DNA of 64,000 bases from an uncultured Bacteroides sp. (GTDB lineage Bacteria; Bacteroidota; Bacteroidia; Bacteroidales; Bacteroidaceae). Both the position numbers and the translations under genes were made by a program. This document shows, piece by piece, positions 1-64,000 of this stretch. Location of the stretch: the NCBI RefSeq assembly GCF_947632445.1, contig NZ_CANRPM010000001.1, forward strand, positions 1 to 64,000, written 5' to 3'. The notes below the pieces were generated by a model. It was not told the DNA's origin. It saw nothing but the letters and a program-made list of their open reading frames with translations, and did not search any database. The stretch's first letter is position 1; the number at the start of each line of letters is the position of its first letter.

Positions 1-104
1 AATTTATTTTTGTCCAATAACTGTAACGGTTATTCAGGACTAGTCAATCTTGTCTATGAAAGCTCCCAAATCACTTTAGAAATAATCCGGGAGGGGCCCA
101 AAAT

Positions 105-155
105 AGTCCTGTCAACAATATCGCCTGATTATCAATGGATATTGTTGACAGGACT
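105..155. repeat. perfect 18-base inverted repeat, copy 1
   Basis: The arms at 105-122 and 138-155 are perfect reverse complements (left arm starts AGTCCTGTCAACAA) separated by 15 bases. The hairpin is not followed by a T-run, so a simple intrinsic terminator is not obvious. A diverged second copy lies at 245-303, which points to a repeated intergenic element rather than a one-off stem. Confidence 0.75.
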
Positions 156-244
156 GAGGCTTTGGTAAACATTTCCGTGAAAAAATAAAAAATACCTTGC
201 CTTTAAAGGCAGCCTATTTTTTATTGTATTTCATAAAGTTTGTA

Positions 245-303
245 CAGCTCCTGTCAACGTCGCCGTAACTTGCTGAGAATGAAGCGATATTGTTGACAGG
301 ACT
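245..303. repeat. diverged inverted repeat, copy 2
   Basis: The right arm (284-303) repeats the right arm of the element at 105-155, including TATTGTTGACAGGACT. The left arm (245-262) keeps CTCCTGTCAAC and then diverges, so the stem is partly decayed. The spacing between arms is longer than in copy 1. Confidence 0.65.
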
Positions 304-486
304 AAAAATGTTTTTTTTGCGATGATAATTATTGTTTTCAATCTTTGTTTTCCGTTATAAAAACCGTTACTTACACCCGTCGTTCCTTAGCCTGCCTTTA
401 TTTTCCCGATGCCAATCCCGAACAGGCCGTCCGTCGTCTCACTTTTTGGATTCACCGCTGTCGTCCGCTCTACGCCGAACTGACGC

Positions 487-596
487 CGTGCTTCGTCACC
501 CTCTGACGATATGCTTCGTTTCCTCCTCATACAGCACTGCATGACACCTTCACGAAGCACTGCGTCGGGACTTCAGGAAGTGCTGTGTGACGGGGT
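487..596. repeat. dispersed palindromic repeat family, locus A
   Basis: The element contains an ACAGCACTGC unit followed by inverted units such as GAAGCACTGCGTC, and then AGTGCTGTGTGAC. The same AGTGCTT/AAGCACT units recur at 36423-36539 and 60678-60768, always between genes. This copy is the most diverged of the three. Confidence 0.6.
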
Positions 597-1064
597 AAGG
601 GAATAGACATTTCATTGCCGATTCATTGTCAGCCATCGCTGCATACTGTTTTTTTGAAAAAAAGCCTGCCATTGAAGTGAACTTTATCAAGGACGGACAA
701 CTCTCTATTTCTTGATTTTATATCGAACTTACGTTAAACTTACAGCCGGGCAACTATCGGTTTCTATCCGAGTGGCTGTAGACTTATAGCCGGCCGCCTG
801 CTAATCCCGAAAAATCGGAAGAGACAGGCCGAAAAAGCCATTTACTATATTCTACTTGTTTTGCACAAAATTCTCCCTACACTATTTACAAAGGACGTAG
901 TTTTGCGAAAAAACCAAAAGATGCAACGAGAATTTAATCATTCTGTCATACGAATGAAACACACGTAAAGTATCATTGCACCGTAAATCCGATATTAAAA
1001 ACATTATTGATGTTGGTACAGCATACAGACAATTAACAATTTATCAAACTAAAAATCTAATTTT

Positions 1065-4064
1065 ATGCCGAATGTACAATCTAAAAAAAGGTGGACATTG
1101 ACGCAAAGCGCAGTCTTTGTCATGTTTCTGCTAAGCAGTACCTTAGCATTTGCACAAAACAGAGTGACCGGTCAGGTAACAGACAGAACCGGTATGCCGC
1201 TTCCCGGCGTAAACGTCCTTGAAAAAGGAACAAGCAACGGAAGCATCACGGATGTGGACGGGAAATATGCCCTCAATGTGGAGAAAGGCAAAACCTTGCA
1301 GTTTTCTTATATCGGCTTTATGACTCAGGACATCAAAGTAGACCGCAGTGTCATCGACGTGGTTTTGCAGGAAGACGCACAGGCGTTGGAGGAAGTCGTA
1401 GTCATCGGCTACGGCAGCATGCAGCGCAAGGACGTGACCAGCTCCATTACGACCGTGAAGGCCGACGAATTGAATATCGGCGTATTCTCCGATGCAGCCA
1501 GCATGTTGCAAGGCAAAGTAGCCGGTCTGAACATCACGACCACAGGCGACCCGAACGGCTCACCCAGCATCACGCTCCGCGGTGCCTCTTCTTTGCGTGA
1601 AGGCGCAGCCATGCAACCTTATTACGTCATCGACGGTATTCCCGGCGTAGACATCTCAATGGTGGCTCCCGACGACATCGAAAGCATCGACGTGCTGCGC
1701 GACGCCACCGCAACGGCCATCTACGGTTCGAAGGCTGCCAACGGCGTCATCATCATCAATACCAAGAAAGGGAAAGCCGGCCAGGGACGCACGAATGTAA
1801 CCTACAGCGGCTACGTGGCTTTCGACAATATCTTGAAGAAGATGGATGTGGCTACCGCCGACGAGCTCCGCACGTATGCACAAAAGAACGGGAAAACTTT
1901 GAACAATGACAAGGGAGCCAACACGGACTGGCAGGACGAGGTGCTCCGCACGGCCATCAGTCATAACCACAACCTTTCCATCACGGGCGGCAACGATAAG
2001 ACGACCTACATGGCAAGTGTCAACTTCCAGAACCGCGAAGGCGTCATCCTGGGTACGAACATGGATCGCCTGAACGTCCGTTCTTTAATTACGACGAAAG
2101 TCCTTAAAGACCGGCTGGAAATGTCAGCCGGCGTCAACTCCCGCTACGGGAAATCGCAAGGCGTCCCCATGAGCAGCGAAGGTATCTCCGTATTGGACGC
2201 CATGAACTATTTCTCACCGGGACTTCCTCTCCGCGATGAAAACGGCAACTGGAGCGTGGCTTCCGGCAGCCAGAACATGAACCCGATGTCTCTGATTTAC
2301 GAAGACACATCCGAAACCATCTGGAAAAACACCCAGATTATCGGTAAGGCGACACTGGAAATCTTGAAAGGTTTGAAGTGGAGTGCCAACTACTCTTTCA
2401 CCAACAGCCAATCTACCTACAGCGAATATCATACGCACAATACCCAGCAACCGGGCATCAACGCCCAAAACGGACAGGCCAAGCGTAATACTTACTTCGG
2501 GCACGAACATATCTTCGAAACCTATGGCAACTATGATATCACCATCAACGATGCCCACAAGTTATCCGTCATGGCAGGTTACTCCTGGGAAGAAAAGATG
2601 TACAACGACGGCTTCGGACTGACCGTACACGACTTCTATGATGACGTGTTGAAATGGAATCAGCTGACTTACGCCAGCACCATCGACGGTATTCCCGCCA
2701 TCGAAAGCGGTACGAAGGAAACCATCCGCAATATTTCGTTTTACGCCCGTGCCAGCTATTCGTACAATGGCAAATACATGATTCAGGCTACGGTTCGCCG
2801 CGACGGCTCCTCCGTATTCGGCAAGGACAACCGCTGGGGTACGTTCCCCTCTGTCAGCGTGGCATGGAACATCACGGAAGAAGATTTTATGAAGAGCCAG
2901 AACGTTCTGAGCAACTTAAAGCTCCGTTTGGGTTACGGTGTCAGCGGTAACGCCCTCGGCTTCGGCGCTTATACCCCTTACGAAACCTACGGTGCATCAG
3001 GCTTTTTCACCTACAACGGAAAGAGCTGGCGTACATTGGCAGCTACCAAAAACGCCAATCCCGATTTGAAATGGGAATCTACGGGTATGTTTAACGTCGG
3101 CGTGGACTACGCTTTCCTCGACGGACGCATTAACGGTACCGTTGAATTTTATAACAAGAAAACAAAAGACTTGATTTGGAATTATCCGGTATCTCAGAAT
3201 TTGTATCCGTTCGGAGACATCAATGCCAACGTAGGCGAAATGACGAACCGGGGTGTCGAAATCTTCATCAACGCCATTCCAATTCGCACCCGAAGCTTCG
3301 AATGGAACACAACATTAACACTCGCTCACAATAAAAATACCGTTGACAAACTTTCCAACGAACAATTTAAGACCGACAGATTTACGCAAGGAGACCCGAT
3401 GATTGCAGGAGTTTCAAGCGAAGGATTTACCCAGCGCATCATCGAAGGCGAGCCACTCGGAACTTTCTATACGTGGGAATTTGCAGGATACAATAAAGAC
3501 GGTATGGCTTCTTATTATGTAAGAGATGCAGAGACCGGAGAGCGCACGGGAGAAACAACAATCAACCCGGAATACAAAGACCGAACTATCACAGGCTGTG
3601 CACAACCTAAGTTGAACTTCGGATGGAACAATACATTCTCCTGGAAGAACTGGAATGCAACGATTTTCTTGACCGGTGTACTTGGCAATGACCTCTATAA
3701 TGGTGCACGCGCGAACTACACCAGCCCGGAAATCTATACCGCCGGTAAAAATATGTTGAAAGAGTTTATCTACGAACGTCCCGCTACGGATACAGGAGGC
3801 AACATACCTTCCGACCGTTTCATAGAAGACGGTTCCTACCTCCGTTTAGCCAATCTTACATTAGGTTACACATTTAAGAATTTCAATAATTGGCTGCAAA
3901 ACGTACAGTTGTACATCACATGCAACAATTTATTTACCATCAGTGGCTACAAAGGACTTGACCCGGAAGTAAATATGGGCGGCCTGGCTCCCGGTGTAGA
4001 CCATCGTTGGAGCACTTATCCACATACCCGCACGACCTTAATTGGCTTAAAGGTTAATTTCTAA
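1065..4064 (+). CDS. SusC/RagA-family TonB-dependent outer-membrane receptor
   Basis: Imports a glycan or other ligand across the outer membrane with its SusD partner, powered by TonB. The 999-residue protein has a signal peptide ending near residue 30 (TLAFAQ), a carboxypeptidase-regulatory-like domain (about 33-110, GQVTDRTGMPLPGVNV), the SusC-typical LEEVVVIGYG segment, a plug containing YYVIDGIPG and GVIIINTKKG, and a long beta barrel ending in a Phe (GLKVNF). These are hallmarks of the family and the length is typical. The SusD gene follows 20 bases after the stop codon. No glycoside hydrolase, sulfatase, protease, hybrid two-component system or ECF sigma/anti-sigma pair lies beside it in the window, so the substrate cannot be inferred. 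Confidence 0.95.
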   Translation: MPNVQSKKRWTLTQSAVFVMFLLSSTLAFAQNRVTGQVTDRTGMPLPGVNVLEKGTSNGSITDVDGKYALNVEKGKTLQFSYIGFMTQDIKVDRSVIDVVLQEDAQALEEVVVIGYGSMQRKDVTSSITTVKADELNIGVFSDAASMLQGKVAGLNITTTGDPNGSPSITLRGASSLREGAAMQPYYVIDGIPGVDISMVAPDDIESIDVLRDATATAIYGSKAANGVIIINTKKGKAGQGRTNVTYSGYVAFDNILKKMDVATADELRTYAQKNGKTLNNDKGANTDWQDEVLRTAISHNHNLSITGGNDKTTYMASVNFQNREGVILGTNMDRLNVRSLITTKVLKDRLEMSAGVNSRYGKSQGVPMSSEGISVLDAMNYFSPGLPLRDENGNWSVASGSQNMNPMSLIYEDTSETIWKNTQIIGKATLEILKGLKWSANYSFTNSQSTYSEYHTHNTQQPGINAQNGQAKRNTYFGHEHIFETYGNYDITINDAHKLSVMAGYSWEEKMYNDGFGLTVHDFYDDVLKWNQLTYASTIDGIPAIESGTKETIRNISFYARASYSYNGKYMIQATVRRDGSSVFGKDNRWGTFPSVSVAWNITEEDFMKSQNVLSNLKLRLGYGVSGNALGFGAYTPYETYGASGFFTYNGKSWRTLAATKNANPDLKWESTGMFNVGVDYAFLDGRINGTVEFYNKKTKDLIWNYPVSQNLYPFGDINANVGEMTNRGVEIFINAIPIRTRSFEWNTTLTLAHNKNTVDKLSNEQFKTDRFTQGDPMIAGVSSEGFTQRIIEGEPLGTFYTWEFAGYNKDGMASYYVRDAETGERTGETTINPEYKDRTITGCAQPKLNFGWNNTFSWKNWNATIFLTGVLGNDLYNGARANYTSPEIYTAGKNMLKEFIYERPATDTGGNIPSDRFIEDGSYLRLANLTLGYTFKNFNNWLQNVQLYITCNNLFTISGYKGLDPEVNMGGLAPGVDHRWSTYPHTRTTLIGLKVNF

Positions 4065-4084
4065 TCACCAATAGACTTATAATT

Positions 4085-5701
4085 ATGAAAACAAATATAA
4101 AATCTTTATTTGCTGTTTGTACTGCAGCCTTGCTAACCGGCTGTACGGATCTGGACGTTAAGATTGAATCTCAATACACAGAATATCCGACCAATGACAT
4201 TGCAATTGAAGCCAAAATGGCCGATGTGTATTACCAATTACGCGGTGATTTCGGACGCAGATACATGGAAGCGATGTCTTTGTCAAGCGATGAATACACA
4301 GCCGTTTCCTACGGTGGCGGTTGGTACGACAATGGAGCCTATGCACATCCAAGCCTTCACGATTTCAAAACAGAAGATGCGACTATCGACTGGATGGGAA
4401 ACGTCACAGGCGGTATAACAAAAGCCAATACGGTTATCCGCGACTTAGGTGGTAACGAGGCTGGCGAACCGATTGCTCCCGCCCGTGCGATGCGTGCATA
4501 CTTCCACTTCATACTGATGGACTGCTGGGGTGATGCTCCTATTTTGGACCATCTGCTTGCTGAAGGCGAATTAGTAGATCGTTCTCCACGCGGAGAGGTA
4601 GCGCGCTTCATTGAAAAAGAACTGTTGGAAATCATTCCCCAACTTACGGATGAAGTCAGTGACAATACGTATGGCAAACCGACCAAATGGATGGCGGAGG
4701 CCCTGCTGGTAAAACTCTATATCAACTGGGCCGTATATACCGCCCCGTCTGTAGACCGGTATGACGCCGCTACAGCTGCCAATGAGAAATTAAACGACTG
4801 CATCGCCCATTGCGACAACATCATCCGGTCCGGCTTGTTCAACTTGGGTTCCATGCCCTATGCCGAAAAGTTTGGCCCCACGAACGGTTCCCATGTAGAG
4901 GATTTCATTTATGCAATGCCCTACGATACTTACACGGCAAAAGGCTTGCAATACGGTCGTGCACGCACATGGAAAAAGGCCGGCGATGTGTCAAAGAGCT
5001 ATTATGGCATGTCTCTCAGCAATTCGGCCGGTGGTTATATGACCATGACTCCAGAATTCTCTAAACTCTTCTGTTTGGAAGGAGACGCACGCAATAACAG
5101 TGTAATTCGCGGTACAGCCTATGTTTATGACCCCAAAACCTATCAACCGACATCCGAAGTCGCTTTGGATCCAGACGGAAATCCTATCGTCTTGACTCAG
5201 AGCATTACCCTTGAAAATCCGGGAGACATCCAGTTAGGTGTTGGCGATAACATTGCCGGTTACAATCAAGGCTATCGGTCTGTGAAGTTCTTTGTGATTG
5301 ACGATGACTATAAGAATGGAAGAGACCAATCCAACGACCTACCGATATTCCGTTATGCAGACATTCTGTTGACCAAGGCGGAAGCTATCAAACGCGGTGG
5401 AACAGCTACCAACGGCGACACTCCGATGAGTCTGCTTAACCAAATTCGTACTTATGCTACCGCTCCGCTCCTTACAACAGAACCGAGCCTGCAAGATATA
5501 TTGGACGAACGGGGGCGTGAATTCTTCGACGAGAACTGGCGCAGGAACGATATGATCCGTTTCGGGACATTTGAAAACGAATATTTCCCCCATTATCACG
5601 ATTTCCCGACAGCCAATTTCGATAAGACACGCCGTATTTTCCCATTACATACGAATATATTGAGTTCTAATCCTAATTGGAAGCAAAACCCAGGATACTG
5701 A
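4085..5701 (+). CDS. SusD/RagB-family nutrient-binding lipoprotein
   Basis: Surface lipoprotein that caps the SusC barrel and helps capture substrate. It has a lipoprotein signal with lipobox LTGC (Cys20). The 538-residue length, the N-terminal helical region with ARAMRAYFHFILMDCWGDAP, and the C-terminal ILDERGREFFDENWRRNDMIRFG segment are typical of SusD. It is cotranscribed with the upstream susC and followed by a strong hairpin terminator, so the pair appears to be a two-gene unit. Confidence 0.94.
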   Translation: MKTNIKSLFAVCTAALLTGCTDLDVKIESQYTEYPTNDIAIEAKMADVYYQLRGDFGRRYMEAMSLSSDEYTAVSYGGGWYDNGAYAHPSLHDFKTEDATIDWMGNVTGGITKANTVIRDLGGNEAGEPIAPARAMRAYFHFILMDCWGDAPILDHLLAEGELVDRSPRGEVARFIEKELLEIIPQLTDEVSDNTYGKPTKWMAEALLVKLYINWAVYTAPSVDRYDAATAANEKLNDCIAHCDNIIRSGLFNLGSMPYAEKFGPTNGSHVEDFIYAMPYDTYTAKGLQYGRARTWKKAGDVSKSYYGMSLSNSAGGYMTMTPEFSKLFCLEGDARNNSVIRGTAYVYDPKTYQPTSEVALDPDGNPIVLTQSITLENPGDIQLGVGDNIAGYNQGYRSVKFFVIDDDYKNGRDQSNDLPIFRYADILLTKAEAIKRGGTATNGDTPMSLLNQIRTYATAPLLTTEPSLQDILDERGREFFDENWRRNDMIRFGTFENEYFPHYHDFPTANFDKTRRIFPLHTNILSSNPNWKQNPGY

Positions 5702-5757
5702 TTATCCATTTTTAAGGTAAAAGCAAGCGATTGTTTTATTTAGAGTTTTAAAAATGG

Positions 5758-5820
5758 AGCCTTGTATTGCATCCGCAGTAATGCCATTCTGCGGATGTCA
5801 ATACGAGGCTTTTTAATTTT
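5758..5820 (+). terminator. rho-independent-type terminator after susD
   Basis: A long near-perfect stem pairs 5758-5778 (AGCCTTGTATTGCATCCGCAG) with 5789-5810, followed by TTTTAATTTT. It lies 57 bases after the SusD stop codon and before the promoter of the next gene. Confidence 0.85.
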
Positions 5821-5901
5821 TCCCTGAAACACAAAACGACAACCAAAAGGAAACGAAAAAGCGATGTTTGCTATTTCCGCCATGATTAGAAAACATTCTT
5901 C

Positions 5902-5931
5902 TTGCTTTTTCCTCGCAAATCTGTAACTTTG
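5902..5931 (+). promoter_or_regulatory. Bacteroidota-type promoter of the PPOX gene
   Basis: TTG at 5902-5904 and TAACTTTG at 5924-5931 are separated by 19 bases, matching the Bacteroidota -33/-7 pattern. The predicted transcription start just downstream excludes the earlier in-frame ATG at 5902 and supports translation from 5950. Confidence 0.75.
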
Positions 5932-5949
5932 CCACAAAAAAGCAACTAC

Positions 5950-6441
5950 ATGAAAACAATCAGTATCACCGATTCAAAAGAAATAGAAAACATCATCCAA
6001 CAATGCCCCTATTGCATGGTAGGCATCACTGATACAAACGGCCATCCCTACGTCTTCCCTATGAACTTTGCTTACGAAAAAGGTATCATCTACCTGCACT
6101 CCGGCCCCGACGGCGGCAAGCTCGCGATGCTCCGCCAGCGTCCAGATGTGTGCATCACTTTCTGCGACGGACACGAACTGGTGTGGATGCATCAGCAGGT
6201 GGCCTGTTCGTACAGCATGAAGAGCCGCAGCGTCATCTGCCGAGGGTGTGTCGAGTTCGTAGAAGACATGGACGAGAAACGCCGTATTCTGACTCTCCTT
6301 ATGAAACATTACACGGACTATCCTTGCACAATGGGAGACCCAGCCGTGCGCAACGTAGTAGTATGGCGGATACAAGTAAAGGATATGACCTGCAAATCCT
6401 TCGGATTACGCCCAAGTGAACTATCAACGAAAAGGATGTAG
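5950..6441 (+). CDS. pyridoxamine 5'-phosphate oxidase-like flavin-binding protein
   Basis: Small split-barrel, FMN-binding protein (163 residues) of the PPOX/Nim-like group. Motifs include an N-terminal segment beginning CPYCMVGITD, then YVFPMNFAYEKGIIYLHS, and a late conserved WRI segment (VVVWRIQVKDMTCKSFG). Related proteins reduce nitro compounds or bind flavin or haem; the substrate here is unknown. The start at 5950 is chosen over an upstream in-frame ATG because that ATG overlaps the promoter. It is a monocistronic-looking gene between the susD terminator and cysE. Confidence 0.82.
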   Translation: MKTISITDSKEIENIIQQCPYCMVGITDTNGHPYVFPMNFAYEKGIIYLHSGPDGGKLAMLRQRPDVCITFCDGHELVWMHQQVACSYSMKSRSVICRGCVEFVEDMDEKRRILTLLMKHYTDYPCTMGDPAVRNVVVWRIQVKDMTCKSFGLRPSELSTKRM

Positions 6442-6461
6442 GATATTTAGCAAGTTTTTGC

Positions 6462-6469
6462 TACCTTTG
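6462..6469 (+). promoter_or_regulatory. -7 element upstream of cysE
   Basis: TACCTTTG matches the Bacteroidota -7 consensus and sits 32 bases before the cysE start. The -33 partner is weak. It overlaps the region just after the PPOX stop codon. Confidence 0.5.
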
Positions 6470-6500
6470 TTGCCACTTATGAACTATAAAGGATCATTGG

Positions 6501-7403
6501 ATGAGTCCACTCAACTTTACCCACATCTTGGCACAGACGGTAGACAAGCTTTCGGAAAGCGAGTCCTACAAAGGCCTTTTTCACCAGCATACAGACGGCA
6601 ATCCGCTTCCGTCGGGCAAGGTGTTGCAGCAGATTGTCGAACTGACACGCGCCATCATCTTCCCCGGCTACTTTGGCATCTCGAACGTGAACAGCCGCAC
6701 ACTGAAATACCACATCGGCATCTACATCGAACAGCTCTTCGAACAGCTGACCGAACAGATACTGGCCGGTCTCTGTTTTGCAGGTGACGGACAAGAGGAT
6801 GGTTACTACACCGAACAGCTCCGCCAGCAGGCTGCCGAGAAAGCAGCAGGCTTCATCGCCACCCTGCCCGAAATGCGTCACATCCTGGCTACCGACGTCG
6901 AAGCCGCCTATAACGGCGACCCGGCCGCCCACTCTTTCGGCGAAGTCATCAGCTGCTATCCGGCCATTCGTGCCATCAGCAACTACCGCATGGCCCATCG
7001 ACTGCTGTGTCTTGGCGTACCCCTCATCCCCCGTATCATCACCGAAATGGCGCATAGCGAAACAGGCATCGACATCCATCCGGGCGCACAAATAGGCCAC
7101 CACTTCACCATCGACCACGGCACGGGTGTGGTCATCGGCGAGACCTGCATCATCGGCAACAACATCAAGCTATACCAAGGTGTCACGCTGGGGGCCAAAA
7201 GTTTTCCCCTCGACGCCGACGAAAAGCCCATCAAGGGCATCCCCCGCCATCCCATTCTGGAGGACGACGTCATTATCTACTCCAATGCCACCATTCTGGG
7301 CCGCATCACCATAGGGCGCGGAGCTATCGTGGGCGGCAATATCTGGGTGACCGAAGACGTGCCCGCCGGAGCACGCATCGTACAAACCAAGGCCAAGAAA
7401 TAA
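6501..7403 (+). CDS. cysE: serine O-acetyltransferase
   Basis: Transfers acetyl from acetyl-CoA to L-serine, the first step of cysteine synthesis in the cytoplasm. At 300 residues it has an alpha-helical N-terminal half and a C-terminal left-handed beta-helix of hexapeptide repeats from about residue 190 (GIDIHPGAQIGHHFTIDHGT, then GVVIGETCIIG and LYQGVTLGAKSF). The HPGA...IDHGTG segment carries the conserved catalytic His of the family. The N-terminal region is longer than in E. coli CysE, as is usual in the EpsC-like group. No cysK is adjacent. Confidence 0.93.
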   Translation: MSPLNFTHILAQTVDKLSESESYKGLFHQHTDGNPLPSGKVLQQIVELTRAIIFPGYFGISNVNSRTLKYHIGIYIEQLFEQLTEQILAGLCFAGDGQEDGYYTEQLRQQAAEKAAGFIATLPEMRHILATDVEAAYNGDPAAHSFGEVISCYPAIRAISNYRMAHRLLCLGVPLIPRIITEMAHSETGIDIHPGAQIGHHFTIDHGTGVVIGETCIIGNNIKLYQGVTLGAKSFPLDADEKPIKGIPRHPILEDDVIIYSNATILGRITIGRGAIVGGNIWVTEDVPAGARIVQTKAKK

Positions 7404-7438
7404 ATCGGAAATCAGACATATATTCATAAACCATACGA

Positions 7439-8860
7439 ATGAACGAACAACCTTCTTTTGAGATGATAGCCAAGACCTTCCAGGGTCTGGAAGAAGTACT
7501 GGCACAGGAACTGACGGAATTGGGTGCCGATAACATAGAGATAGGCCGAAGAATGGTATCTTTTACGGGTGACAAAGCAATGCTTTACAAAGCCAACTTC
7601 TGCCTGCGCACCGCCATCCGCATCCTGAAGCCACTGAAACATTTCACTGCTCACGATGCCGACGAAGTGTATAACGAGGTGAAAGCTATCCGCTGGGAAG
7701 ACTATCTGACGGTTGACAAATCGTTTGCCATAGATGCCGTTGTGTTTAGTGAAGAGTTTCGCCACAGCAAATTCGTGTCTTATCGCGTGAAAGATGCTAT
7801 CGCAGACTACTTCCGCGAGAAGACGGGCAAGCGCCCCAACGTGCGTATCAACAAGCCAGACGTGTTGCTCAACATTCATATCGCCGAAAATGACTGCACT
7901 TTGTCGTTCGACTCAAGCGGCGAATCACTCCATCGCCGTGGCTATCGCCAAGAAGCCGTCGAGGCTCCGCTGAACGAAGTGCTGGCCGCCGGCATGATTC
8001 TGATGACGGGTTGGAGAGGCGAGTGCGACCTTATTGACCCCATGTGCGGATCGGGAACCATCCCCATCGAAGCTGCTCTTATCGCCCGCAACATCGCGCC
8101 CGGCGTCTTCCGTCAGGAATTTGCCTTCGAGAAGTGGCCCGACTTCGACCGCAACCTCTTCGATTCCATCTACAACGACGACAGCCAGGAGCGTGAATTC
8201 ACCCACAAGATATACGGCTACGACAACAATCCGAAAGCCAACGAAATCGCCACTCATAATGTTAAGGCGGCCGGCGTTACGAAGGATATTGTCCTGAAGT
8301 TGCAACCCTTCCAGCAATTCGAACAGCCACAGAGAAAGTCCATCATCATCACCAACCCTCCCTACGGCGAACGCATCTCTACCAACGACCTGTTGGGACT
8401 TTACGAAATGATAGGAGAACGCTTGAAGCATGCCTTTACGGGCAACAGCGCCTGGATCCTGTCCTACCGTAACGAATGCTTCGACCAGATAGGCCTGAAG
8501 GCCAGCGCACGCATCCCGCTCTTCAACGGTGCACTGGAATGTCAGTTCCGTAAATATGAAATATTCGACGGCAAATACAAAGACTTCCGTGCTGAAGGCG
8601 AAGAGCTGGACAAGAAACAGCATGAACGTCATTCCGCCCCTCGCAAGGACTTCAAATCACGCGAACGCCGCAGCTTTGGCGACGGTGAAAAGAAAGAATT
8701 CAAACCCCGTAGTGAACGGAAAGACTTCGCCTCGCGGGAGAAAAAAGAATTCAAACACGAACGGAAACCCCGTTCGGGCGAATCGTATCCTGAAAGGAAA
8801 AAAAGAGAACTACGCAATAATCCTAAAAATAATCTCCGCAAAGATGAAAAGAATCAGTAA
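7439..8860 (+). CDS. THUMP-domain class I rRNA (guanine-N2) methyltransferase, RlmL/YpsC-like
   Basis: Likely 23S rRNA m2G methyltransferase. It has an N-terminal ferredoxin-like/THUMP region (about 1-160), a SAM-binding motif LIDPMCGSGT near residue 200 and the catalytic NPPYGER motif near residue 305. These are diagnostic of the RlmL N-terminal-domain/YpsC group. The last about 80 residues form a disordered, Lys/Arg/Glu-rich tail with repeated RKDF/REKKEFK motifs, probably an RNA-binding extension. Its 3' end overlaps the start of the downstream peptidase gene. Confidence 0.88.
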   Translation: MNEQPSFEMIAKTFQGLEEVLAQELTELGADNIEIGRRMVSFTGDKAMLYKANFCLRTAIRILKPLKHFTAHDADEVYNEVKAIRWEDYLTVDKSFAIDAVVFSEEFRHSKFVSYRVKDAIADYFREKTGKRPNVRINKPDVLLNIHIAENDCTLSFDSSGESLHRRGYRQEAVEAPLNEVLAAGMILMTGWRGECDLIDPMCGSGTIPIEAALIARNIAPGVFRQEFAFEKWPDFDRNLFDSIYNDDSQEREFTHKIYGYDNNPKANEIATHNVKAAGVTKDIVLKLQPFQQFEQPQRKSIIITNPPYGERISTNDLLGLYEMIGERLKHAFTGNSAWILSYRNECFDQIGLKASARIPLFNGALECQFRKYEIFDGKYKDFRAEGEELDKKQHERHSAPRKDFKSRERRSFGDGEKKEFKPRSERKDFASREKKEFKHERKPRSGESYPERKKRELRNNPKNNLRKDEKNQ

Positions 8861-11060
8861 GAACATGGTAGCCCTGCTGATGGCAGCAGCCACCCTGACC
8901 AGTACCCACCTTATGGCACAAGAAACTGCAACAAACGAATTGAAATACCCCACGCTGGAAGATCTTATCCCCGGTGGGGCGACCTACCGCTATACCGAAA
9001 GCCTCTACGGCCTGCAATGGTGGGGCGACCAGTGTATCAAACCGGGCATCGACTCCCTCATGGCCGTCAACCCCAAGAACGGTAAAGAAACCCTGCTTAC
9101 CACCCGCGAAAGCATTAACCAGGCACTCGAAGCCGAAAAGTTGGGCAAGTTGTCGCACCTCTACAATGTGCAATTACTGTGGGAGAATCAGACGCAACTC
9201 CTTATTCCCCTGCCCGGCCGATACATCATTTACGACTGGAAAGCGGGAAAGACAACAAACGTCCTGACCTTCGACAAGCAAGCTGCCAACACTGACTATA
9301 CCGCAGCAGGCGGACACGTGGCCTACACGCTGAAAAACAATCTCTACGTGGACAACAAGCAGCTAACCGACGAACCCGAAGGCATCGTCTGCGGACAGAG
9401 TGTACACCGCAACGAGTTCGGCATCTCGAAAGGAACCTTCTGGAGCCCGAAAGGCACACTGCTGGCTTTCTACCGCATGGACGAGTCGATGGTGACCCAA
9501 TATCCGCTGGTAGACATCACCGCCCGCGTAGGTGAAGTAAACAACATCCGCTACCCGATGGCGGGCATGACAAGTCACAAGGTGCAGGTAGGCATCTATA
9601 ACCCTGCCACCGGCAAGACTCTTTACCTAAATACGGGCGACCCCACCGACCGCTACTTCACCAATATCTCGTGGGCATCCGACGAGAAGACCCTCTTTCT
9701 CATCGAGCTGAATCGCGACCAAAACACCGCTTGCCTACAGCAATATAGTGCGGAAACAGGTAAATTGCTGAACACCCTTTACCGGGAGAGACACACCAAG
9801 TATGTAGAACCTCAGCAGCCCATCATTTTTCTGCCTTGGGATCATACAAAATTTATCTATCAAAGCCAAAAGGATGGATATAATCACCTCTATCTGTTTG
9901 ATACACGCATAAAAACGGAAGCACAGCGGGTAGAAGACAAAGCCGGCGGCGACCATATAGCGTTCTATCAAATGAAGCCACTCACTTCGGGAGAATGGCT
10001 CGTACAGAATGTCCTGGGCTTCAATGCCAAGAAGAAGGAAGTCATCATCGCCGCCACCAAGGAGTCGCCCCTACAGAGCAATCTCTATAAGGTAAGCATC
10101 GCCAACGGCAAGCTGACTCCGATAGACAACGGTCAGGGCGTACACAACGCACAACTCTCCGCCTCGGGTACGTACCTGCTGGACAACTGGTCGGCCCCCG
10201 ATGCGCCACGCGCCATCAACATCGCCTCCACCACCAACGGTAAGGAGACCGTCCGCTTGCTCACTGCTGCTAATCCGTTCGAAGGCTTCAAAATGCCCAG
10301 TGTGGAAGTGGGCACCCTCAAGGCTGCCGACGACAAAACCGACCTTTACTACCGCATCATCAAGCCGGCCGACTTCGACCCGACTAAGAAATATCCTGCC
10401 ATTATCTATGTCTATGGCGGCCCGCACGCCCAAATGATTGCAGGCAACTGGAACTACGCCGCCCGTGGCTGGGATCTCTACATGGCCAACAAAGGTTACA
10501 TCCTCTTCACCGTAGACAACCGAGGCAGTTCAAACCGAGGTCTGGAGTTTGAAAACTGCACCTTCCGCCACCTCGGCATCGAAGAGGGCAAGGACCAAGT
10601 GAAAGGCGTCGAATTCCTCCAATCGTTGCCCTACGTGGACGCTAACCGCATCGGTGTACACGGATGGAGCTTCGGCGGCCACATGACGACGGCCCTGATG
10701 TTGCGTTATCCCGACCTGTTCAAAGTAGGTGTGGCAGGCGGCCCCGTCATCGACTGGAGCTATTACGAGGTGATGTACGGCGAACGTTACATGGACACCC
10801 CGCAGGCCAACTCTGAAGGTTACAAGCAGTGCAACCTGAAAAACCTGGCCCCCAACCTCAAAGGGCGCCTGATGATTATCCACGACGACCACGACGACAC
10901 CTGTGTGCCCCAGCATACCCTATCGTTCATGAAGGCCTGCGTAGACGCACGCACCTATCCCGACCTCTTCATCTACCCCGGCCACAAACACAATGTATTG
11001 GGTCATGACCGCGTGCATCTGCACGAGAAGATAACGAGATACTTCGAGGATTACCTGTAA
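8844..11060 (+). CDS. dipeptidyl peptidase IV, S9B family
   Basis: Secreted or periplasmic serine exopeptidase releasing X-Pro or X-Ala dipeptides. I start it at 8844 (MKRISKNMVALLMAAATLTS), which gives a clean signal peptide and 738 residues; the reading frame is open further upstream but there it only shadows the methyltransferase gene. An N-terminal beta-propeller is followed by an alpha/beta hydrolase domain with GWSFGGH (nucleophile Ser near residue 608), an acidic HDDHDDTCVP segment and GHKHNVLGHD (catalytic His). The start overlaps the previous gene by 17 bases. Confidence 0.92.
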   Translation: MKRISKNMVALLMAAATLTSTHLMAQETATNELKYPTLEDLIPGGATYRYTESLYGLQWWGDQCIKPGIDSLMAVNPKNGKETLLTTRESINQALEAEKLGKLSHLYNVQLLWENQTQLLIPLPGRYIIYDWKAGKTTNVLTFDKQAANTDYTAAGGHVAYTLKNNLYVDNKQLTDEPEGIVCGQSVHRNEFGISKGTFWSPKGTLLAFYRMDESMVTQYPLVDITARVGEVNNIRYPMAGMTSHKVQVGIYNPATGKTLYLNTGDPTDRYFTNISWASDEKTLFLIELNRDQNTACLQQYSAETGKLLNTLYRERHTKYVEPQQPIIFLPWDHTKFIYQSQKDGYNHLYLFDTRIKTEAQRVEDKAGGDHIAFYQMKPLTSGEWLVQNVLGFNAKKKEVIIAATKESPLQSNLYKVSIANGKLTPIDNGQGVHNAQLSASGTYLLDNWSAPDAPRAINIASTTNGKETVRLLTAANPFEGFKMPSVEVGTLKAADDKTDLYYRIIKPADFDPTKKYPAIIYVYGGPHAQMIAGNWNYAARGWDLYMANKGYILFTVDNRGSSNRGLEFENCTFRHLGIEEGKDQVKGVEFLQSLPYVDANRIGVHGWSFGGHMTTALMLRYPDLFKVGVAGGPVIDWSYYEVMYGERYMDTPQANSEGYKQCNLKNLAPNLKGRLMIIHDDHDDTCVPQHTLSFMKACVDARTYPDLFIYPGHKHNVLGHDRVHLHEKITRYFEDYL

Positions 11061-11125
11061 ACACCCGGACAGATAAACATCTTATCCAAAAACGAATAAA
11101 ATTATAATATAAACAAGCATTCATC

Positions 11126-12400
11126 ATGAAAATATTACTCTTAGGTTCGGGCGGCCGCGAACATGCACTGGCATGGAAAATAGCCCAAAGCCCCAAAGTG
11201 GAGAAACTCTACATCGCTCCGGGTAATGCAGGTACACACGCCGCCGGTGAGAATGTGGACATCAAAGCCACAGACTTCCCCGCCATTAAAGACTTTGTCT
11301 TAAAGAACGGAGTGGAAATGATTGTAGTGGGGCCCGAAGACCCATTAGTGAAAGGCATCTACGATTACTTCGCTACAGAGGAAGCCACACACCATATTGC
11401 CGTGATAGGCCCCACAAAAGCAGGTGCCATGTTGGAAGGCAGCAAGGAGTTTGCCAAGGGCTTCATGCTGCGTCACGGCATTCCTACCGCCCGCTACAAG
11501 AGTATTACCGTCACCAACATAGAAGAAGGCCTCGCCTTCCTCGAAAACCTTAAGGCTCCTTATGTATTGAAGGCCGACGGCCTCTGTGCCGGCAAGGGCG
11601 TGCTCATTCTGCCTACGCTGGACGAAGCCAAGCGCGAACTGAAAGAAATGCTGGACGGCATGTTCGGCGACGCCAGCGCTACGGTGGTCATCGAGGAATT
11701 CCTCAGCGGCATCGAGTGCTCCGTTTTTGTACTGACCGACGGCAAGAACTACAAAGTGCTGCCCGTAGCCAAGGACTACAAACGCATCGGCGAGGGCGAT
11801 AAAGGCCTGAACACAGGCGGTATGGGCAGCGTGACTCCCGTGCCCTTTGCCGACGAGGTATTCATGGAGAAGGTGCGCACCCGCATCATCGAACCCACCG
11901 TAAACGGCCTCATCGAAGAGAACATCCTTTACAAAGGCTTTATCTTCTTAGGCCTCATCAATGTGAAAGGCGAACCGATGGTTATCGAGTACAATGTCCG
12001 CATGGGCGACCCTGAGACGGAGAGCGTCATGCTACGGATCCAGAGTGACTTGGTAGACCTGCTCGAAGGTGTACGCGACGGTAACCTCGATACCAAAGAA
12101 CTTGTCCTTGACCCGCGCACGGCAGTCTGTGTAATGCTCGTCAGCGGTGGATACCCTGAATCCTACGAGAAGGGCAAAGTGATAACCGGCTTAGAGCAGG
12201 CAACCGCTACGGACAGTATCCTCTTCCATGCCGGCACGACGCTGAAGGACGGACAGGTAGTGACCAACGGCGGACGTGTCATCGCTGTCTGTTCATACGG
12301 AAACACCAAAGAAGAAGCCCGGCAGAAAAGCTACCGCGTAGCCGACCTAATCAACTTTGAGAAAAAATACTTCCGCCGCGACATCGGCTTCGACCTGTAA
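11126..12400 (+). CDS. purD: phosphoribosylamine-glycine ligase (GAR synthetase)
   Basis: Catalyses ATP-dependent joining of glycine to phosphoribosylamine in purine biosynthesis. The 424-residue length is standard. It opens with [19 protein letters not shown], and the ATP-grasp region contains [16 protein letters not shown] and a [12 protein letters not shown] segment; [10 protein letters not shown] is the conserved metal-binding motif. It is followed 14 bases later by a membrane-protein gene, suggesting cotranscription without functional linkage. Confidence 0.97.
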
Positions 12401-12414
12401 AACATAGTTGAAGC

Positions 12415-13422
12415 ATGAGACAGCAACGTTTTCAGAACAAAGTGGCGACAGGCAGGTTCATCCTACCTGTTGCCCTGTTGATTTCAGCAATCTGCTGGAC
12501 AGTAACCGTTACGCTGTTTCCTGATACGGGTACAGGCACGGAAGATTCCAACTGGCCACTTTGGTTCAAGGAAGTAAGCGACCGGCTTCCTCAAGGCATC
12601 TTTTCGCCTCTGATTGGCTTTGCTCTATACGTCCTGACTACGTTCTTCCTAACCAACCTGAACAACATTTTCTCCATCATCCGCATCCAAACTTCCATTC
12701 AGAGTTTTCTCTTTTTGCTTTTAATCACTGCATTTCCACAACTCTACACAGAATTGCCGGGATTGCTGGTCGGCCTCAGTTTTCTCACGGCCTTCTACCA
12801 GCTGTTTGGCAGTTACCGCCAGGAAAGGTCTTCAGGAGCGATGTTCAATGCTTTTGCTTTCGCGGGTATTGCCAGCCTGTTTGTTCCCCAAACCCTGTTG
12901 CTTACTCCTTTGCTCTGGATCGGTGCAGCTAATTTCCAATCGTTCAACCTGAAGAGCTTGCTTGCCTCGATCATCGGCTTCATCCTGCCATGGTGGATAC
13001 TGCTGAGTTACACCGTCCTGACAGGCACTAACCAGACATTCTTCCATCAACTGTTCGACGAAACACTCCTATACCGCCCCATCGGCTACGGCTTCGAATC
13101 CTGGATGGCGTTTCCATTGGGATTTCTCTTTCTACTCTTTGTTACCGGTTCCTTCCACTATTTATTCAATGGATACGACGACAAAATTCGCACGCGGGCC
13201 TATTTGTACTTCCTGATTCTCTTTGGTACTTGCCTCTTTGCCTACATTGGTCTGCAACCCTATCTGCTGACTGCACTTTGCCCCTTGCTGCTGATTATCG
13301 TCAGTCTGCTGGCAGGCCATCTGTTTGCCCTTACAAGCAATAAACTTTCCAACGTATTTTTTGTCATTTCCCTGATTGGAATTTCAGTCATGTTTGTCTA
13401 TCACGTATGGATACTTTTATAG
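12415..13422 (+). CDS. polytopic membrane protein, unknown function
   Basis: I do not recognise a named family with certainty. The 335-residue protein has roughly nine or ten hydrophobic segments throughout, a short basic N-terminus (MRQQRFQNKVATGRF) and no catalytic motif I can see. It sits between purD and the yqaA-like gene, overlapping the latter by 16 bases, an arrangement that suggests a single transcript. It resembles other uncharacterised Bacteroidota inner-membrane proteins of this size. Confidence 0.75.
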   Translation: MRQQRFQNKVATGRFILPVALLISAICWTVTVTLFPDTGTGTEDSNWPLWFKEVSDRLPQGIFSPLIGFALYVLTTFFLTNLNNIFSIIRIQTSIQSFLFLLLITAFPQLYTELPGLLVGLSFLTAFYQLFGSYRQERSSGAMFNAFAFAGIASLFVPQTLLLTPLLWIGAANFQSFNLKSLLASIIGFILPWWILLSYTVLTGTNQTFFHQLFDETLLYRPIGYGFESWMAFPLGFLFLLFVTGSFHYLFNGYDDKIRTRAYLYFLILFGTCLFAYIGLQPYLLTALCPLLLIIVSLLAGHLFALTSNKLSNVFFVISLIGISVMFVYHVWILL

Positions 13423-13886
13423 ACTCGCTTGTCCGGTTCCTTATCGACTGGGGATATGCAGGCCTTTTCCTGTCGGCACTATTGGCAGGCAGCATCCTTC
13501 CCTTCAGTTCCGAGCTGGTGCTCGTCGCTTTGGTCAAATTAGGGCTGAGTCCGACGCTCTGCGTGTTCTCCGCCGCCGTAGGCAATACAGTAGGAGGGCT
13601 GACATGCTACTACATGGGCCGATTGGGCAAAACGGAATGGATTGAGAAATACTTCAAAGTGAAGCAGGAGAAAGTGGAGCGTATAATGCGTTTCCTCCAG
13701 GGAAAAGGCGCACTGATGGCTTTCTTCGCCTTCCTCCCGTTCGTGGGCGAAACCATTGCTATTGCTTTGGGTTTCATGCGCAGCAACCTTGTGCTAACCA
13801 CACTCTCCATGTTTGTCGGAAAACTGCTCCGCTACGGCATCATGCTGTGGGCACTCCAAGAAGCTATTACGGCAATAGGCATCTGA
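13407..13886 (+). CDS. YqaA-type DedA/SNARE-associated-like membrane protein
   Basis: Small (159-residue) relative of the DedA family, of the short YqaA type. It has an amphipathic start, GYAGLFLSALLAGSILPFSS near the N-terminus, GNTVGGLTCYYMGRLG, and a C-terminal pair of helices around FLPFVGETIAIALGFMR. DedA proteins are linked to lipid translocation and membrane homeostasis. The final codons (AIGI-stop) lie inside the 29-base direct repeat that bounds the genomic island, so its 3' end appears to be the integration site and was kept intact by the repeat. Confidence 0.88.
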   Translation: MDTFIDSLVRFLIDWGYAGLFLSALLAGSILPFSSELVLVALVKLGLSPTLCVFSAAVGNTVGGLTCYYMGRLGKTEWIEKYFKVKQEKVERIMRFLQGKGALMAFFAFLPFVGETIAIALGFMRSNLVLTTLSMFVGKLLRYGIMLWALQEAITAIGI

Positions 13887-13897
13887 CGATTTATAAG
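13869..13897 (+). repeat. attL-like direct repeat at the end of the YqaA-type gene
   Basis: Twenty-nine bases, starting ACGGCAATAGGCATCTGACG, recur at 29249-29277 with one mismatch (A at 13877, C at 29257). The matching breaks off on both sides. This copy spans the last codons and stop of the YqaA-type gene. Confidence 0.88.
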
Positions 13898-13969
13898 TGA
13901 AAAAGTGGCATTTATAAAGTCGGTTTCCCCATTTAACATTTAGTAAGATGGATTTTGCAATTAAATAAA

Positions 13970-13977
13970 TACCTTTG
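13970..13977 (+). promoter_or_regulatory. -7 element of the island operon
   Basis: TACCTTTG fits the Bacteroidota -7 consensus and lies 48 bases upstream of the first island gene, just inside the left repeat. The -33 region is not a good match, so activator dependence is possible. Confidence 0.55.
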
Positions 13978-14024
13978 TAGCCAAATATCCGTCTCATAGG
14001 AAGAGAGGGATAAATAAAGTATTT

Positions 14025-14483
14025 ATGAAACAGAAAACTATAACAACAAATGCGAGGAAAGCATTCATTATGTTATTCCTTTTAACAATACCATTGGTAA
14101 CTAAGGCACAGTCAGTGGTAACGGAAATTTCATGGAATGTATATAACCAGAATTACACAGGTTTATTGGTCTTATATCCCAATAATAAAGGTATATTGAA
14201 AGTAAAAACATTTATAGCAGGAACAGGTTGGGTATGGGTACAAGAGGATGCAGTTCTTACTAAACAATATGATATGTGGGGAAATTGCACTTCTTACATC
14301 AACTGTTATAACCCCAAAACAAATCCTTATATTCCTTGGGCAGCAGATAATTTTGTGGTGTATCCTAATGGCACAATATACACACAGGATGCTTCTGGAA
14401 CATGGTCTACTCAAATAGTAGCCTATGTCGTAACTACCAATAATTGGCAAAATAAATTTAGAGAATATGGAATTCAACGATAA
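14025..14483 (+). CDS. secreted protein of unknown function, first gene of the island operon
   Basis: I do not recognise the family. The 152-residue product has a signal peptide ending near TKAQS, then a short, probably all-beta, aromatic-rich domain (FHS-less, with WNVYNQNYTGLLVLYPNNKG and GTGWVWVQEDAVL). There are two Cys in the CTSYINC segment. It is encoded 22 bases before a lipoprotein gene and is likely cotranscribed with it. AT-rich codon use matches the rest of the island. Confidence 0.7.
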   Translation: MKQKTITTNARKAFIMLFLLTIPLVTKAQSVVTEISWNVYNQNYTGLLVLYPNNKGILKVKTFIAGTGWVWVQEDAVLTKQYDMWGNCTSYINCYNPKTNPYIPWAADNFVVYPNGTIYTQDASGTWSTQIVAYVVTTNNWQNKFREYGIQR

Positions 14484-14505
14484 TATTAACATAAAATAAT
14501 CGAAT

Positions 14506-15066
14506 ATGAAAAAGTTATTTTCTTTGATGGCAATGTTCCTGTGCATTTCTCTTTGTACAGGATGTATAGGAGATGAAGAGGAAGATGAGATTGCTTCTGG
14601 TATTGAAGATGATGGAACTGGACGAATACCTCCGCAATCTGAATTAATTGGAACTTGGCAGAGCAATAATTATCAAGGATGGGAACCCCGGTTGGAACAA
14701 GATGTTGTCATTGCACGCGGTTTGACTCTTAACAGTGATGGAAGTTATGAGAATAAGTATCGTGGGCATCTTACACAGGCAAAAGATGGCTCTTCTCTTT
14801 CTACTACAGAATTTGGAGAGTGGGAAATTGAAACTGGTACATGGTCATATAACTCTTCCAATGGAGAAATCACATATCGCCCAAATTCCGACCAACGTGT
14901 GAATTATGAGACAATGGTAATGGAAACATATACCCTTGATACTTATAAAGAAAAGTGTCTTATTAAAGAATCTGGCACATATAAAGGAGGCTGGATAACA
15001 CTGGACACTTACCTTAAACGGGCAGGGAACAAAGGTGATTTAAGATATGTAATAAACAAGCAATGA
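14506..15066 (+). CDS. lipocalin-like lipoprotein
   Basis: Lipoprotein with lipobox CTGC (Cys20), followed by an acidic stretch (GDEEEDEIASG) typical of surface-exported Bacteroidota lipoproteins. The mature part has the LIGTWQSNN start and a G-W-E-I/T-G-T-W-S-Y pattern seen in lipocalin-like domains of this phylum. The 186-residue protein may bind a small hydrophobic ligand, but that is inference. Its stop codon overlaps the start of the radical SAM gene by four bases (ATGA), indicating translational coupling to a cytoplasmic enzyme. Confidence 0.72.
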   Translation: MKKLFSLMAMFLCISLCTGCIGDEEEDEIASGIEDDGTGRIPPQSELIGTWQSNNYQGWEPRLEQDVVIARGLTLNSDGSYENKYRGHLTQAKDGSSLSTTEFGEWEIETGTWSYNSSNGEITYRPNSDQRVNYETMVMETYTLDTYKEKCLIKESGTYKGGWITLDTYLKRAGNKGDLRYVINKQ

Positions 15067-16073
15067 CAACAGGACATATCATTAGCAGTCTCAGGCAAAA
15101 TGAATTTACTGACGCTGTGCTGACCGAAGCTCTTGAGCTGACAGGTGAGACACAGCTTCAGCTTTTTGAACTTGCACAGCAAGCAAGGCATATCGCATTT
15201 CCAGATGATGAAGTTCAGGTTAGAAGTGTGATTGAAATATCTAATGTATGCCGTCAAAAATGCAGGTATTGTGCAATTGGAGGAAAGGAACAAAAGTTTA
15301 ATTATACACTTGACTCCAATGCAATTTCCTTATTGATGGAATACCTCTATAATAAAGGCCGCCGTAATATTCTCCTGCAATCGGGAGAAAATGTGAATGA
15401 TGCTTTTATTAATGATGTAGTGGACGCTATTGATTTCGTGAAACAGCATCATGACGATTTAAGAATAATCTTGTGCATGGGAGATTTGAGCGAATCACAA
15501 TATCAGAGACTTTTTAATGCAGGAGCAACTGATTATATACTCAAATTTGAAGCGTCTAACAGAGATTTATTTTCATACTGTAAACCCAATGACTCATTGG
15601 AAAACAGACTTGAATGTATAAAACAATTGCATAAAATCGGTTATCGTATAGGCTCTGGAAATATAGTAGGATTGCCCAAGCAGACATTGAATGATTTGGT
15701 CACTGATTTGCAGTTGATTCATGAACTACCCTTATCTATGAACAGTACAACCATTTTTATTCCGGCTGAGAATTCGGCCTTTGCAAATGAGCCTGCTGGT
15801 AATCCTATACATACGTTGAACATGATGGCATTAATGCGTATCATGAATCCGAATAGATTAATGCCAACAACAAGTTCTTTGGAGAAAATGATACCCGACG
15901 GACAATATCTTGGATTGCAGGCTGGAGCGAATACTGTTACGATTCATGATGGCACTCCAGAAGAGTTGCAACAGTTTTTCCCTATTTATTCGGCTAAACG
16001 CATCCGTCCACAAATAGAACATTTCAAAGACATTTTAGAAAGAGCGAATTTGAAAACAGATAAATTGAGTTAA
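15063..16073 (+). CDS. BioB/HydE-like radical SAM enzyme
   Basis: Cytoplasmic radical SAM enzyme with a CX3CX2C cluster motif (Cys63, Cys67, Cys70 in NVCRQKCRYCAIG). Further family traits are LLQSGE, the ILKFEASNRDLF segment and GSGNIVGLPKQTLND. The 336-residue length and the C-terminal region (LGLQAGANTVT) resemble biotin synthase, HydE and PylB enzymes. Biotin synthase is unlikely because no other biotin genes are near. HydE is unlikely because hydF, hydG and hydrogenase genes are absent. The substrate is unknown. Three bases separate it from a second radical SAM gene. Confidence 0.88.
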   Translation: MTTGHIISSLRQNEFTDAVLTEALELTGETQLQLFELAQQARHIAFPDDEVQVRSVIEISNVCRQKCRYCAIGGKEQKFNYTLDSNAISLLMEYLYNKGRRNILLQSGENVNDAFINDVVDAIDFVKQHHDDLRIILCMGDLSESQYQRLFNAGATDYILKFEASNRDLFSYCKPNDSLENRLECIKQLHKIGYRIGSGNIVGLPKQTLNDLVTDLQLIHELPLSMNSTTIFIPAENSAFANEPAGNPIHTLNMMALMRIMNPNRLMPTTSSLEKMIPDGQYLGLQAGANTVTIHDGTPEELQQFFPIYSAKRIRPQIEHFKDILERANLKTDKLS

Positions 16074-16076
16074 ACG

Positions 16077-17489
16077 ATGGCAAAAGACTATATATCTTTA
16101 TCGGATACTCGCTGGAAAGAATTTCAGGAGTTTCAAGGATTGGGATTAATACCTGTGCATGGAGATTTCTCACCTGCTGGAGTTCACTATCCTCCGATAA
16201 CAAATTATCAACCTCTTACCCAAGAGGAAGCTTATAAGGACTATGCAGAAACAGTAAAAGGAGAGTTTGATGTGTATGTGCATATTCCCTTTTGCCATCG
16301 TCGATGCTTGTTCTGCCATTATCCTTCCCATTATCGTTGTTCTGATGCAGAGAAAGACATTTATCTGACTGCTCTTGAAAAGGAAATGCAAAACTGGCTG
16401 GCTTTTCATGGACTCAACAGAATAAAATCACGCTCTATTTTAATGGGTGGAGGAACACCTACGGATTTGTCTCCGTCTCAGTTGAAACGCTTCCTCACTT
16501 TTTTTTGCAAATATGTGGATATAAGTAAATGTCCTCAGTTCAATTATGACGTTGACCCTTCAACTCTTGTAGGAGAAGACGGATTAGAAAGGCTGCGCAT
16601 TATTAAAGATTTTAAAGGAGACCGCTTGACAATTGGTGTTCAATCATTGAATGATGATGTATTGAAAAAGATGAATCGTTCTCATAATGCCGCTGTTGCA
16701 AAGGAGGCGATCAGCAACTGCTTGCGGATGGGATTTAATGTTAATATAGAGTTTATTTATGGGCATCCTGGAGAAACCTTGCAGAATTGGATTGATGTTA
16801 TAGAAGAGGCTTGTACACTGGAGGCTGACGAAATTCAGCTTTACCGTTTGAAAATCGAACCTTACGGCGATCAAGAAGGGACAATAAAGAAATTCTCTGC
16901 CTACCACAATGAGGAATTGATTTCTGTGGAAGATACTATCAGAATGAAGGAAATATCCAATCTCATTTTAGCAGACCACGGATATACAGAGAACTTGCGT
17001 AGAGTATTCACAAAAAGCAAGAAGAATATTTCTATATATGCTTATAATCAATGTTGCCGTCTGCGTGACGAAGTTGGTTTTGGTATATCAGCATTTAGTA
17101 GTCTGAATGACCGTTTCCTTATCAACACTCCCGATTTTGAAGACTATTATAAGCGTGTTGCTAAAGGATATTTGGCTGTAAACAGAGGATTGTTACGCTC
17201 ATCGGAACAGCAAATACGATGGTCTATAATACTTCCATTGAAGAATTATTTTATCGACAAAGCTTTATTCAAGAAAATCAATAAGGTTGATATAGGATCT
17301 GTTTTTGCTGACAAATTCGAACTATTGAAAAAATACGATTTCATTAGTGAAACGGACAAGAAGATAGAACTTACCCCTAAAGGGGCATTCTATTCGGATG
17401 AGATAGTTCATGTATTTTATGAGAATCAACACCAATCTTTCCCACCAGAAGATTTCAGGACAGGGTGTCTTAATCCATATAACCAATGA
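16077..17489 (+). CDS. HemN/HemW-superfamily radical SAM enzyme
   Basis: 470 residues with the CX3CX2C motif in YVHIPFCHRRCLFC (Cys73, Cys77, Cys80), a GGGTPT motif (about 124-129), IGVQSLNDDVLKKMNRSH and a C-terminal HemN-like region (GFGISAFSSL, then a winged-helix-like tail). Relatives include coproporphyrinogen dehydrogenases, the haem chaperone HemW, anaerobic haem-degrading methyltransferases and class C radical SAM methylases. The island context with methyltransferases favours a specialised reaction over haem synthesis, but this is inference. Its stop codon overlaps the next start by four bases. Confidence 0.88.
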   Translation: MAKDYISLSDTRWKEFQEFQGLGLIPVHGDFSPAGVHYPPITNYQPLTQEEAYKDYAETVKGEFDVYVHIPFCHRRCLFCHYPSHYRCSDAEKDIYLTALEKEMQNWLAFHGLNRIKSRSILMGGGTPTDLSPSQLKRFLTFFCKYVDISKCPQFNYDVDPSTLVGEDGLERLRIIKDFKGDRLTIGVQSLNDDVLKKMNRSHNAAVAKEAISNCLRMGFNVNIEFIYGHPGETLQNWIDVIEEACTLEADEIQLYRLKIEPYGDQEGTIKKFSAYHNEELISVEDTIRMKEISNLILADHGYTENLRRVFTKSKKNISIYAYNQCCRLRDEVGFGISAFSSLNDRFLINTPDFEDYYKRVAKGYLAVNRGLLRSSEQQIRWSIILPLKNYFIDKALFKKINKVDIGSVFADKFELLKKYDFISETDKKIELTPKGAFYSDEIVHVFYENQHQSFPPEDFRTGCLNPYNQ

Positions 17490-19567
17490 AAACTGTAAAA
17501 ATACTTCCAATTTGCATATTGGTAATGGCATTGATGATACAACAGGCAAAGGCACAGTATCAAATTGAGATTAAAGATCCATCCTCTCTTGTAAGAGTGG
17601 GGATGGATCCACATCCTACAGATAGTACGGATATTGCACTTGCATATACATTATTAGGTGCTTTGGATAATAATAATGTCGATTCTATTGCGTATGTGAG
17701 AGATCAATGGCATAAAAAAGCGGATGCAAACTTTACTAAAGACAAAGCTTATAGCTCTTTGGATTATCTGCTTTCACGTTATCTGTGTGATTTGTCAAAT
17801 GTAAAAATAGAAAAACGGGATGTCCTTACAGAAGATTTATATTCGTATTTCATGAATGATGCTTGCAGTCATTTGAAAGATTATTTGGTATTGAAATATG
17901 AATTGAATAACTATCGTCCACGAAGTGTGAAAGAGTATATTCAACAACGGACTTTTTATGAAGACATGTTGATGTTCAATGACCCGAATCGTGAACAATG
18001 GGATAAAACCGATGAAGTTCTCAAAAATATACCTTTGCATAAGGGTGACAAGATTGTTGATGTCGGCTGCGGATTTGGGTATAATTCTTGGAGATTCAGT
18101 AATATCGTTGGTAAAACGGGGACTGTCTATTCGACTGATACGGAAGCATCTTATGTAGATTATTTTGCCAGATTGTTAAAGAGGAACAACATAAAAAATA
18201 TCCATCCGATAACATCTACCAGCAATGACTTGTCTGTTAATGACAGCGTAGATGTGATTTTTATGAGTTCACTCTATCATATTTTATATACGTGGTCACG
18301 GGAAGATGAACGTAGCTCATTTCTAAAGTCAATCAAAAAACGGTTAAAGCAAGGTGGGTATATCGTGATTGTTGACAATGTAGCCCAGAACGGACGGGAA
18401 CTTAATAACTGCCATGTCAATCCAAGACTTGTTGAAGCTCAATTAGGATATTGGGGATTTGAGCCTATATCTGATATTTGTTTATCAGAACAAAGATATA
18501 TGCTTGTATTCCGTCACAATGACAATTATATTCCTAATATAACAGTAAAAGCTGCAACTTCTAATCCAATTCTAAATATACAAAGTCAGAAATCTGTTAT
18601 CCACATAGGAAGTCTCGATTCTTATGACATTACAGATCGTGGTGTTGATGCCGCCCAGTATGTTTATGACTTTATGGGTAACGAACAAACAGAACTGGCC
18701 GATATTGCCATTGAAAAATACAAAGAACTGCTGCCCACAGAAAATTTTGGAGGAGAATATTCAGCCTTACAATGGCTTTGTGAGGTTAAAAAAGCGGATA
18801 CAGAAACCCGTAAACAGATGTTGGAAGATAGATTGGCAAGAAGCTTCTACCATAAACTGACAGATGATAGTTGCAAAGTCATACGGTATTATCTTCTTCA
18901 TAAATACAAATTAGGGAATGATTCCATAAGAATGATGTCTGACTCTATTTTGGAAAAAAGCGGGGAAGTGGGACGAACACACCGTTCTTATTTAGAGGAT
19001 TATATTCTTGCATTAAATCCTCGTCGCCCACAATGGGAACATACGGATTCTTTAATAGCCCATTTGAATATAGTGGATGGAGAAACAATTGCAGATATTG
19101 GCTGTGGCTCAGGTTTCTTTACTGACAAATTTTCACGATTGGTAGGCGAGAAAGGTAAAGTATATGCCATAGAAATAAAGGATGAGCATATCAACACCCT
19201 TAATGAGTATCTAAATAATGAATGTATTAAAAATGTATCTGTCATCAAAGGAATGGATAATGCCATTGAACTTCCAGAACAAGTAGATAAGATGTTTATG
19301 TGTTCTTTATACCATGTCTTATACGGTGTAAATTCAGATGCAGATAGGGATAAATACCTTCAGAGTTTAGTAAAACTGCTAAAGCCCAATGGAGAACTGA
19401 TTATTGTCGATAATGGTCCTGTAGATGATGACACATTGCCATATCACGGCCCATACATATCCCGGGAATTAATAGAATATCAATTAAGGTTCTACGGACT
19501 TCATCTTGTTGACTATTATCAGATAATCCCTCAACGTTATATGCTAAAATTTAAACGGTCAAATTAA
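17486..19567 (+). CDS. signal-peptide-bearing tandem SAM-dependent methyltransferase
   Basis: A 693-residue protein with a clear signal peptide (MKTVKILPICILVMALMIQQ, cleavage near AKA-Q). Two class I methyltransferase domains follow, with motif I at 191-198 (VDVGCGFG) and 536-543 (ADIGCGSG). The duplication covers the whole unit: helical segments (about 121-142 and 457-478), the PNREQW/PRRPQW lead-ins, the MSSLYHILY/MCSLYHVLY motifs, IVDN and RYMLVF/RYMLKF ends all recur in order. Class I methyltransferases normally work in the cytoplasm where SAM is made, so an exported one is unusual. It sits right after two radical SAM genes. Confidence 0.87.
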   Translation: MKTVKILPICILVMALMIQQAKAQYQIEIKDPSSLVRVGMDPHPTDSTDIALAYTLLGALDNNNVDSIAYVRDQWHKKADANFTKDKAYSSLDYLLSRYLCDLSNVKIEKRDVLTEDLYSYFMNDACSHLKDYLVLKYELNNYRPRSVKEYIQQRTFYEDMLMFNDPNREQWDKTDEVLKNIPLHKGDKIVDVGCGFGYNSWRFSNIVGKTGTVYSTDTEASYVDYFARLLKRNNIKNIHPITSTSNDLSVNDSVDVIFMSSLYHILYTWSREDERSSFLKSIKKRLKQGGYIVIVDNVAQNGRELNNCHVNPRLVEAQLGYWGFEPISDICLSEQRYMLVFRHNDNYIPNITVKAATSNPILNIQSQKSVIHIGSLDSYDITDRGVDAAQYVYDFMGNEQTELADIAIEKYKELLPTENFGGEYSALQWLCEVKKADTETRKQMLEDRLARSFYHKLTDDSCKVIRYYLLHKYKLGNDSIRMMSDSILEKSGEVGRTHRSYLEDYILALNPRRPQWEHTDSLIAHLNIVDGETIADIGCGSGFFTDKFSRLVGEKGKVYAIEIKDEHINTLNEYLNNECIKNVSVIKGMDNAIELPEQVDKMFMCSLYHVLYGVNSDADRDKYLQSLVKLLKPNGELIIVDNGPVDDDTLPYHGPYISRELIEYQLRFYGLHLVDYYQIIPQRYMLKFKRSN

Positions 19568-19574
19568 AACGTAT

Positions 19575-20192
19575 ATGAAACAAAAGGTTATTATATTAGG
19601 ATTATTCATTACGTCTCTTTTTATCTCAAATCCAGCAAATGCCCAAATGTTTGATGGAAGTGCCCGGTGGGATGATGACGATGAAAGCACATTGATCATG
19701 GGCAAATGGTCACAACTTTTCTATGAAGTCAATGTAGGATGGAATGTTTCTGATTTTGAACATTATGCAAATTTTCTATATTTTGGAATAGGTGTTGGTT
19801 ATCCGGTAAATACCAAAAACGCATGGAGAAAATTTCTACCCAAGCAACAAATACCTTCAAATGAGGAAGAAGCAGAATTGTTTGGATCAATGAATACAGA
19901 TGATGTATATGGAGGAAAGATTGGAATGGGATGGATTCATTATTTTAACCATTCCATTGGATTTTATACGCAAGTAAGTTGGGGCTTTCTTGCTGACTTT
20001 GGCAGCCCGGCAGATGAAGATACTTCCACAACGACGAGTTCAAGCACTAAGAAGACTTTCATCTACAATACTGTACCTGTAGAGTTGGGATTGTGTATAA
20101 ATTGCTGGAAACATTTGCATCTTCAATGTGGTGCAACTTATATGTGGAAAGAAATACCACTTGTAACCGTTGGTATCGGATATGCTTTTTAA
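19575..20192 (+). CDS. small outer-membrane beta-barrel-like protein
   Basis: Signal peptide ends at NPANAQ. The remaining about 180 residues contain alternating aromatic/polar strands (NFLYFGIGVGYPV, GGKIGMGWIHYFNHSIGFYTQVSWGF) and the C-terminus PLVTVGIGYAF ends in Phe, as barrels do. A low-complexity Thr/Ser run (DTSTTTSSSTKK) forms a likely loop. The family is not recognised. It is encoded seven bases after the exported methyltransferase. Confidence 0.7.
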   Translation: MKQKVIILGLFITSLFISNPANAQMFDGSARWDDDDESTLIMGKWSQLFYEVNVGWNVSDFEHYANFLYFGIGVGYPVNTKNAWRKFLPKQQIPSNEEEAELFGSMNTDDVYGGKIGMGWIHYFNHSIGFYTQVSWGFLADFGSPADEDTSTTTSSSTKKTFIYNTVPVELGLCINCWKHLHLQCGATYMWKEIPLVTVGIGYAF

Positions 20193-20201
20193 TCGTTTGT
20201 T

Positions 20202-21074
20202 ATGATGTATCTTGGTATAATCGTTGCTTTGCTCTCTGCAGCATCATGGGCTTTTGCCACTGTGGTGTTTGACAGAATCGGGAAAGTTGTGCCATACGTT
20301 GGTATAACTTTTCTGAAAGGCATATTCAGTATTATACTAATGATTGCTTTGTTGATATTTACGGGAGGACTGCATGACATTGGAATATGGGAATTTTCTT
20401 TTCTTGCCCTAAGCGGTATTATTGGCATATCAGTCGGAGATTCTCTTTTTTTTAAGTCTTTGCAGGATCTTGGAGCCAAAGTTCAGGTGATATTTTTTCT
20501 ATTAGGACAGATATTCACTATGATATTTTCACTCCTTCTATTAGATGAATTGTTATCTCTCGAACAATACATTGGTGCCATAATTTTGTTGACGGGCATT
20601 GTCGTTGTCATTTGGGGAAAACAGGAAAACCATCCGAATAAAATACGTGGGATCATATGCGGGCTATTGTCAATTCTGTGTTTCTCTGTTTCCGCAATCA
20701 TGGTAAAAAAGGCTATCGCTGATGTTGAAGTTGTAACGGCTACATTTTACAGGATGGCTTTCGGTACGGTTTTCACGCTTGGATTCGGTGTAATGGGAAA
20801 GCAACTGCCCTCATGGATAAAGCCTTTGAGGGATAAACGACTTTTAGCTTTATTCATTCTCAATGTTTTTGTAATAACCTATGGAGGCTTCCTGTTATCA
20901 ACGATTGCTATAAAACTGATCTCTGTATCATTAGTTTCCGTATTGGGTACTACAGAACCCGTATTTGTCCTCTTGTTTGCATATTTGATTAATAAGGAGA
21001 AGATTACAAAACAAGAAGTAATTGGAACAATGATAACCTTAACAGGACTGTTCATTATTATTAATGGCGAGTAA
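20202..21074 (+). CDS. EamA/DMT-family membrane transporter
   Basis: A 290-residue inner-membrane protein with about ten hydrophobic helices arranged as two EamA repeats. The first begins YLGIIVALLSAASWAFATVV and the second GIICGLLSILCFSVSAIMVKK, each with the family's helix pattern; the C-terminal repeat has LGTTEPVFVLLFAYLINKEK. DMT transporters export or exchange metabolites such as amino acids, purines and, in some intracellular bacteria, SAM. In this operon it could move a pathway intermediate, product or SAM; the substrate cannot be read from sequence. Confidence 0.88.
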   Translation: MMYLGIIVALLSAASWAFATVVFDRIGKVVPYVGITFLKGIFSIILMIALLIFTGGLHDIGIWEFSFLALSGIIGISVGDSLFFKSLQDLGAKVQVIFFLLGQIFTMIFSLLLLDELLSLEQYIGAIILLTGIVVVIWGKQENHPNKIRGIICGLLSILCFSVSAIMVKKAIADVEVVTATFYRMAFGTVFTLGFGVMGKQLPSWIKPLRDKRLLALFILNVFVITYGGFLLSTIAIKLISVSLVSVLGTTEPVFVLLFAYLINKEKITKQEVIGTMITLTGLFIIINGE

Positions 21075-21085
21075 AACAGACGAAT

Positions 21086-23839
21086 ATGAAACAGCTATAT
21101 CTTATCATATCCTTTTTGACACTTGTCATTCTTTCTACAAAAGCACAAGAATATGTTATGCACGGGACGGTAACTGATGCAGAAACATTGCAACCTATTT
21201 CAGATGTGGCTTTGTCTGGAAATTTTAATGGTAAAACATATAGCGCAATTACTGATTCCTTGGGAGAATATCATATAAAAATGCCTTATGACACCCGTAT
21301 GATACTGAAGGTCTCGCATATTAGCTATAGGTCTCAATCCCGATTGGTAATATGTAATAAAGCTGTTACAGAAAATTTCTCTCTTATGCCTAAATCCAAC
21401 GCATTGGATGAGGTGGTTGTAACGACAGATGTCCAAAGAGTAAAACAACAAAACGATACAACTGTATATTTTGCCAATGCCTACAAAGTAAATCATGATG
21501 CAACAGCATACGACCTGATAACACAGAAACTTCCCGGTATAGGTATAAGGGATGGTAAGCTGGAAGCTCATGGAGAAACTGTGAAAGAGATCCTGATTGA
21601 TGGTAGGGAGTATTTCAAAAGTGATATTACATTGTCATTAAAAAATTTGCCGGCAGACATTATTAATGAAATTCAGTTATTTGACCAAATGTCGGATTAT
21701 TCAAGGCTAACAGGATTCGATGATGGAACAAGGAGAAAAACAATAAATATTGTGACACAAAAAGGTATATCAGATAACTTGTTTGGCAAGGCATACGCTG
21801 GATATGGACTTGATGATTATTATAAACTATACGGAATGTTGAACTGGTTCCGAGGCGACAGACAATTGTCTGTTTTTGCTCAAGATAACAACACGAGTGA
21901 ACAAAACTTCTCAATTATAGATCTTCTGTCCACTTCAGGAACAGCAATGAATACAGCCCCACAACAATCTCCATATAGTAAAAGTACGAGTGACAATACT
22001 TTTCATCCGGCAACATCCAATGATGTTTCCGATTTAATGGTTGGAGGATATTCATCCGGTGAAACAACATCCCATGCCATTGGGAGTAACTTCTCTGACA
22101 TATGGGGCAAAAGGAAAGAGATCTCTTTTTCAGGACATTATCTATTCAATAATGCCTTGAATAAAACAGATTATGACATTCGTGACGATTACTTTAATGA
22201 GGGTGCAAATGCCAATCTTCAAAAACAGAATGTTCACACGGACAACACAAACCACCGTTTTAACACAAAGATAGATTGGGATTTAAGCCATAACGACCAC
22301 TTGATGCTACGTCCGTCATTGCTTTATCAACATCAAAATGAATCTTCACTGTTACATATATCAGAAGAAGATCATACGACACTTGATATAAACGACCTGA
22401 TGTCACAGGAGCAATACACTAATCAGGAAGCAATAAATACAAATAATGAGTTGATGTACATACACCGTTTTCCCAGTATGGGAGGTTCTCTTAGTGCAAA
22501 CATCAAGTATTCATATGAAAATACAGAAGAAGACCTTGAACTATGGTTAAACAATGTACAAAGCAACACTGAATCAAAGCAACAAACATGGTCTAATAAC
22601 AAGTCTTCTGGTTTGGCAGCCGTTCTCTCTTATATCCATCCCTTTGGTCGTTACATCCGCTTGAAAACCGATGCAGGATGGAGTGTAACTTATCGCGAAA
22701 TAAAAAGAGCAACCAATCGTTTGGATTCTCTGACCAATATCATGTCTGTCGATTCTGTTTTAAGTGGAAAAACCTCATCTGATTATGGAGGTTTCCTATC
22801 CGGTCTGTCTTTTTTATATAACCGTAGGCATACTCAAATAGTTGGGGGTGCGGAGTATCATGCTTATCGTATGTACAGCATAAATGATATTACGTCCAAT
22901 TCAGTGGAAACTAATTCAATACTTCCATTTCTGCATATTAGGCACCAATGGGGTGAACGAGATTGTCAGCTTCACTTTCAATATAAGACGGAGCAGACAT
23001 TTCCAAGTATGCAACAATTGCAAGATGCTATCAACAATACAAATCCAACGCTCTCTATCCGTGGAAACATAAAACTGAAACCGTCATATACCCATTCTGC
23101 AACAGTTCGTCTGCTTATTCCCAGTAAGAATAACGGTGGAATATTTGTATTTTTTGTAAATACAGAAACAATCCATAACTATATAGCAAACAAACGTTCA
23201 ATAGCTGGTGGGGCTTTGGGGGCGGCTGAATCAAAAAGTCAGATGCTTTCATATATCAACGAAGATGGGTATTATTCCGCAAGTTCTCTTGTTGCGTATG
23301 GTTTCCCGTTTAAGCCAATAAAATCCAATGTAAATATCTCCACGTTGTTGCGTTACAGCCATATTCCTGGATATTGGGAAACGGAAAAATCATATAATAA
23401 ACAAATAAATTGGAACAGCTCGCTGACTATAGGTAGCAATATCAGCAAGCAAGTGGATTTTGTTTTAGATTGTAATTTACAGTATCTAAATGACAAGAAC
23501 GATGCCCATCCTCTATTAAAGGTAAACTATTGGACTTTATCTTTTGGTGGTCAGCTGAATTGGCAGTTTTGTTCCCCTCTCAAAGTCGTAATAGAATGTG
23601 GACGTACCGGATATTACGGATTAGGAACAAATGAAATGAATGCTGTAATGTGGAACATGGCATTAGCTTATAAGTTTATGAAGGGCAAACAGGGTGAACT
23701 ACGTTTGTCATGTGATGACATTCTAAATCAAAACAATTGTTTTACGCAACAAACCAACGAACTATTTAGACGAAAATCTACAGCGAATGTGATTGGAAGG
23801 CATGCAATGTTGACATTTACGTATAACTTTAATACATAA
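21086..23839 (+). CDS. TonB-receptor-like outer-membrane protein with carboxypeptidase-regulatory domain
   Basis: A 917-residue outer-membrane protein with signal peptide (ending STKAQ), a regulatory-like domain (MHGTVTDAETLQPISDVALS), an ALDEVVVT segment and a plug-like region (ILIDGREYFKSDITLSLKNL), then a large barrel ending FTYNFNT. It resembles the Bacteroidota outer-membrane beta-barrel proteins related to TonB receptors rather than SusC, and no SusD follows. It probably serves uptake or release of the island's ligand or product. Confidence 0.85.
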   Translation: MKQLYLIISFLTLVILSTKAQEYVMHGTVTDAETLQPISDVALSGNFNGKTYSAITDSLGEYHIKMPYDTRMILKVSHISYRSQSRLVICNKAVTENFSLMPKSNALDEVVVTTDVQRVKQQNDTTVYFANAYKVNHDATAYDLITQKLPGIGIRDGKLEAHGETVKEILIDGREYFKSDITLSLKNLPADIINEIQLFDQMSDYSRLTGFDDGTRRKTINIVTQKGISDNLFGKAYAGYGLDDYYKLYGMLNWFRGDRQLSVFAQDNNTSEQNFSIIDLLSTSGTAMNTAPQQSPYSKSTSDNTFHPATSNDVSDLMVGGYSSGETTSHAIGSNFSDIWGKRKEISFSGHYLFNNALNKTDYDIRDDYFNEGANANLQKQNVHTDNTNHRFNTKIDWDLSHNDHLMLRPSLLYQHQNESSLLHISEEDHTTLDINDLMSQEQYTNQEAINTNNELMYIHRFPSMGGSLSANIKYSYENTEEDLELWLNNVQSNTESKQQTWSNNKSSGLAAVLSYIHPFGRYIRLKTDAGWSVTYREIKRATNRLDSLTNIMSVDSVLSGKTSSDYGGFLSGLSFLYNRRHTQIVGGAEYHAYRMYSINDITSNSVETNSILPFLHIRHQWGERDCQLHFQYKTEQTFPSMQQLQDAINNTNPTLSIRGNIKLKPSYTHSATVRLLIPSKNNGGIFVFFVNTETIHNYIANKRSIAGGALGAAESKSQMLSYINEDGYYSASSLVAYGFPFKPIKSNVNISTLLRYSHIPGYWETEKSYNKQINWNSSLTIGSNISKQVDFVLDCNLQYLNDKNDAHPLLKVNYWTLSFGGQLNWQFCSPLKVVIECGRTGYYGLGTNEMNAVMWNMALAYKFMKGKQGELRLSCDDILNQNNCFTQQTNELFRRKSTANVIGRHAMLTFTYNFNT

Positions 23840-23869
23840 AAAAATAGATAATAGAAAAAATAATTGATT

Positions 23870-24655
23870 ATGAAAAAGATATTTACTATTCTTTTTATTT
23901 TGACATTTTTCTTGCCTCAAGTGGTAAGGTCAGAAGTTCAAAAGGATTCTCTATCAACATTACAGACATTCATCAAAAAGAATTCCAGATGCTGGTCTAA
24001 AGAGGTTGTGTACGAAGGCTGCAACATCCTGTTATGTTCTGATGGAGAATCTTTATTGGTTCAGTTCAAAATCCTGCATCCGGCAATACAAATGCGGTTG
24101 CTAATGCAAGGTTTGACATTCTATATAGACCCTACAGGTAGAAAAAAAGAAAAGTATTCTGTTATTCTTCCTTCTGCTAATGATGTCAAAGAGCAAATGC
24201 AGATGATGGAACCACAAAGGGCAAGTCGGGACGATGCGAAAGTGCAACGTCCTGATATAAAACCATTGATTAATTCCCTTTCTAAATACGGTGCAATACT
24301 TGATATAAATGGAAAGAGTACTTTCATTGATAGCGGAAATTTTGTAATAAACCTAAATGAAACGAGTGCTTCTCTTATATACACAGTGCTTATTCCTGTT
24401 GAAAAGATGTTGAAAGAAAAGAAACTTTCAGACAAATGGCGTATAGGACTTTATTCGCAGGGAGGGAGGCAAGGTGAAGGAGGACCCGGATTCGGAGAAA
24501 ATCCTGAGTTTGGGCATAAACAAACTGATAGACAACAACAAACGAATGGAAATAAACAAATACCAGACTCGGAAGATATGCGAAGATTATTAATGAAAGA
24601 CATTGAAGAATGGATAGTCTTTTCATTCTCTGAAATATGCTCATTAAATGATTAA
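23870..24655 (+). CDS. envelope protein of unknown function, paralogue of 25560-26249
   Basis: I start at ATG 23870 rather than an in-frame TTG at 23864. The 261-residue protein has a signal peptide (LTFFLPQVVRSEVQ). Its core, with LLMQGLTFYIDPTG, SVILPSANDV, RPDIKPLINSLSKYGA and YTVLIPVEKM, aligns with the lipoprotein at 25560-26249 (LLMQGFQLHLYGV, ITFPSAKNV, RPDMRPLVAALNKAQV, YSVIIPNDYV). A Gly/Gln-rich linker (QGGRQGEGGPGFGENPEFGH) lies near the C-terminus. No family is recognised. Confidence 0.75.
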   Translation: MKKIFTILFILTFFLPQVVRSEVQKDSLSTLQTFIKKNSRCWSKEVVYEGCNILLCSDGESLLVQFKILHPAIQMRLLMQGLTFYIDPTGRKKEKYSVILPSANDVKEQMQMMEPQRASRDDAKVQRPDIKPLINSLSKYGAILDINGKSTFIDSGNFVINLNETSASLIYTVLIPVEKMLKEKKLSDKWRIGLYSQGGRQGEGGPGFGENPEFGHKQTDRQQQTNGNKQIPDSEDMRRLLMKDIEEWIVFSFSEICSLND

Positions 24656-24665
24656 AATTTATACC

Positions 24666-25541
24666 ATGAAAACAGTATTAAGACCAATTCTTGTAACGAC
24701 ATTATTCATGGTAATGACGTTGCCAATGATGGCGCAAGACAAAAACAAAGCGCACATGTTGGGATTGCTTGGAGGTGTTGCATTTACGAGCAACCCACCT
24801 GCCTTGCAAAAACTTACAGACAAGTCTCATTATGTAGATGGAAATGGAGGTTTGACCTATCTTTATCACAACAATGTAACGGACGGATATGCTTTTGAAT
24901 GGCAATTATCATTTATAGGTTCTTCCGTCAATACTCTTGAATCTGCAGACAATGAGACCAAAGTCAAGTTTATAATGCCACTTGATTTCCGTTGGTTTTT
25001 AGGAAATTATCAGAAAATACAAGCATATGTTGGATTAGGGCTACAATATAACACCGTTTGGCTTTTTACTTCTGGTGAGGATTATGATAACACCTATTAT
25101 GACCCTTGGTGGGGCGTTTATTATACCGAAGTAACACAAGGAGAAGATAAATGGGATTGGACGGTTAACCAATTAAGCACGAATGTTGCTGTTGGTTTTA
25201 AAATACCATTTTGGAAAATCTGGGTACGTGAAGAAGCTGATTATATAAAGATGCACAACATCATTTTGGGTTTGAAAGGACATTTTCCAATCATTAACGC
25301 ATCTGAGTATCATGGAGATGAGAATTCTTCAGTCGATTTGTCAAGGGATAAAGTGAACTTATCCATTACAGGTGGAATATCTTTTGGTTTTAAAAATGGT
25401 AATGCAATAAAAATTGATGGAGAATATCCACTTGGAGGTAGTAATAAATATACGGTAAATGACGGAGGGCATTCCACGTTCTTTAATACTCATTCTTGGT
25501 CTCTATCGGCGACTTTACTGTTTAGGCTTGGAGGAAGATAA
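24666..25541 (+). CDS. outer-membrane beta-barrel protein
   Basis: Starting at 24666 gives MKTVLRPILVTTLFMVMTLP and a clean signal peptide ending MMAQD; an upstream in-frame ATG at 24648 only adds MIKIYT and overlaps the previous gene. The mature region (about 265 residues) has barrel-like strands such as YAFEWQLSFIGSSVN, QAYVGLGLQYNTVWLF and a C-terminal SLSATLLFRLGGR. It sits between the two paralogous envelope proteins, suggesting that the three act together. Confidence 0.73.
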   Translation: MKTVLRPILVTTLFMVMTLPMMAQDKNKAHMLGLLGGVAFTSNPPALQKLTDKSHYVDGNGGLTYLYHNNVTDGYAFEWQLSFIGSSVNTLESADNETKVKFIMPLDFRWFLGNYQKIQAYVGLGLQYNTVWLFTSGEDYDNTYYDPWWGVYYTEVTQGEDKWDWTVNQLSTNVAVGFKIPFWKIWVREEADYIKMHNIILGLKGHFPIINASEYHGDENSSVDLSRDKVNLSITGGISFGFKNGNAIKIDGEYPLGGSNKYTVNDGGHSTFFNTHSWSLSATLLFRLGGR

Positions 25542-25559
25542 TTTTAAAGTTGGTATTGA

Positions 25560-26249
25560 ATGATGAAAACGAATACAAGTATATTATTGGTGTTGATATG
25601 TGTTATAACAGCATGTTCTACTTCAAGCAATATAAGTAAATGCTCTGTGCCTTTTGAGGATAGAGGAGAAATTACATTGAACCGTTCTGATGCTGATGAT
25701 GGCATTCAATTGACATTGGAAACTTCAGATCCTGTTGCACTCAGAACATTGCTCATGCAGGGTTTTCAACTACATTTATATGGAGTAAAAACAGATACAA
25801 CGGTGATCACGTTTCCATCCGCAAAGAATGTCGGCGATAAAATTGCCCATCATCCGGGAGAGGTAAAAGCGACGATTCAAGGTGAGAGAGAAAAACGCCC
25901 TGATATGCGGCCTCTGGTTGCGGCTTTAAACAAAGCGCAAGTTACAGTAGAAAAAAACGGATTACATCCTGTTTCGATCCATGAAGGTTATGAAGTTTCT
26001 ATCAATCCGTCAAACGGGTTGCTGTCATATAGTGTAATTATTCCCAATGATTATGTCATTGATGGTAATTATAATATCACATTGCTGTCACAACCAGATG
26101 CGGATATGATAAGAACTGGTGAATTTGCAGGACAAGGATATTCCAACAGGAGTGCAGAAACTCGTCCACAACCTTTCGGAGCAAACGAAAAGGACGGCAA
26201 TGCAGAGCAGCGTAAAACCATAAAGATTCTGTTCAACTTCAACAAATAG
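25560..26249 (+). CDS. lipoprotein, paralogue of 23870-24655
   Basis: Lipobox TAC at residue 19 (ICVITACSTSSN). The 229-residue product shares the core pattern of its neighbour two genes upstream, including a hydrophobic LLMQGF stretch, an FPSAKNV motif and KRPDMRPLVAALNK. The anchoring differs (lipid here, apparently soluble there), so the pair may be divided between membrane and periplasm or the two leaflets. Function unknown. Confidence 0.73.
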   Translation: MMKTNTSILLVLICVITACSTSSNISKCSVPFEDRGEITLNRSDADDGIQLTLETSDPVALRTLLMQGFQLHLYGVKTDTTVITFPSAKNVGDKIAHHPGEVKATIQGEREKRPDMRPLVAALNKAQVTVEKNGLHPVSIHEGYEVSINPSNGLLSYSVIIPNDYVIDGNYNITLLSQPDADMIRTGEFAGQGYSNRSAETRPQPFGANEKDGNAEQRKTIKILFNFNK

Positions 26250-26259
26250 ATAGCAAAAA

Positions 26260-26817
26260 ATGAAAGAATATGCAATCTTTGATTTGGATGGGACACTGAT
26301 AGATTCCTTTGATTGTATCTGTCGGAATGTAAACAAGACTTTGGCTCATTTTGGTAGTTCTGTATGTACAAATTCCCAATTTGAGGAATATCGCCATAAA
26401 GGCCTAAATGAGTTGTTCTCGTTTGCGGTGGAAACAATGAACGGTAGAATATCTATGGCGTCATTCAAATCCATTTTTGACAAAATGCACTTTGATGACT
26501 GCCTTGAGGGAGTGACTGTAATAGAAAAAACCAGACACCTTTTAGAGGATGCAAAGCAAAGAGGATTAGGTATAATCGTGCTGACTAATAAGAAACAGGA
26601 GATTGCAGAAAAGATATGTTCTGTCTTATTCCCTTCTTATTCATTTATGGGTATAGTTGGGCGTAATGATACTTTTACATCAAAATATGATAATATAGTC
26701 TTTTATATGTCATACCTTAAAATTTTGCCAACACATTGCCTCTTCTTTTGTGGCAACGACGAGATTGATGCGAATGTGGCAAAACTCCTAAATGTTGAAT
26801 ATTATAAAATAAATTAA
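26260..26817 (+). CDS. HAD-superfamily hydrolase
   Basis: Opens with the DxDGT motif (IFDLDGTLIDSF, nucleophile Asp8, acid/base Asp10). Motif II is IIVLTNKK and the acidic motif is CGNDEIDANVAKLLN. At 185 residues it resembles phosphoglycolate-phosphatase-like members; a small-molecule phosphatase role is likely but the substrate is unknown. It follows the lipoprotein gene by ten bases and precedes a short ORF by six. Confidence 0.86.
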   Translation: MKEYAIFDLDGTLIDSFDCICRNVNKTLAHFGSSVCTNSQFEEYRHKGLNELFSFAVETMNGRISMASFKSIFDKMHFDDCLEGVTVIEKTRHLLEDAKQRGLGIIVLTNKKQEIAEKICSVLFPSYSFMGIVGRNDTFTSKYDNIVFYMSYLKILPTHCLFFCGNDEIDANVAKLLNVEYYKIN

Positions 26818-26823
26818 CAAGTT

Positions 26824-26952
26824 ATGAAGATTAAACAATCAGATATTCGAAAGTCATGGTGTAATATTGATTTGGGAAAGATACCTTCAAGTTTAAAATT
26901 AGGAATAAAGGATAGTATTCCTAAATCAGCAAAGATTACAGGTGGGTGCTAA
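26824..26952 (+). CDS. 42-residue ORF, candidate small peptide or truncated gene
   Basis: Starts six bases after the HAD stop codon, with the same tight spacing as its operon neighbours. The product is Lys/Ser-rich, hydrophilic, has Cys13 within RKSWCNIDLGK and ends ITGGC. It may be a precursor peptide for the operon's enzymes, or the stub of a gene cut off where a YczE-like fragment was joined: the two reading frames overlap by 11 bases at its end. No known family is recognised. Confidence 0.45.
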   Translation: MKIKQSDIRKSWCNIDLGKIPSSLKLGIKDSIPKSAKITGGC

Positions 26953-27154
26953 TGTATTCATGATGAGTGCAGAAGCTTTTGTTTACTATACATGCAAAAG
27001 ATGGAATCTGCAATTCTGGAAAACAAAGATTAAATTTGATGTGTCCATGGTTATTCTTGCTATTCTCACATCATTGATATTTGATTTTTCTATATTGAGC
27101 GTAACAACTGCGGTCAGAGAAGGAACGGTTGTTGATGCCCTGTTAAGTAGGTAG
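26942..27154 (+). pseudogene. C-terminal fragment of a YczE/DUF6198-like membrane protein
   Basis: The 70-codon frame contains ANVFMMSAEAFVYYT, KIKFDVSMVILAILTSLIF and VREGTVVDALL, which match my memory of the C-terminal part of YczE/YyaS/YitT-type membrane proteins (FDVSMV...REGT..ALL). The N-terminal two thirds are missing; the only usable start is a GTG inside the preceding short ORF. It is best read as a remnant at a recombination junction. Confidence 0.7.
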
Positions 27155-27278
27155 AATATACCATTTTTATACTAAGCACATTAGCCTATCGAAATTTTTA
27201 AATCATAGAGCAACGTGATGGCGTAATGAACTAAGCGTCAAAATGAAGTCTATGTGATAACCTGTTGTAATAGAATAG

Positions 27279-28245
27279 TCAATCCCTTATTTTATTGATG
27301 AGTTCTGTTGCCGTGATGTCTCGCATAAGTGTGAAACCGAACCACTTTTTGCCCAAATCTTTAATTGAAGCCCCTATGTGGTACACTTCTTCGTCTATGA
27401 GTAGGAAACGGTCATGCGCCTCGTTGAATCGCTTTATTTCGATAGGCGGATATTGGACGTTGTGACGGTCAACATCCAGTTGGAACTGGTTGCTGACACG
27501 CTACGTGTAGATAATGGAAGATACACCTTCCTCTCTTTTATCAAGCAACGTAAGTACGGAGTCATCCACATAGTTGTCAATCAGCACAACGGATTTTTTT
27601 GCTTTCCGTATCAGATCGGACACGAAACGATAAGCGTCAAACACCTGCCCGTCATAGAATATGCCCTGCATCGGAGGAATACCTGCATCCAGACGTTTGA
27701 AAACTTCGTCAATACGTTTGTCCTGTCACTTCCTGATGCTGTTTCATCTCCAGTTGGTGATATTCAATTGTTTCAAGCCGTTGGAAAAGTTGTGCGTTGG
27801 TGGCAATAAAACGGCGCATAGAAACAAAAGCATCCATAATCTTGATGCTGACAGCTATGGCCGTTGGGTTGTGAAGGACTGTCGAAAGCATGGATATGCC
27901 TTGTTCTGTAAAGACATAGGGCGTGACTTTGGAATACTTTAACGGTTTGAGGTGGTCGCAAATTGCGACCAGCTTATCTGTTTCTTCTTTTGTCAGTTGA
28001 AAGCGGAAGCGTTCAGGAAAACGTTCAATGTTACGTCGGACTTGCTCATTAAGACGTTTGGTTTCAACACCATATAGAACAGCCAAATCACGGTCAACCA
28101 TTACTTGCATCCCTCTTATATTCAAGATAAGTCGGGCAATATCTTCCCGCTCGGATAGTTGTTGTTCCACTGCCATAGGTAACTGGTCGCAATTTGCGAC
28201 CTCCTTACTTGCTTTGACCTCTGTCTTTTTCCTTTTTTTCGCCAT
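27279..28245 (-). pseudogene. broken ORF6N-domain gene (frameshift and nonsense codon)
   Basis: The intact part (28245-27709) is an ORF6N DNA-binding domain with ILNIRGMQVMVDRDLAVLYG, RNIERFPERFRFQLT and VFTEQGISMLSTVLHNPTA. Beyond a +1-base slip near 27720 the second frame continues with KRIDEVFKRLDAGIPPMQGI, DAYRFVSDLIRKAKKSVVLI and, after a TAG at 27501-27503, EAHDRFLLIDEEVYHIGASI, ending at TGA 27279. The span of 967 bases is one over a multiple of three, consistent with one inserted base. The family is common in Bacteroides islands. It was probably about 320 residues when intact. Confidence 0.85.
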
Positions 28246-28254
28246 CGTCCTGCT

Positions 28255-28557
28255 TTATTGCTCGTTTTCGTTCAGACCTTTGATAATCTCGATACCCAAT
28301 GCGTTTTCTATCTTACAAATGGTTTCCAGCGACATATTCTTTTTCCCGTTCAACATTTTGGATATATATTGCTGGGTACAGCTCATTTTCTCGGCAAGCA
28401 TCTTTTGCGTCATGCCAAGTTCCGATATCCGTTTGGACATGACCTCGGCTATCCATTGCGAGTATTGCGTCCAATCTTTTTTATCCTGTCCTGTCTTGAC
28501 AGCCTGCGGATCGATTTCCAAAGTCTCGCAAGGCATTTTATCTGTCACTGCATTCAT
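28255..28557 (-). CDS. XRE-family helix-turn-helix regulator
   Basis: A 100-residue protein with a Cro/C1-type helix-turn-helix (GMTQKMLAEKMSCTQQYISK, MLNGKKNMSLETICKIENAL) in its C-terminal half. It lies directly upstream of the ORF6N gene on the same strand, ten bases apart, so the two formed an operon. The N-terminal region (DWTQYSQWIAEVMSKRISE) resembles antitoxin-type or phage-type regulators. No toxin partner is seen. Confidence 0.85.
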   Translation of the reverse strand: MNAVTDKMPCETLEIDPQAVKTGQDKKDWTQYSQWIAEVMSKRISELGMTQKMLAEKMSCTQQYISKMLNGKKNMSLETICKIENALGIEIIKGLNENEQ

Positions 28558-28585
28558 TGGAATGATTATATTGTCTTATCGGGCG

Positions 28586-28617
28586 CAAAGGTAATGCAAA
28601 TATTCGAGATCACACAA
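28586..28617 (-). promoter_or_regulatory. promoter of the XRE/ORF6N operon
   Basis: On the minus strand TACCTTTG (28586-28593) lies 21 bases from a TTG (28615-28617), matching the Bacteroidota pattern. It is 29 bases upstream of the XRE start. Confidence 0.65.
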
Positions 28618-29248
28618 CTTTCGGGTTGTATTTCCGTAAAAACAACGCAATACCAAACCTAAATCAAAGATTCAGGGAAACGGCCATTTATCCCTTATCC
28701 CTCAGTAGGAATAAATTTTCAATCTGCTAATCCCCTTGTTTTATTATCAAGGACAACATTTTTCCAATTATTTGTTGCGAATTTATTGCTCATAAGCTAT
28801 TTACGCCTGTATAATAGTTGATTATCAGTATATTAATATTTCTACAAAATCAATACTTTTAAATCGATAAAAAGGAATTATGTTCTTGCTTGTTGAATTC
28901 AAGTTGCCTTTAAGAAAGATAAATATGTTAAATCTTCGTCTTTCTTGTTTTCTCCAGAATCTACGTCGCCACTTTTCTACCGTTTAAGATGCAAGTTTTT
29001 GATATAAAAGAACTTGCAAATACACCGGATAAAGAGAATTGTTAATCTTTTCTTCTTCCCAAGAAGCAGCTTTTAACCCCAAGGGTCTTATGTTTCAAAC
29101 ATAAGGGTCGAATGATTGAAACATACCTCCTCTATGTTTGAAACATTCCCCAAGGAGCAATTGAGATGCGTGGAAAAGGTGATTGAACAGGATGAGGGAG
29201 GGAGATTGAATGATTTATTTTACACTCGATGTGGAATTTATCCATAGA
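28618..29248. other. AT-rich gene-free right end of the island
   Basis: No coding region is supported. Two short palindromes are present: 29087-29105 (CTTATGTTT-C-AAACATAAG) and 29134-29146 (ATGTTT-G-AAACAT), with a related GATTGAAACATA between them. These could be recombinase or regulator binding sites near the right att repeat. Confidence 0.55.
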
Positions 29249-29277
29249 ACGGCAATCGGCATCTGACGATTTATAAG
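29249..29277 (+). repeat. attR-like direct repeat
   Basis: Copy of the 29-base sequence at 13869-13897 with one mismatch (C at 29257). Core chromosomal genes resume downstream. In this copy the dedA-derived reading has no gene attached, as expected for the distal copy of a site that lies in a gene's 3' end. Confidence 0.88.
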
Positions 29278-29310
29278 AGGTAATGCCCCATAAAATATGC
29301 CGGAACTTTA

Positions 29311-29340
29311 TTGTTAATTAACATATTCTTCGTATCTTTG
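29311..29340 (+). promoter_or_regulatory. promoter of znuA
   Basis: TTG (29311-29313) and TATCTTTG (29333-29340) are spaced by 19 bases. The element lies 28 bases upstream of the znuA start and just outside the island's right repeat, so island insertion placed new DNA immediately upstream of it. No clear Zur palindrome was recognised. Confidence 0.72.
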
Positions 29341-29368
29341 TGCGTTTCCCAAATAAAATTAACAGAAG

Positions 29369-30268
29369 ATGAAAAGAATACATACGATATGGATGCTCGT
29401 CCTCCTGCTCGCCGCCTGCAAACCGGGAGGAGAAAAAAAAACAGATACTCCAGATGACAAACCGGTCATTACCGTCACCATCGAACCCCTGCGCTACTTC
29501 ACCGAAGCCATCGCCGGCGACCGCTTCGACGTGGTCAGCATGGTACCCAAAGGAAGCAGTCCCGAAACTTACGACCCCACGCCCGCCCAGCTGATGTCGC
29601 TCTCGCAGAGTACGGCCTACCTGCGTATCGGCTTCATCGGATTCGAGCAAGCGTGGATGGACAAGCTGACGAATACCGCCCCACACCTGCAAATATTCAA
29701 CACTTCGCGCGGCATCGACCTCATCTTCCCGGACAGGTTGTCCGAGGAGGAACCGCACGCCAAAGGCAGGCATTCCCATCACGGCCCCGAACCACACATC
29801 TGGAGTTCTCCCGTCAACGCCCGTATCATCGCGACCAATATTTTCAAAGCCTTGTGTTCACTTGACAACAAGCACTGCGATGACTATCTGGCACGCTACG
29901 ACAGCCTCTGCACCGTCATTGACCGTACCGACAGTCTCTGTCGTCAGATGCTTGCCCAACCCGGAGCCGACCACGCCTTCATAATCTACCATCCCTCTCT
30001 CAGCTACTTTGCCCGCGACTACGGCCTGCTCCAGTTTTCCATCGAAGACGAAGGCAAGGAACCATCGCCCGCCCATCTGAAAGAACTCATCACCGCCTGC
30101 CGCGAAGAAAACATCCACGTCATCTTCGTGCAGCCAGAGTTTGACCGCCGCAACGCCGAGCTCATCGCCGGACAGACGGGCATCCGTGTGGTGGAAATCA
30201 ACCCCCTGACCTACGACTGGGAGGCAGAGATGCTGAAAACGGTTAAAGAATTGATCATGAAGAATTGA
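29369..30268 (+). CDS. znuA: zinc/manganese ABC transporter substrate-binding lipoprotein
   Basis: Cluster A-I solute-binding protein (299 residues) that captures Zn2+ or Mn2+ outside the inner membrane. It has a lipobox LAAC near residue 16, VTIEPLRYFTEAIAGDRFDV, the MVPKGSSPETYDPTP segment with the conserved ligand region, a short His-rich stretch (HAKGRHSHHGPEPHIWSSPV) and late VQPEFDRRNAELIAG and VVEINPLTYDW motifs. The ATPase gene follows. Confidence 0.9.
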   Translation: MKRIHTIWMLVLLLAACKPGGEKKTDTPDDKPVITVTIEPLRYFTEAIAGDRFDVVSMVPKGSSPETYDPTPAQLMSLSQSTAYLRIGFIGFEQAWMDKLTNTAPHLQIFNTSRGIDLIFPDRLSEEEPHAKGRHSHHGPEPHIWSSPVNARIIATNIFKALCSLDNKHCDDYLARYDSLCTVIDRTDSLCRQMLAQPGADHAFIIYHPSLSYFARDYGLLQFSIEDEGKEPSPAHLKELITACREENIHVIFVQPEFDRRNAELIAGQTGIRVVEINPLTYDWEAEMLKTVKELIMKN

Positions 30269-30319
30269 AAGTAATTGATACGCGGACGACACGGATCATC
30301 AACAAAACCTACAACCCTC

Positions 30320-31087
30320 ATGCAGCCACTTATCGAAATACAGCACCTCAGCGCCGGCTACGACAACCGCACCGTCCTGCGCGACGTCGACCTCACCGTC
30401 TACGACCGCGACTTCTTAGGCATCATCGGCCCTAACGGAGGCGGTAAGACCACGCTCATCAAGTGCATTCTCGGCCTGCTGAAACCCCAGAGCGGCAGCA
30501 TCACCTTCCATCCGCAACGCCCTGCGAACGGACACGCACCGCTTACCATCGGTTACCTGCCCCAGTATGCCAGTATCGACCGCAAGTTTCCCATCACCGT
30601 TCAAGAGGTCATTCTCTCCGGTCTGAGCAGTTGCAAGGGCCTCAGTACACGTTTCACCGCTGACGAACGCCGGCGTGCCGCCCGCGTCATCGACCGCATG
30701 GGCCTCAAGGGATTGGAGCAGAAGGCCATCGGCACCCTGAGCGGCGGACAACTGCAATGCGCCCTGTTAGGACGCGCTATCATCTCCGACCCCGAAGTGG
30801 TCATCTTAGACGAACCCTCCACCTATCTGGACCGCCGCTTCGAAGCCCGTCTCTACGAGCTACTGACCGAAATCAACCGCAATTGCACCATCATTCTTGT
30901 CAGCCACGACATCGGCACCGTTCTCCAGCAGGTGAAGTCCATCGCCTGCGTCAACGAAACCCTCCACTACCATCCCGACACGGGCATTACGAGCGAATGG
31001 TTGGAGCAGAACTTCAACTGCCCCATCGAGTTGCTGGGTCATGGCAATTTACCCCACCGCATCCTGGGCAAGCACTGCCACGACTAA
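30320..31087 (+). CDS. znuC: zinc/manganese ABC transporter ATP-binding protein
   Basis: ABC ATPase of 255 residues from the ATG at 30320 (MQPLIEIQHLSAGYDNRTVL); the reading frame is open upstream but that region is the gap after znuA. Walker A is GPNGGGKTT, the signature is TLSGGQLQ, Walker B is VVILDEPS and the H-loop is ILVSHDIG. It pairs with znuA by position. No permease gene (znuB) lies next to it: the next gene is on the opposite strand. Confidence 0.9.
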   Translation: MQPLIEIQHLSAGYDNRTVLRDVDLTVYDRDFLGIIGPNGGGKTTLIKCILGLLKPQSGSITFHPQRPANGHAPLTIGYLPQYASIDRKFPITVQEVILSGLSSCKGLSTRFTADERRRAARVIDRMGLKGLEQKAIGTLSGGQLQCALLGRAIISDPEVVILDEPSTYLDRRFEARLYELLTEINRNCTIILVSHDIGTVLQQVKSIACVNETLHYHPDTGITSEWLEQNFNCPIELLGHGNLPHRILGKHCHD

Positions 31088-31089
31088 GC

Positions 31090-31926
31090 TCAATCGAACG
31101 AAGCCGGGAAAGCCAGCAACTGATACATCAAGGCTAAAGCCATGCGCCGGTGTCCCTCGGCATTGGGATGCAGGCGGTCGGTGTCCGCACGATGAAAATA
31201 ACCCACTTGCGCGTCGTTCATGGGGTAGAGGCCGCTGATACTGTTCAGGTCGATAACCGGCACGGCCCACACATTGCCCGCCTCCTTCAGCGCCTGTACG
31301 TATTCGTCCACATAAATCCCGATCCGATTAGGATAAGCCTCTTCGGGCTGCACGTTCCCGGCGCTGAACTGTGCGAAGCCTCGGTGAAGCGGTGTCAGCA
31401 CAATAATCTGCTTCGTGGGGAAGTGCGTCTTCAGGTAGTCCATCAGGCGGTTGATGCGTCCGCGAAAGGTCTCCGCATCCATCGCCGGCTTGCGGTAGCG
31501 GCGGCTGCCCACCTTACCGTCGGGCAGGGGGACATTACGCCACACTTCCTCATACCATTCACCTAAGGGCACGCCGCCATTGTAGTCGTTCGTCCCGCCG
31601 AAGATGATGATAGCGTCCACATCGTCGGCCTGCTCCCGGTACAGGCGTTCGGCCTGCGCCAGCAAGCCGTCCATCTGGTTGCCGTTGATTCCATACGAGA
31701 AGGCCTCTAACCCCAGCAACTCGGCCAGATATTCCCAATAACACTTCGTGGTGCCCAGGTGTTGCTTATCCGTGATGGAGTCGCCCAGGAAGGCCACTCT
31801 TTTCCCTTTCCATTGGTTCTTCACCACTTCTGTTTCCTGTTCCTCTCCGGCAAGCTGCACTGCCGGCGAAGCCTCGGCCGCCAGCAGCAGGGCTGCCAGC
31901 AGGCATGCACTGATTTTTCTGTTCAT
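31090..31926 (-). CDS. secreted SGNH/GDSL-family hydrolase
   Basis: A 278-residue esterase-like protein with a signal peptide (ACLLAALLLAAEASPA). The GDS block (VAFLGDSITDKQ), the GTND block (IIIFGGTNDYNGG) and the C-terminal DRLHPNAEGHRRMA (catalytic Asp/His) are intact. Members deacetylate or de-esterify carbohydrates or lipids; the substrate is unknown. It converges with znuC, with two bases between the stop codons. Confidence 0.9.
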   Translation of the reverse strand: MNRKISACLLAALLLAAEASPAVQLAGEEQETEVVKNQWKGKRVAFLGDSITDKQHLGTTKCYWEYLAELLGLEAFSYGINGNQMDGLLAQAERLYREQADDVDAIIIFGGTNDYNGGVPLGEWYEEVWRNVPLPDGKVGSRRYRKPAMDAETFRGRINRLMDYLKTHFPTKQIIVLTPLHRGFAQFSAGNVQPEEAYPNRIGIYVDEYVQALKEAGNVWAVPVIDLNSISGLYPMNDAQVGYFHRADTDRLHPNAEGHRRMALALMYQLLAFPASFD

Positions 31927-31957
31927 GGTTTTCTTCGTTTTATCTGATTATCTGTCA

Positions 31958-31989
31958 CAAAAGTAGTAAAAGGTGAGAGCAACGGCAAA
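31958..31989 (-). promoter_or_regulatory. promoter of the SGNH hydrolase gene
   Basis: On the minus strand TTTG (31986-31989) and TACTTTTG (31958-31965) are separated by 20 bases, a close match to the Bacteroidota consensus. Confidence 0.75.
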
Positions 31990-32064
31990 AGAAAACGATA
32001 AATTTCAATCTTTAACCTATCCTAATAATCGGCCTCGCCGGCACGCATTTAAATATGAAATGCT

Positions 32065-32072
32065 TATCTTTG
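32065..32072 (+). promoter_or_regulatory. -7 element of the DUF2723 gene
   Basis: TATCTTTG lies 51 bases before the chosen start at 32124 and inside the longer open frame that begins at 32055, arguing against that earlier start. The -33 region is weak. Confidence 0.6.
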
Positions 32073-32123
32073 TCCCGTTTTTATAAAAACCCGCAGATTA
32101 TAACGTTATATCTACACAACTGT

Positions 32124-35100
32124 ATGAAACAGTACAAGTTCGTCAACAACCTGACAGGTTGGATTATTTTCCTCATCGCGGCTACGGTCTACTGCCTGAC
32201 TATCGAGCCGACCGCCAGTTTCTGGGACTGCCCGGAATTTATCACCACCGGTTATAAATTAGAAGTGGGACATCCGCCCGGCGCACCGTTCTTCATGCTC
32301 GTGGCCAACTTCTTCTCACTCTTTGCCTCCGCCCCTTCGGAAGTGGCACGGATGGTGAACTACATGAGTGCCCTGATGAGCGGCGCCTGCATCCTGTTCC
32401 TTTTCTGGAGCATCACGCACTTAGTACGCAAGCTCGTGGTGAAAGACGAAAACCGCATCACCAGCGGACAGATGATCACCATCATGGGTAGCGGCGTAGT
32501 AGGCGCACTGGCCTACACGTTCAGCGATACATTCTGGTTCTCGGCCGTCGAAGGCGAGGTATATGCGTTCTCGTCGCTGTTCACCGCCATCGTGTTCTGG
32601 CTCATCCTGAAGTGGGAAGACGTAGCCGACCAGCCTCACTCCGACCGCTGGCTCATCCTGATAGCCTACCTGACAGGCCTCAGCATCGGCGTCCACCTGC
32701 TGAACTTGCTCTGCCTGCCCGCCATCGTGCTGGTCTATTACTATAAGAAAGTGCCCAATGCCAACGTTCGCGGTTCGCTGCTGGCACTCGCGGGTTCTGC
32801 CGTGCTGGTAGCCGTAGTGCTCTATGGCATCGTGCCGGGTATCGTAAAGGTAGGCGGCTGGTTCGAACTGCTGTTAGTCAACACGCTGGGCATGCCGTTC
32901 AACACAGGCGTCATCGTCTACATCATTCTGCTGGCTGCCTGCCTCGTCTGGGGTGTATATGAAAGCTACACGGAGAAAGCCAAGCTGCGCATGGCCCTTT
33001 CGTTCATCTTAACCATCGCCATGCTGGGCATCCCGTTCTACGGACACGGGGCAGGCGCCGTAGTCATCGGCATCATCGTCATCGCTCTGCTGTGGTTCTA
33101 CCTCAATCCGAAGACGCAAGGCCGCCTGAAAGAGAAATACCGCGTCAGTGCACGCACACTGAACACGGCCCTGCTGTGCACCATGATGATGGTCATCGGC
33201 TACTCGTCGTATGCCCTCATCGTCATCCGCTCCACCGCCAACACGCCGATGGATCAGAACTCACCCGAAGACATCTTCACACTGGGCGAATACTTGGGCC
33301 GCGAGCAGTACGGCACACGCCCCTTGTTCTACGGCCCCGCCTACACCTCGAAGGTAGCTCTTGACGTGAAAGACGGCTACTGCCAGCCGCGCATTTCGGA
33401 CAGCGGCACCAAGTTCATCCGTAAAGAGAAAGCCACTCCCGATGAAAAAGACAGCTACATCGAAATACCCGGACGCATCGAGTACGAGTATGCACAGAAC
33501 ATGCTCTTCCCGCGCATGTACAGCAGTCTGCACGCCCAGCAGTATGAAGCCTGGCAGGACATCAAGGGTCACGAGGTGCCCTACGACCAGTGCGGCGAAA
33601 TGATTATGGTGAAGATGCCTACCCAGTGGGAAAACATCAAGTTCTTCTTCTCCTACCAGCTGAACTGGATGTACTGGCGTTACTTCATGTGGAACTTCGT
33701 GGGCCGTCAGAACGACATCCAGGGTAGCGGCGAGATAGAGCACGGCAACTGGATTACCGGCTTCGACTTCATCGACAACCTACTCATAGGCGACCAGACC
33801 CTGCTCCCCACCGAACTGAAAGAGAACAAGGGACACAACGTGTTCTACGCTCTGCCCCTGTTGCTCGGCATCATCGGTCTGCTGTGGCAGGCCTATCGCG
33901 GACAGAAAGGCATCCAGCAATTCTGGGTTGTCTTCTTCCTGTTCTTTATGACCGGTATCGCCATCGTGCTCTACCTGAACCAGACGCCCAGCCAGCCGCG
34001 TGAGCGCGACTATGCCTACGCCGGCTCGTTCTATGCCTTTGCCATCTGGATCGGCATGGGGGTAGCCGGACTGGTACAGCTACTTAACAAACGGATGCAG
34101 GGCAAAGCTGCTTCCCAGGCCGAAACAGCGTACAAAGATGAAGTGTCCGAACTGAAAACCTCGCCGGCCGTTGCCCTCCTTGTTTCTGTCGTCTGCCTCC
34201 TCATCCCTATCCAGATGGCCAGCCAGACCTGGGACGACCACGACCGCAGCGACCGTTACATGGCCCGCGACTTCGGCCAGAACTACCTGATGTCTCTCCA
34301 GGAGAGCGGCAACCCCATTATCTACACCAACGGCGACAACGACACCTTCCCCCTGTGGTACAACCAGGAGACTGAAGGCTTCCGCACCGACGCCCGTACC
34401 TGCAACCTCTCGTACTTGCAAACAGACTGGTACATTGACCAGATGAAGCGCCCGGCCTACGACTCGCCGTCGCTTCCCATTACGTGGGATCGTATGGACT
34501 ACGTCGAGGGAACCAATGAATACATCACCGTCCAGCCCGAATACAAGAAGAGCATAGATGCCCTCTATGCACAGGCCGAGAAGGAAGCCCTTGCAGGCAA
34601 CCCCGAAGCCAAGGTCAACGTGCAGAAGGAATTTGGCGAGAATCCCTACGAACTGAAGAACATCCTGAAGCACTGGGTACGCAACAAGAACAAGGAGTTG
34701 CAGGTGATCCCTACGGACAGCATGGTCATCAAGATAGACAAGGAAGCTGTACGCCGCAGCGGCATGCTGCTGCCGGGCGACTCCATCCCCGACTATATGC
34801 CCATTAAGCTCCGCACCAAAGACTCGCAGGGCAACTACCACCCCAAGCGGGCCCTCTACAAGAACGAACTGATGATGCTCGAAATGCTGGCCGAAGCCAA
34901 CTGGGAGCGCCCCATCTACATCGCCGTCAGCGTAGGGCAGGAGAACCAGCTCGGCCTGGACAACTACTTCATCCAGGAAGGTTTGGCCTACCGCTTCACT
35001 CCCTTCGACACGAACAAGACCGGCGTGAAGATAGACAGCGAAAAGATGTACGACAACCTGATGAACAAGTTCAAGTTCGGAGGCATCGACAAACCCGGCA

Positions 35101-35549
35101 TCTACATCGACGAGAATGCCATGCGCATGTGCTATTCGCACCGCCGTATCTTTGCACAGCTCATCGGACAGCTCCTGACCGAAGGCAAGAACGACAAGGC
35201 ACGGGCTGCATTAGAGTATGCCGAGAAGATGATTCCGGCCGGGAACGTACCCTACGACTGGCAGAACGGCTCCCTCCAGATGGCCGAAGCCTGGTACAAG
35301 ATGGGCGAAACGGAGAAAGGAGACCGCATCGCCCAAGCCCTTGCCGACAAGGCTGTGGAATACATGACCTGGTACCTAAGCCTCGACGAAGGCCGCTTCA
35401 TGATTTCTCTCCGCGAGTTCGAGTACCACTGGACACTCCTCAGCGAAGAAGTCAAGAAGATGGAGCAATACAAATCGCCGCTTGCCGAGACCTATCGCGC
35501 CAAGCTGGAAGAACTGTATGAGATGTATGCAAACAGATTGAAAAGGTAA
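32124..35549 (+). CDS. DUF2723 family large membrane protein (GT117-type glycosyltransferase)
   Basis: A 1141-residue protein. The N-terminal half is a polytopic membrane domain of about ten or more helices. It contains the DUF2723 core, including TIEPTASFWDCPEFITTGYK and LEVGHPPGAPFFML near the start, features shared with C-type glycosyltransferases such as protein O-mannosyltransferases. The C-terminal half is soluble and ends in TPR-like helices. Related Bacteroidota proteins are placed in GT117 and are proposed to glycosylate exported proteins; the exact acceptor is unknown. The start is set at 32124 because the promoter overlaps the upstream frame. Confidence 0.87.
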   Translation: MKQYKFVNNLTGWIIFLIAATVYCLTIEPTASFWDCPEFITTGYKLEVGHPPGAPFFMLVANFFSLFASAPSEVARMVNYMSALMSGACILFLFWSITHLVRKLVVKDENRITSGQMITIMGSGVVGALAYTFSDTFWFSAVEGEVYAFSSLFTAIVFWLILKWEDVADQPHSDRWLILIAYLTGLSIGVHLLNLLCLPAIVLVYYYKKVPNANVRGSLLALAGSAVLVAVVLYGIVPGIVKVGGWFELLLVNTLGMPFNTGVIVYIILLAACLVWGVYESYTEKAKLRMALSFILTIAMLGIPFYGHGAGAVVIGIIVIALLWFYLNPKTQGRLKEKYRVSARTLNTALLCTMMMVIGYSSYALIVIRSTANTPMDQNSPEDIFTLGEYLGREQYGTRPLFYGPAYTSKVALDVKDGYCQPRISDSGTKFIRKEKATPDEKDSYIEIPGRIEYEYAQNMLFPRMYSSLHAQQYEAWQDIKGHEVPYDQCGEMIMVKMPTQWENIKFFFSYQLNWMYWRYFMWNFVGRQNDIQGSGEIEHGNWITGFDFIDNLLIGDQTLLPTELKENKGHNVFYALPLLLGIIGLLWQAYRGQKGIQQFWVVFFLFFMTGIAIVLYLNQTPSQPRERDYAYAGSFYAFAIWIGMGVAGLVQLLNKRMQGKAASQAETAYKDEVSELKTSPAVALLVSVVCLLIPIQMASQTWDDHDRSDRYMARDFGQNYLMSLQESGNPIIYTNGDNDTFPLWYNQETEGFRTDARTCNLSYLQTDWYIDQMKRPAYDSPSLPITWDRMDYVEGTNEYITVQPEYKKSIDALYAQAEKEALAGNPEAKVNVQKEFGENPYELKNILKHWVRNKNKELQVIPTDSMVIKIDKEAVRRSGMLLPGDSIPDYMPIKLRTKDSQGNYHPKRALYKNELMMLEMLAEANWERPIYIAVSVGQENQLGLDNYFIQEGLAYRFTPFDTNKTGVKIDSEKMYDNLMNKFKFGGIDKPGIYIDENAMRMCYSHRRIFAQLIGQLLTEGKNDKARAALEYAEKMIPAGNVPYDWQNGSLQMAEAWYKMGETEKGDRIAQALADKAVEYMTWYLSLDEGRFMISLREFEYHWTLLSEEVKKMEQYKSPLAETYRAKLEELYEMYANRLKR

Positions 35550-35644
35550 ATGAACGGTCGGCAGTCAGTGGCACACCGTCGGAACTCCATTCGGAAAGCC
35601 GCCCGCCACTGACCGTCGACCGTTAACCCCTAACCGTTATCCAC

Positions 35645-36307
35645 ATGTTTATCGAACAACCTCCCGAACTGTTCCGAAAGCTTTACCCCAGCGCGCTGTG
35701 GCGGATGAACCCCGACGAGAAAGCCGTCTACCTGACTTTCGACGACGGTCCCATTCCTATGGTGACTCCCTGGGTGCTCGATTTGTTAGACCGACACAAC
35801 ATCAAAGCCACCTTTTTCATGGTGGGCGACAATATACGAAAATACCCCGAAGTGTTCCGCCTGGTCGTAGAGTGCGGCCACCGCATCGGCAACCACACCT
35901 TCAACCACATCCGAGGCTTCAGCCGGAAATATTTCACCTCCTACAGCTATCTGGAGAATACGGAAGAGGCACACGACTTCATGCTCTCCATCTGCGATCC
36001 CGAAACCACCGACAAAGCCCTCCATCCGCTCCTGTTCCGTCCGCCTCACGGCCATATAGGATGGGCCCAATACATGCTGCTGAAGCATAAATACAAAATC
36101 GTCATGTGGGATCTCGTCACCCGCGACTATAGCAAGAAGCTGCGCGGCCCGCAGGTACTGGCCAACGTCATGCGCTACGCCCGCAACGGCTCCATCATCA
36201 CCTTCCACGATTCCTTCAAGTCGTGGGACAACGGCAACCTGCAATACGCCCTTCCCCGTGCCCTCAACTTCCTGGAGGAGGAAGGGTATGCGTTCAAGCT
36301 GCTGTAA
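35645..36307 (+). CDS. polysaccharide deacetylase (NodB homology domain)
   Basis: Removes N- or O-acetyl groups from a polysaccharide or peptidoglycan. The 220-residue protein is almost all NodB domain: VYLTFDDGPIPMVTPWVLDL (motif 1 with catalytic and metal Asp), GNHTFNH (motif 2, HxxxH), RPPHG (motif 3) and a late IITFHDSF. No signal peptide is obvious, so it may act in the cytoplasm or at the membrane. It follows the DUF2723 gene and precedes a repeat-filled gap. Confidence 0.9.
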   Translation: MFIEQPPELFRKLYPSALWRMNPDEKAVYLTFDDGPIPMVTPWVLDLLDRHNIKATFFMVGDNIRKYPEVFRLVVECGHRIGNHTFNHIRGFSRKYFTSYSYLENTEEAHDFMLSICDPETTDKALHPLLFRPPHGHIGWAQYMLLKHKYKIVMWDLVTRDYSKKLRGPQVLANVMRYARNGSIITFHDSFKSWDNGNLQYALPRALNFLEEEGYAFKLL

Positions 36308-36337
36308 GCAGAACGATGCCTTTCTTCAAAGAAAGCC

Positions 36338-36422
36338 ATGTTTTCCCCGCAAGAAAACCATGCTTTCCTTGTCCCAAATGGGTCGAAGCCATTTGAGAAT
36401 ACGGGAAGTGGCTGCCTGACAC
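36338..36422 (+). repeat. left copy of an 85-base duplicated segment
   Basis: Aligns without gaps to 42538-42622 at a constant offset of 6200 bases, with substitutions. It begins ATGTTTTCCCCGCAAGAAAA and ends CTGCCTGACAC. Together with 36540-36555 and 36558-36602 it forms the left flank of the fimbrial locus. Confidence 0.85.
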
Positions 36423-36539
36423 CGTGCTTCCTGACCCTCTCATACAGTGCTTCCTGGCCTCCCCATACAGTGCTTTATCACACCCTCACAAAGCACTGTG
36501 TCGCACCCTGACAAAGCACTGTGTCAGAACGGATGCCGA
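36423..36539. repeat. dispersed palindromic repeat family, locus B
   Basis: Contains three AGTGCTT-type units (or close variants) followed by two inverted AAGCACTGTGTC units. The right-hand duplicate at 42538-42638 lacks exactly this stretch: there GACAC is joined directly to AACGGATAG. It is thus an internal empty-site/filled-site pair. An AACGGAT repeat at its right edge may be a target duplication. Confidence 0.78.
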
Positions 36540-36602
36540 AACGGATAGAAAAGACCAGAATACACTCGCTATAACAACCTGTTCGCTGTGCGGCGGAAAT
36601 CA
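36540..36602 (+). pseudogene. decayed duplicate of the methyltransferase gene start
   Basis: 36540-36555 matches 42623-42638, and 36558-36602 matches 42792-42836 in 42 of 45 positions. The latter encodes NTLAITTCSLCGGN, equivalent to NTLTITTCPLCGGN at the start of the methyltransferase at 42790. The ATG and about 150 bases of upstream sequence are missing, and the frame is lost after the zinc-ribbon CxxC. Confidence 0.85.
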
Positions 36603-36628
36603 GAATCCATCGAATCGCCGTTTCACAT

Positions 36629-39436
36629 CTATTCTTTGAAGGGACGCACTAAACAGCCATCTTCACGCATAGATTGACTTGTTTTCACCATATACTTCCC
36701 CGAAGAGGGGTCCCCCGAGGAGTTGATATCCAAGATGTGGCCCGATAGCGAGCTGTTAGGAGTTGCCGACCAATATTTACCTGAGTTGCCGACCCATGCC
36801 AATTTGACATGCGTTGAGTTCAAGCCATCGCGCCATCCCGAAGCGGGAAAGAATACCTTGCCTTCATCATGACAATCAAAATACCAACCTCTCTCCTTAC
36901 TGTCCCACGTGCCAAGGATCTTCTCATCGGTGGACTCGAAAAATCGGAACGCAAAAACGAGCGGAACCTGGTAACCTACCGGACAAGGGTCGTAAACGGT
37001 TTTTGTAGAGGTCTCCACGGTGATATTTATGCTCCCCTCATTTAAATTCGAGATTCCGACGGACCACAGATTAGAATAACAATTATCCATTCGATCGCAG
37101 CAAAACGTTCCGGGATACAAAATATTTTTGGCAATAGCCTTAGCATTATAGTCCCCAGATTCACAGGTAACCCCCTGCTGTTGTGCTCCATAGTCAAACT
37201 GCGTCGAAGGGCCGTGTGTGTTCCCCGAAGCGTCATACCATGTCTTATTTGTATAGGCAGGACTACCTGACTCACCTTGGTTGTATGCTTCCATATCCGT
37301 TATTACGTCTGTCCCGCTCCAAGGCAGCACAGGGTCTTTGCGTCCCCATTGATAATAAGGCGAATTGCCGCCGGTATGATCGGTCCACGGCGTCTGGGTG
37401 ATTTCGATAATTTGCTCGGCTTTTGTTTCCGCCTGCGTGAAGCGCACCTTCGCGCTGCGCTCTTCGTAAAACATCGCATCGTCGCGGTAGCACCAGCCGA
37501 GATTGACAGGCAACATGGAGAAGTCTTTGGTTTTGGAGCGGCCGTTGTACATGTATTTGGCAGTTACTGTTTCCAAATCAGCCCCTAACTTATAATCCGT
37601 AACCCAGATATGCCAGCTCCACATGATTTGATTGTCGCTGTTTCTTACCGCTACGACCGCATTTCCCTGTCCGATGCTTGTCGCCGGAACCTCGAAAACC
37701 AAACTATGTCTATCGGAAGACAGTGCTACATTCGTCACCAAATTCTGGCGGTCCTGCCAAACCAATATGGCATTATCGGGACTGCAATCCGTATTATTGT
37801 AGATATACGGGTCGCTAATCGGGCTTCCGGTGTGGTTGATGAATGTTGTAAGCATAGATGTGCTTGACGACGAGCCGGTATATGCCGAAGAGTTCTTTCT
37901 GCCGCCTTTCATAGCGTTGCCATAGACCAGCGGCAGGGAGTAGTACCCCGGCGCGTTGATGACGTAACAGTTGGCCGTATTCATGCTTGTCGTTCCCCCG
38001 TTTGTCGAGAGATCGTAGGGCTCGGTGTCACTACCCACAGGCGTCGCCGCCTGCAATACCTGGTTATGCGTTCTCTCTGCTGTCTGGGCCGCCACCGCAA
38101 CCGTAATCTTTTTATTTTCTGGGTCTGGGGTGAATGTCGAGATCCAAGCAGGCTGTTCGATCGTGTGGTAACCGCCCGCGCCATCGTCCTCGACGAACTC
38201 CGCAGTCCATGACAACGGCACTTTCAGTGTGGGGTATGGTGCGCGCCTGGTAAAGTTTGCGGTGCTGGTCACCGTGCACGTTTTCGTACCTCCCTCATAA
38301 GTAAACTTCAGCGACGGCGTTACCTCAATCGTCGATGTAGCTATGCTGGTCGTGGATATGCGGTAGGTAACGGTACCGCCGGCGGGCCACACCGTCTTGA
38401 GGGTGGGGGTCTTGAGCGTTCGTTTCGTACTGCTCCGGTTGTCGGTATATTCCACCTCGACGCTTGCAGTTTCGAGCGTCTGGGGTATCATCATGAAAGT
38501 CTCCTCTTCAGTTGTAATCTCCGCGTCGGGCGTGCCGTCCACCTCTTTATCTTTGAAGGTCTGCTCAAATTTGGTCTTGGTTTTCAAATCGCTCCACTCC
38601 TTCTTTCCCATGTCATAGACGGCATGACTGTACACATTCTTGAGCGTGATTTTCGTAATACGCCCTGCCAGCATTTTGTCGCCGACAGTGAATTTCACCG
38701 CCGTAAGCGCGTGTCCGAACGTGAGCGACGCGGTTTTATCCGATGCGAATGCACCGTCCATCTCGGTGGAAGCGACAAGCAAATCCTTTTGGTCTTCGAC
38801 TTTCGCAGGAGTCGTATAGGTGATTTTCGGTGCTCCTCCGGTCTGTTTCTCCGAAAGCTCCACCCCTTCGGCATTATAGGGCGCATAGGCGAAGAAGCGG
38901 ATCTTCTTTCCCTCTCCGGGCCAGTCGTAGCCCGTCGCCGTCCAGCCCGAAGTTTGGGTGATTTCGACGTTATACATATAGTCCGGCGTCAATGTCTCGT
39001 TCCATGTATCGGTATAAACATAGGCCAGTGCCCCGAACGAATCGTAAAAAGAATCCGTCCCGACAGGTACGGCACGCGTCTGCGGTTGGTCGGTCTTTGC
39101 ATTCGGAGCGATGCTGTCGGTGACCGCAGCGTGCAGGAACAGCGTATCGGCCGGAGTCGGCCCCCGCAGGATATAGACCTCCGGGCAGTGCCCCGCGAGC
39201 GTGTCAGAGTGTTCCGCGAGCGTGTCGGAACGTTCCGCAGCCGACCCTGCCGAAAGCGCGGAGACACCCGGTGCCCAAGTACCGGACAACCCTATATTGA
39301 AACGGAGCGCCGTACCGTCCGCCGGCAGTTCTGCTGTCAAATCGTCGGTACAAGCAGCAAACACAAGCACACCGGAAAGCATACACAACGTTCCGAGGCG
39401 GTATATTCTGTGAAACAGGTTCTTCTTTTTCATCAT
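36629..39436 (-). CDS. fimbrillin-family protein with C-terminal major-paralogous-type domain, probable tip adhesin
   Basis: A 935-residue lipoprotein (lipobox FAAC near residue 28). The N-terminal half looks like a Mfa-like fimbrillin domain (RFFAYAPYNAEG, LTFGHALTAVKFTV). The C-terminal about 200 residues (VYDPCPVGYQVP, YWSATPNSS, MREDGCLVRPFKE) resemble the Fib_succ_major domain found on many Bacteroidota surface proteins. It is the last and largest gene of the fimbrial operon, which fits a tip or accessory adhesin. Shortly after the lipobox a 21-base tandem repeat encodes a repeated Glu/Ser-Asp-Thr-Leu-Ala motif. Confidence 0.82.
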   Translation of the reverse strand: MMKKKNLFHRIYRLGTLCMLSGVLVFAACTDDLTAELPADGTALRFNIGLSGTWAPGVSALSAGSAAERSDTLAEHSDTLAGHCPEVYILRGPTPADTLFLHAAVTDSIAPNAKTDQPQTRAVPVGTDSFYDSFGALAYVYTDTWNETLTPDYMYNVEITQTSGWTATGYDWPGEGKKIRFFAYAPYNAEGVELSEKQTGGAPKITYTTPAKVEDQKDLLVASTEMDGAFASDKTASLTFGHALTAVKFTVGDKMLAGRITKITLKNVYSHAVYDMGKKEWSDLKTKTKFEQTFKDKEVDGTPDAEITTEEETFMMIPQTLETASVEVEYTDNRSSTKRTLKTPTLKTVWPAGGTVTYRISTTSIATSTIEVTPSLKFTYEGGTKTCTVTSTANFTRRAPYPTLKVPLSWTAEFVEDDGAGGYHTIEQPAWISTFTPDPENKKITVAVAAQTAERTHNQVLQAATPVGSDTEPYDLSTNGGTTSMNTANCYVINAPGYYSLPLVYGNAMKGGRKNSSAYTGSSSSTSMLTTFINHTGSPISDPYIYNNTDCSPDNAILVWQDRQNLVTNVALSSDRHSLVFEVPATSIGQGNAVVAVRNSDNQIMWSWHIWVTDYKLGADLETVTAKYMYNGRSKTKDFSMLPVNLGWCYRDDAMFYEERSAKVRFTQAETKAEQIIEITQTPWTDHTGGNSPYYQWGRKDPVLPWSGTDVITDMEAYNQGESGSPAYTNKTWYDASGNTHGPSTQFDYGAQQQGVTCESGDYNAKAIAKNILYPGTFCCDRMDNCYSNLWSVGISNLNEGSINITVETSTKTVYDPCPVGYQVPLVFAFRFFESTDEKILGTWDSKERGWYFDCHDEGKVFFPASGWRDGLNSTHVKLAWVGNSGKYWSATPNSSLSGHILDINSSGDPSSGKYMVKTSQSMREDGCLVRPFKE
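39195..39236 (-). repeat. 21-base in-frame tandem repeat in the adhesin gene
   Basis: Two adjacent 21-base units (GCGAGCGTGTC followed by A/GGAGTG/ACGTTCC variants) keep the frame and encode the SDTLAE-like repeats near the mature N-terminus. Length variation by slippage is possible. Confidence 0.65.
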
Positions 39437-39524
39437 ACACGTATTTTCGATATTCTTTGCACCCGGACGGGGACATTCAACCCCGCCGGGTAAATCTTCC
39501 GGGAGCGATGCCCCGGAGTGACGT

Positions 39525-40547
39525 TTACATATTTATATCACTCGAAGGTTCGACAGGCTGCCACGCATCGACCGTAACGGAGAACTTGATCGGACTGCCC
39601 ATAATGTCTTCTCCGCCACCTGGAAGCGTAGGATCGACCTTGCCGGCACCGCCCGAGAAGTCCAGCGTATAGATGTATTTCTTGCCCGCTTCCCAATTCG
39701 TGTCGATGGGTACGGCTGCCCAGCCATAACCACCGGAAGGGGGATATTCAAAAGCCCCCGTAATATTGATCAATACGGACAAATACGCTCCCTTACTTGA
39801 GTTCGTTTTATCGCTGCTCGGATCCCAAGCCGTGAGCTTCTGAGGAATGAGCATCGCGTTGTCGTCTGCTCCCATGATTGAGACAGCCTCGCTGCCGAGT
39901 GTCTTCTCGCTTCCCGCGTAGGTCACTTCATAGGTGATTTTGTCTACGCCCAGAACCCAAGTGCACTTATCGAAATCGAACGTCGCCGTTGACACGGGCC
40001 ACGCGATACGAACGCCCTGCACCTTATACACATTGGAAGTATTGGAGTTCTTGGCCTTGACCTCGATTTGAGACAACCGGTGTCCGAATGCCAGTGTCAC
40101 ACTCGTCGCCTCGTTGGCAGTTTTGTTACCTGTGGCCGTAGCCGTGATGAAGTCTTCTTGCAACGAAATGTCACTATCCGGCGTATAATCCACCGTTTTG
40201 TTGTCGGACTTAATAGTCACCGACCCGCCTTCGATACCTGTGAGCGGCGTGGGAGCATAGGCATAGAAACTCAGCGTACTGCCGTCCGACGGCCAGTAGT
40301 AAGGGTACTCGGAAGTAAAGTAACTGCCACTCTTGGAGAACTTCACATTGTCGAAATAATTTACACCCGCCTCGCCGATCGCCGTAACGGCAATCTCACT
40401 GATCTTATCATTCGTAATTTCCATGGCCCTCGTTCCCACTGCGGCCCGGAAGTCGATTGGCAGACCTTTGCCGACGGCATCGGTCGTTTCGTCCTGCGAG
40501 CAGGCGACGCTTGTCGCTGCTACGAGAAATAATAAAAACTTTTTCAT
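39525..40547 (-). CDS. fimbrillin family structural protein
   Basis: Start at 40547 (MKKFLLFLVAATSVACSQDE) gives a lipoprotein signal with lipobox SVAC; the longer open frame only adds non-signal residues. The 340-residue protein contains fimbrillin-type segments (RAAVGTRAMEI, LSFYAYAPTPLTG, VTLAFGHRLSQIEVKA, MLIPQKLTAW). Mature fimbrillins are processed by the Rgp/gingipain-like step at an Arg after the N-terminal region; VGTRA is a candidate. It is probably the major shaft subunit. Confidence 0.84.
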   Translation of the reverse strand: MKKFLLFLVAATSVACSQDETTDAVGKGLPIDFRAAVGTRAMEITNDKISEIAVTAIGEAGVNYFDNVKFSKSGSYFTSEYPYYWPSDGSTLSFYAYAPTPLTGIEGGSVTIKSDNKTVDYTPDSDISLQEDFITATATGNKTANEATSVTLAFGHRLSQIEVKAKNSNTSNVYKVQGVRIAWPVSTATFDFDKCTWVLGVDKITYEVTYAGSEKTLGSEAVSIMGADDNAMLIPQKLTAWDPSSDKTNSSKGAYLSVLINITGAFEYPPSGGYGWAAVPIDTNWEAGKKYIYTLDFSGGAGKVDPTLPGGGEDIMGSPIKFSVTVDAWQPVEPSSDINM

Positions 40548-40599
40548 AATATAATATAATGTAATGAATAATTTGTCTGTTTCGTCTAACAAGAGCGAA

Positions 40600-41526
40600 T
40601 TACATTTCTATATCTACGTCCACAGCTTGCCAATTCTCCACCGAAGGTTGAAATCCGGCGGGATTCGGCTCCGGCAGAGGCAACCCGTCCAGCAGAATGC
40701 GGATGTCCCGCTGATCGGGGGCCGAATGGATTTGATCCGTCACGTCATAGGTGTAATACCATTTGCTGCCGTCCGCCAATACGGCATAGACAATCAGCGT
40801 GTGCGTGGTCTGCTCTGAGGGGCAGTGGCCGAAAGTCTGCACCGAGCCGGCAAGGGTGGTTTCGGAACTCTTCGCCATTTCGAAAGGAATCGTTACACGT
40901 TCGGCGGAGGCAATGCCTGCACCGACAAGGAAACCGCCCGCCATGCCCGAAAGAGAGGCGCTCAAACCCTTGACATGAGCGAGGTTCGCGGCATTACGGA
41001 TCTCCACCGTGCAACGGCCCACCGCCGCCGAGGGATAAAGCGTCAGCCGATGTTCCTCGATCGACAGGGGAACTCCCGCACGGCAGTCGTACCAAATCAT
41101 TTCAGGGGCCGCAGCGATACGCTCGTTCTCCGCACCCGGCGCCATAGGGGCCCCTTCGGAGCGGACTCCCAGCCCGGAGAACTCCGGTATCAGCGTTGTG
41201 GTCGCCGTCGTGATTTCGAATGTTTCCCATTTTTCCGTATTGCGGTATTCGATGACTTTCGTATCGCTGTTCAAACACAAGGCATCGTAACGGCCGTTTG
41301 TGGCGCGGATTTCACCGCCCGCAGGCTCTGTAAATTCATTGCGGATCGGAACCCCGGCCTCCGGGAACAGATAGAGAGACATCGAGGCCGGAGAAGCTTC
41401 CGGGGCTTGCGTCCAATCGAAAACAACCTCTATGTCGATCGTATGCGAGTGGTTGTAGCACAACTCTTTATGTTCGCACGAAGCGAATACAAGCGCTGCA
41501 AACAGATAGATGAACGGTTTTTTCAT
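40600..41526 (-). CDS. DUF5119/FimB-like lipoprotein, probable fimbrial anchor
   Basis: A 308-residue lipoprotein with lipobox FASC (Cys16) and CEHKELCYNHSHTIDIEVVF at the mature N-terminus, matching DUF5119/Mfa2-FimB type anchors. These cap the fimbria at the cell surface and limit its length. Its start overlaps the stop of the DUF3575 gene by four bases, indicating tight coupling. Confidence 0.82.
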   Translation of the reverse strand: MKKPFIYLFAALVFASCEHKELCYNHSHTIDIEVVFDWTQAPEASPASMSLYLFPEAGVPIRNEFTEPAGGEIRATNGRYDALCLNSDTKVIEYRNTEKWETFEITTATTTLIPEFSGLGVRSEGAPMAPGAENERIAAAPEMIWYDCRAGVPLSIEEHRLTLYPSAAVGRCTVEIRNAANLAHVKGLSASLSGMAGGFLVGAGIASAERVTIPFEMAKSSETTLAGSVQTFGHCPSEQTTHTLIVYAVLADGSKWYYTYDVTDQIHSAPDQRDIRILLDGLPLPEPNPAGFQPSVENWQAVDVDIEM

Positions 41527-42275
41527 CGCTTGCCTCCTTTCTTGTCATTGAAGTTTCTGAGGTCGAGCAGCCATACCAGCGACACTTCCGCCTTCGTGGG
41601 GCCGAACCAATGCCGTTGTCGCGTCTCTTTCCAGACATAGCAGCCGTCTTCGGGGTCGTATTTCTTGTACTCTCCGCCAAGATAACCCACACCCACGCTG
41701 AAATCCAGATTCAAACGCCGACCCACAGGCAGCGAATAACCGTACTCGATACCGCCGCCGTAACTCAATTTCGACTGATAGCCCGTACCGCCCGTTTCAA
41801 AGTCATAGGTCAACATTTGGCCGTAAAGACCGAGGTGGTGTCCGGCAAACGGCTTTTCTGCGACCCGGTGCCCGAAATATCTGCGAAGGTTCAGCTCCCC
41901 ACCGTAAATCCGCCAATAGCGATGCCGCCTGTCGCTACTCCACCACGCGTACATCCATGAGCCACCGACAGACCACCCGCGCCCCACATAGAACTCCGCT
42001 CCGATATTCGGAACGAGTGCTGCGTCGTATAGCAAATTGGTTTTCAGTGCCATATAGATAGGTTTACCAGACGGAACCGCAACATCGGAAGTACGAACCG
42101 TATCACGCATCTCCAGACGGACGCCGTTTTCGCTCAGCGTAGGTTCGAAGAGCGAGTAGCCTTGTCTGGAATGCCCCTGTAAATTCAACGCATCGGCGAA
42201 TTTACGCTCCTGTCCATAGCCGGTATAACACTCGCAGAGCAAAAATAGGAACCATATCAATTTTTCTATTTTCAT
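41523..42275 (-). CDS. DUF3575 outer-membrane beta-barrel, first gene of the fimbrial operon
   Basis: A 250-residue predicted outer-membrane barrel with signal peptide (FLFLLCECYTGYGQ). The DUF3575 core is clear: YMALKTNLLYDAALVPNIGA, WRIYGGELNLRRYFG, GGGIEYGYSLPVGRRLNLDF and GVGYLGGEYKKYDP. In Bacteroidota the family regularly precedes fimbrillin operons. It ends with a basic NFNDKKGGKR tail. Confidence 0.86.
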   Translation of the reverse strand: MKIEKLIWFLFLLCECYTGYGQERKFADALNLQGHSRQGYSLFEPTLSENGVRLEMRDTVRTSDVAVPSGKPIYMALKTNLLYDAALVPNIGAEFYVGRGWSVGGSWMYAWWSSDRRHRYWRIYGGELNLRRYFGHRVAEKPFAGHHLGLYGQMLTYDFETGGTGYQSKLSYGGGIEYGYSLPVGRRLNLDFSVGVGYLGGEYKKYDPEDGCYVWKETRQRHWFGPTKAEVSLVWLLDLRNFNDKKGGKR

Positions 42276-42388
42276 ATTCGCGATTGTTTTATTTTACTTA
42301 ATTTTGTTCTTATATCCGCTTGCTCCCGGTATAAAGTCATGAATCCGTCCCGTTTGCATTCTCTCTAAAAGTAAATAAAACGGACGTG

Positions 42389-42418
42389 CAAATATATAGT
42401 AATATATTCATTTGTCAA
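42389..42418 (-). promoter_or_regulatory. promoter of the fimbrial operon
   Basis: On the minus strand a TTG (42416-42418) and TATATTTG (42389-42396) are 19 bases apart. The predicted leader is about 105 bases. A nine-base C tract lies about 30 bases upstream of the -33 element. Confidence 0.72.
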
Positions 42419-42449
42419 GCAAAAGAAGGGGAAAAAAATCTTAAAATCA

Positions 42450-42458
42450 CCCCCCCCC
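42450..42458. repeat. homopolymeric tract of nine C
   Basis: Nine consecutive C (G on the minus strand), preceded by TCA. It lies upstream of the fimbrial promoter and is the type of tract prone to strand slippage. Confidence 0.8.
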
Positions 42459-42537
42459 GAATCACAAATCACTGGATTATAGATACTTCCTGCATTGGAA
42501 TATAAAAGGAATATAACGTATTATTCCCTGTCCGGCA

Positions 42538-42638
42538 ATGTTTTCCCCGCAAGAAAACAATGCTTTCCCTATCACAAAAGGATAGAAACTATTTGAGAAT
42601 GCGGGGAATGACTGCCTGACACAACGGATAGAAAAGAC
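42538..42638 (+). repeat. right copy of duplicated flank, lacking the palindromic element
   Basis: 42538-42622 aligns with 36338-36422 and 42623-42638 with 36540-36555. The 117-base palindromic element present in the left copy is absent here with no other gap. Confidence 0.85.
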
Positions 42639-42789
42639 AAGGGAACAAAGCATGCAGACGTATAGGCCCATGTCTTAAATCTCCTTAACAAAAGGCACGT
42701 AAATCACTTTTTATTTGTTATTTTGCATCAAATTTAGGTGTGCTATGCCCCAATGATCCGAGGGCATGCCACCGCAGGCCGGAATTTCA

Positions 42790-43692
42790 ATGAATACACT
42801 CACTATAACAACCTGTCCACTGTGCGGCGGAAATCATTTGGAAAGGACGCTTACCTGTGTAGACCACTATGCTACAGGCGAAGCCTTTCATTTATGCCGC
42901 TGCCGTCATTGCGGTTTCCTCTTCACGCAAGATTTTCCGACAGAAGCTGAAATAGGCCGTTATTACGAAACACCGGACTACATTTCCCATTCGGATACGA
43001 AGAAGGGCGCCATGAACCGCATCTATCATCGGGTGCGTCACTACATGCTGAAGCGGAAAGCGAAGCTGGTGATGCGTGTCACCCACCGAAAAGACGGACG
43101 CCTGCTCGACATCGGTACAGGTACGGACTATTTCGCCGATACGATGAAGCAGTTGGGATGGCAAGTGGAAGCCATAGAAAAGAATGCCTCCGCCCGCGAA
43201 TTTGCCCGGGTGCATTTCGGGCTGGATGTACAACCGGAAACAGCCTTGAAAGGTTATGAATCGGGCAGTTTCGACGTCATCACGCTTTGGCACGTATTGG
43301 AGCATCTGGAGCATCTGAACGAGACATGGGAAACCCTGAGCACCCTGCTGACAGACAAAGGAATGCTGCTGGCAGCCGTTCCCAACTGCTCTTCATACGA
43401 TGCCCGCAAATATGGAGCCTATTGGGCTGCCTACAATGTGCCCCGGCACCTGTGGCACTTCACTCCCTCCACTATTCAGCAGCTTGCTTCGAAGCATGGT
43501 TTCATCATGTCCGAACGTCATCCGATGCCGTTCGACGCATTCTATGTATCCATGCTTTCCGAGCGCTACATGAACCGTTCGCTCCCCTTCCTGCGCGGGA
43601 TGCTGACGGGAACACTGGCATGGTTCAGTTCGTTGGTGCAAAAAGAGCGCAGCAGTTCAATGATTTATGTATTCAGAAAAAAGAGTTTATGA
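42790..43692 (+). CDS. class I SAM-dependent methyltransferase with N-terminal zinc ribbon
   Basis: Start at 42790 (MNTLTITTCPLCGGN) rather than the in-frame ATG 24 bases upstream, because the duplicated remnant on the left begins at the same codon. Two CxxC pairs (CPLC and CRHC) form a zinc ribbon, followed by a methyltransferase domain with LLDIGTGTDYFADTMKQLG and ITLWHVLEHLEHLNET. The family resembles methyltransferases that modify sugars or lipids in envelope glycan clusters; the substrate is unknown. Its stop overlaps the ftsX start (ATGA). Confidence 0.87.
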   Translation: MNTLTITTCPLCGGNHLERTLTCVDHYATGEAFHLCRCRHCGFLFTQDFPTEAEIGRYYETPDYISHSDTKKGAMNRIYHRVRHYMLKRKAKLVMRVTHRKDGRLLDIGTGTDYFADTMKQLGWQVEAIEKNASAREFARVHFGLDVQPETALKGYESGSFDVITLWHVLEHLEHLNETWETLSTLLTDKGMLLAAVPNCSSYDARKYGAYWAAYNVPRHLWHFTPSTIQQLASKHGFIMSERHPMPFDAFYVSMLSERYMNRSLPFLRGMLTGTLAWFSSLVQKERSSSMIYVFRKKSL

Positions 43693-44570
43693 AGTCCAAA
43701 CATACCCATCACACGACCTCCCTCTTTGACATGCAGTTTGTTACTTCCTGCATCAGCACGACACTGGTTCTGCTATTGCTGGGCATGGTCGTATTCTTCG
43801 TACTGGCTGCCCACAACCTGTCGGTGTATGTAAAAGAGAATATCAATTTCTCCATCGTCATCAGCGACGACATGAAGGAGCGTGACATCCTGCGCCTGCA
43901 AAAGGACTTGGATAAGGAACCCTTCGTGAAGAGCACCGAATACATCTCCAAAAAACAGGCTTTAGAGGAACAAACCGAAGCGATGGGCACCGATCCGCAA
44001 GAATTTTTGGGCTATAATCCCTTCTCGGCCTCCATCGAAGTGAAGTTGAAATCGGCCTATGCCAACGCGGACAGTATCGCCAAAATAGAAAAGCAAATCC
44101 GAAAAAACACCGATATACAGGACGTGCTTTATCAAAAAGAATTAGTAAATGCAGTGAACGACAACATCCGTAAAATCAGTTTGCTGCTGTTAGGCCTCGC
44201 CGTCATACTGGCCTTAATCTCATTCGCACTGATTAACAATACCATACGGCTGGCTGTCTACTCCAAACGCTTTCTGATACACACCATGAAGCTGGTGGGA
44301 GCCAACTGGAGTTTCATCCGGCGTCCCTTCTTGTACCGTAACTTCTGGACAGGTGTATTGGCAGCTGCTTTGGCCGACGGCCTTCTGTGGGCTGCCGCTA
44401 CCTGGTTAGTAGAAAAGGAGCCTGAACTGGTAAAAGTCGTTACGCCTCAAATTATGCTGCTGGTATCAATAGCCGTATTGCTTTTTGGTGTGCTTATCAC
44501 ATGGCTATGCGCCCTTTTCTCGGTCAACAAATACCTCCGCATGAAAGCCGGTGCGCTTTATCGCATTTAA
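43689..44570 (+). CDS. ftsX: cell division protein FtsX
   Basis: Membrane partner of FtsE that controls peptidoglycan hydrolases at the septum. The 293-residue protein starts at 43689 with a four-base overlap with the methyltransferase stop codon. It has an N-terminal helix (ISTTLVLLLLGMVVFFVLAA), an extracytoplasmic domain (about 45-160) and three C-terminal helices with NTIRLAVYSKRFLIHTMKLV and GANWSFIRRPF. ftsE is not adjacent, which is common in Bacteroidota. Confidence 0.93.
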   Translation: MKSKHTHHTTSLFDMQFVTSCISTTLVLLLLGMVVFFVLAAHNLSVYVKENINFSIVISDDMKERDILRLQKDLDKEPFVKSTEYISKKQALEEQTEAMGTDPQEFLGYNPFSASIEVKLKSAYANADSIAKIEKQIRKNTDIQDVLYQKELVNAVNDNIRKISLLLLGLAVILALISFALINNTIRLAVYSKRFLIHTMKLVGANWSFIRRPFLYRNFWTGVLAAALADGLLWAAATWLVEKEPELVKVVTPQIMLLVSIAVLLFGVLITWLCALFSVNKYLRMKAGALYRI

Positions 44571-44602
44571 ATTCAGTCAGATTATAAAAAAGATTTAAGA
44601 AT

Positions 44603-44866
44603 ATGAATAAGAAAAAGTTTGCTTTCGACAAGACCAACTTCCTTTTATTGGCTATCGGTATGGTTGTAGTCATCATCGGTTTCTTACTGATGACGGGGCC
44701 CTCTTCCACTCCGACGCACTTCGAGTCGGACATTTTCAGTGTACGCCGCATTAAAGTGGCCCCCGTCGTATGTCTGTTGGGCTTTGTGTTCATGATATAC
44801 GCCGTACTGCGCAAACCCAAGACAGAGGAAACACGAAAAGAACAAGAACAATTGAAAGAATCATAA
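44603..44866 (+). CDS. DUF3098 small membrane protein
   Basis: An 87-residue protein with two transmembrane helices (NFLLLAIGMVVVIIGFLLM and VVCLLGFVFMIYAVLR), a short charged loop and an acidic/Lys C-terminus. DUF3098 genes regularly sit between ftsX and uppP in Bacteroidota, as here. No biochemical function is known. Confidence 0.87.
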   Translation: MNKKKFAFDKTNFLLLAIGMVVVIIGFLLMTGPSSTPTHFESDIFSVRRIKVAPVVCLLGFVFMIYAVLRKPKTEETRKEQEQLKES

Positions 44867-44869
44867 AAG

Positions 44870-45667
44870 ATGGAATGGTTTGAAGCACTGGTCCTTGGAC
44901 TTCTTCAAGGACTGACAGAATATCTGCCGGTGAGCAGTAGCGGACATCTGACTATAGGTTCGGCTCTGTTTGGCATCGAAGGAGAGGAAAATCTGGCTTT
45001 CACCATCATGGTGCATGTTGCCACGGTGTTCAGTACGCTGGTCATCCTGTGGAAGGAAATTGACTGGATATTCAAAGGATTATTTAAATTTCGGATGAAT
45101 GAAGAGACCCGATATGTCATCAACATCATCATCTCAATGATACCGATCGGCATCGTGGGGGTATTCTTCAAGGACAAAGTAGAAGCTATCTTCGGATCGG
45201 GTCTGTTAGTGGTGGGATGCTGCCTGCTGCTGACAGCAATCCTGTTGACCTTCTCCTATTATTATAAACCCCGTCAGAAGGCCGAAATTTCGAAGAAAGA
45301 CGCCTTTATCATCGGTCTGGCACAGGCTTGCGCCGTGCTTCCAGGCCTTTCGCGTTCGGGCAGCACCATCGCCACAGGCCTTTTGCTGGGCGATGACAAG
45401 GCCAAGCTGGCCCAGTTCTCTTTCCTGATGGTCATTCCTCCCATTCTGGGTGAGGCGTTGCTCGACGGCATGAAGCTGATGAAGGGCGAGGCTATTGCAG
45501 GCGACATACCGGCCCTTTCGCTGATAGTAGGCTTCGCAGCCGCTTTCGTATCGGGCTGCCTGGCCTGCAAGTGGATGATTAACATCGTGAAAAAGGGCAA
45601 ACTGGTGTATTTCGGTATCTATTGCGCCATTGCCGGTGCACTGACGTTGGTACTGAACCTGCTTTGA
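44870..45667 (+). CDS. uppP: undecaprenyl-diphosphatase (BacA/UppP)
   Basis: Dephosphorylates undecaprenyl pyrophosphate to recycle the lipid carrier for peptidoglycan and other envelope polymers. The 265-residue, multi-helix protein has the [13 protein letters not shown] motif near the N-terminus and [18 protein letters not shown] (catalytic region) in the middle. It lies three bases after the DUF3098 gene. Confidence 0.95.
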
Positions 45668-45691
45668 TGATTATTATAAAGACAGAGAAAC

Positions 45692-46399
45692 GTGAATTTC
45701 AAAAAAGGAGAACTCTTATACCTGAACAAGCCGCTGGGCTGGACGTCATTCAAGGTGGTGGGACATGTACGCTACCACATTTGCCGACGACTGGGTGTAA
45801 AGAAGTTGAAAGTAGGCCATGCCGGCACACTTGACCCCTTGGCTACGGGAGTTATGATTGTATGCACGGGCAGGGCTACCAAGCGAATAGAAGAGCTTCA
45901 GTATCACACGAAGGAGTATATTGCCACCATCCGGCTGGGTGCCACGACCCCTTCCTACGACTTGGAGCACGAGATAGATGCCGTCTATCCGACGAATCAC
46001 ATCACCCGCGAACTGGTAGAGGAAACGCTTCAGCGTTTTGTCGGTGAAATACAGCAGGTACCTCCTGCCTTCTCAGCCTGTATGGTGAACGGGAAACGTG
46101 CCTACGACCTGGCTCGAAAAGGCGAGGACGTGGAACTGAAGCCCAAGCTGCTCGTCATCGACGAGATAGAGTTGCTGGAATGCAACCTGCCCGAAATAAA
46201 GGTGCGCGTGGTATGCAGCAAGGGGACTTATATCCGTGCCCTGGCCCGCGACATCGGCGAGGCGCTGAACAGCGGTGCCCATCTGGCAGCTCTGGAACGT
46301 ACACGCGTGGGGGATGTCCGCATTGAGGACTGCCTTAATCCGCTCGACTTCAAGGACTGGATTGATGCACAAGAGATAGAAACAGAAGAAGAACAATAA
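45692..46399 (+). CDS. truB: tRNA pseudouridine-55 synthase
   Basis: Forms the pseudouridine at position 55 of the T loop of tRNAs. It contains KPLGWTSFKVV, KVGHAGTLDPLATGVM with the catalytic Asp, and PPAFSACMVNGKRAYDLAR. The start codon is GTG: an in-frame stop lies 13 bases upstream of it and no in-frame ATG intervenes. The 235-residue length fits the short bacterial form. Confidence 0.94.
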   Translation: MNFKKGELLYLNKPLGWTSFKVVGHVRYHICRRLGVKKLKVGHAGTLDPLATGVMIVCTGRATKRIEELQYHTKEYIATIRLGATTPSYDLEHEIDAVYPTNHITRELVEETLQRFVGEIQQVPPAFSACMVNGKRAYDLARKGEDVELKPKLLVIDEIELLECNLPEIKVRVVCSKGTYIRALARDIGEALNSGAHLAALERTRVGDVRIEDCLNPLDFKDWIDAQEIETEEEQ

Positions 46400-46430
46400 A
46401 ATCAACCTAATATAAAAAGAAAGGAAAGAT

Positions 46431-47489
46431 ATGAAACTGTCGCAATTCAAATTCAAGCTTCCTGAGGAAAGGATCGCTTTACATCCCACCCGGTACAGGG
46501 ATGAGTCGCGCCTGATGGTGCTGCACCGCAAGACAGGAGAAATAGAACATCGGATATTCAAGGACATATTGGACTATTTCGACGACAAGGACGTGTTTGT
46601 ATTCAATGACACCAAAGTATTCCCTGCCCGTCTGTACGGTAACAAGGAAAAAACAGGAGCCCGTATCGAGGTATTCTTGTTGCGCGAGCTGAATGAAGAA
46701 CTGCGTTTGTGGGACGTACTCGTCGACCCTGCCCGCAAGATACGTATCGGAAACAAGCTCTACTTCGGCGACGACGATTCAATGGTAGCCGAAGTCATTG
46801 ACAATACCACTTCACGTGGACGCACCCTGCGCTTTCTCTACGACGGCCCGCACGATGAATTCAAGAAGGCACTCTACGCATTGGGAGAGACGCCGCTGCC
46901 TCACAGCATCATTAACCGTCCTGTAGAACCGGAGGATGCGGAACGTTTCCAGTCCATCTTTGCACGCCACGAAGGTGCCGTAACAGCTCCGACAGCCAAC
47001 CTGCACTTCAGCCGCGAACTGATGAAACGTATGGAAATCAAGGGTATCGACTTCGCATACATCACCCTACATGCAGGTTTAGGCAACTTCCGCGAAATTG
47101 ATGTGGAAGACCTGACGAAGCATAAGACCGACTCCGAGCAGATGATTGTAGATCAAGAAGCTGTGAATATCGTAAATCATGCCAAGGATCTGAACAGACA
47201 GGTATGCGCCGTAGGCACAACCGTAATGCGTGCTATCGAAAGCACCGTCAGCACCGATGGCCATCTGAAGACCTACAACGGCTGGACAAACAAATTTATC
47301 TTCCCGCCCTATGACTTTACGGTAGCCAATGCAATGGTATCGAATTTCCACATGCCGCTTTCTACCCTGCTAATGATTGTGGCTGCTTTCGGAGGATATG
47401 AACAGGTGATGCATGCTTACGACGTGGCCTTAAAGGAAGAGTACCGTTTTGGCACCTATGGTGACGCCATGCTTATCACAGATAAATAA
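46431..47489 (+). CDS. queA: S-adenosylmethionine:tRNA ribosyltransferase-isomerase
   Basis: Transfers and isomerises the ribosyl group of SAM to make epoxyqueuosine in tRNA. The 352-residue protein has [20 protein letters not shown] near the start, [14 protein letters not shown] in the middle and [16 protein letters not shown] near the end. A purine-rich ribosome-binding segment (AGAAAGGAAAG) precedes the ATG. Confidence 0.95.
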
Positions 47490-47492
47490 TCA

Positions 47493-47966
47493 ATGAAGGA
47501 TTCTTCATTTATATATTATTTAGGTCTGGGTACCAATCTCGGTAATAAGGAACAAAATCTTCGTAATGCTGTTTGGAAGATAGAAAAACGGATAGGGAAA
47601 GTGGTTTCCCTATCTGCTTTTTATGCAACTGCTCCTTGGGGATTTGACTCCGCAAACGGCTTTTTGAATGCAGCCTGCCGGGTTGATACGGCACTGCATC
47701 CCTTGCAGGTACTGGAAGCTACGCAAGCTGTGGAATGCGAGATGGGACGTACAGATAAATCTGTAGACGGTATCTATCACGATCGCATCATCGACATTGA
47801 CCTGTTAATTTGCCTGGATGCTTTAAAGAAAGAAGTGTTCGTAGACACTCCGCAACTGAAGCTGCCCCACCCATTGATGCACTTCCGCGATTTTGTAATG
47901 AGACCGCTAAATGAAATAGCTCCCGAACTGGCACATCAAATCTTGTCAAAACAAAAAGGAATATGA
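47493..47966 (+). CDS. folK: 7,8-dihydro-6-hydroxymethylpterin pyrophosphokinase
   Basis: Pyrophosphorylates 6-hydroxymethyl-7,8-dihydropterin in folate biosynthesis. The 157-residue protein has LGLGTNLGNKEQNLRNA, the PWGFDSANGFLNAACRVDT segment and RIIDIDLLICLDA followed by LPHPLMHFRDFVMRPLNEIA, all characteristic. Its stop overlaps the next start by four bases. Confidence 0.95.
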   Translation: MKDSSFIYYLGLGTNLGNKEQNLRNAVWKIEKRIGKVVSLSAFYATAPWGFDSANGFLNAACRVDTALHPLQVLEATQAVECEMGRTDKSVDGIYHDRIIDIDLLICLDALKKEVFVDTPQLKLPHPLMHFRDFVMRPLNEIAPELAHQILSKQKGI

Positions 47967-49000
47967 AAAAATTAGGACTGTTCAGCCTGCTTCTTTGGAT
48001 TTTCTTGTGTATAAGGGCACAACAGAAGAATGAATTTACCGTGCTGCAATGGAATATCTGGCAGGAAGGTACGCAGGTGAAAGGAGGATATGATGCCATT
48101 GTGGACGAGATAGTCCGCCTGAAGCCCGACTTTGTAACGCTCAGCGAAGTGAGAAATTATAAAAATACCCGTTTTTGCGACCGTATCGTCCAGTCGTTGA
48201 AGCAACGTGGCGAGACTTATTATTCCTTTTTCAGCTACGATTCGGGACTGCTGAGCCGTTATCCAATTACCGATTCGTTGACCGTTTTCCCTTTAAAGGA
48301 TGACCACGGAAGCATTTACAAAATGGTAAGTTCCATTCACGGACATCGGATAGCTGTCTATACTGCCCATTTAGACTACCTGAACGACGCTTATTACAAC
48401 GCACGTGGTTATGATGGCTTCACTTGGAAAGAGATTCCCATTCCACAGACGGTATGTGAAGTATTGCAGGTGAACGATGCTTCTTTGCGCGATGATGCTA
48501 TCCGCAACTTCATTGCTGAGGCAAAGAATGATATTGCCGAAGGCATCATCGTAATATTAGGCGGCGACTTCAACGAACCATCGCACCTCGACTGGACGCG
48601 CGAAACAAAAGACCTGTTCGACCATAACGGCCTGATTGTGCCCTGGACGGTTCCTCTGCTTTTAGACAACAACGGCTTTGTAGACACATACCGTGAACTC
48701 TATCCTGACGTCCTCGGCTATCCCGGTTTTACTTTCCCTGCCGACAATCCACAGATTTCTGTCGAAAGACTGACGTGGGCGCCCAAAGTCGACGAACGCG
48801 ACCGGATAGACTATGTATTCTACCATCCGCATCCGGCCATTGAACTGATAGATGCCGTTATCTTTGGCCCCCGTAGCTCCATTGTCAACAGCAAGCGTAT
48901 GCCCGAAGAATCAAAAGACCGTTTCCTACTGCCTTTAGGTGTATGGCCTACCGACCACAAGGGATTACTGGTGACTTTCAGACTAAAAAATAATCTTTGA
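47963..49000 (+). CDS. secreted endonuclease/exonuclease/phosphatase-family protein
   Basis: A 345-residue protein with a signal peptide (LFSLLLWIFLCIRAQ). The EEP fold is indicated by FTVLQWNIWQEG, a GGDFNEPSHLDWT block (metal/catalytic Asp and Asn) and a C-terminal PTDHKGLLVTF (catalytic His). Candidates include a phosphodiesterase, sphingomyelinase-like or nuclease activity; the substrate is unknown. Its placement after folK is probably only transcriptional. Confidence 0.88.
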   Translation: MKKLGLFSLLLWIFLCIRAQQKNEFTVLQWNIWQEGTQVKGGYDAIVDEIVRLKPDFVTLSEVRNYKNTRFCDRIVQSLKQRGETYYSFFSYDSGLLSRYPITDSLTVFPLKDDHGSIYKMVSSIHGHRIAVYTAHLDYLNDAYYNARGYDGFTWKEIPIPQTVCEVLQVNDASLRDDAIRNFIAEAKNDIAEGIIVILGGDFNEPSHLDWTRETKDLFDHNGLIVPWTVPLLLDNNGFVDTYRELYPDVLGYPGFTFPADNPQISVERLTWAPKVDERDRIDYVFYHPHPAIELIDAVIFGPRSSIVNSKRMPEESKDRFLLPLGVWPTDHKGLLVTFRLKNNL

Positions 49001-49047
49001 GCAACGTTAATTTTGACTAAAGCATCGTTCTTTGAAGAAAAAACGCT

Positions 49048-49055
49048 ACCTTTGC
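49048..49055 (+). promoter_or_regulatory. -7 element of metK
   Basis: TACCTTTG, followed by CACCCG, lies 16 bases upstream of the SAM-II-like element, so that element would be at the very 5' end of the metK leader, as expected for a riboswitch. The -33 match is weak. Confidence 0.65.
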
Positions 49056-49071
49056 ACCCGAAATAACTACG

Positions 49072-49118
49072 TGGAAAGATTTGAGTAGCTTGCAACCACA
49101 GAAAAAAATGCTAAAACA
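49072..49118 (+). promoter_or_regulatory. SAM-II-like riboswitch before metK
   Basis: Stem P1 pairs GTGG (49072-49075) with CCAC (49096-49099). The loop has AAAGATTTGAGTAGCTTGCA, close to the SAM-II consensus, and the 3' tail TGCTAAAA (49109-49116) can pair its GCTA (49110-49113) with TAGC (49086-49089) to form the required pseudoknot. A-rich linkers match the family. SAM-II elements are known from Bacteroidota and sense the product of MetK, so the placement is biologically consistent. Confidence 0.8.
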
Positions 49119-49216
49119 CATACTTTTCTGAATAGTACGGCCACAATGCCGATACTTCTACTCGCTGAACTTTCCCATTCAAACTTTGTTTTATTAATTA
49201 TTTAACTGTTATTGAA

Positions 49217-50509
49217 ATGGGATACTTATTTACATCCGAATCGGTGTCTGAAGGACACCCCGACAAAGTGGCCGACCAAATATCGGACGCTGTACTTGAC
49301 AAACTGCTAGCCTACGACCCCAGTTCGAAGGTAGCTTGTGAAACACTGGTAACAACCGGACAGGTAGTACTAGCCGGTGAAGTGAAGACGAAGGCTTACG
49401 TAGACCTCCAACTCATTGCACGTGAAGTCATCAGGAAGATTGGCTACACAAAAGGCGAATATATGTTCGAAAGCAACTCGTGCGGTGTGCTGAGTACCAT
49501 CCACGAGCAGAGTCCCGACATCAATCGTGGTGTGGAACGTCAGGATCCAATGGAGCAAGGTGCAGGCGACCAAGGTATGATGTTCGGCTATGCCACCAAC
49601 GAGACAGAAAACTACATGCCGCTCTCGCTCGACTTGGCACACCGCATCCTTCAGGTGTTGGCCGACATTCGTCGCGAAGGCAAGCAGATGACCTACCTGC
49701 GTCCCGATGCCAAAAGCCAAGTGACCATCGAATACGACGACAATGGGACACCTGTACGCATTGATACCATCGTCGTTTCTACGCAACACGACGACTTTAT
49801 CCAGCCGGCCGATGATACGGAGGCCGCCCAGCTGAAGGCCGACGAAGAAATGCTGGCCATCATCCGCAAAGATGTAATCGAAGTATTGATGCCTCGTGTC
49901 ATCGCTTCTATCCATGCCCCGAAGGTACTTGCTCTGTTCAACGACCACATCACCTATCACGTCAATCCTACCGGTAAGTTCGTAATCGGAGGCCCGCATG
50001 GCGATACCGGTCTGACAGGGCGCAAGATTATTGTTGATACCTATGGCGGAAAGGGCGCACACGGTGGTGGTGCTTTCTCTGGCAAGGATCCTTCAAAGGT
50101 AGACCGCTCGGCTGCTTATGCTGCCCGTCACATTGCCAAGAACCTCGTTGCAGCCGGTGTGGCTGATGAAATCCTGGTACAGGTTAGCTATGCCATCGGT
50201 GTGGCACGCCCCATCAACATCTACGTCAACACCTACGGACGCAGCCATGTGAATATGAGCGACGGCGAGATAGCTCGCAAGATTGACGAAATTTTCGACC
50301 TCCGTCCCAAGGCTATCGAGGATCGTCTGAAATTGCGTAACCCCATTTATCAGGAAACTGCGGCTTACGGACACATGGGTCGTGAGCCCCAAATTGTAAC
50401 CAAACATTTCTGCAGTTGTTACGAAGGCAACAAGGATGTTACGGTAGAACTTTTCACCTGGGAAAAGCTTGACTATGTAGATAAGGTAAAAGTCGCTTTC
50501 GGATTATAA
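49217..50509 (+). CDS. metK: S-adenosylmethionine synthetase
   Basis: Makes SAM from methionine and ATP. The 430-residue length is usual in Bacteroidota. Motifs include [20 protein letters not shown] at the N-terminus, [16 protein letters not shown], and [20 protein letters not shown]. The gene is monocistronic: it has its own promoter, a SAM-II-like leader and a terminator. SAM made here feeds the window's many SAM-dependent enzymes. Confidence 0.98.
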
Positions 50510-50530
50510 TCAAGCGGTATTTGTTCTTTC

Positions 50531-50569
50531 CGAGGGTGTGTCAAAGGAGGGGCGCACTCTCGTTTTTTT
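50531..50569 (+). terminator. rho-independent terminator after metK
   Basis: The stem pairs CGAGGGTGTGTC (50531-50542) with GGCGCACTCTCG (50551-50562), with some G-U pairs, followed by seven T. It separates metK from the next promoter. Confidence 0.85.
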
Positions 50570-50602
50570 GTTCCTAAGTGTACTTTTCTGACCGAAATCA
50601 TG

Positions 50603-50610
50603 TACCTTTG
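50603..50610 (+). promoter_or_regulatory. -7 element of the LOG-family operon
   Basis: TACCTTTG lies 24 bases before the start at 50635, which rules out the in-frame ATG at 50578. The -33 match is weak. Confidence 0.6.
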
Positions 50611-50634
50611 CCTGCAAAACCAATCCGTGTCATC

Positions 50635-51225
50635 ATGATGAATAAGATTAATGCAGTCTGTGTCTATAGTGCGTCGAGTACGAAAATCGATTCTATATAT
50701 TTTGAAACAGCCCGTAAATTGGGAACCTTGCTGGCCCGGAATGGTATCCGTGTAGTCAACGGAGCCGGAAATATGGGACTGATGGCAGCTGTTTCCGATG
50801 CAGCATTGGCGGCTGGAGGGCAGGTGACAGGCGTCATTCCCCGTTTTATGGTAGAGCAGAACTGGCATCATACAGGATTGAGCGAACTGATAAAAGTCGA
50901 CACCATGCACGAGCGCAAACAGAAAATGGCAGCCCTGAGCGATGCCATTATCGCCCTACCCGGTGGATGTGGCACATTGGAAGAACTACTCGAGGTGATT
51001 ACCTGGAAACAACTGGGCCTCTATCTGAACCCCATCGTTATTCTGAACGTAAAAGACTACTACGGCCCGCTACTCGAAATGTTCGCTCGCGCGGCCGAAG
51101 AGCATTTCATAGGTGCCCGCCACATGGACATCTGGTGTGTAGCCCATACACCTGAAGAGGCCGTAACACAAATACAGACCACTCCCATCTGGAACGTTTC
51201 CTTCCGTAAATTCACTACCCTATGA
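50635..51225 (+). CDS. LOG-family nucleotide 5'-monophosphate phosphoribohydrolase
   Basis: A 196-residue lysine-decarboxylase-fold protein of the TIGR00730/LOG group, now known mainly as nucleotide 5'-monophosphate nucleosidases (cytokinin-activating enzymes in plants). It contains NGAGNMGLMAAVSDAALAAG and the hallmark ALPGGCGTLEELLEVITWKQ. The start is MMNKINAVCVYSA after the promoter. The stop overlaps the next start. Confidence 0.9.
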   Translation: MMNKINAVCVYSASSTKIDSIYFETARKLGTLLARNGIRVVNGAGNMGLMAAVSDAALAAGGQVTGVIPRFMVEQNWHHTGLSELIKVDTMHERKQKMAALSDAIIALPGGCGTLEELLEVITWKQLGLYLNPIVILNVKDYYGPLLEMFARAAEEHFIGARHMDIWCVAHTPEEAVTQIQTTPIWNVSFRKFTTL

Positions 51226-51956
51226 TGTTTTCACCGCTGTTCCAGGCCCTATCCATCTCAGAACAGGGTATTCCCTTGCCTTATCTGCCAGGACGTGACG
51301 ACACTATCGCGCTGTTGCTGCTGTGCTGCTTCCTGTTATCATCCTACATGCTCTCCCGCAACCGTAAATTCCTGCTCCAGTTAGGCAAAGACTTCATTAT
51401 GCACCGCGAACGATCCAGCATCTTTGCAATATCATCAGGAACAGACACCCGCTTTCTACTGATACTAATCCTCCAAACTTGCGTACTGGCCGGCATTTAC
51501 CTATTCATCTGCTTCAGCGACCTCTACCCTGAAATAGTCCGCACGACACCGTCCTCATTCCTTCTATTCAGCTACATAGCTGGTTGCATATTATATTTCT
51601 TTCTAAAATGGTCTGTCTATTCTATGCTTGGATGGATTTTCTTTGACAAAGGGACAGTCGATTTCTGGATGACATCCTATTCCACTCTCTTATATTATAT
51701 GGGCTTCGGACTTTTTCTCTCCATCCTTATGGCAATCTATCTCAATCTCAGTCTGCAAAATTATGTTATAATCGGTCTTTCCCTACTTGGTTTGGTTAAA
51801 ATATTGATGTTATACAAATGGATAAAGCTTTTTTGTCACAATTTGTTCGGCAGTTTCTTTTTAATTTTATACTTTTGTGCCCTTGAAATCAGCCCTTGCA
51901 TTATGTTATACAGCGGGCTGATACAACTAAACGATTATTTGATAATAAAATTTTAG
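51222..51956 (+). CDS. DUF4271 membrane protein
   Basis: A 244-residue polytopic protein with about six helices, typical of DUF4271. It is encoded immediately before hemD, the usual position for this family in Bacteroidota. Notable segments are RNRKFLLQLGKDFIMHRERS near the N-terminus and FFLKWSVYSMLGWIFFDKGT in the middle. No function is established. Confidence 0.85.
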   Translation: MMFSPLFQALSISEQGIPLPYLPGRDDTIALLLLCCFLLSSYMLSRNRKFLLQLGKDFIMHRERSSIFAISSGTDTRFLLILILQTCVLAGIYLFICFSDLYPEIVRTTPSSFLLFSYIAGCILYFFLKWSVYSMLGWIFFDKGTVDFWMTSYSTLLYYMGFGLFLSILMAIYLNLSLQNYVIIGLSLLGLVKILMLYKWIKLFCHNLFGSFFLILYFCALEISPCIMLYSGLIQLNDYLIIKF

Positions 51957-51960
51957 GACG

Positions 51961-52710
51961 TTGAAAATTAAAAAAGTGCTTGTATCGCAGCCGAAACCGG
52001 CCTCAGAGAAGTCTCCATACTACAATATAGCCGAAAAGTACGGAGTAAAAATAGACTTTCGTCCGTTCATTAAAGTGGAGAGCATTTCTGCAAAAGAGTT
52101 CAGACAACAGAAGATCTCGATCTTAGACCATACTGCTGTGGTTTTTACATCCCGCCACGCCATCGACCATTTCTTCCATTTGTGCGCAGAACTGCGTGTT
52201 ACGATCCCGGAAACTATGAAATACTTCTGCTTAACCGAGTCTATCGCACTCTATATCCAGAAGTATGTACAATACCGGAAGCGTAAGATATTTTTTGGCC
52301 AGACCGGCAAGTTTGACGACTTGTTGCCAGCCATACTGAAGCACAAAACGGAAAATTATTTGGTACCCATGTCGGATGTACATACTGACGACATCAAGAA
52401 CACATTGGACAAGAACAAAATTCAACATAGTGAAGCCATTATGTACCGCACGGTAAGCAATGACTTCCAACCGGGTGAAACATTCGACTACGACATGTTG
52501 GTGTTCTTCAGTCCTGCAGGAGTATCCTCTCTGCAAAAAAATTTCCCTAACTTTGAGCAGAAAGATATTAAGATAGGTACTTTTGGTTCTACGACAGCAC
52601 AGGCTGTACGCGATGCCGGACTACGTCTCGACTTGGAAGCTCCCAGTGTAAAAGCCCCTTCAATGACGGTGGCTCTTGACATGTTTATTAAGGAGAACAA
52701 TAAGGAATAA
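51961..52710 (+). CDS. hemD: uroporphyrinogen-III synthase-family protein
   Basis: Cyclises hydroxymethylbilane in tetrapyrrole synthesis. The 249-residue protein starts with TTG (LKIKKVLVSQPKPASEKSPY), four bases after the DUF4271 stop codon. It carries VVFTSRHAIDHFFHLC, MLVFFSPAGVSSLQKNFP and GSTTAQAVRDAGLRLDLEAP, typical of HemD. No other haem-synthesis gene is adjacent. In organisms lacking the rest of the pathway its role may differ. Confidence 0.85.
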   Translation: MKIKKVLVSQPKPASEKSPYYNIAEKYGVKIDFRPFIKVESISAKEFRQQKISILDHTAVVFTSRHAIDHFFHLCAELRVTIPETMKYFCLTESIALYIQKYVQYRKRKIFFGQTGKFDDLLPAILKHKTENYLVPMSDVHTDDIKNTLDKNKIQHSEAIMYRTVSNDFQPGETFDYDMLVFFSPAGVSSLQKNFPNFEQKDIKIGTFGSTTAQAVRDAGLRLDLEAPSVKAPSMTVALDMFIKENNKE

Positions 52711-53121
52711 GTGAACAGATTGCGAAAGCCCGAAAGGCTGAACAAGAAAAAAATAATAGAGAAGATGTTCGCGGGAGGCTCGCGTTCCTTCTCTATTTTT
52801 CCTTTACGGGTAGTATGGCTACCGGTAGAAGAACTTGATGTGCAGGCATCCATTCTGATCAGCGTATCCAAACGCCGCTTCAAACGAGCAGTTAAACGGA
52901 ATCGCGTAAAACGTCAGATACGTGAGGCTTACCGCATGAACAAACCAATACTGCTCGATTCAGATGCATTGAACAAAAAGGAGTACAGATTAGCCATCGC
53001 TTTCATTTACCTGGCCGACGAGCTGATGGATTCTACATTGGTGGAAGAAAAAATGAAAACCGCCCTGGCACGCATCGTTGAAGAAATTTCGGTCGAACAG
53101 ATGGCCCCGTCTGCTGAATGA
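52711..53121 (+). CDS. rnpA: ribonuclease P protein component
   Basis: Protein subunit of RNase P, which matures tRNA 5' ends. It begins with GTG directly after the hemD stop codon. The 136-residue product has [20 protein letters not shown], the RNR-type basic motif [20 protein letters not shown] and a typical acidic C-terminal helix. The next gene, yidD, overlaps by four bases, as in many bacteria. Confidence 0.95.
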
Positions 53122-53342
53122 TTTGGAAATTATTGACATACCTACTATTACTCCCCATTTACTTCTATCAACGGTGCATATCACCGCTGCTTCCTCCATC
53201 TTGCCGTTTCACACCCACCTGTTCTCAATATGCCGTAGAAGCACTAAAGAAACACGGCCCGATTAAAGGACTCTACTTAGCTATCAAACGAATCCTCCGC
53301 TGCCATCCGTGGGGTGGTTCGGGTTACGATCCCGTCCCCTAA
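53118..53342 (+). CDS. yidD: membrane protein insertion efficiency factor
   Basis: A 74-residue protein with [20 protein letters not shown] and a C-terminal [15 protein letters not shown] motif, both signatures of YidD. It assists YidC/Oxa1-type membrane insertion, and pairing with rnpA is conserved. Confidence 0.95.
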
Positions 53343-53354
53343 ACAGTTCATCCC

Positions 53355-54002
53355 ATGCAACCTTATCCCATAGACATCCATACCCATCAGTTTCCATCCG
53401 TACCGGGCGAAGCCATTGTCTGCTGCCGCCCCAACGCTTTCTACCCCCAGAAAGACAACTGGTACTCCGTAGGCATCCACCCCTGGAGCCTGAATGATTG
53501 CGACTGGAAGGAAACCGTATCTAAGACAAAGTTCGAGTCGTTGGTATATCATCCGCAAGTGCTGGCAATAGGCGAAACCGGATTAGACAGGCTCATAAAG
53601 ACTCCTTTACCTCAACAAATGGAAACATTACGCTATCAAGCTCTTGTAGCTGAAGCAGTCGACAAACCCTTAATTCTCCATCTGGTAAAGTCCACAGCAG
53701 AATTACTGACCCTGAAAAAAGAATTGTCACCTCGCGAGCCCTGGATTATCCATGGTTTTCGTGGTAAGGTACAATTAGCTCTTGAACTTGTGCGTCATGG
53801 TCTATATCTTTCCTTCGGTGCCAACTATCAAGAAGAAGCTCTGAAACAGACACCAGCCAACCGTCTGTTACTGGAAACGGACGAAAGTAACGTACCTATC
53901 GCAGACTTATACAAAAAAGCTGCGCTTCTTCGCGGCATAACCGACAAAGAAATCATGGAAACAGTTTCCGCCAATATACGACGTGTCTTTTTTAAACATT
54001 AA
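53355..54002 (+). CDS. TatD-family metal-dependent hydrolase
   Basis: A 215-residue protein with the N-terminal metal motif DIHTHQFP (HxH), IGETGLDRL (metal Glu), LILHLVKSTAELL and LLLETDESN (Asp/Glu). The family includes 3'-5' DNases and D-aminoacyl-tRNA deacylase-like activities. It lacks about 40 residues against E. coli TatD, as do many Bacteroidota forms. Confidence 0.87.
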   Translation: MQPYPIDIHTHQFPSVPGEAIVCCRPNAFYPQKDNWYSVGIHPWSLNDCDWKETVSKTKFESLVYHPQVLAIGETGLDRLIKTPLPQQMETLRYQALVAEAVDKPLILHLVKSTAELLTLKKELSPREPWIIHGFRGKVQLALELVRHGLYLSFGANYQEEALKQTPANRLLLETDESNVPIADLYKKAALLRGITDKEIMETVSANIRRVFFKH

Positions 54003-54004
54003 GT

Positions 54005-54035
54005 TTTGTTTCTTCAAAGAAAGGTCGTACTTTTG
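54005..54035 (+). promoter_or_regulatory. promoter of tyrS
   Basis: TTTG (54005-54008) and TACTTTTG (54028-54035) are spaced by 19 bases, a full match to the Bacteroidota consensus. Confidence 0.8.
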
Positions 54036-54081
54036 CGGCAGGTATAACTATATATCAAATCATTAAACAATCAATCATTCG

Positions 54082-55374
54082 ATGAATTTTGTAGAAGAAT
54101 TAAGATGGCGTGGCATGCTCCACGATATGATGCCGGGCACGGAAGAACTGCTGGCCAAGGAACAAGTAACTGCTTACATTGGTTTTGATCCTACAGCCGA
54201 CTCCTTGCACATCGGGCACTTGTGCAGTGTCATGATTCTGCGTCACTTTCAGCGTTGCGGGCACAAGCCTTTGGCATTGATTGGCGGCGCAACAGGTATG
54301 ATTGGTGACCCTTCCGGCAAGTCAGCTGAACGTAATCTGTTGACAGAAGAAACCCTGCGCCACAACATGGAAGGTATGAAAAAGCAGTTGAGCAAATTCT
54401 TGGATTTTGACTCTGATGCTCCCAATCATGCCGAGCTGGTAAACAACTATGACTGGATGAAGGATTATAGTTTTCTGGATTTCGCCCGCGAAGTAGGTAA
54501 ACACATTACCGTCAATTATATGATGGCAAAAGACAGCGTGAAAAAACGTCTGAACGGTGAAGCCCGCGACGGCCTTTCGTTCACTGAATTCACCTATCAG
54601 TTGTTACAAGGATACGATTTCCTCCACCTATACGAGACCAAGGGCTGTAAACTCCAAATGGGAGGTAGCGACCAATGGGGTAATATCACAACAGGCGCCG
54701 AATTAATCCGTCGCACAAACGGAGGTGAAGTTTACGCTTTAACTTGTCCACTGATTACCAAAGCAGACGGTGGTAAATTTGGTAAGACCGAAAGCGGCAA
54801 TATCTGGCTTGATCCTCATTATACTTCTCCATACAAATTCTATCAATTCTGGTTGAATGTAAGCGACGAAGATGCTAAGCGTTATATCAAGATCTTCACA
54901 GCTCTAAGTAAAGAAGAAGTAGAGGCACTCACTGCCGAACATGAAGCTGCTCCACACCTGCGCGTTCTTCAGAAACGTCTGGCCAAGGAAGTAACTATTA
55001 TGGTACACTCCGAAGAAGACTTCAACGCAGCCGTAGAAGCTTCGAACATACTTTTTGGTGGCGGGACATCCGAAGCTCTGAAGAAATTAGACGAACAAAC
55101 ACTGCTTTCCGTATTCGAAGGCGTTCCACAATTCGAAGTATCACGCAATACACTGACTTCTGGAGTGAAAGCCGTAGACTTATTCGTCGAAAATGCAGCT
55201 GTATTCGCTTCGAAAGGCGAAATGCGCAAACTGGTTCAAGGAGGTGGCGTATCACTGAATAAAGAAAAACTCACGGCTTTCGACCAAGTAATTACCACAG
55301 CCGACCTGCTGGATGACAAATACCTGTTGGTTCAACGCGGTAAAAAGAACTACTACTTAATTATTGCGAAATAA
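54082..55374 (+). CDS. tyrS: tyrosyl-tRNA synthetase
   Basis: Class I aminoacyl-tRNA synthetase of 430 residues. It has [13 protein letters not shown] (HIGH motif), [16 protein letters not shown] and [13 protein letters not shown] (KFGKT, the KMSKS equivalent), followed by an S4-type RNA-binding domain ([16 protein letters not shown]). It is transcribed alone: promoter upstream, terminator downstream. Confidence 0.98.
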
Positions 55375-55414
55375 GCCCTTAAGGCGCACGCATGATTAAA
55401 ACCATAAAAAGAAT

Positions 55415-55466
55415 AAGAACTACTCAAGGTTACGACACGAGGCGTATTCTTGGGTAGTTCTTTTAT
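55415..55466 (+). terminator. rho-independent-type terminator after tyrS
   Basis: The stem pairs AAGAACTACTCAAG (55415-55428) with CTTGGGTAGTTCTT (55449-55462), followed by TTAT and a T-rich tail. Confidence 0.85.
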
Positions 55467-55709
55467 TCTATCACAATATACTTGTTTTCATTGCCAACTA
55501 TCCACTTCAGCACGCCAACCGTATAGATTATCTTTCTCCAATCTATAAGTCCGCATATCCGGTACCAATCCAAAGCATACCATTCTCATCAATACAAAGT
55601 TTTTATGCCATCTTTCTCTTTTTTATTTCCGTTTTTTCGGTTATGTCTATTTAAATGCCTATTTTTGGCCATTCATCAGTATTAATTTATTTATTTAATC
55701 ATTTTAATC
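55467..55709. other. intergenic region before the kinase gene
   Basis: No gene. A candidate -7 element TATTTTTG (55660-55667) lies 42 bases before the kinase start. The rest is AT-rich with no repeat that I could relate to the families elsewhere in the window. Confidence 0.5.
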
Positions 55710-56789
55710 ATGAAAGACCTTTTATCTATTGTATCTCACTTTCAGCTGGCAGATGCCGTTCGTGAAATCAAGCCGTTAGGCTCAGGCTTAATTAATGACA
55801 CTTATAAAGTCATAACCGAGAACAACAACCCCGACTACGTATTGCAGCGCATCAATCATGCAATCTTTCAGAATGTAGACATGTTACAGGCAAACATCGA
55901 AGCTGTAACACGACACATCCGAACGAAACTACAGGAAAAAGGGGAATCCGATATTGAACGAAAAGTATTGCAATTCCTACCTGCAGACAATGGAAAAACT
56001 TATTGGTTCGATGGTGAAAACTACTGGCGTATCATGATTTTTATCCCCCGCGCCAAAACATACGAGACTGTAAATCCTGAATATTCATATTATGCAGGAA
56101 AGGCATTCGGTAATTTCCAAGCCATGCTTGCCGACATTCCCGACACATTGGGCGAAACAATCCCCGATTTCCACAATATGGAATTCCGTCTCAAACAACT
56201 TCACGATGCCGTAGCTGCCGATGCCGCAGGAAGAGTAAAAGAAGTGCAGCATTATCTGGACGAAATAGAACGCAGAGCAGAAGAAATGTGCAAAGCCGAA
56301 CGTCTGTATCGTGAAGGAAAACTTCCTAAGCGCGTTTGCCACTGTGATACCAAAGTAAATAACATGATGTTTGACGAAGACGGCTCCGTACTCTGCGTAA
56401 TCGACCTGGATACTGTAATGCCCTCTTTCATATTCTCTGACTACGGAGATTTCCTCCGCTCGGCAGCCAATACCGGACTTGAGGATGACAAGAACTTGGA
56501 CAACGTAAACTTCAACATGGAAATTTTCAAAGCCTTCACCAAAGGTTATTTGGAATCGGCCAAAGATTTCCTGCTTCCCATCGAAATAGAGAACCTGCCC
56601 TACGCTGCGGCCTTGTTCCCTTACATGCAATGTGTACGCTTCTTGGCAGATTACATTAATGGTGACACCTATTACAAGATACAGTATCCCGAACACAATC
56701 TGGTACGTACAAAAGCCCAATTCAAGCTGTTGCAGAGTGCAGAAGAGCATACTGCGGCCATGAAAGACTTTATCGCTTCTTGCATCTAA
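55710..56789 (+). CDS. APH-fold small-molecule kinase, N-acetylhexosamine kinase-like
   Basis: A 359-residue aminoglycoside-phosphotransferase-fold protein. It has IKPLGSGLINDTYKV (P-loop-like), VCHCDTKVNNMMF (catalytic loop with HxDxxxxN) and CVIDLDTVMPSF (metal Asp). This combination resembles N-acetylhexosamine 1-kinase (NahK) and related sugar kinases more than antibiotic-resistance enzymes. It is coupled to the CBM9-like gene by a one-base overlap. Confidence 0.82.
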   Translation: MKDLLSIVSHFQLADAVREIKPLGSGLINDTYKVITENNNPDYVLQRINHAIFQNVDMLQANIEAVTRHIRTKLQEKGESDIERKVLQFLPADNGKTYWFDGENYWRIMIFIPRAKTYETVNPEYSYYAGKAFGNFQAMLADIPDTLGETIPDFHNMEFRLKQLHDAVAADAAGRVKEVQHYLDEIERRAEEMCKAERLYREGKLPKRVCHCDTKVNNMMFDEDGSVLCVIDLDTVMPSFIFSDYGDFLRSAANTGLEDDKNLDNVNFNMEIFKAFTKGYLESAKDFLLPIEIENLPYAAALFPYMQCVRFLADYINGDTYYKIQYPEHNLVRTKAQFKLLQSAEEHTAAMKDFIASCI

Positions 56790-57532
56790 TGAAGATAAGT
56801 CATTTCAGCCGACCGATTTTCGGCTTGCTGATGCTTATGTCATTCAATGCGCATGGTAACTCTTATCAAGATAAAGGCATGAAAGATTTGACTGTAAGAA
56901 AAATAAATGTCGATGCAATATCGGTAGAAGAAATTCCTGCTCTCTTCAAGCAAGAGCACATTACATATCAGTCTATTGCCAATGTAAATTGGAAGGACAG
57001 TTACCCTTATCGTCCGCAAGTAGAATATGGCATTGCCTATACCGGCAATGCCATATTGCTCCACTACCAGGTAACGGAAGAATCGGTACGCGCCGTAGCG
57101 GGACACGACAATGGCCCCGTCTGGGAAGATGCCTGCGTGGAGTTTTTCTCCATGCCCGGCGGTGATGATATTTATTATAACGTGGAGTGTAATTGCACCG
57201 GCACCTTGTTGATAGGTGCCGGTGCAACACGTGCCAACCGCCGGCATGCTCCCCAAGAGGTCTTAAATCAAGTGTCACGATGGTCCTCTTTGGGTAAAGA
57301 TCATTTTGAAGAACGAATAGGGGAATGCAGCTGGGAAGTTGCATTGATAATCCCATTCTCTGCATTCTTTCTACATCATATCCAATCTTTAGACGGGAAA
57401 TCGGTACGTGCCAATTTCTATAAATGCGGCGACAAACTACAAACGCCCCATTTCCTTTCTTGGAACCCCATAGATTTACCGAAACCAGACTTCCATTGCC
57501 CTTATTTTTTCGGTCTGTTGCGATTTGATTAA
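56789..57532 (+). CDS. secreted CBM9-like carbohydrate-binding protein
   Basis: Start at ATG 56789, overlapping the kinase stop by one base. The 247-residue protein has a signal peptide (LLMLMSFNAHGNS) and a CBM9-like fold with WEDACVEFFSMPG and NWKDSYPYRPQVEYGIAY, plus a terminal FHCPYFFGLLRFD. It may bind a sugar handled by the adjacent kinase. Confidence 0.8.
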   Translation: MKISHFSRPIFGLLMLMSFNAHGNSYQDKGMKDLTVRKINVDAISVEEIPALFKQEHITYQSIANVNWKDSYPYRPQVEYGIAYTGNAILLHYQVTEESVRAVAGHDNGPVWEDACVEFFSMPGGDDIYYNVECNCTGTLLIGAGATRANRRHAPQEVLNQVSRWSSLGKDHFEERIGECSWEVALIIPFSAFFLHHIQSLDGKSVRANFYKCGDKLQTPHFLSWNPIDLPKPDFHCPYFFGLLRFD

Positions 57533-57691
57533 ATTATAGCCATCAATTTGTACATTGCCGAATAGAAGCCGACAGATGCCCGGTTGTAAGGGTGCAACCG
57601 GTAAGGGACGGGACTGCTCTTCGGCAGGAACACGGTTCTTCAAAAAATCTAAAAAAAACGAGCATCCCGTTCCCCGTACAAATAGATGTTG

Positions 57692-57699
57692 TATCTTTG
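57692..57699 (+). promoter_or_regulatory. -7 element of the Ig-like lipoprotein gene
   Basis: TATCTTTG lies inside the most 5' open frame for the next gene (from 57686), showing that translation starts downstream of it. The -33 match is weak. Confidence 0.6.
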
Positions 57700-57730
57700 C
57701 GCAGGTCTTCAGATGCAAGACTCTACGGAT

Positions 57731-59704
57731 ATGAACAGACTAAAAAGACATCTGCACATCGAACCGGACACAGGACGCATGCAGCGCCTGCCTGTCTTCA
57801 TCGTATTGGGCATCATACTGTACTCATGCGCCAGCATCGGGCGTATCGAAGGAGGACCCATTGATGAAGCTCCCCCCGTCTTTGTGCAGAGCACACCCAA
57901 CCCCGGACAGCTGAACTATAAACGCGACCGCGTAAGCATCGCCTTCGACGAATACATCAAGCTGGACAAAGCCGGCGAGAAGGTCGTCATCTCCCCGCCC
58001 CAAATCCAGCAGCCCGAAATCAAGACAAGCGGCAAGAAAGTGATAGTCAACTTTCAGGACACGATGAAGGCGGATGTCACATATACGATAGATTTTGGCG
58101 ACGCCATTCAGGACAACAACGAAAGCAACCCGCTGGAACAGTTCACTTTCACATTCTCTACCGGTGCGCAACTGGACACGATGGCCGTGTCGGGTACCGT
58201 ACTCAACGCCTCCAACCTGGAGCCGATAAAGGGCATACTGGTAGGGCTCTACTCGAACCTGTCCGATACGGCCTTCACTTCCCTGCCTTTCGAGCGCGTG
58301 GGCCGCACGGATAGCCGCGGACACTTCTCCATTCGCGGAGTGGCACCGGGCACGTATCACATCTATGCCTTGCAGGATGCCGACCAAAACTACTTCTATT
58401 CGCAGCCGGCCGAACAGACAGCGTGGCAGGACTCGCTGGTACGTCCACACTACGAATTCCGAATGCGACAGGACACGACATGGATAGACTCCCTGACCAT
58501 CGACACCATCGTCGAACGCCAGTACACGCACTACCTGCCGGACGACATCCTGCTGCGCAGTTTCAAAGCAATCTCCTACAACCAGCGTTTGGCCAAAAGC
58601 GAGCGTTTGACTCCCCGGAAGTTCTCCCTCTACTTCACGGCGCCGGCCGACAGCCTGCCGCTGCTGAAAGGCATCGACTTCGACGAGCACGACGCCTTTG
58701 CCATCGAACAGACGACCGGCCGCAACGATACAATCCACTACTGGATAAAGGACTCCCTGCTCTATCGGCGGGATACCCTGCAAGCGGAAGTAACCTATCT
58801 GGAGACCGACTCGTTAGGCCAATTAGTGCCGCGTACAGATACCTTGCGCCTGCAATCGAAGCTGACCTACGAGAAACAGCAGAAACAAAAGCAGGAACAG
58901 GACGAAAAGAAGCTGGAAGAACTGCGCAAAGAAGCCAAGAAAAAGAAGAAGCGCGATGCCGACGGCAATGCCATCGAGCCGGAAGAACCTGTCCTGCCGG
59001 TCGAATTCCTGCCTATGGAAGTCTACGCCCCGTCGTCGATGGACGTGTACGACTATCTCACTCTGACCTTTCAGGAGCCTTTGGCAAGGATCGATACCGC
59101 GGCTTTCCACCTGCAACAAAAAGTAGACACTTTGTGGGAGGACATTCCCTTCGACTTCCAACGGGACTCGCTGGACATAAAAGTCTACAATATCTTTGCC
59201 AACTTCGCACTGGGAGAGAGCTATCAGTTTGCAATAGACTCGGCTGCCATCCAGGGGCTCTACGGGCTGACGACGAACAAGGTTAAGCAGGAATTCAAAG
59301 TCAAGACCCTCGAAGAATACGGAACCATTCTTTTCGACATTACAGGCGCCGATTCGACGGCCTTTGTCGAACTGGTCGATGCGCAAGACAACGTAATACG
59401 TACCGTGTCCGTCGTCGATGGAAAGGCCGATTTCTATTATCTGACACCGGGGAAATATGGCGCACGCTTGGTCTTCGACACAAACAAAAACGGACAGTGG
59501 GACACCGGAAGCCTGAAAGAGCATCTGCAACCTGAGATGGTCTGCTACTACTTCCAGCTATTGGAACTGAAAGCCAATTTCGAGCTTCAGCAGACTTGGA
59601 ACCTGTTCGACAGACCGTTGGATCAGCAGAAACCATTAGAACTCAAAAAACAGAAGCCTGAAGAAAGTAAGAAGAAAAAAGGCAAAAACAACAATAACCG
59701 ATAA
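57731..59704 (+). CDS. Ig-like-domain (Big_5) lipoprotein
   Basis: From 57731 the product is 657 residues; a start at 57779 would give a canonical lipoprotein signal (MQRLPVFIVLGIILYSCASI). After the lipobox come GGPIDEAPPVFVQSTPNP and a Big_5-type Ig domain (about 50-140, VSIAFDEYIKLDKAGEKVVI). A carboxypeptidase-regulatory-like segment (VSGTVLNASNLEPIKGI) and a Lys/Glu-rich coiled stretch (KQKQEQDEKKLEELRKEA) follow; the end is highly basic (PEESKKKKGKNNNN). It is a common Bacteroidota envelope protein of unknown role, cotranscribed with the DUF3108 gene. Confidence 0.82.
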   Translation: MNRLKRHLHIEPDTGRMQRLPVFIVLGIILYSCASIGRIEGGPIDEAPPVFVQSTPNPGQLNYKRDRVSIAFDEYIKLDKAGEKVVISPPQIQQPEIKTSGKKVIVNFQDTMKADVTYTIDFGDAIQDNNESNPLEQFTFTFSTGAQLDTMAVSGTVLNASNLEPIKGILVGLYSNLSDTAFTSLPFERVGRTDSRGHFSIRGVAPGTYHIYALQDADQNYFYSQPAEQTAWQDSLVRPHYEFRMRQDTTWIDSLTIDTIVERQYTHYLPDDILLRSFKAISYNQRLAKSERLTPRKFSLYFTAPADSLPLLKGIDFDEHDAFAIEQTTGRNDTIHYWIKDSLLYRRDTLQAEVTYLETDSLGQLVPRTDTLRLQSKLTYEKQQKQKQEQDEKKLEELRKEAKKKKKRDADGNAIEPEEPVLPVEFLPMEVYAPSSMDVYDYLTLTFQEPLARIDTAAFHLQQKVDTLWEDIPFDFQRDSLDIKVYNIFANFALGESYQFAIDSAAIQGLYGLTTNKVKQEFKVKTLEEYGTILFDITGADSTAFVELVDAQDNVIRTVSVVDGKADFYYLTPGKYGARLVFDTNKNGQWDTGSLKEHLQPEMVCYYFQLLELKANFELQQTWNLFDRPLDQQKPLELKKQKPEESKKKKGKNNNNR

Positions 59705-59725
59705 CCGAAAAAATCAAATGTAAAA

Positions 59726-60583
59726 ATGAAACTGCCGATAAGAATAAAACGAAGAAACAGACTGACGGGATTGTTAACGGCAGGGATCGTATGCCTGCTC
59801 GCCACACTCCCCCTGAATGCACAATGCCCGACAGAAAACAAAGCCTTCCAATCGGGCGAACAAGTGATGTACGACCTTCATTTCAATTGGAAGTTCATCT
59901 GGGTCAAAGCCGGCACGGCCAGTCTGACAACCAACGCAACCACCTATCACCGGAAACCGGCTTTCCGCTTCAACCTCCTGTCGGGCAGCAGCAAACGGGT
60001 TGATTTCTTTTTCAAGATGCGCGACACGCTGACCTGTTATGTCAGCGACCGCCTCGAACCTTTATACTTCCGCAAAGGCTCCGAAGAAGGCAAACGCTAC
60101 ACGGTAGACGAGGCTTGGTTCAGCTACAAAGACGGCTTATCGCATGTCAGACAAAGCCGCACATGGGCGGACGGACACGTCGATACCATGTCTTACAGCG
60201 ACAGCCGCTGCATCTTCGACATGTTGAGCATACTGGCACAGGCACGTTCCTACGACCCCCAAGATTATAAAATAGGGCAAAAGATACATTTCCCTATGGC
60301 AACGGGCCGAAAAGTAGAGGAACAAACATTGATTTACCGAGGAAAAGAAAACGTCAAAGCCAGCAACGATACGACGTACCGCTGTCTGGTGTTCTCGTTT
60401 GTAGAATATGTAAAGGACGGCAATAAGGAAAAAGAGAAAGAAGTTATCACGTTCTTTATCTCAGACGACAAGAACCACCTGCCAATCCGTCTCGACCTGT
60501 ACCTCAACTTCGGATCGGCCAAAGCGTTCCTGAACCGTGTACGTGGCAACCGCTATCCATTGACATGTATCGTGGAGGATTGA
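59726..60583 (+). CDS. DUF3108 exported protein
   Basis: A 285-residue protein with signal peptide (TAGIVCLLATLPLNAQ). DUF3108 features are clear: GEQVMYDLHFNWKFIWVKAG at the start of the mature protein, FKMRDTLTCYVSDRLEPLYF in the middle and the C-terminal DKNHLPIRLDLYLNFGSAKA. The family adopts a lipid-binding-like barrel, possibly in outer-membrane biogenesis; no function is established. Confidence 0.87.
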   Translation: MKLPIRIKRRNRLTGLLTAGIVCLLATLPLNAQCPTENKAFQSGEQVMYDLHFNWKFIWVKAGTASLTTNATTYHRKPAFRFNLLSGSSKRVDFFFKMRDTLTCYVSDRLEPLYFRKGSEEGKRYTVDEAWFSYKDGLSHVRQSRTWADGHVDTMSYSDSRCIFDMLSILAQARSYDPQDYKIGQKIHFPMATGRKVEEQTLIYRGKENVKASNDTTYRCLVFSFVEYVKDGNKEKEKEVITFFISDDKNHLPIRLDLYLNFGSAKAFLNRVRGNRYPLTCIVED

Positions 60584-60608
60584 CAAGCTCCTCCGCTTCA
60601 TTTCACAC

Positions 60609-60647
60609 AGCCGGAAAGGAGAAAGAGCCGGCTTACAGCGTTTTTTT
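60609..60647 (+). terminator. probable terminator after the DUF3108 gene
   Basis: The six-base stem AGCCGG/CCGGCT (60609-60614, 60628-60633) is followed by TACAGCG and seven T. The stem is short, so efficiency is uncertain. Confidence 0.55.
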
Positions 60648-60677
60648 GACAAAAGCGCATCATTACATCCTGACACT

Positions 60678-60768
60678 ACACTTCATGATCCCCTGATACA
60701 GTGCTTTCTGACAACCTAACGAAGCACTGTGTCAGACCGTCATAAAATATTGTGTCAGGACACCTGCA
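60678..60768. repeat. dispersed palindromic repeat family, locus C
   Basis: Contains ACAGTGCTTTCTGACA followed by GAAGCACTGTGTCAGAC and a degenerate third unit (AATATTGTGTCAGG). The AGTGCTT/AAGCACT units match loci A and B. It lies between convergent genes. Confidence 0.75.
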
Positions 60769-60878
60769 AACAAAGGCTGGTATCCCGACACATCACAATG
60801 TCTTCTCCATTCGACTACGAAGAAACAACATCTCCGGCAGGCCAATAGACCCAATCGTACAACATATATACAAAACAG

Positions 60879-62162
60879 TTATCGGCTTCCTTTTCGCTTC
60901 AAATACTCGTAACCAAAACGGCAGCGCAAGCAGTCCTTACGGTCGCAATACTCTTTCTGAAGCTGAATAAGAGCCTGCGAGTCGGCAGCAGTCGAAACGG
61001 GCAGACCGGCCCCGCTCCACATCCGTGTGATGTAATTGTTCTCGGCCTTCAGTGTCTCCAGCAACATCGTGGCCCGTTCACAAAGGCTTTCTTCCTGTCT
61101 GTGCTGCCCATAGGCGTAGAGGAAAGGAACGACAGTGTTGATGATAACCAGGTCGAGTGCGCCCCGCCCCATCCGCTTGGGCCGGTGGACGGAAGCCTTG
61201 CCGAAGGTGAAATGCTCCTCCCAATAGGAAGAAGTGCCTACGGCCAGCATTTCGCGCAGTTCGTCGGCTGTGCGGGCCTCCATCACTCGCGAGAACAGTG
61301 TCTGTCCGCGATGGTAAAGGTCTGCCAACTGAGCCAAACGGACATAAGGAAAACCACCGGGACGCTGCCGCAGAAGCCTCCAGCGGGACGGATCTAACGG
61401 AGCAGGCAAACTGAACTTTTGCCGCAGGTAGTGGAATTCTTTCTGAAGGCGAAGGTAATAGTCGCCGTAGTCGGGCTGTTCCTCGTCCAGCAGGCCGGCC
61501 ATACCAAGAAAAAAAGCTTCCACCTGGAAGAGGTTGTCGCGATGCTTGTCCACAGCACGGAAAGGAACGAGCCGCGCCCAGGCCTCAAAGGCGTCGCTGT
61601 TCAGCCCGAAGCCATAGTTACGTGCCAGTGTGACGAAGAACACGTCCTCCCAATGGTTGCCGAAAGCATCAAGACGAGTGCGAATATCTTGAGCCTTCCG
61701 CCCGAAACGTTCGGCCTGTAAGGCGGAAAGCCAGGAGTGGATTGTAAGTTTGGGCAAAGAGGACAGGATGGGATAGCAGGAAGGATGGATTTCCGAACGG
61801 CGCAGTTCATCGTAACGACGACCCACATAGTCGGGACAAGTCAGAACGAGCTGGGGAATGGGTTCACCGTTGCGGCGGCAGACGGGACAATCGGCCTCAC
61901 CCACCACGTGCAAAATAACGTTGTTGTAAGCCTCATCCGATTGATGTCCATGCTTTTGCCAGTGAGAAGAACGGTCGTGCAGCTCCACGTTGCCCACCCA
62001 GAGCACGCCGTCCAGCTTCAATTTGGCGTTGAAAAAATCGGGACCTGCATTGGTATTGGGCAGTCCGGGGTCGATGACTTCCACGCATTGTCCGTCGGTG
62101 GTACGCAGTTCCTGCAAAGGAAAGATTTTGTGTTTCCAAAGGTAATGTAAGAGGTGTTCCAT
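60879..62162 (-). CDS. DUF2851 family protein
   Basis: A 427-residue cytoplasmic-looking protein. The DUF2851 core is visible in HLLHYLWKHKIFPLQELRTT, NTNAGPDFFNAKLKLDGVLW, VELHDRSSHWQKHGHQSDEA and a C-terminal Cys cluster (YCDRKDCLRCRFGYEYLKR). Distant similarity of the N-terminal part to restriction-endonuclease-like folds has been noted for the family; activity is unknown. It converges with the DUF3108 gene. Confidence 0.87.
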   Translation of the reverse strand: MEHLLHYLWKHKIFPLQELRTTDGQCVEVIDPGLPNTNAGPDFFNAKLKLDGVLWVGNVELHDRSSHWQKHGHQSDEAYNNVILHVVGEADCPVCRRNGEPIPQLVLTCPDYVGRRYDELRRSEIHPSCYPILSSLPKLTIHSWLSALQAERFGRKAQDIRTRLDAFGNHWEDVFFVTLARNYGFGLNSDAFEAWARLVPFRAVDKHRDNLFQVEAFFLGMAGLLDEEQPDYGDYYLRLQKEFHYLRQKFSLPAPLDPSRWRLLRQRPGGFPYVRLAQLADLYHRGQTLFSRVMEARTADELREMLAVGTSSYWEEHFTFGKASVHRPKRMGRGALDLVIINTVVPFLYAYGQHRQEESLCERATMLLETLKAENNYITRMWSGAGLPVSTAADSQALIQLQKEYCDRKDCLRCRFGYEYLKRKGSR

Positions 62163-62223
62163 AATTAGTATCGGTTAGTGGAGAACGGTGAGCGCAGATC
62201 TAACCACTCATCGTCAACCGCTA

Positions 62224-62254
62224 CAAAAGTAACTTCTTTTCCCTTTCCCTCCAA
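62224..62254 (-). promoter_or_regulatory. promoter of the DUF2851 gene
   Basis: On the minus strand TTG (62252-62254) and TACTTTTG (62224-62231) are spaced by 20 bases. Confidence 0.7.
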
Positions 62255-62512
62255 CTCCGTTAACACAAAGAAAGATAAATATCTCTTCAAATCAGTAAGG
62301 TATCATTCTATCATAACAAAGACTCAGGACAGCTTAAATGCGCTAAATACCATCTTTTTTAATCTCTCATGTTTCTTCCAAACATAATACACGATCCTTT
62401 TAGGAATATCTTTTCATCCAAAGACTCTTTTACAACTTATTAATGAGCACGCCTCCCATAAACGCTATTGTTAACAAGTCGATAATTAAGACCGTTTGTG
62501 TCAGAAAAGTCC

Positions 62513-62520
62513 TATATTTG
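62513..62520 (+). promoter_or_regulatory. -7 element of dapB
   Basis: TATATTTG lies 32 bases before the start at 62553 and supports that start over the in-frame ATG at 62496, which precedes the element. The -33 match is weak. Confidence 0.6.
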
Positions 62521-62552
62521 CACACATTCATAGAATAAGAAAACTGCGAACA

Positions 62553-63314
62553 ATGAAAATAGCACTTATCGGTTATGGCAAGATGGGCAAGGAAATAGAA
62601 CGCATTGCCCGCAGCCGCGGACACGAAATCGTCTGCATCATCGACATCGACAATCAGGAAGACTTCCGGTCTGAAGCCTTCCGCTCGGCCGACGTGGCCA
62701 TCGAGTTCACCAATCCCAAGGCTGCCTACGGCAACTACATAAAGGCATTCGAGGCGGGCGTGAAGCTCGTATCGGGCAGCACGGGCTGGTTAGAAGAACA
62801 CGGTGAGGAAGTGCGCCGCCTCTGCACCGAGGGTGGACGAACGCTGTTCTGGTCGAGCAACTTCAGCTTAGGCGTGACCATCTTCTCGGCCGTCAACAAG
62901 TATTTAGCCAAGATTATGAACCAGTTCCCCGGCTATGACGTCAGCATGAGCGAGACGCATCACATCCACAAACTGGATGCCCCGAGCGGTACCGCCATCA
63001 CCCTGGCCGAAAGTATCCTCGAAAACCTTGACCGCAAGTCATGCTGGGTGAAGGGTACACTCCGGGCACCCGACGGCACCGTGACGGGCACCACTGCCTG
63101 CGCTGCCGACGAACTGCCCGTCAGCTCTATCCGCGAGGGCGAAGTACCGGGCATCCACAGCATCCGCTACGACTCCGAAGCCGACAGCATCACCATCACC
63201 CACGACGCCAAGAACCGCAGCGGCTTCGCCCTGGGCGCCGTACTGGCCGCCGAATATACCGCCACACACGAAGGCTTCCTGGGGATGAACGACTTATTCC
63301 CGTTTCTGAAATGA
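62553..63314 (+). CDS. dapB: 4-hydroxy-tetrahydrodipicolinate reductase
   Basis: Reduces 4-hydroxy-tetrahydrodipicolinate in lysine and diaminopimelate synthesis. The 253-residue protein begins MKIALIGYGKMGKEIERIAR (NAD(P)H-binding GYGKMG), contains VSGSTGW, SSNFSLGVTIF and the SETHHIHKLDAPSGTA substrate-binding motif. It is followed 16 bases later by lepB, a frequent Bacteroidota arrangement. Confidence 0.96.
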   Translation: MKIALIGYGKMGKEIERIARSRGHEIVCIIDIDNQEDFRSEAFRSADVAIEFTNPKAAYGNYIKAFEAGVKLVSGSTGWLEEHGEEVRRLCTEGGRTLFWSSNFSLGVTIFSAVNKYLAKIMNQFPGYDVSMSETHHIHKLDAPSGTAITLAESILENLDRKSCWVKGTLRAPDGTVTGTTACAADELPVSSIREGEVPGIHSIRYDSEADSITITHDAKNRSGFALGAVLAAEYTATHEGFLGMNDLFPFLK

Positions 63315-63330
63315 ACAAACATAACAAGCC

Positions 63331-64000
63331 ATGAAACAAGTATCACGCAAACAATGGATCAAGTTCAGCATCGTCACACTGCTCTATCTGCTCTTCCTCC
63401 TGTGGGTCAGGAGCTGGTGGGGACTGGTGGCCGTGCCTCTCATCTATGACATCTACATCACCAAGAAGATACCCTGGAACTGGTGGAGGAAGTCCGAGAA
63501 CGCTGCCGTGCACAGTGTCATGAGCTGGGTGGACGCCATCGTATTCGCCTTAGTAGCCGTCTACTTCGTCAACATCTACCTCTTCCAAAACTACCAGATA
63601 CCGTCATCGTCATTGGAGAAATCGCTGCTCGTGGGCGACTTCCTGTACGTAAGCAAGGTGAGCTACGGGCCGCGCGTACCCAACACGCCGCTCTCCATGC
63701 CCCTGACCCAGCACACGCTGCCCGTGTTCAACTGCAAGTCGTACATCGAATGGCCGCAATGGAAATATAAGCGTGTGCCGGGTTTCGGACGGGTGAAGCT
63801 GAACGACATCGTGGTGTTCAACTTCCCTGCGGGCGACACCGTAGCCACCAACTTCCAGCAGACCGACTTCTACAGCCTGGCCTATAGCGAAGGACAGCGT
63901 GTCTATCCGAAACAAGTCGACATGGACAGCCTGACACGCCAACAGCAACGGGCCGTCTACGACCTGTACTATGCGGCAGGCCGTAACCTCATCCTGTCCA
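63331..64000 (+). CDS. lepB: signal peptidase I, N-terminal part (runs off the window)
   Basis: Open from the ATG at 63331 to the last base with no stop codon. It has an N-terminal membrane region (FSIVTLLYLLFLLWVRSWWG), a second helix (VFALVAVYFVNIYLFQNY) and the catalytic segment IPSSSLEKSLLVGDFLYVSK with the nucleophile Ser. Downstream the GDTVATNFQQ and NDIVVFNFP segments match the family. The Lys-containing catalytic box is probably beyond the window. Confidence 0.9.
   Translation, partial: MKQVSRKQWIKFSIVTLLYLLFLLWVRSWWGLVAVPLIYDIYITKKIPWNWWRKSENAAVHSVMSWVDAIVFALVAVYFVNIYLFQNYQIPSSSLEKSLLVGDFLYVSKVSYGPRVPNTPLSMPLTQHTLPVFNCKSYIEWPQWKYKRVPGFGRVKLNDIVVFNFPAGDTVATNFQQTDFYSLAYSEGQRVYPKQVDMDSLTRQQQRAVYDLYYAAGRNLILS

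Follow-up and report, generated by a model that had tools for sequence, protein, structure and literature searches.

An apparently undescribed operon in an uncultured Bacteroides sp. pairs two radical SAM enzymes with an exported tandem methyltransferase and membrane transporters

Do the closely packed genes found in one part of the window (the whole stretch of 64,000 nucleotides of uncultured Bacteroides DNA that was analysed) belong to a single system and, if so, what would that system make?

Gene content and setting of the operon

Twelve genes, A–L, run from 14025 to 26817, all on the plus strand and with spacings of −8 to +24 bp; the preliminary description had carried the operon on to 26952, beyond its end. 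The families it had named (HydE/BioB-like, HemN-like, EamA, TonB-receptor-like and HAD) were recovered as Pfam or NCBIfam matches. The genes for the HydE/BioB-like radical SAM enzyme C (15063..16073) and the HemN-like radical SAM enzyme D (16077..17489) are followed by E (17486..19567), which encodes a tandem class I SAM methyltransferase with a predicted signal peptide, and, beyond F, by G (20202..21074), which encodes an EamA/DMT inner-membrane transporter. Exported methyltransferases had been expected in the plural; tandem domains and export signal stand, in one protein. H (21086..23839) encodes a TonB-dependent-receptor-like outer-membrane protein with a CarboxypepD_reg domain, a plug-like region and a putative barrel. 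It matches CarbopepD_reg_2 at 42.7 bits (cut-off 32.2) and OMP_b-brl_3 at 82 bits (cut-off 27), and, judging by their titles, the 50 Foldseek matches listed for its model are TonB-dependent receptors, aligned over 747–931 columns, the model itself being weak (pLDDT 58.8, TM-scores ≤ 0.41). The last gene, L (26260..26817), encodes a HAD-family hydrolase (HAD_2).

A (14025..14483, 152 aa) has a signal-like start and no Pfam family, and B (14506..15066) is a fast-evolving putative lipoprotein of 186 aa. I (23864..24655), an exported protein with a MalM match below cut-off, and K (25560..26249), a putative lipoprotein, are paralogues that gave no meaningful match in the PDB. F (19575..20192, 205 aa) and J (24648..25541, 297 aa) have signal-like starts; both had been described as barrels, a designation that stays putative, as neither matches a Pfam family above cut-off. 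The several lipoproteins also proposed shrink to K, which passes a simple lipobox pattern, and to B, which fails it and is lipoprotein-like by eye only.

The whole operon lies within a low-GC island of 15.4 kb flanked by a 29-nt direct repeat, the left copy of which (13869..13897) overlaps the end of a VTT-domain gene and is identical at 28 of 29 positions to the right copy (29249..29277), 15380 nt away. A 20-nt core of this repeat occurs exactly twice in the genome with up to two mismatches allowed, and the reversed control not at all. The two genes that flank the island are neighbours in all 29 related genomes examined; the operon was thus inserted as an island. Bacteroides-type promoters follow the pattern TTG-N18-23-TAnnTTTG, which found no match on the plus strand upstream of the operon, where a lone TAnnTTTG lies at 13970. 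No RNA element was found between 13800 and 30000 at E ≤ 0.5, and a search of genome G000 for an MnmC2-type gene, run without a positive control, gave no match.

Conservation of the neighbourhood in two phyla

A contig scan with the single E sequence gave no match; with an alignment of E, the only protein used as query, it yielded seven Bacteroidales MAG loci. In all seven, B, D, G and H accompany E in the same order. D lies upstream of E throughout, with an overlap of 4 bp in the window, and between E and G there is no gene, F alone or a pair of genes. Because the seven loci retain this order, we conclude that the operon is one system. A low-GC island bounded by repeats might have gathered unrelated genes at an insertion hot spot, but the order shared by all seven loci and the similar core in another phylum (see below) largely refute such a chance cluster, to which we assign a negligible probability.

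Around this framework the content varies. C is present in six of the loci; the seventh, L036, has no C between B and D, and since its genome, also a MAG, gave no C match, C may be dispensable. The HAD gene is found in three (L031, L032 and L033), F and J in L032 and L036, and relatives of A in L036 and in the viral contig L082. L035 is without I and K, which form one fused protein in L034. B matches its counterparts at 28–33% in six loci and at 70% in L032. We take C (missing in one locus), D, E and G as the core, which H and variable exported proteins accompany.

C10 peptidase genes lie downstream in four of the seven loci: L031, L033, L034 (read as L050) and L037. In L033 the peptidase gene is followed by a gene, with no Pfam family above cut-off, whose counterpart in the window is a membrane-protein gene remnant just beyond the operon (26936..27142, plus strand; 74% over 69 aa). 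Among viral contigs, searches with E and with its single-domain alignment found no match, and those with C and D found L082 as the sole match; a partial cluster, A–D, adjoins phage terminase genes. Four phage records have UbiE-like matches to part of E.

A similar core occurs in the Alphaproteobacteria. Four Bradyrhizobium plasmids, counted as one occurrence because their D proteins are identical, encode D (52%), a HydE-like protein and an exported E with one domain, whose gene immediately precedes that of G; on the ISRA435 plasmid the region of E has 72.7% identity and its annotation is split into three pieces. The HydE-like protein scores 165.7 bits against TIGR03956 (cut-off 254.6). In a tree that carries a long-branch warning, a branch with support 95/91 sets it on the side of HydE and apart from C, the C group itself having a support of 59/75. 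It is not clearly an orthologue of C, and as it groups with HydE the common ancestry of this core member is not established. A MacAB-like ABC exporter, an HlyD adaptor and TolC are encoded near the Bradyrhizobium core, and in the 40 kb of plasmid seen no C10 peptidase, TonB-type receptor or exported protein of the Bacteroidales kind is annotated. The preliminary description had proposed looking for at least four of its families together in unrelated places, and they were found so in the seven MAG loci, in part beside the phage terminase genes, and as a four-family core on the Bradyrhizobium plasmids.

The two radical SAM enzymes

The only Pfam family that C matches above cut-off is PF04055, BATS remaining below its own cut-off; Cys63, Cys67 and Cys70 of its CX3CX2C motif are invariant in all 25 aligned sequences. 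C shares this motif and its fold family with HydE, whose structures its profile finds first (215.5 bits), and its best equivalog is HydE (TIGR03956), at 201.2 bits against a cut-off of 254.6; a true HydE in genome G843 reaches 365 bits. Four HydE proteins, however, form a clade (98/95) that excludes C. HydG is above cut-off in one of the eight genomes, G452, where C coexists with a distinct HydE-type gene that lies next to HydG. G000 and six of the seven MAG genomes have no HydG above cut-off, two of those six giving matches of 167–170 bits against 312; MAGs may be incomplete, and G000, which is 99.8% complete, has no HydG match. We therefore rejected a role for C as a hydrogenase maturase, given its score below the HydE cut-off, the lack of a HydG above cut-off in seven of the eight genomes and its exclusion from the HydE clade.

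D likewise matches only PF04055 above the Pfam cut-offs. It has a HemN-like architecture, and Escherichia coli HemN is the best PDB match of its profile (110 bits), followed by NocN (58 bits), but D lies below the cut-offs of all the curated models listed: HemN (146 against 325 bits), HemW (147 against 205), HutW (124 against 400) and STM4012 (171 against 380). It belongs to an unnamed subfamily carrying NQCC and VHYPPI motifs, both present in all 18 aligned members, which were chosen from relatives of D and from the cluster. Relatives of D occur widely in gammaproteobacteria, cyanobacteria and Verrucomicrobiota; beside a HemN-like gene of Rhizobium gallicum (30%) no other core gene is annotated within 6 kb.

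Two radical SAM enzymes together with a methyltransferase and transporters recall clusters that make radical-SAM-modified peptides (RiPPs), and some gaps in the other loci exceed the 24 bp maximum of the window and may hold short precursor genes: C and D lie 192 bp apart in L034, and in L036 a stretch of 281 bp precedes E. We nevertheless think a RiPP cluster very improbable, as neither C nor D matches a SPASM or other peptide-maturase domain above cut-off, the gaps in the window are small, and A, F, I and J are full-size exported proteins. The HemN-like grouping of D also brings to mind the use of haem or haemoglobin, in which a C10 protease would free haem, H would import it and D would open the ring in the manner of ChuW/HutW. 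The C10 genes downstream of four of the loci are in keeping with this, as are the haem and siderophore receptors that the low-confidence model of H matches among other TonB-dependent transporters. The HutW score of D, less than a third of the cut-off, argues against it, as does the fact that it gives no place to C, E or G; neither the peptidase nor the receptor is annotated in the Bradyrhizobium region, and the C10 part has been lost from the window, if it was ever there. We regard haem use as unlikely.

Exported methylation and comparison with known systems

Both halves of E match methyltransferase Pfam families and retain intact SAM-binding motifs, the glycine-rich motif being present in all ten E units compared; the second half gives methyltransferase-fold matches by model and by structure. 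The predicted export signal we accept as such. The top Foldseek matches, the plant phosphoethanolamine N-methyltransferases 5wp4 and 5wp5, also have tandem methyltransferase domains, but at 12–13% identity and TM-scores ≤ 0.31. E further matches mad2, a candidate defence methyltransferase model of PADLOC, at 130.7 bits (E-value 1.7e-38, best stretch 515–668), covering model positions 275–415 of 492 only, which we take as a shared methyltransferase domain; the other five of the six proteins given to PADLOC matched no model, and a complete known defence system, including the MADS type, was therefore rejected. A looser role in resistance, detoxification or defence, in which E at the cell surface would methylate an attacker or a compound from outside (a thiol, metalloid or antimicrobial), would suit a mobile, sporadic island and the presence of ArsM-type models as well as mad2 among the matches of E. 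It has a low probability in our estimation: the ArsM score is far below cut-off (83.4 against 510), the defence system of mad2 is not present as a whole, five of the six proteins matching no PADLOC model, and the task needs less than a carrier and a pair of cytoplasmic radical SAM enzymes.

Methyl transfer from SAM is regarded as an intracellular reaction, and SAM is not known to be available in the periplasm, which counts against the best explanation given below. The sharper novelty of the locus is an exported methyltransferase accompanied by an EamA transporter. G matches EamA (PF00892) at 144.4 bits (cut-off 28.2), and none of its NCBIfam matches bears the name of a SAM transporter. An EamA protein of Rickettsia, reported on integrative conjugative elements, is a SAM antiporter (PMC5615194); it resembles G in family and in its mobile setting, but imports SAM into the parasite, whereas for G a substrate and direction can only be inferred. 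G might be a SAM/SAH exchanger feeding E. The targets of E would then be proteins, lipoproteins or glycans of the envelope, among them perhaps the variable exported proteins or, in relatives, the C10 protease encoded downstream, and the radical SAM pair would have a separate product. The constant company of E and G in the MAG loci and their adjacency in Bradyrhizobium favour this arrangement, as do the Rickettsia precedent (PMC5615194) and the exported envelope proteins that go with E. G, on the other hand, matches no named SAM transporter, and the Bacteroidales exported proteins are unlikely as a shared substrate, none being annotated in the Bradyrhizobium region. Overall we consider this division of labour doubtful.

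The best explanation, to which we give a probability of roughly 0.4, is a horizontally moving biosynthesis-and-transport operon, in which C and D would make a compound, G would move it (or SAM) outwards, E would methylate it and H would serve its passage through the outer membrane. The operon probably makes a small molecule whose last steps take place outside the cytoplasm. Radical chemistry by C and D would make or remodel this molecule in the cytoplasm; G would carry the intermediate across the inner membrane, or export SAM in exchange for SAH; and E would methylate the intermediate in the periplasm, its two domains suggesting two steps. In Bacteroidales the product would leave, and/or its loaded form return, through H and surface proteins, and in Bradyrhizobium the outer membrane would perhaps be crossed through the MacAB-like exporter, HlyD adaptor and TolC. 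We infer the product, the direction of transport and the periplasmic SAM from the gene content, which fits the earlier suggestion of synthesis with dedicated export and recapture; its product, transport direction and uptake remain at that level. A more specific proposal, rather unlikely as it stands, combines extracytoplasmic methylation with the biosynthetic reading: G would swap SAM for SAH across the inner membrane, E, either periplasmic or surface-exposed, would methylate a new metabolite built by C and D, and the unit would have spread on mobile elements between Bacteroidota and Alphaproteobacteria with different outer-membrane machines in each.

The gene set is apparently undescribed, as the preliminary description had supposed: none of the NCBIfam matches listed for C, D and G reaches its cut-off, and the listings of the literature searches contained no account of this combination. 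A conserved mobile set around an exported SAM methyltransferase and a carrier makes periplasmic SAM use directly testable. It points to an undescribed natural product, which may be a metallophore, a cofactor or a signal, of Bacteroidales from ruminants and the gut and of a peanut-associated Bradyrhizobium. It also bounds the search for substrates of two unassigned radical SAM families, the D subfamily being found in several phyla.

In its logic the operon would resemble pathways such as that of pyoverdine, in which a metallophore or signal is matured in the periplasm, but with other enzymes. The pyoverdine precursor is made inside the cell and finished by periplasmic enzymes (PMC6206403), and MacAB-like pump genes (in Bradyrhizobium) or a TonB-type receptor (in Bacteroidales) are likewise found with the operon; the enzymes differ, however, radical SAM enzymes and a methyltransferase standing here, where no pyoverdine enzyme family was seen. 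The gene content, with enzyme, exporter and receptor, thus fits siderophore-type periplasmic maturation in parts only. The C10P/C10Q cyclopropanase offers a second parallel, a HemN-like radical SAM enzyme encoded with a methyltransferase (PMC6050322). D and E repeat this proximity of genes, but the methyltransferase of the operon is duplicated and carries a signal peptide, and a HydE-like enzyme, C, is added.

Gene content and conservation in Bacteroidales

The operon noted in the preliminary description, which had paired two radical SAM enzymes with exported methyltransferases and envelope transport, holds as twelve closely spaced genes, A–L, lying at 14025-26817 of the window on the + strand with an intergenic spacing of -8 to +24 bp. 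Comparison with Pfam and NCBIfam identified C (15063-16073, +) as a radical SAM protein with HydE as its closest family, D (16077-17489, +) as a member of the HemN-like radical SAM proteins, E (17486-19567, +) as a signal peptide followed by two SAM methyltransferase domains, G (20202-21074, +) as EamA, H (21086-23839, +) as CarboxypepD_reg with OMP_b-brl_3, and L (26260-26817, +) as HAD. In the same libraries, A, B, F, J and K matched no family above the cut-off, and the sole match of I, to MalM, fell below it. K passes a simple lipobox pattern, which B fails; judged by eye, B is similar to a lipoprotein, and A, F, I and J have signal-like starts. E also matches the PADLOC defence model mad2 (130.7 bits).

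A search with E alone led to seven named MAG loci, labelled Bacteroidaceae (three), Prevotella (two), Prevotellaceae (one) and Porphyromonadaceae (one), from sheep rectum (two), red deer (two) and other sources (three). By tblastn with the window's genes, B, D, E, G and H were each matched in all seven, C in six (missing from L036), I/K-type genes in six (missing from L035), the HAD gene L in three, and F and J in two, counts that include contigs stopping within the cluster. Identities to the window were 74-79% for D, 66-75% for C, 61-71% for G, 60-67% for E and 39-70% for H, and mostly 22-40% for B, I, K and L, with B reaching 70% in L032. We conclude that the operon genes are one system.

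A single 452-aa protein of L034 (17988-19346) combines I and K; in L036 there is no C between B and D (620-753), and C had zero matches in the genome of that locus. In L050 (the reading of L034) and L051, the cluster continues downstream with ORFs that, by eye, resemble BACON proteins and additional genes of the B, F and J types. L031, L033, L034 (read as L050) and L037 have, downstream of the cluster, a gene for a C10 peptidase with an Inhibitor_I69 propeptide, and this gene is preceded by a BACON lipoprotein gene in L031, L034 and L037; the BACON match was below the cut-off in L033 and L035, and the L032 and L036 contigs stop before this module. The window lacks the C10/BACON module, and after L it carries a remnant (74% over 69 aa) of the membrane-protein gene located 3' of the C10 gene in L033, whose product is YczE-like by eye, with no Pfam family above the cut-off.

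Rarity and island borders

The system is rare among genomes. At an E-value of <= 0.001, 258 database proteins matched E and 743 matched C, the best 120 of each being listed. Full-length E occurred in one of 60 same-genus genomes, the remaining matches there being short and weak; E was found in one of 393 genomes of the order (<= 1e-60) and in one of 200 genomes of the genus of L034 (<= 1e-40). D (<= 1e-90) and E (<= 1e-35) were confined to the window's genome in draws of 395 Bacteroidota genomes, and C (<= 1e-60) to that genome and G843, where the match proved to be a genuine HydE gene (365 bits) adjacent to one for a genuine HydG (544 bits).

The operon region is an island. G+C is about 0.5 in the flanking sequence and drops to 0.36-0.38 inside, and third-position G+C is 0.63-0.71 in three flanking genes compared with 0.27-0.36 in A–L. 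The ZnuA gene is present in 51 of the 60 same-genus genomes, and a VTT-domain gene adjoins it, within about 1 kb, in all 29 returned loci (the window's own excluded); in the window the distance is 15.5 kb. Both borders carry a 29-nt direct repeat (13869-13897 and 29249-29277; 28/29 identical, 15,380 bases apart), the 20-nt core of which has exactly two copies in the window's genome at <=2 mismatches, and zero for the reversed control. No integrase was found among the genes scanned within the 15.4-kb island; in L032 a gene for a tyrosine integrase is located ~0.5 kb upstream of B, and an IMG/VR contig (L082, 1-5396) has large and small subunit terminase genes beside the cluster start, genes A–D.

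In the closest relative (L053), an MnmC2-type tRNA methyltransferase gene (2525-3184; 207 bits, cut-off 136) stands between VTT and ZnuA; it is absent at the island site (window 13886-14025) and gave zero matches in the window's genome, in a search run without a positive control. ORF6N-domain (anti-repressor-like) and HTH repressor-like genes occupy the right end of the island (27709-28557, -), with a 23-nt inverted repeat at 27950-27972/28183-28205. Elsewhere in the window there is a SAM-II riboswitch (49065-49124, +; 63.3 bits, E-value 7.6e-10).

A similar core on Bradyrhizobium plasmids

C and G each match the same four Bradyrhizobium plasmids by tblastn, and because D is identical in all four, these count as one occurrence. 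A 13-kb stretch of NZ_CP094524.1 holds a methyltransferase gene with a DMT transporter gene immediately after it, then genes for an ABC ATPase, an FtsX/MacB-like permease and HlyD, as well as a HydE-like gene with a HemN-like gene immediately after it; 3.5 kb ahead of the methyltransferase gene there is a TolC-type gene. Pairwise identities to the window were 52% over 469 columns for D, 35% for G and 32% for the HydE-like protein. In Bradyrhizobium, E consists of one unit, has a signal-like start and is 37% identical to the second half of the window's E and 30% to the first; the Bacteroidales form, the two halves of which are 29.6% identical over 270 columns, therefore seems to have arisen by tandem duplication. 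The E region of ISRA435 shows 72.7% identity and is annotated as three pieces. The comparison is weakest at the HydE-like protein, which a 95/91 branch of the tree places on the side of HydE (subject to a long-branch warning), and support for the C group is only 59/75. D itself (P0243) had 1124 matches at <= 1e-60 among 7999 scored, and the 120 listed include Methylococcales, Chromatiaceae, Competibacter, cyanobacteria and Verrucomicrobiota names.

Proposed mechanism and known systems

The co-occurrence check suggested in the preliminary description was positive, the families standing together in the seven MAG loci and a similar core on the plasmids. We tentatively propose, with a probability of roughly 0.4, that C and D would work in the cytoplasm, that G would move an intermediate outwards, or SAM in exchange for SAH, and that E would methylate in the periplasm; passage of the outer membrane might then involve H and surface proteins in Bacteroidales, and perhaps a MacAB-like pump in Bradyrhizobium. 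Our confidence is slightly reduced by the position of the Bradyrhizobium HydE-like protein in the tree, where it falls to the side of HydE, and by the fact that the four plasmids make up one occurrence.

The view that the combination is not a described pathway also stands, as none was found in the family libraries and literature searched; the available part of PMC8326336 has nothing on such a cluster. Every enzyme fold is already known, and what is new is the conserved gene combination, above all an exported methyltransferase accompanying a carrier. Precedents for its parts appear in the portions of three papers available to us: C10P/C10Q for the HemN-like/methyltransferase pair (PMC6050322), pyoverdine maturation in the periplasm with the PvdRT-OpmQ exporter (PMC6206403), and the Rickettsia EamA protein, a SAM antiporter reported from integrative conjugative elements (PMC5615194).
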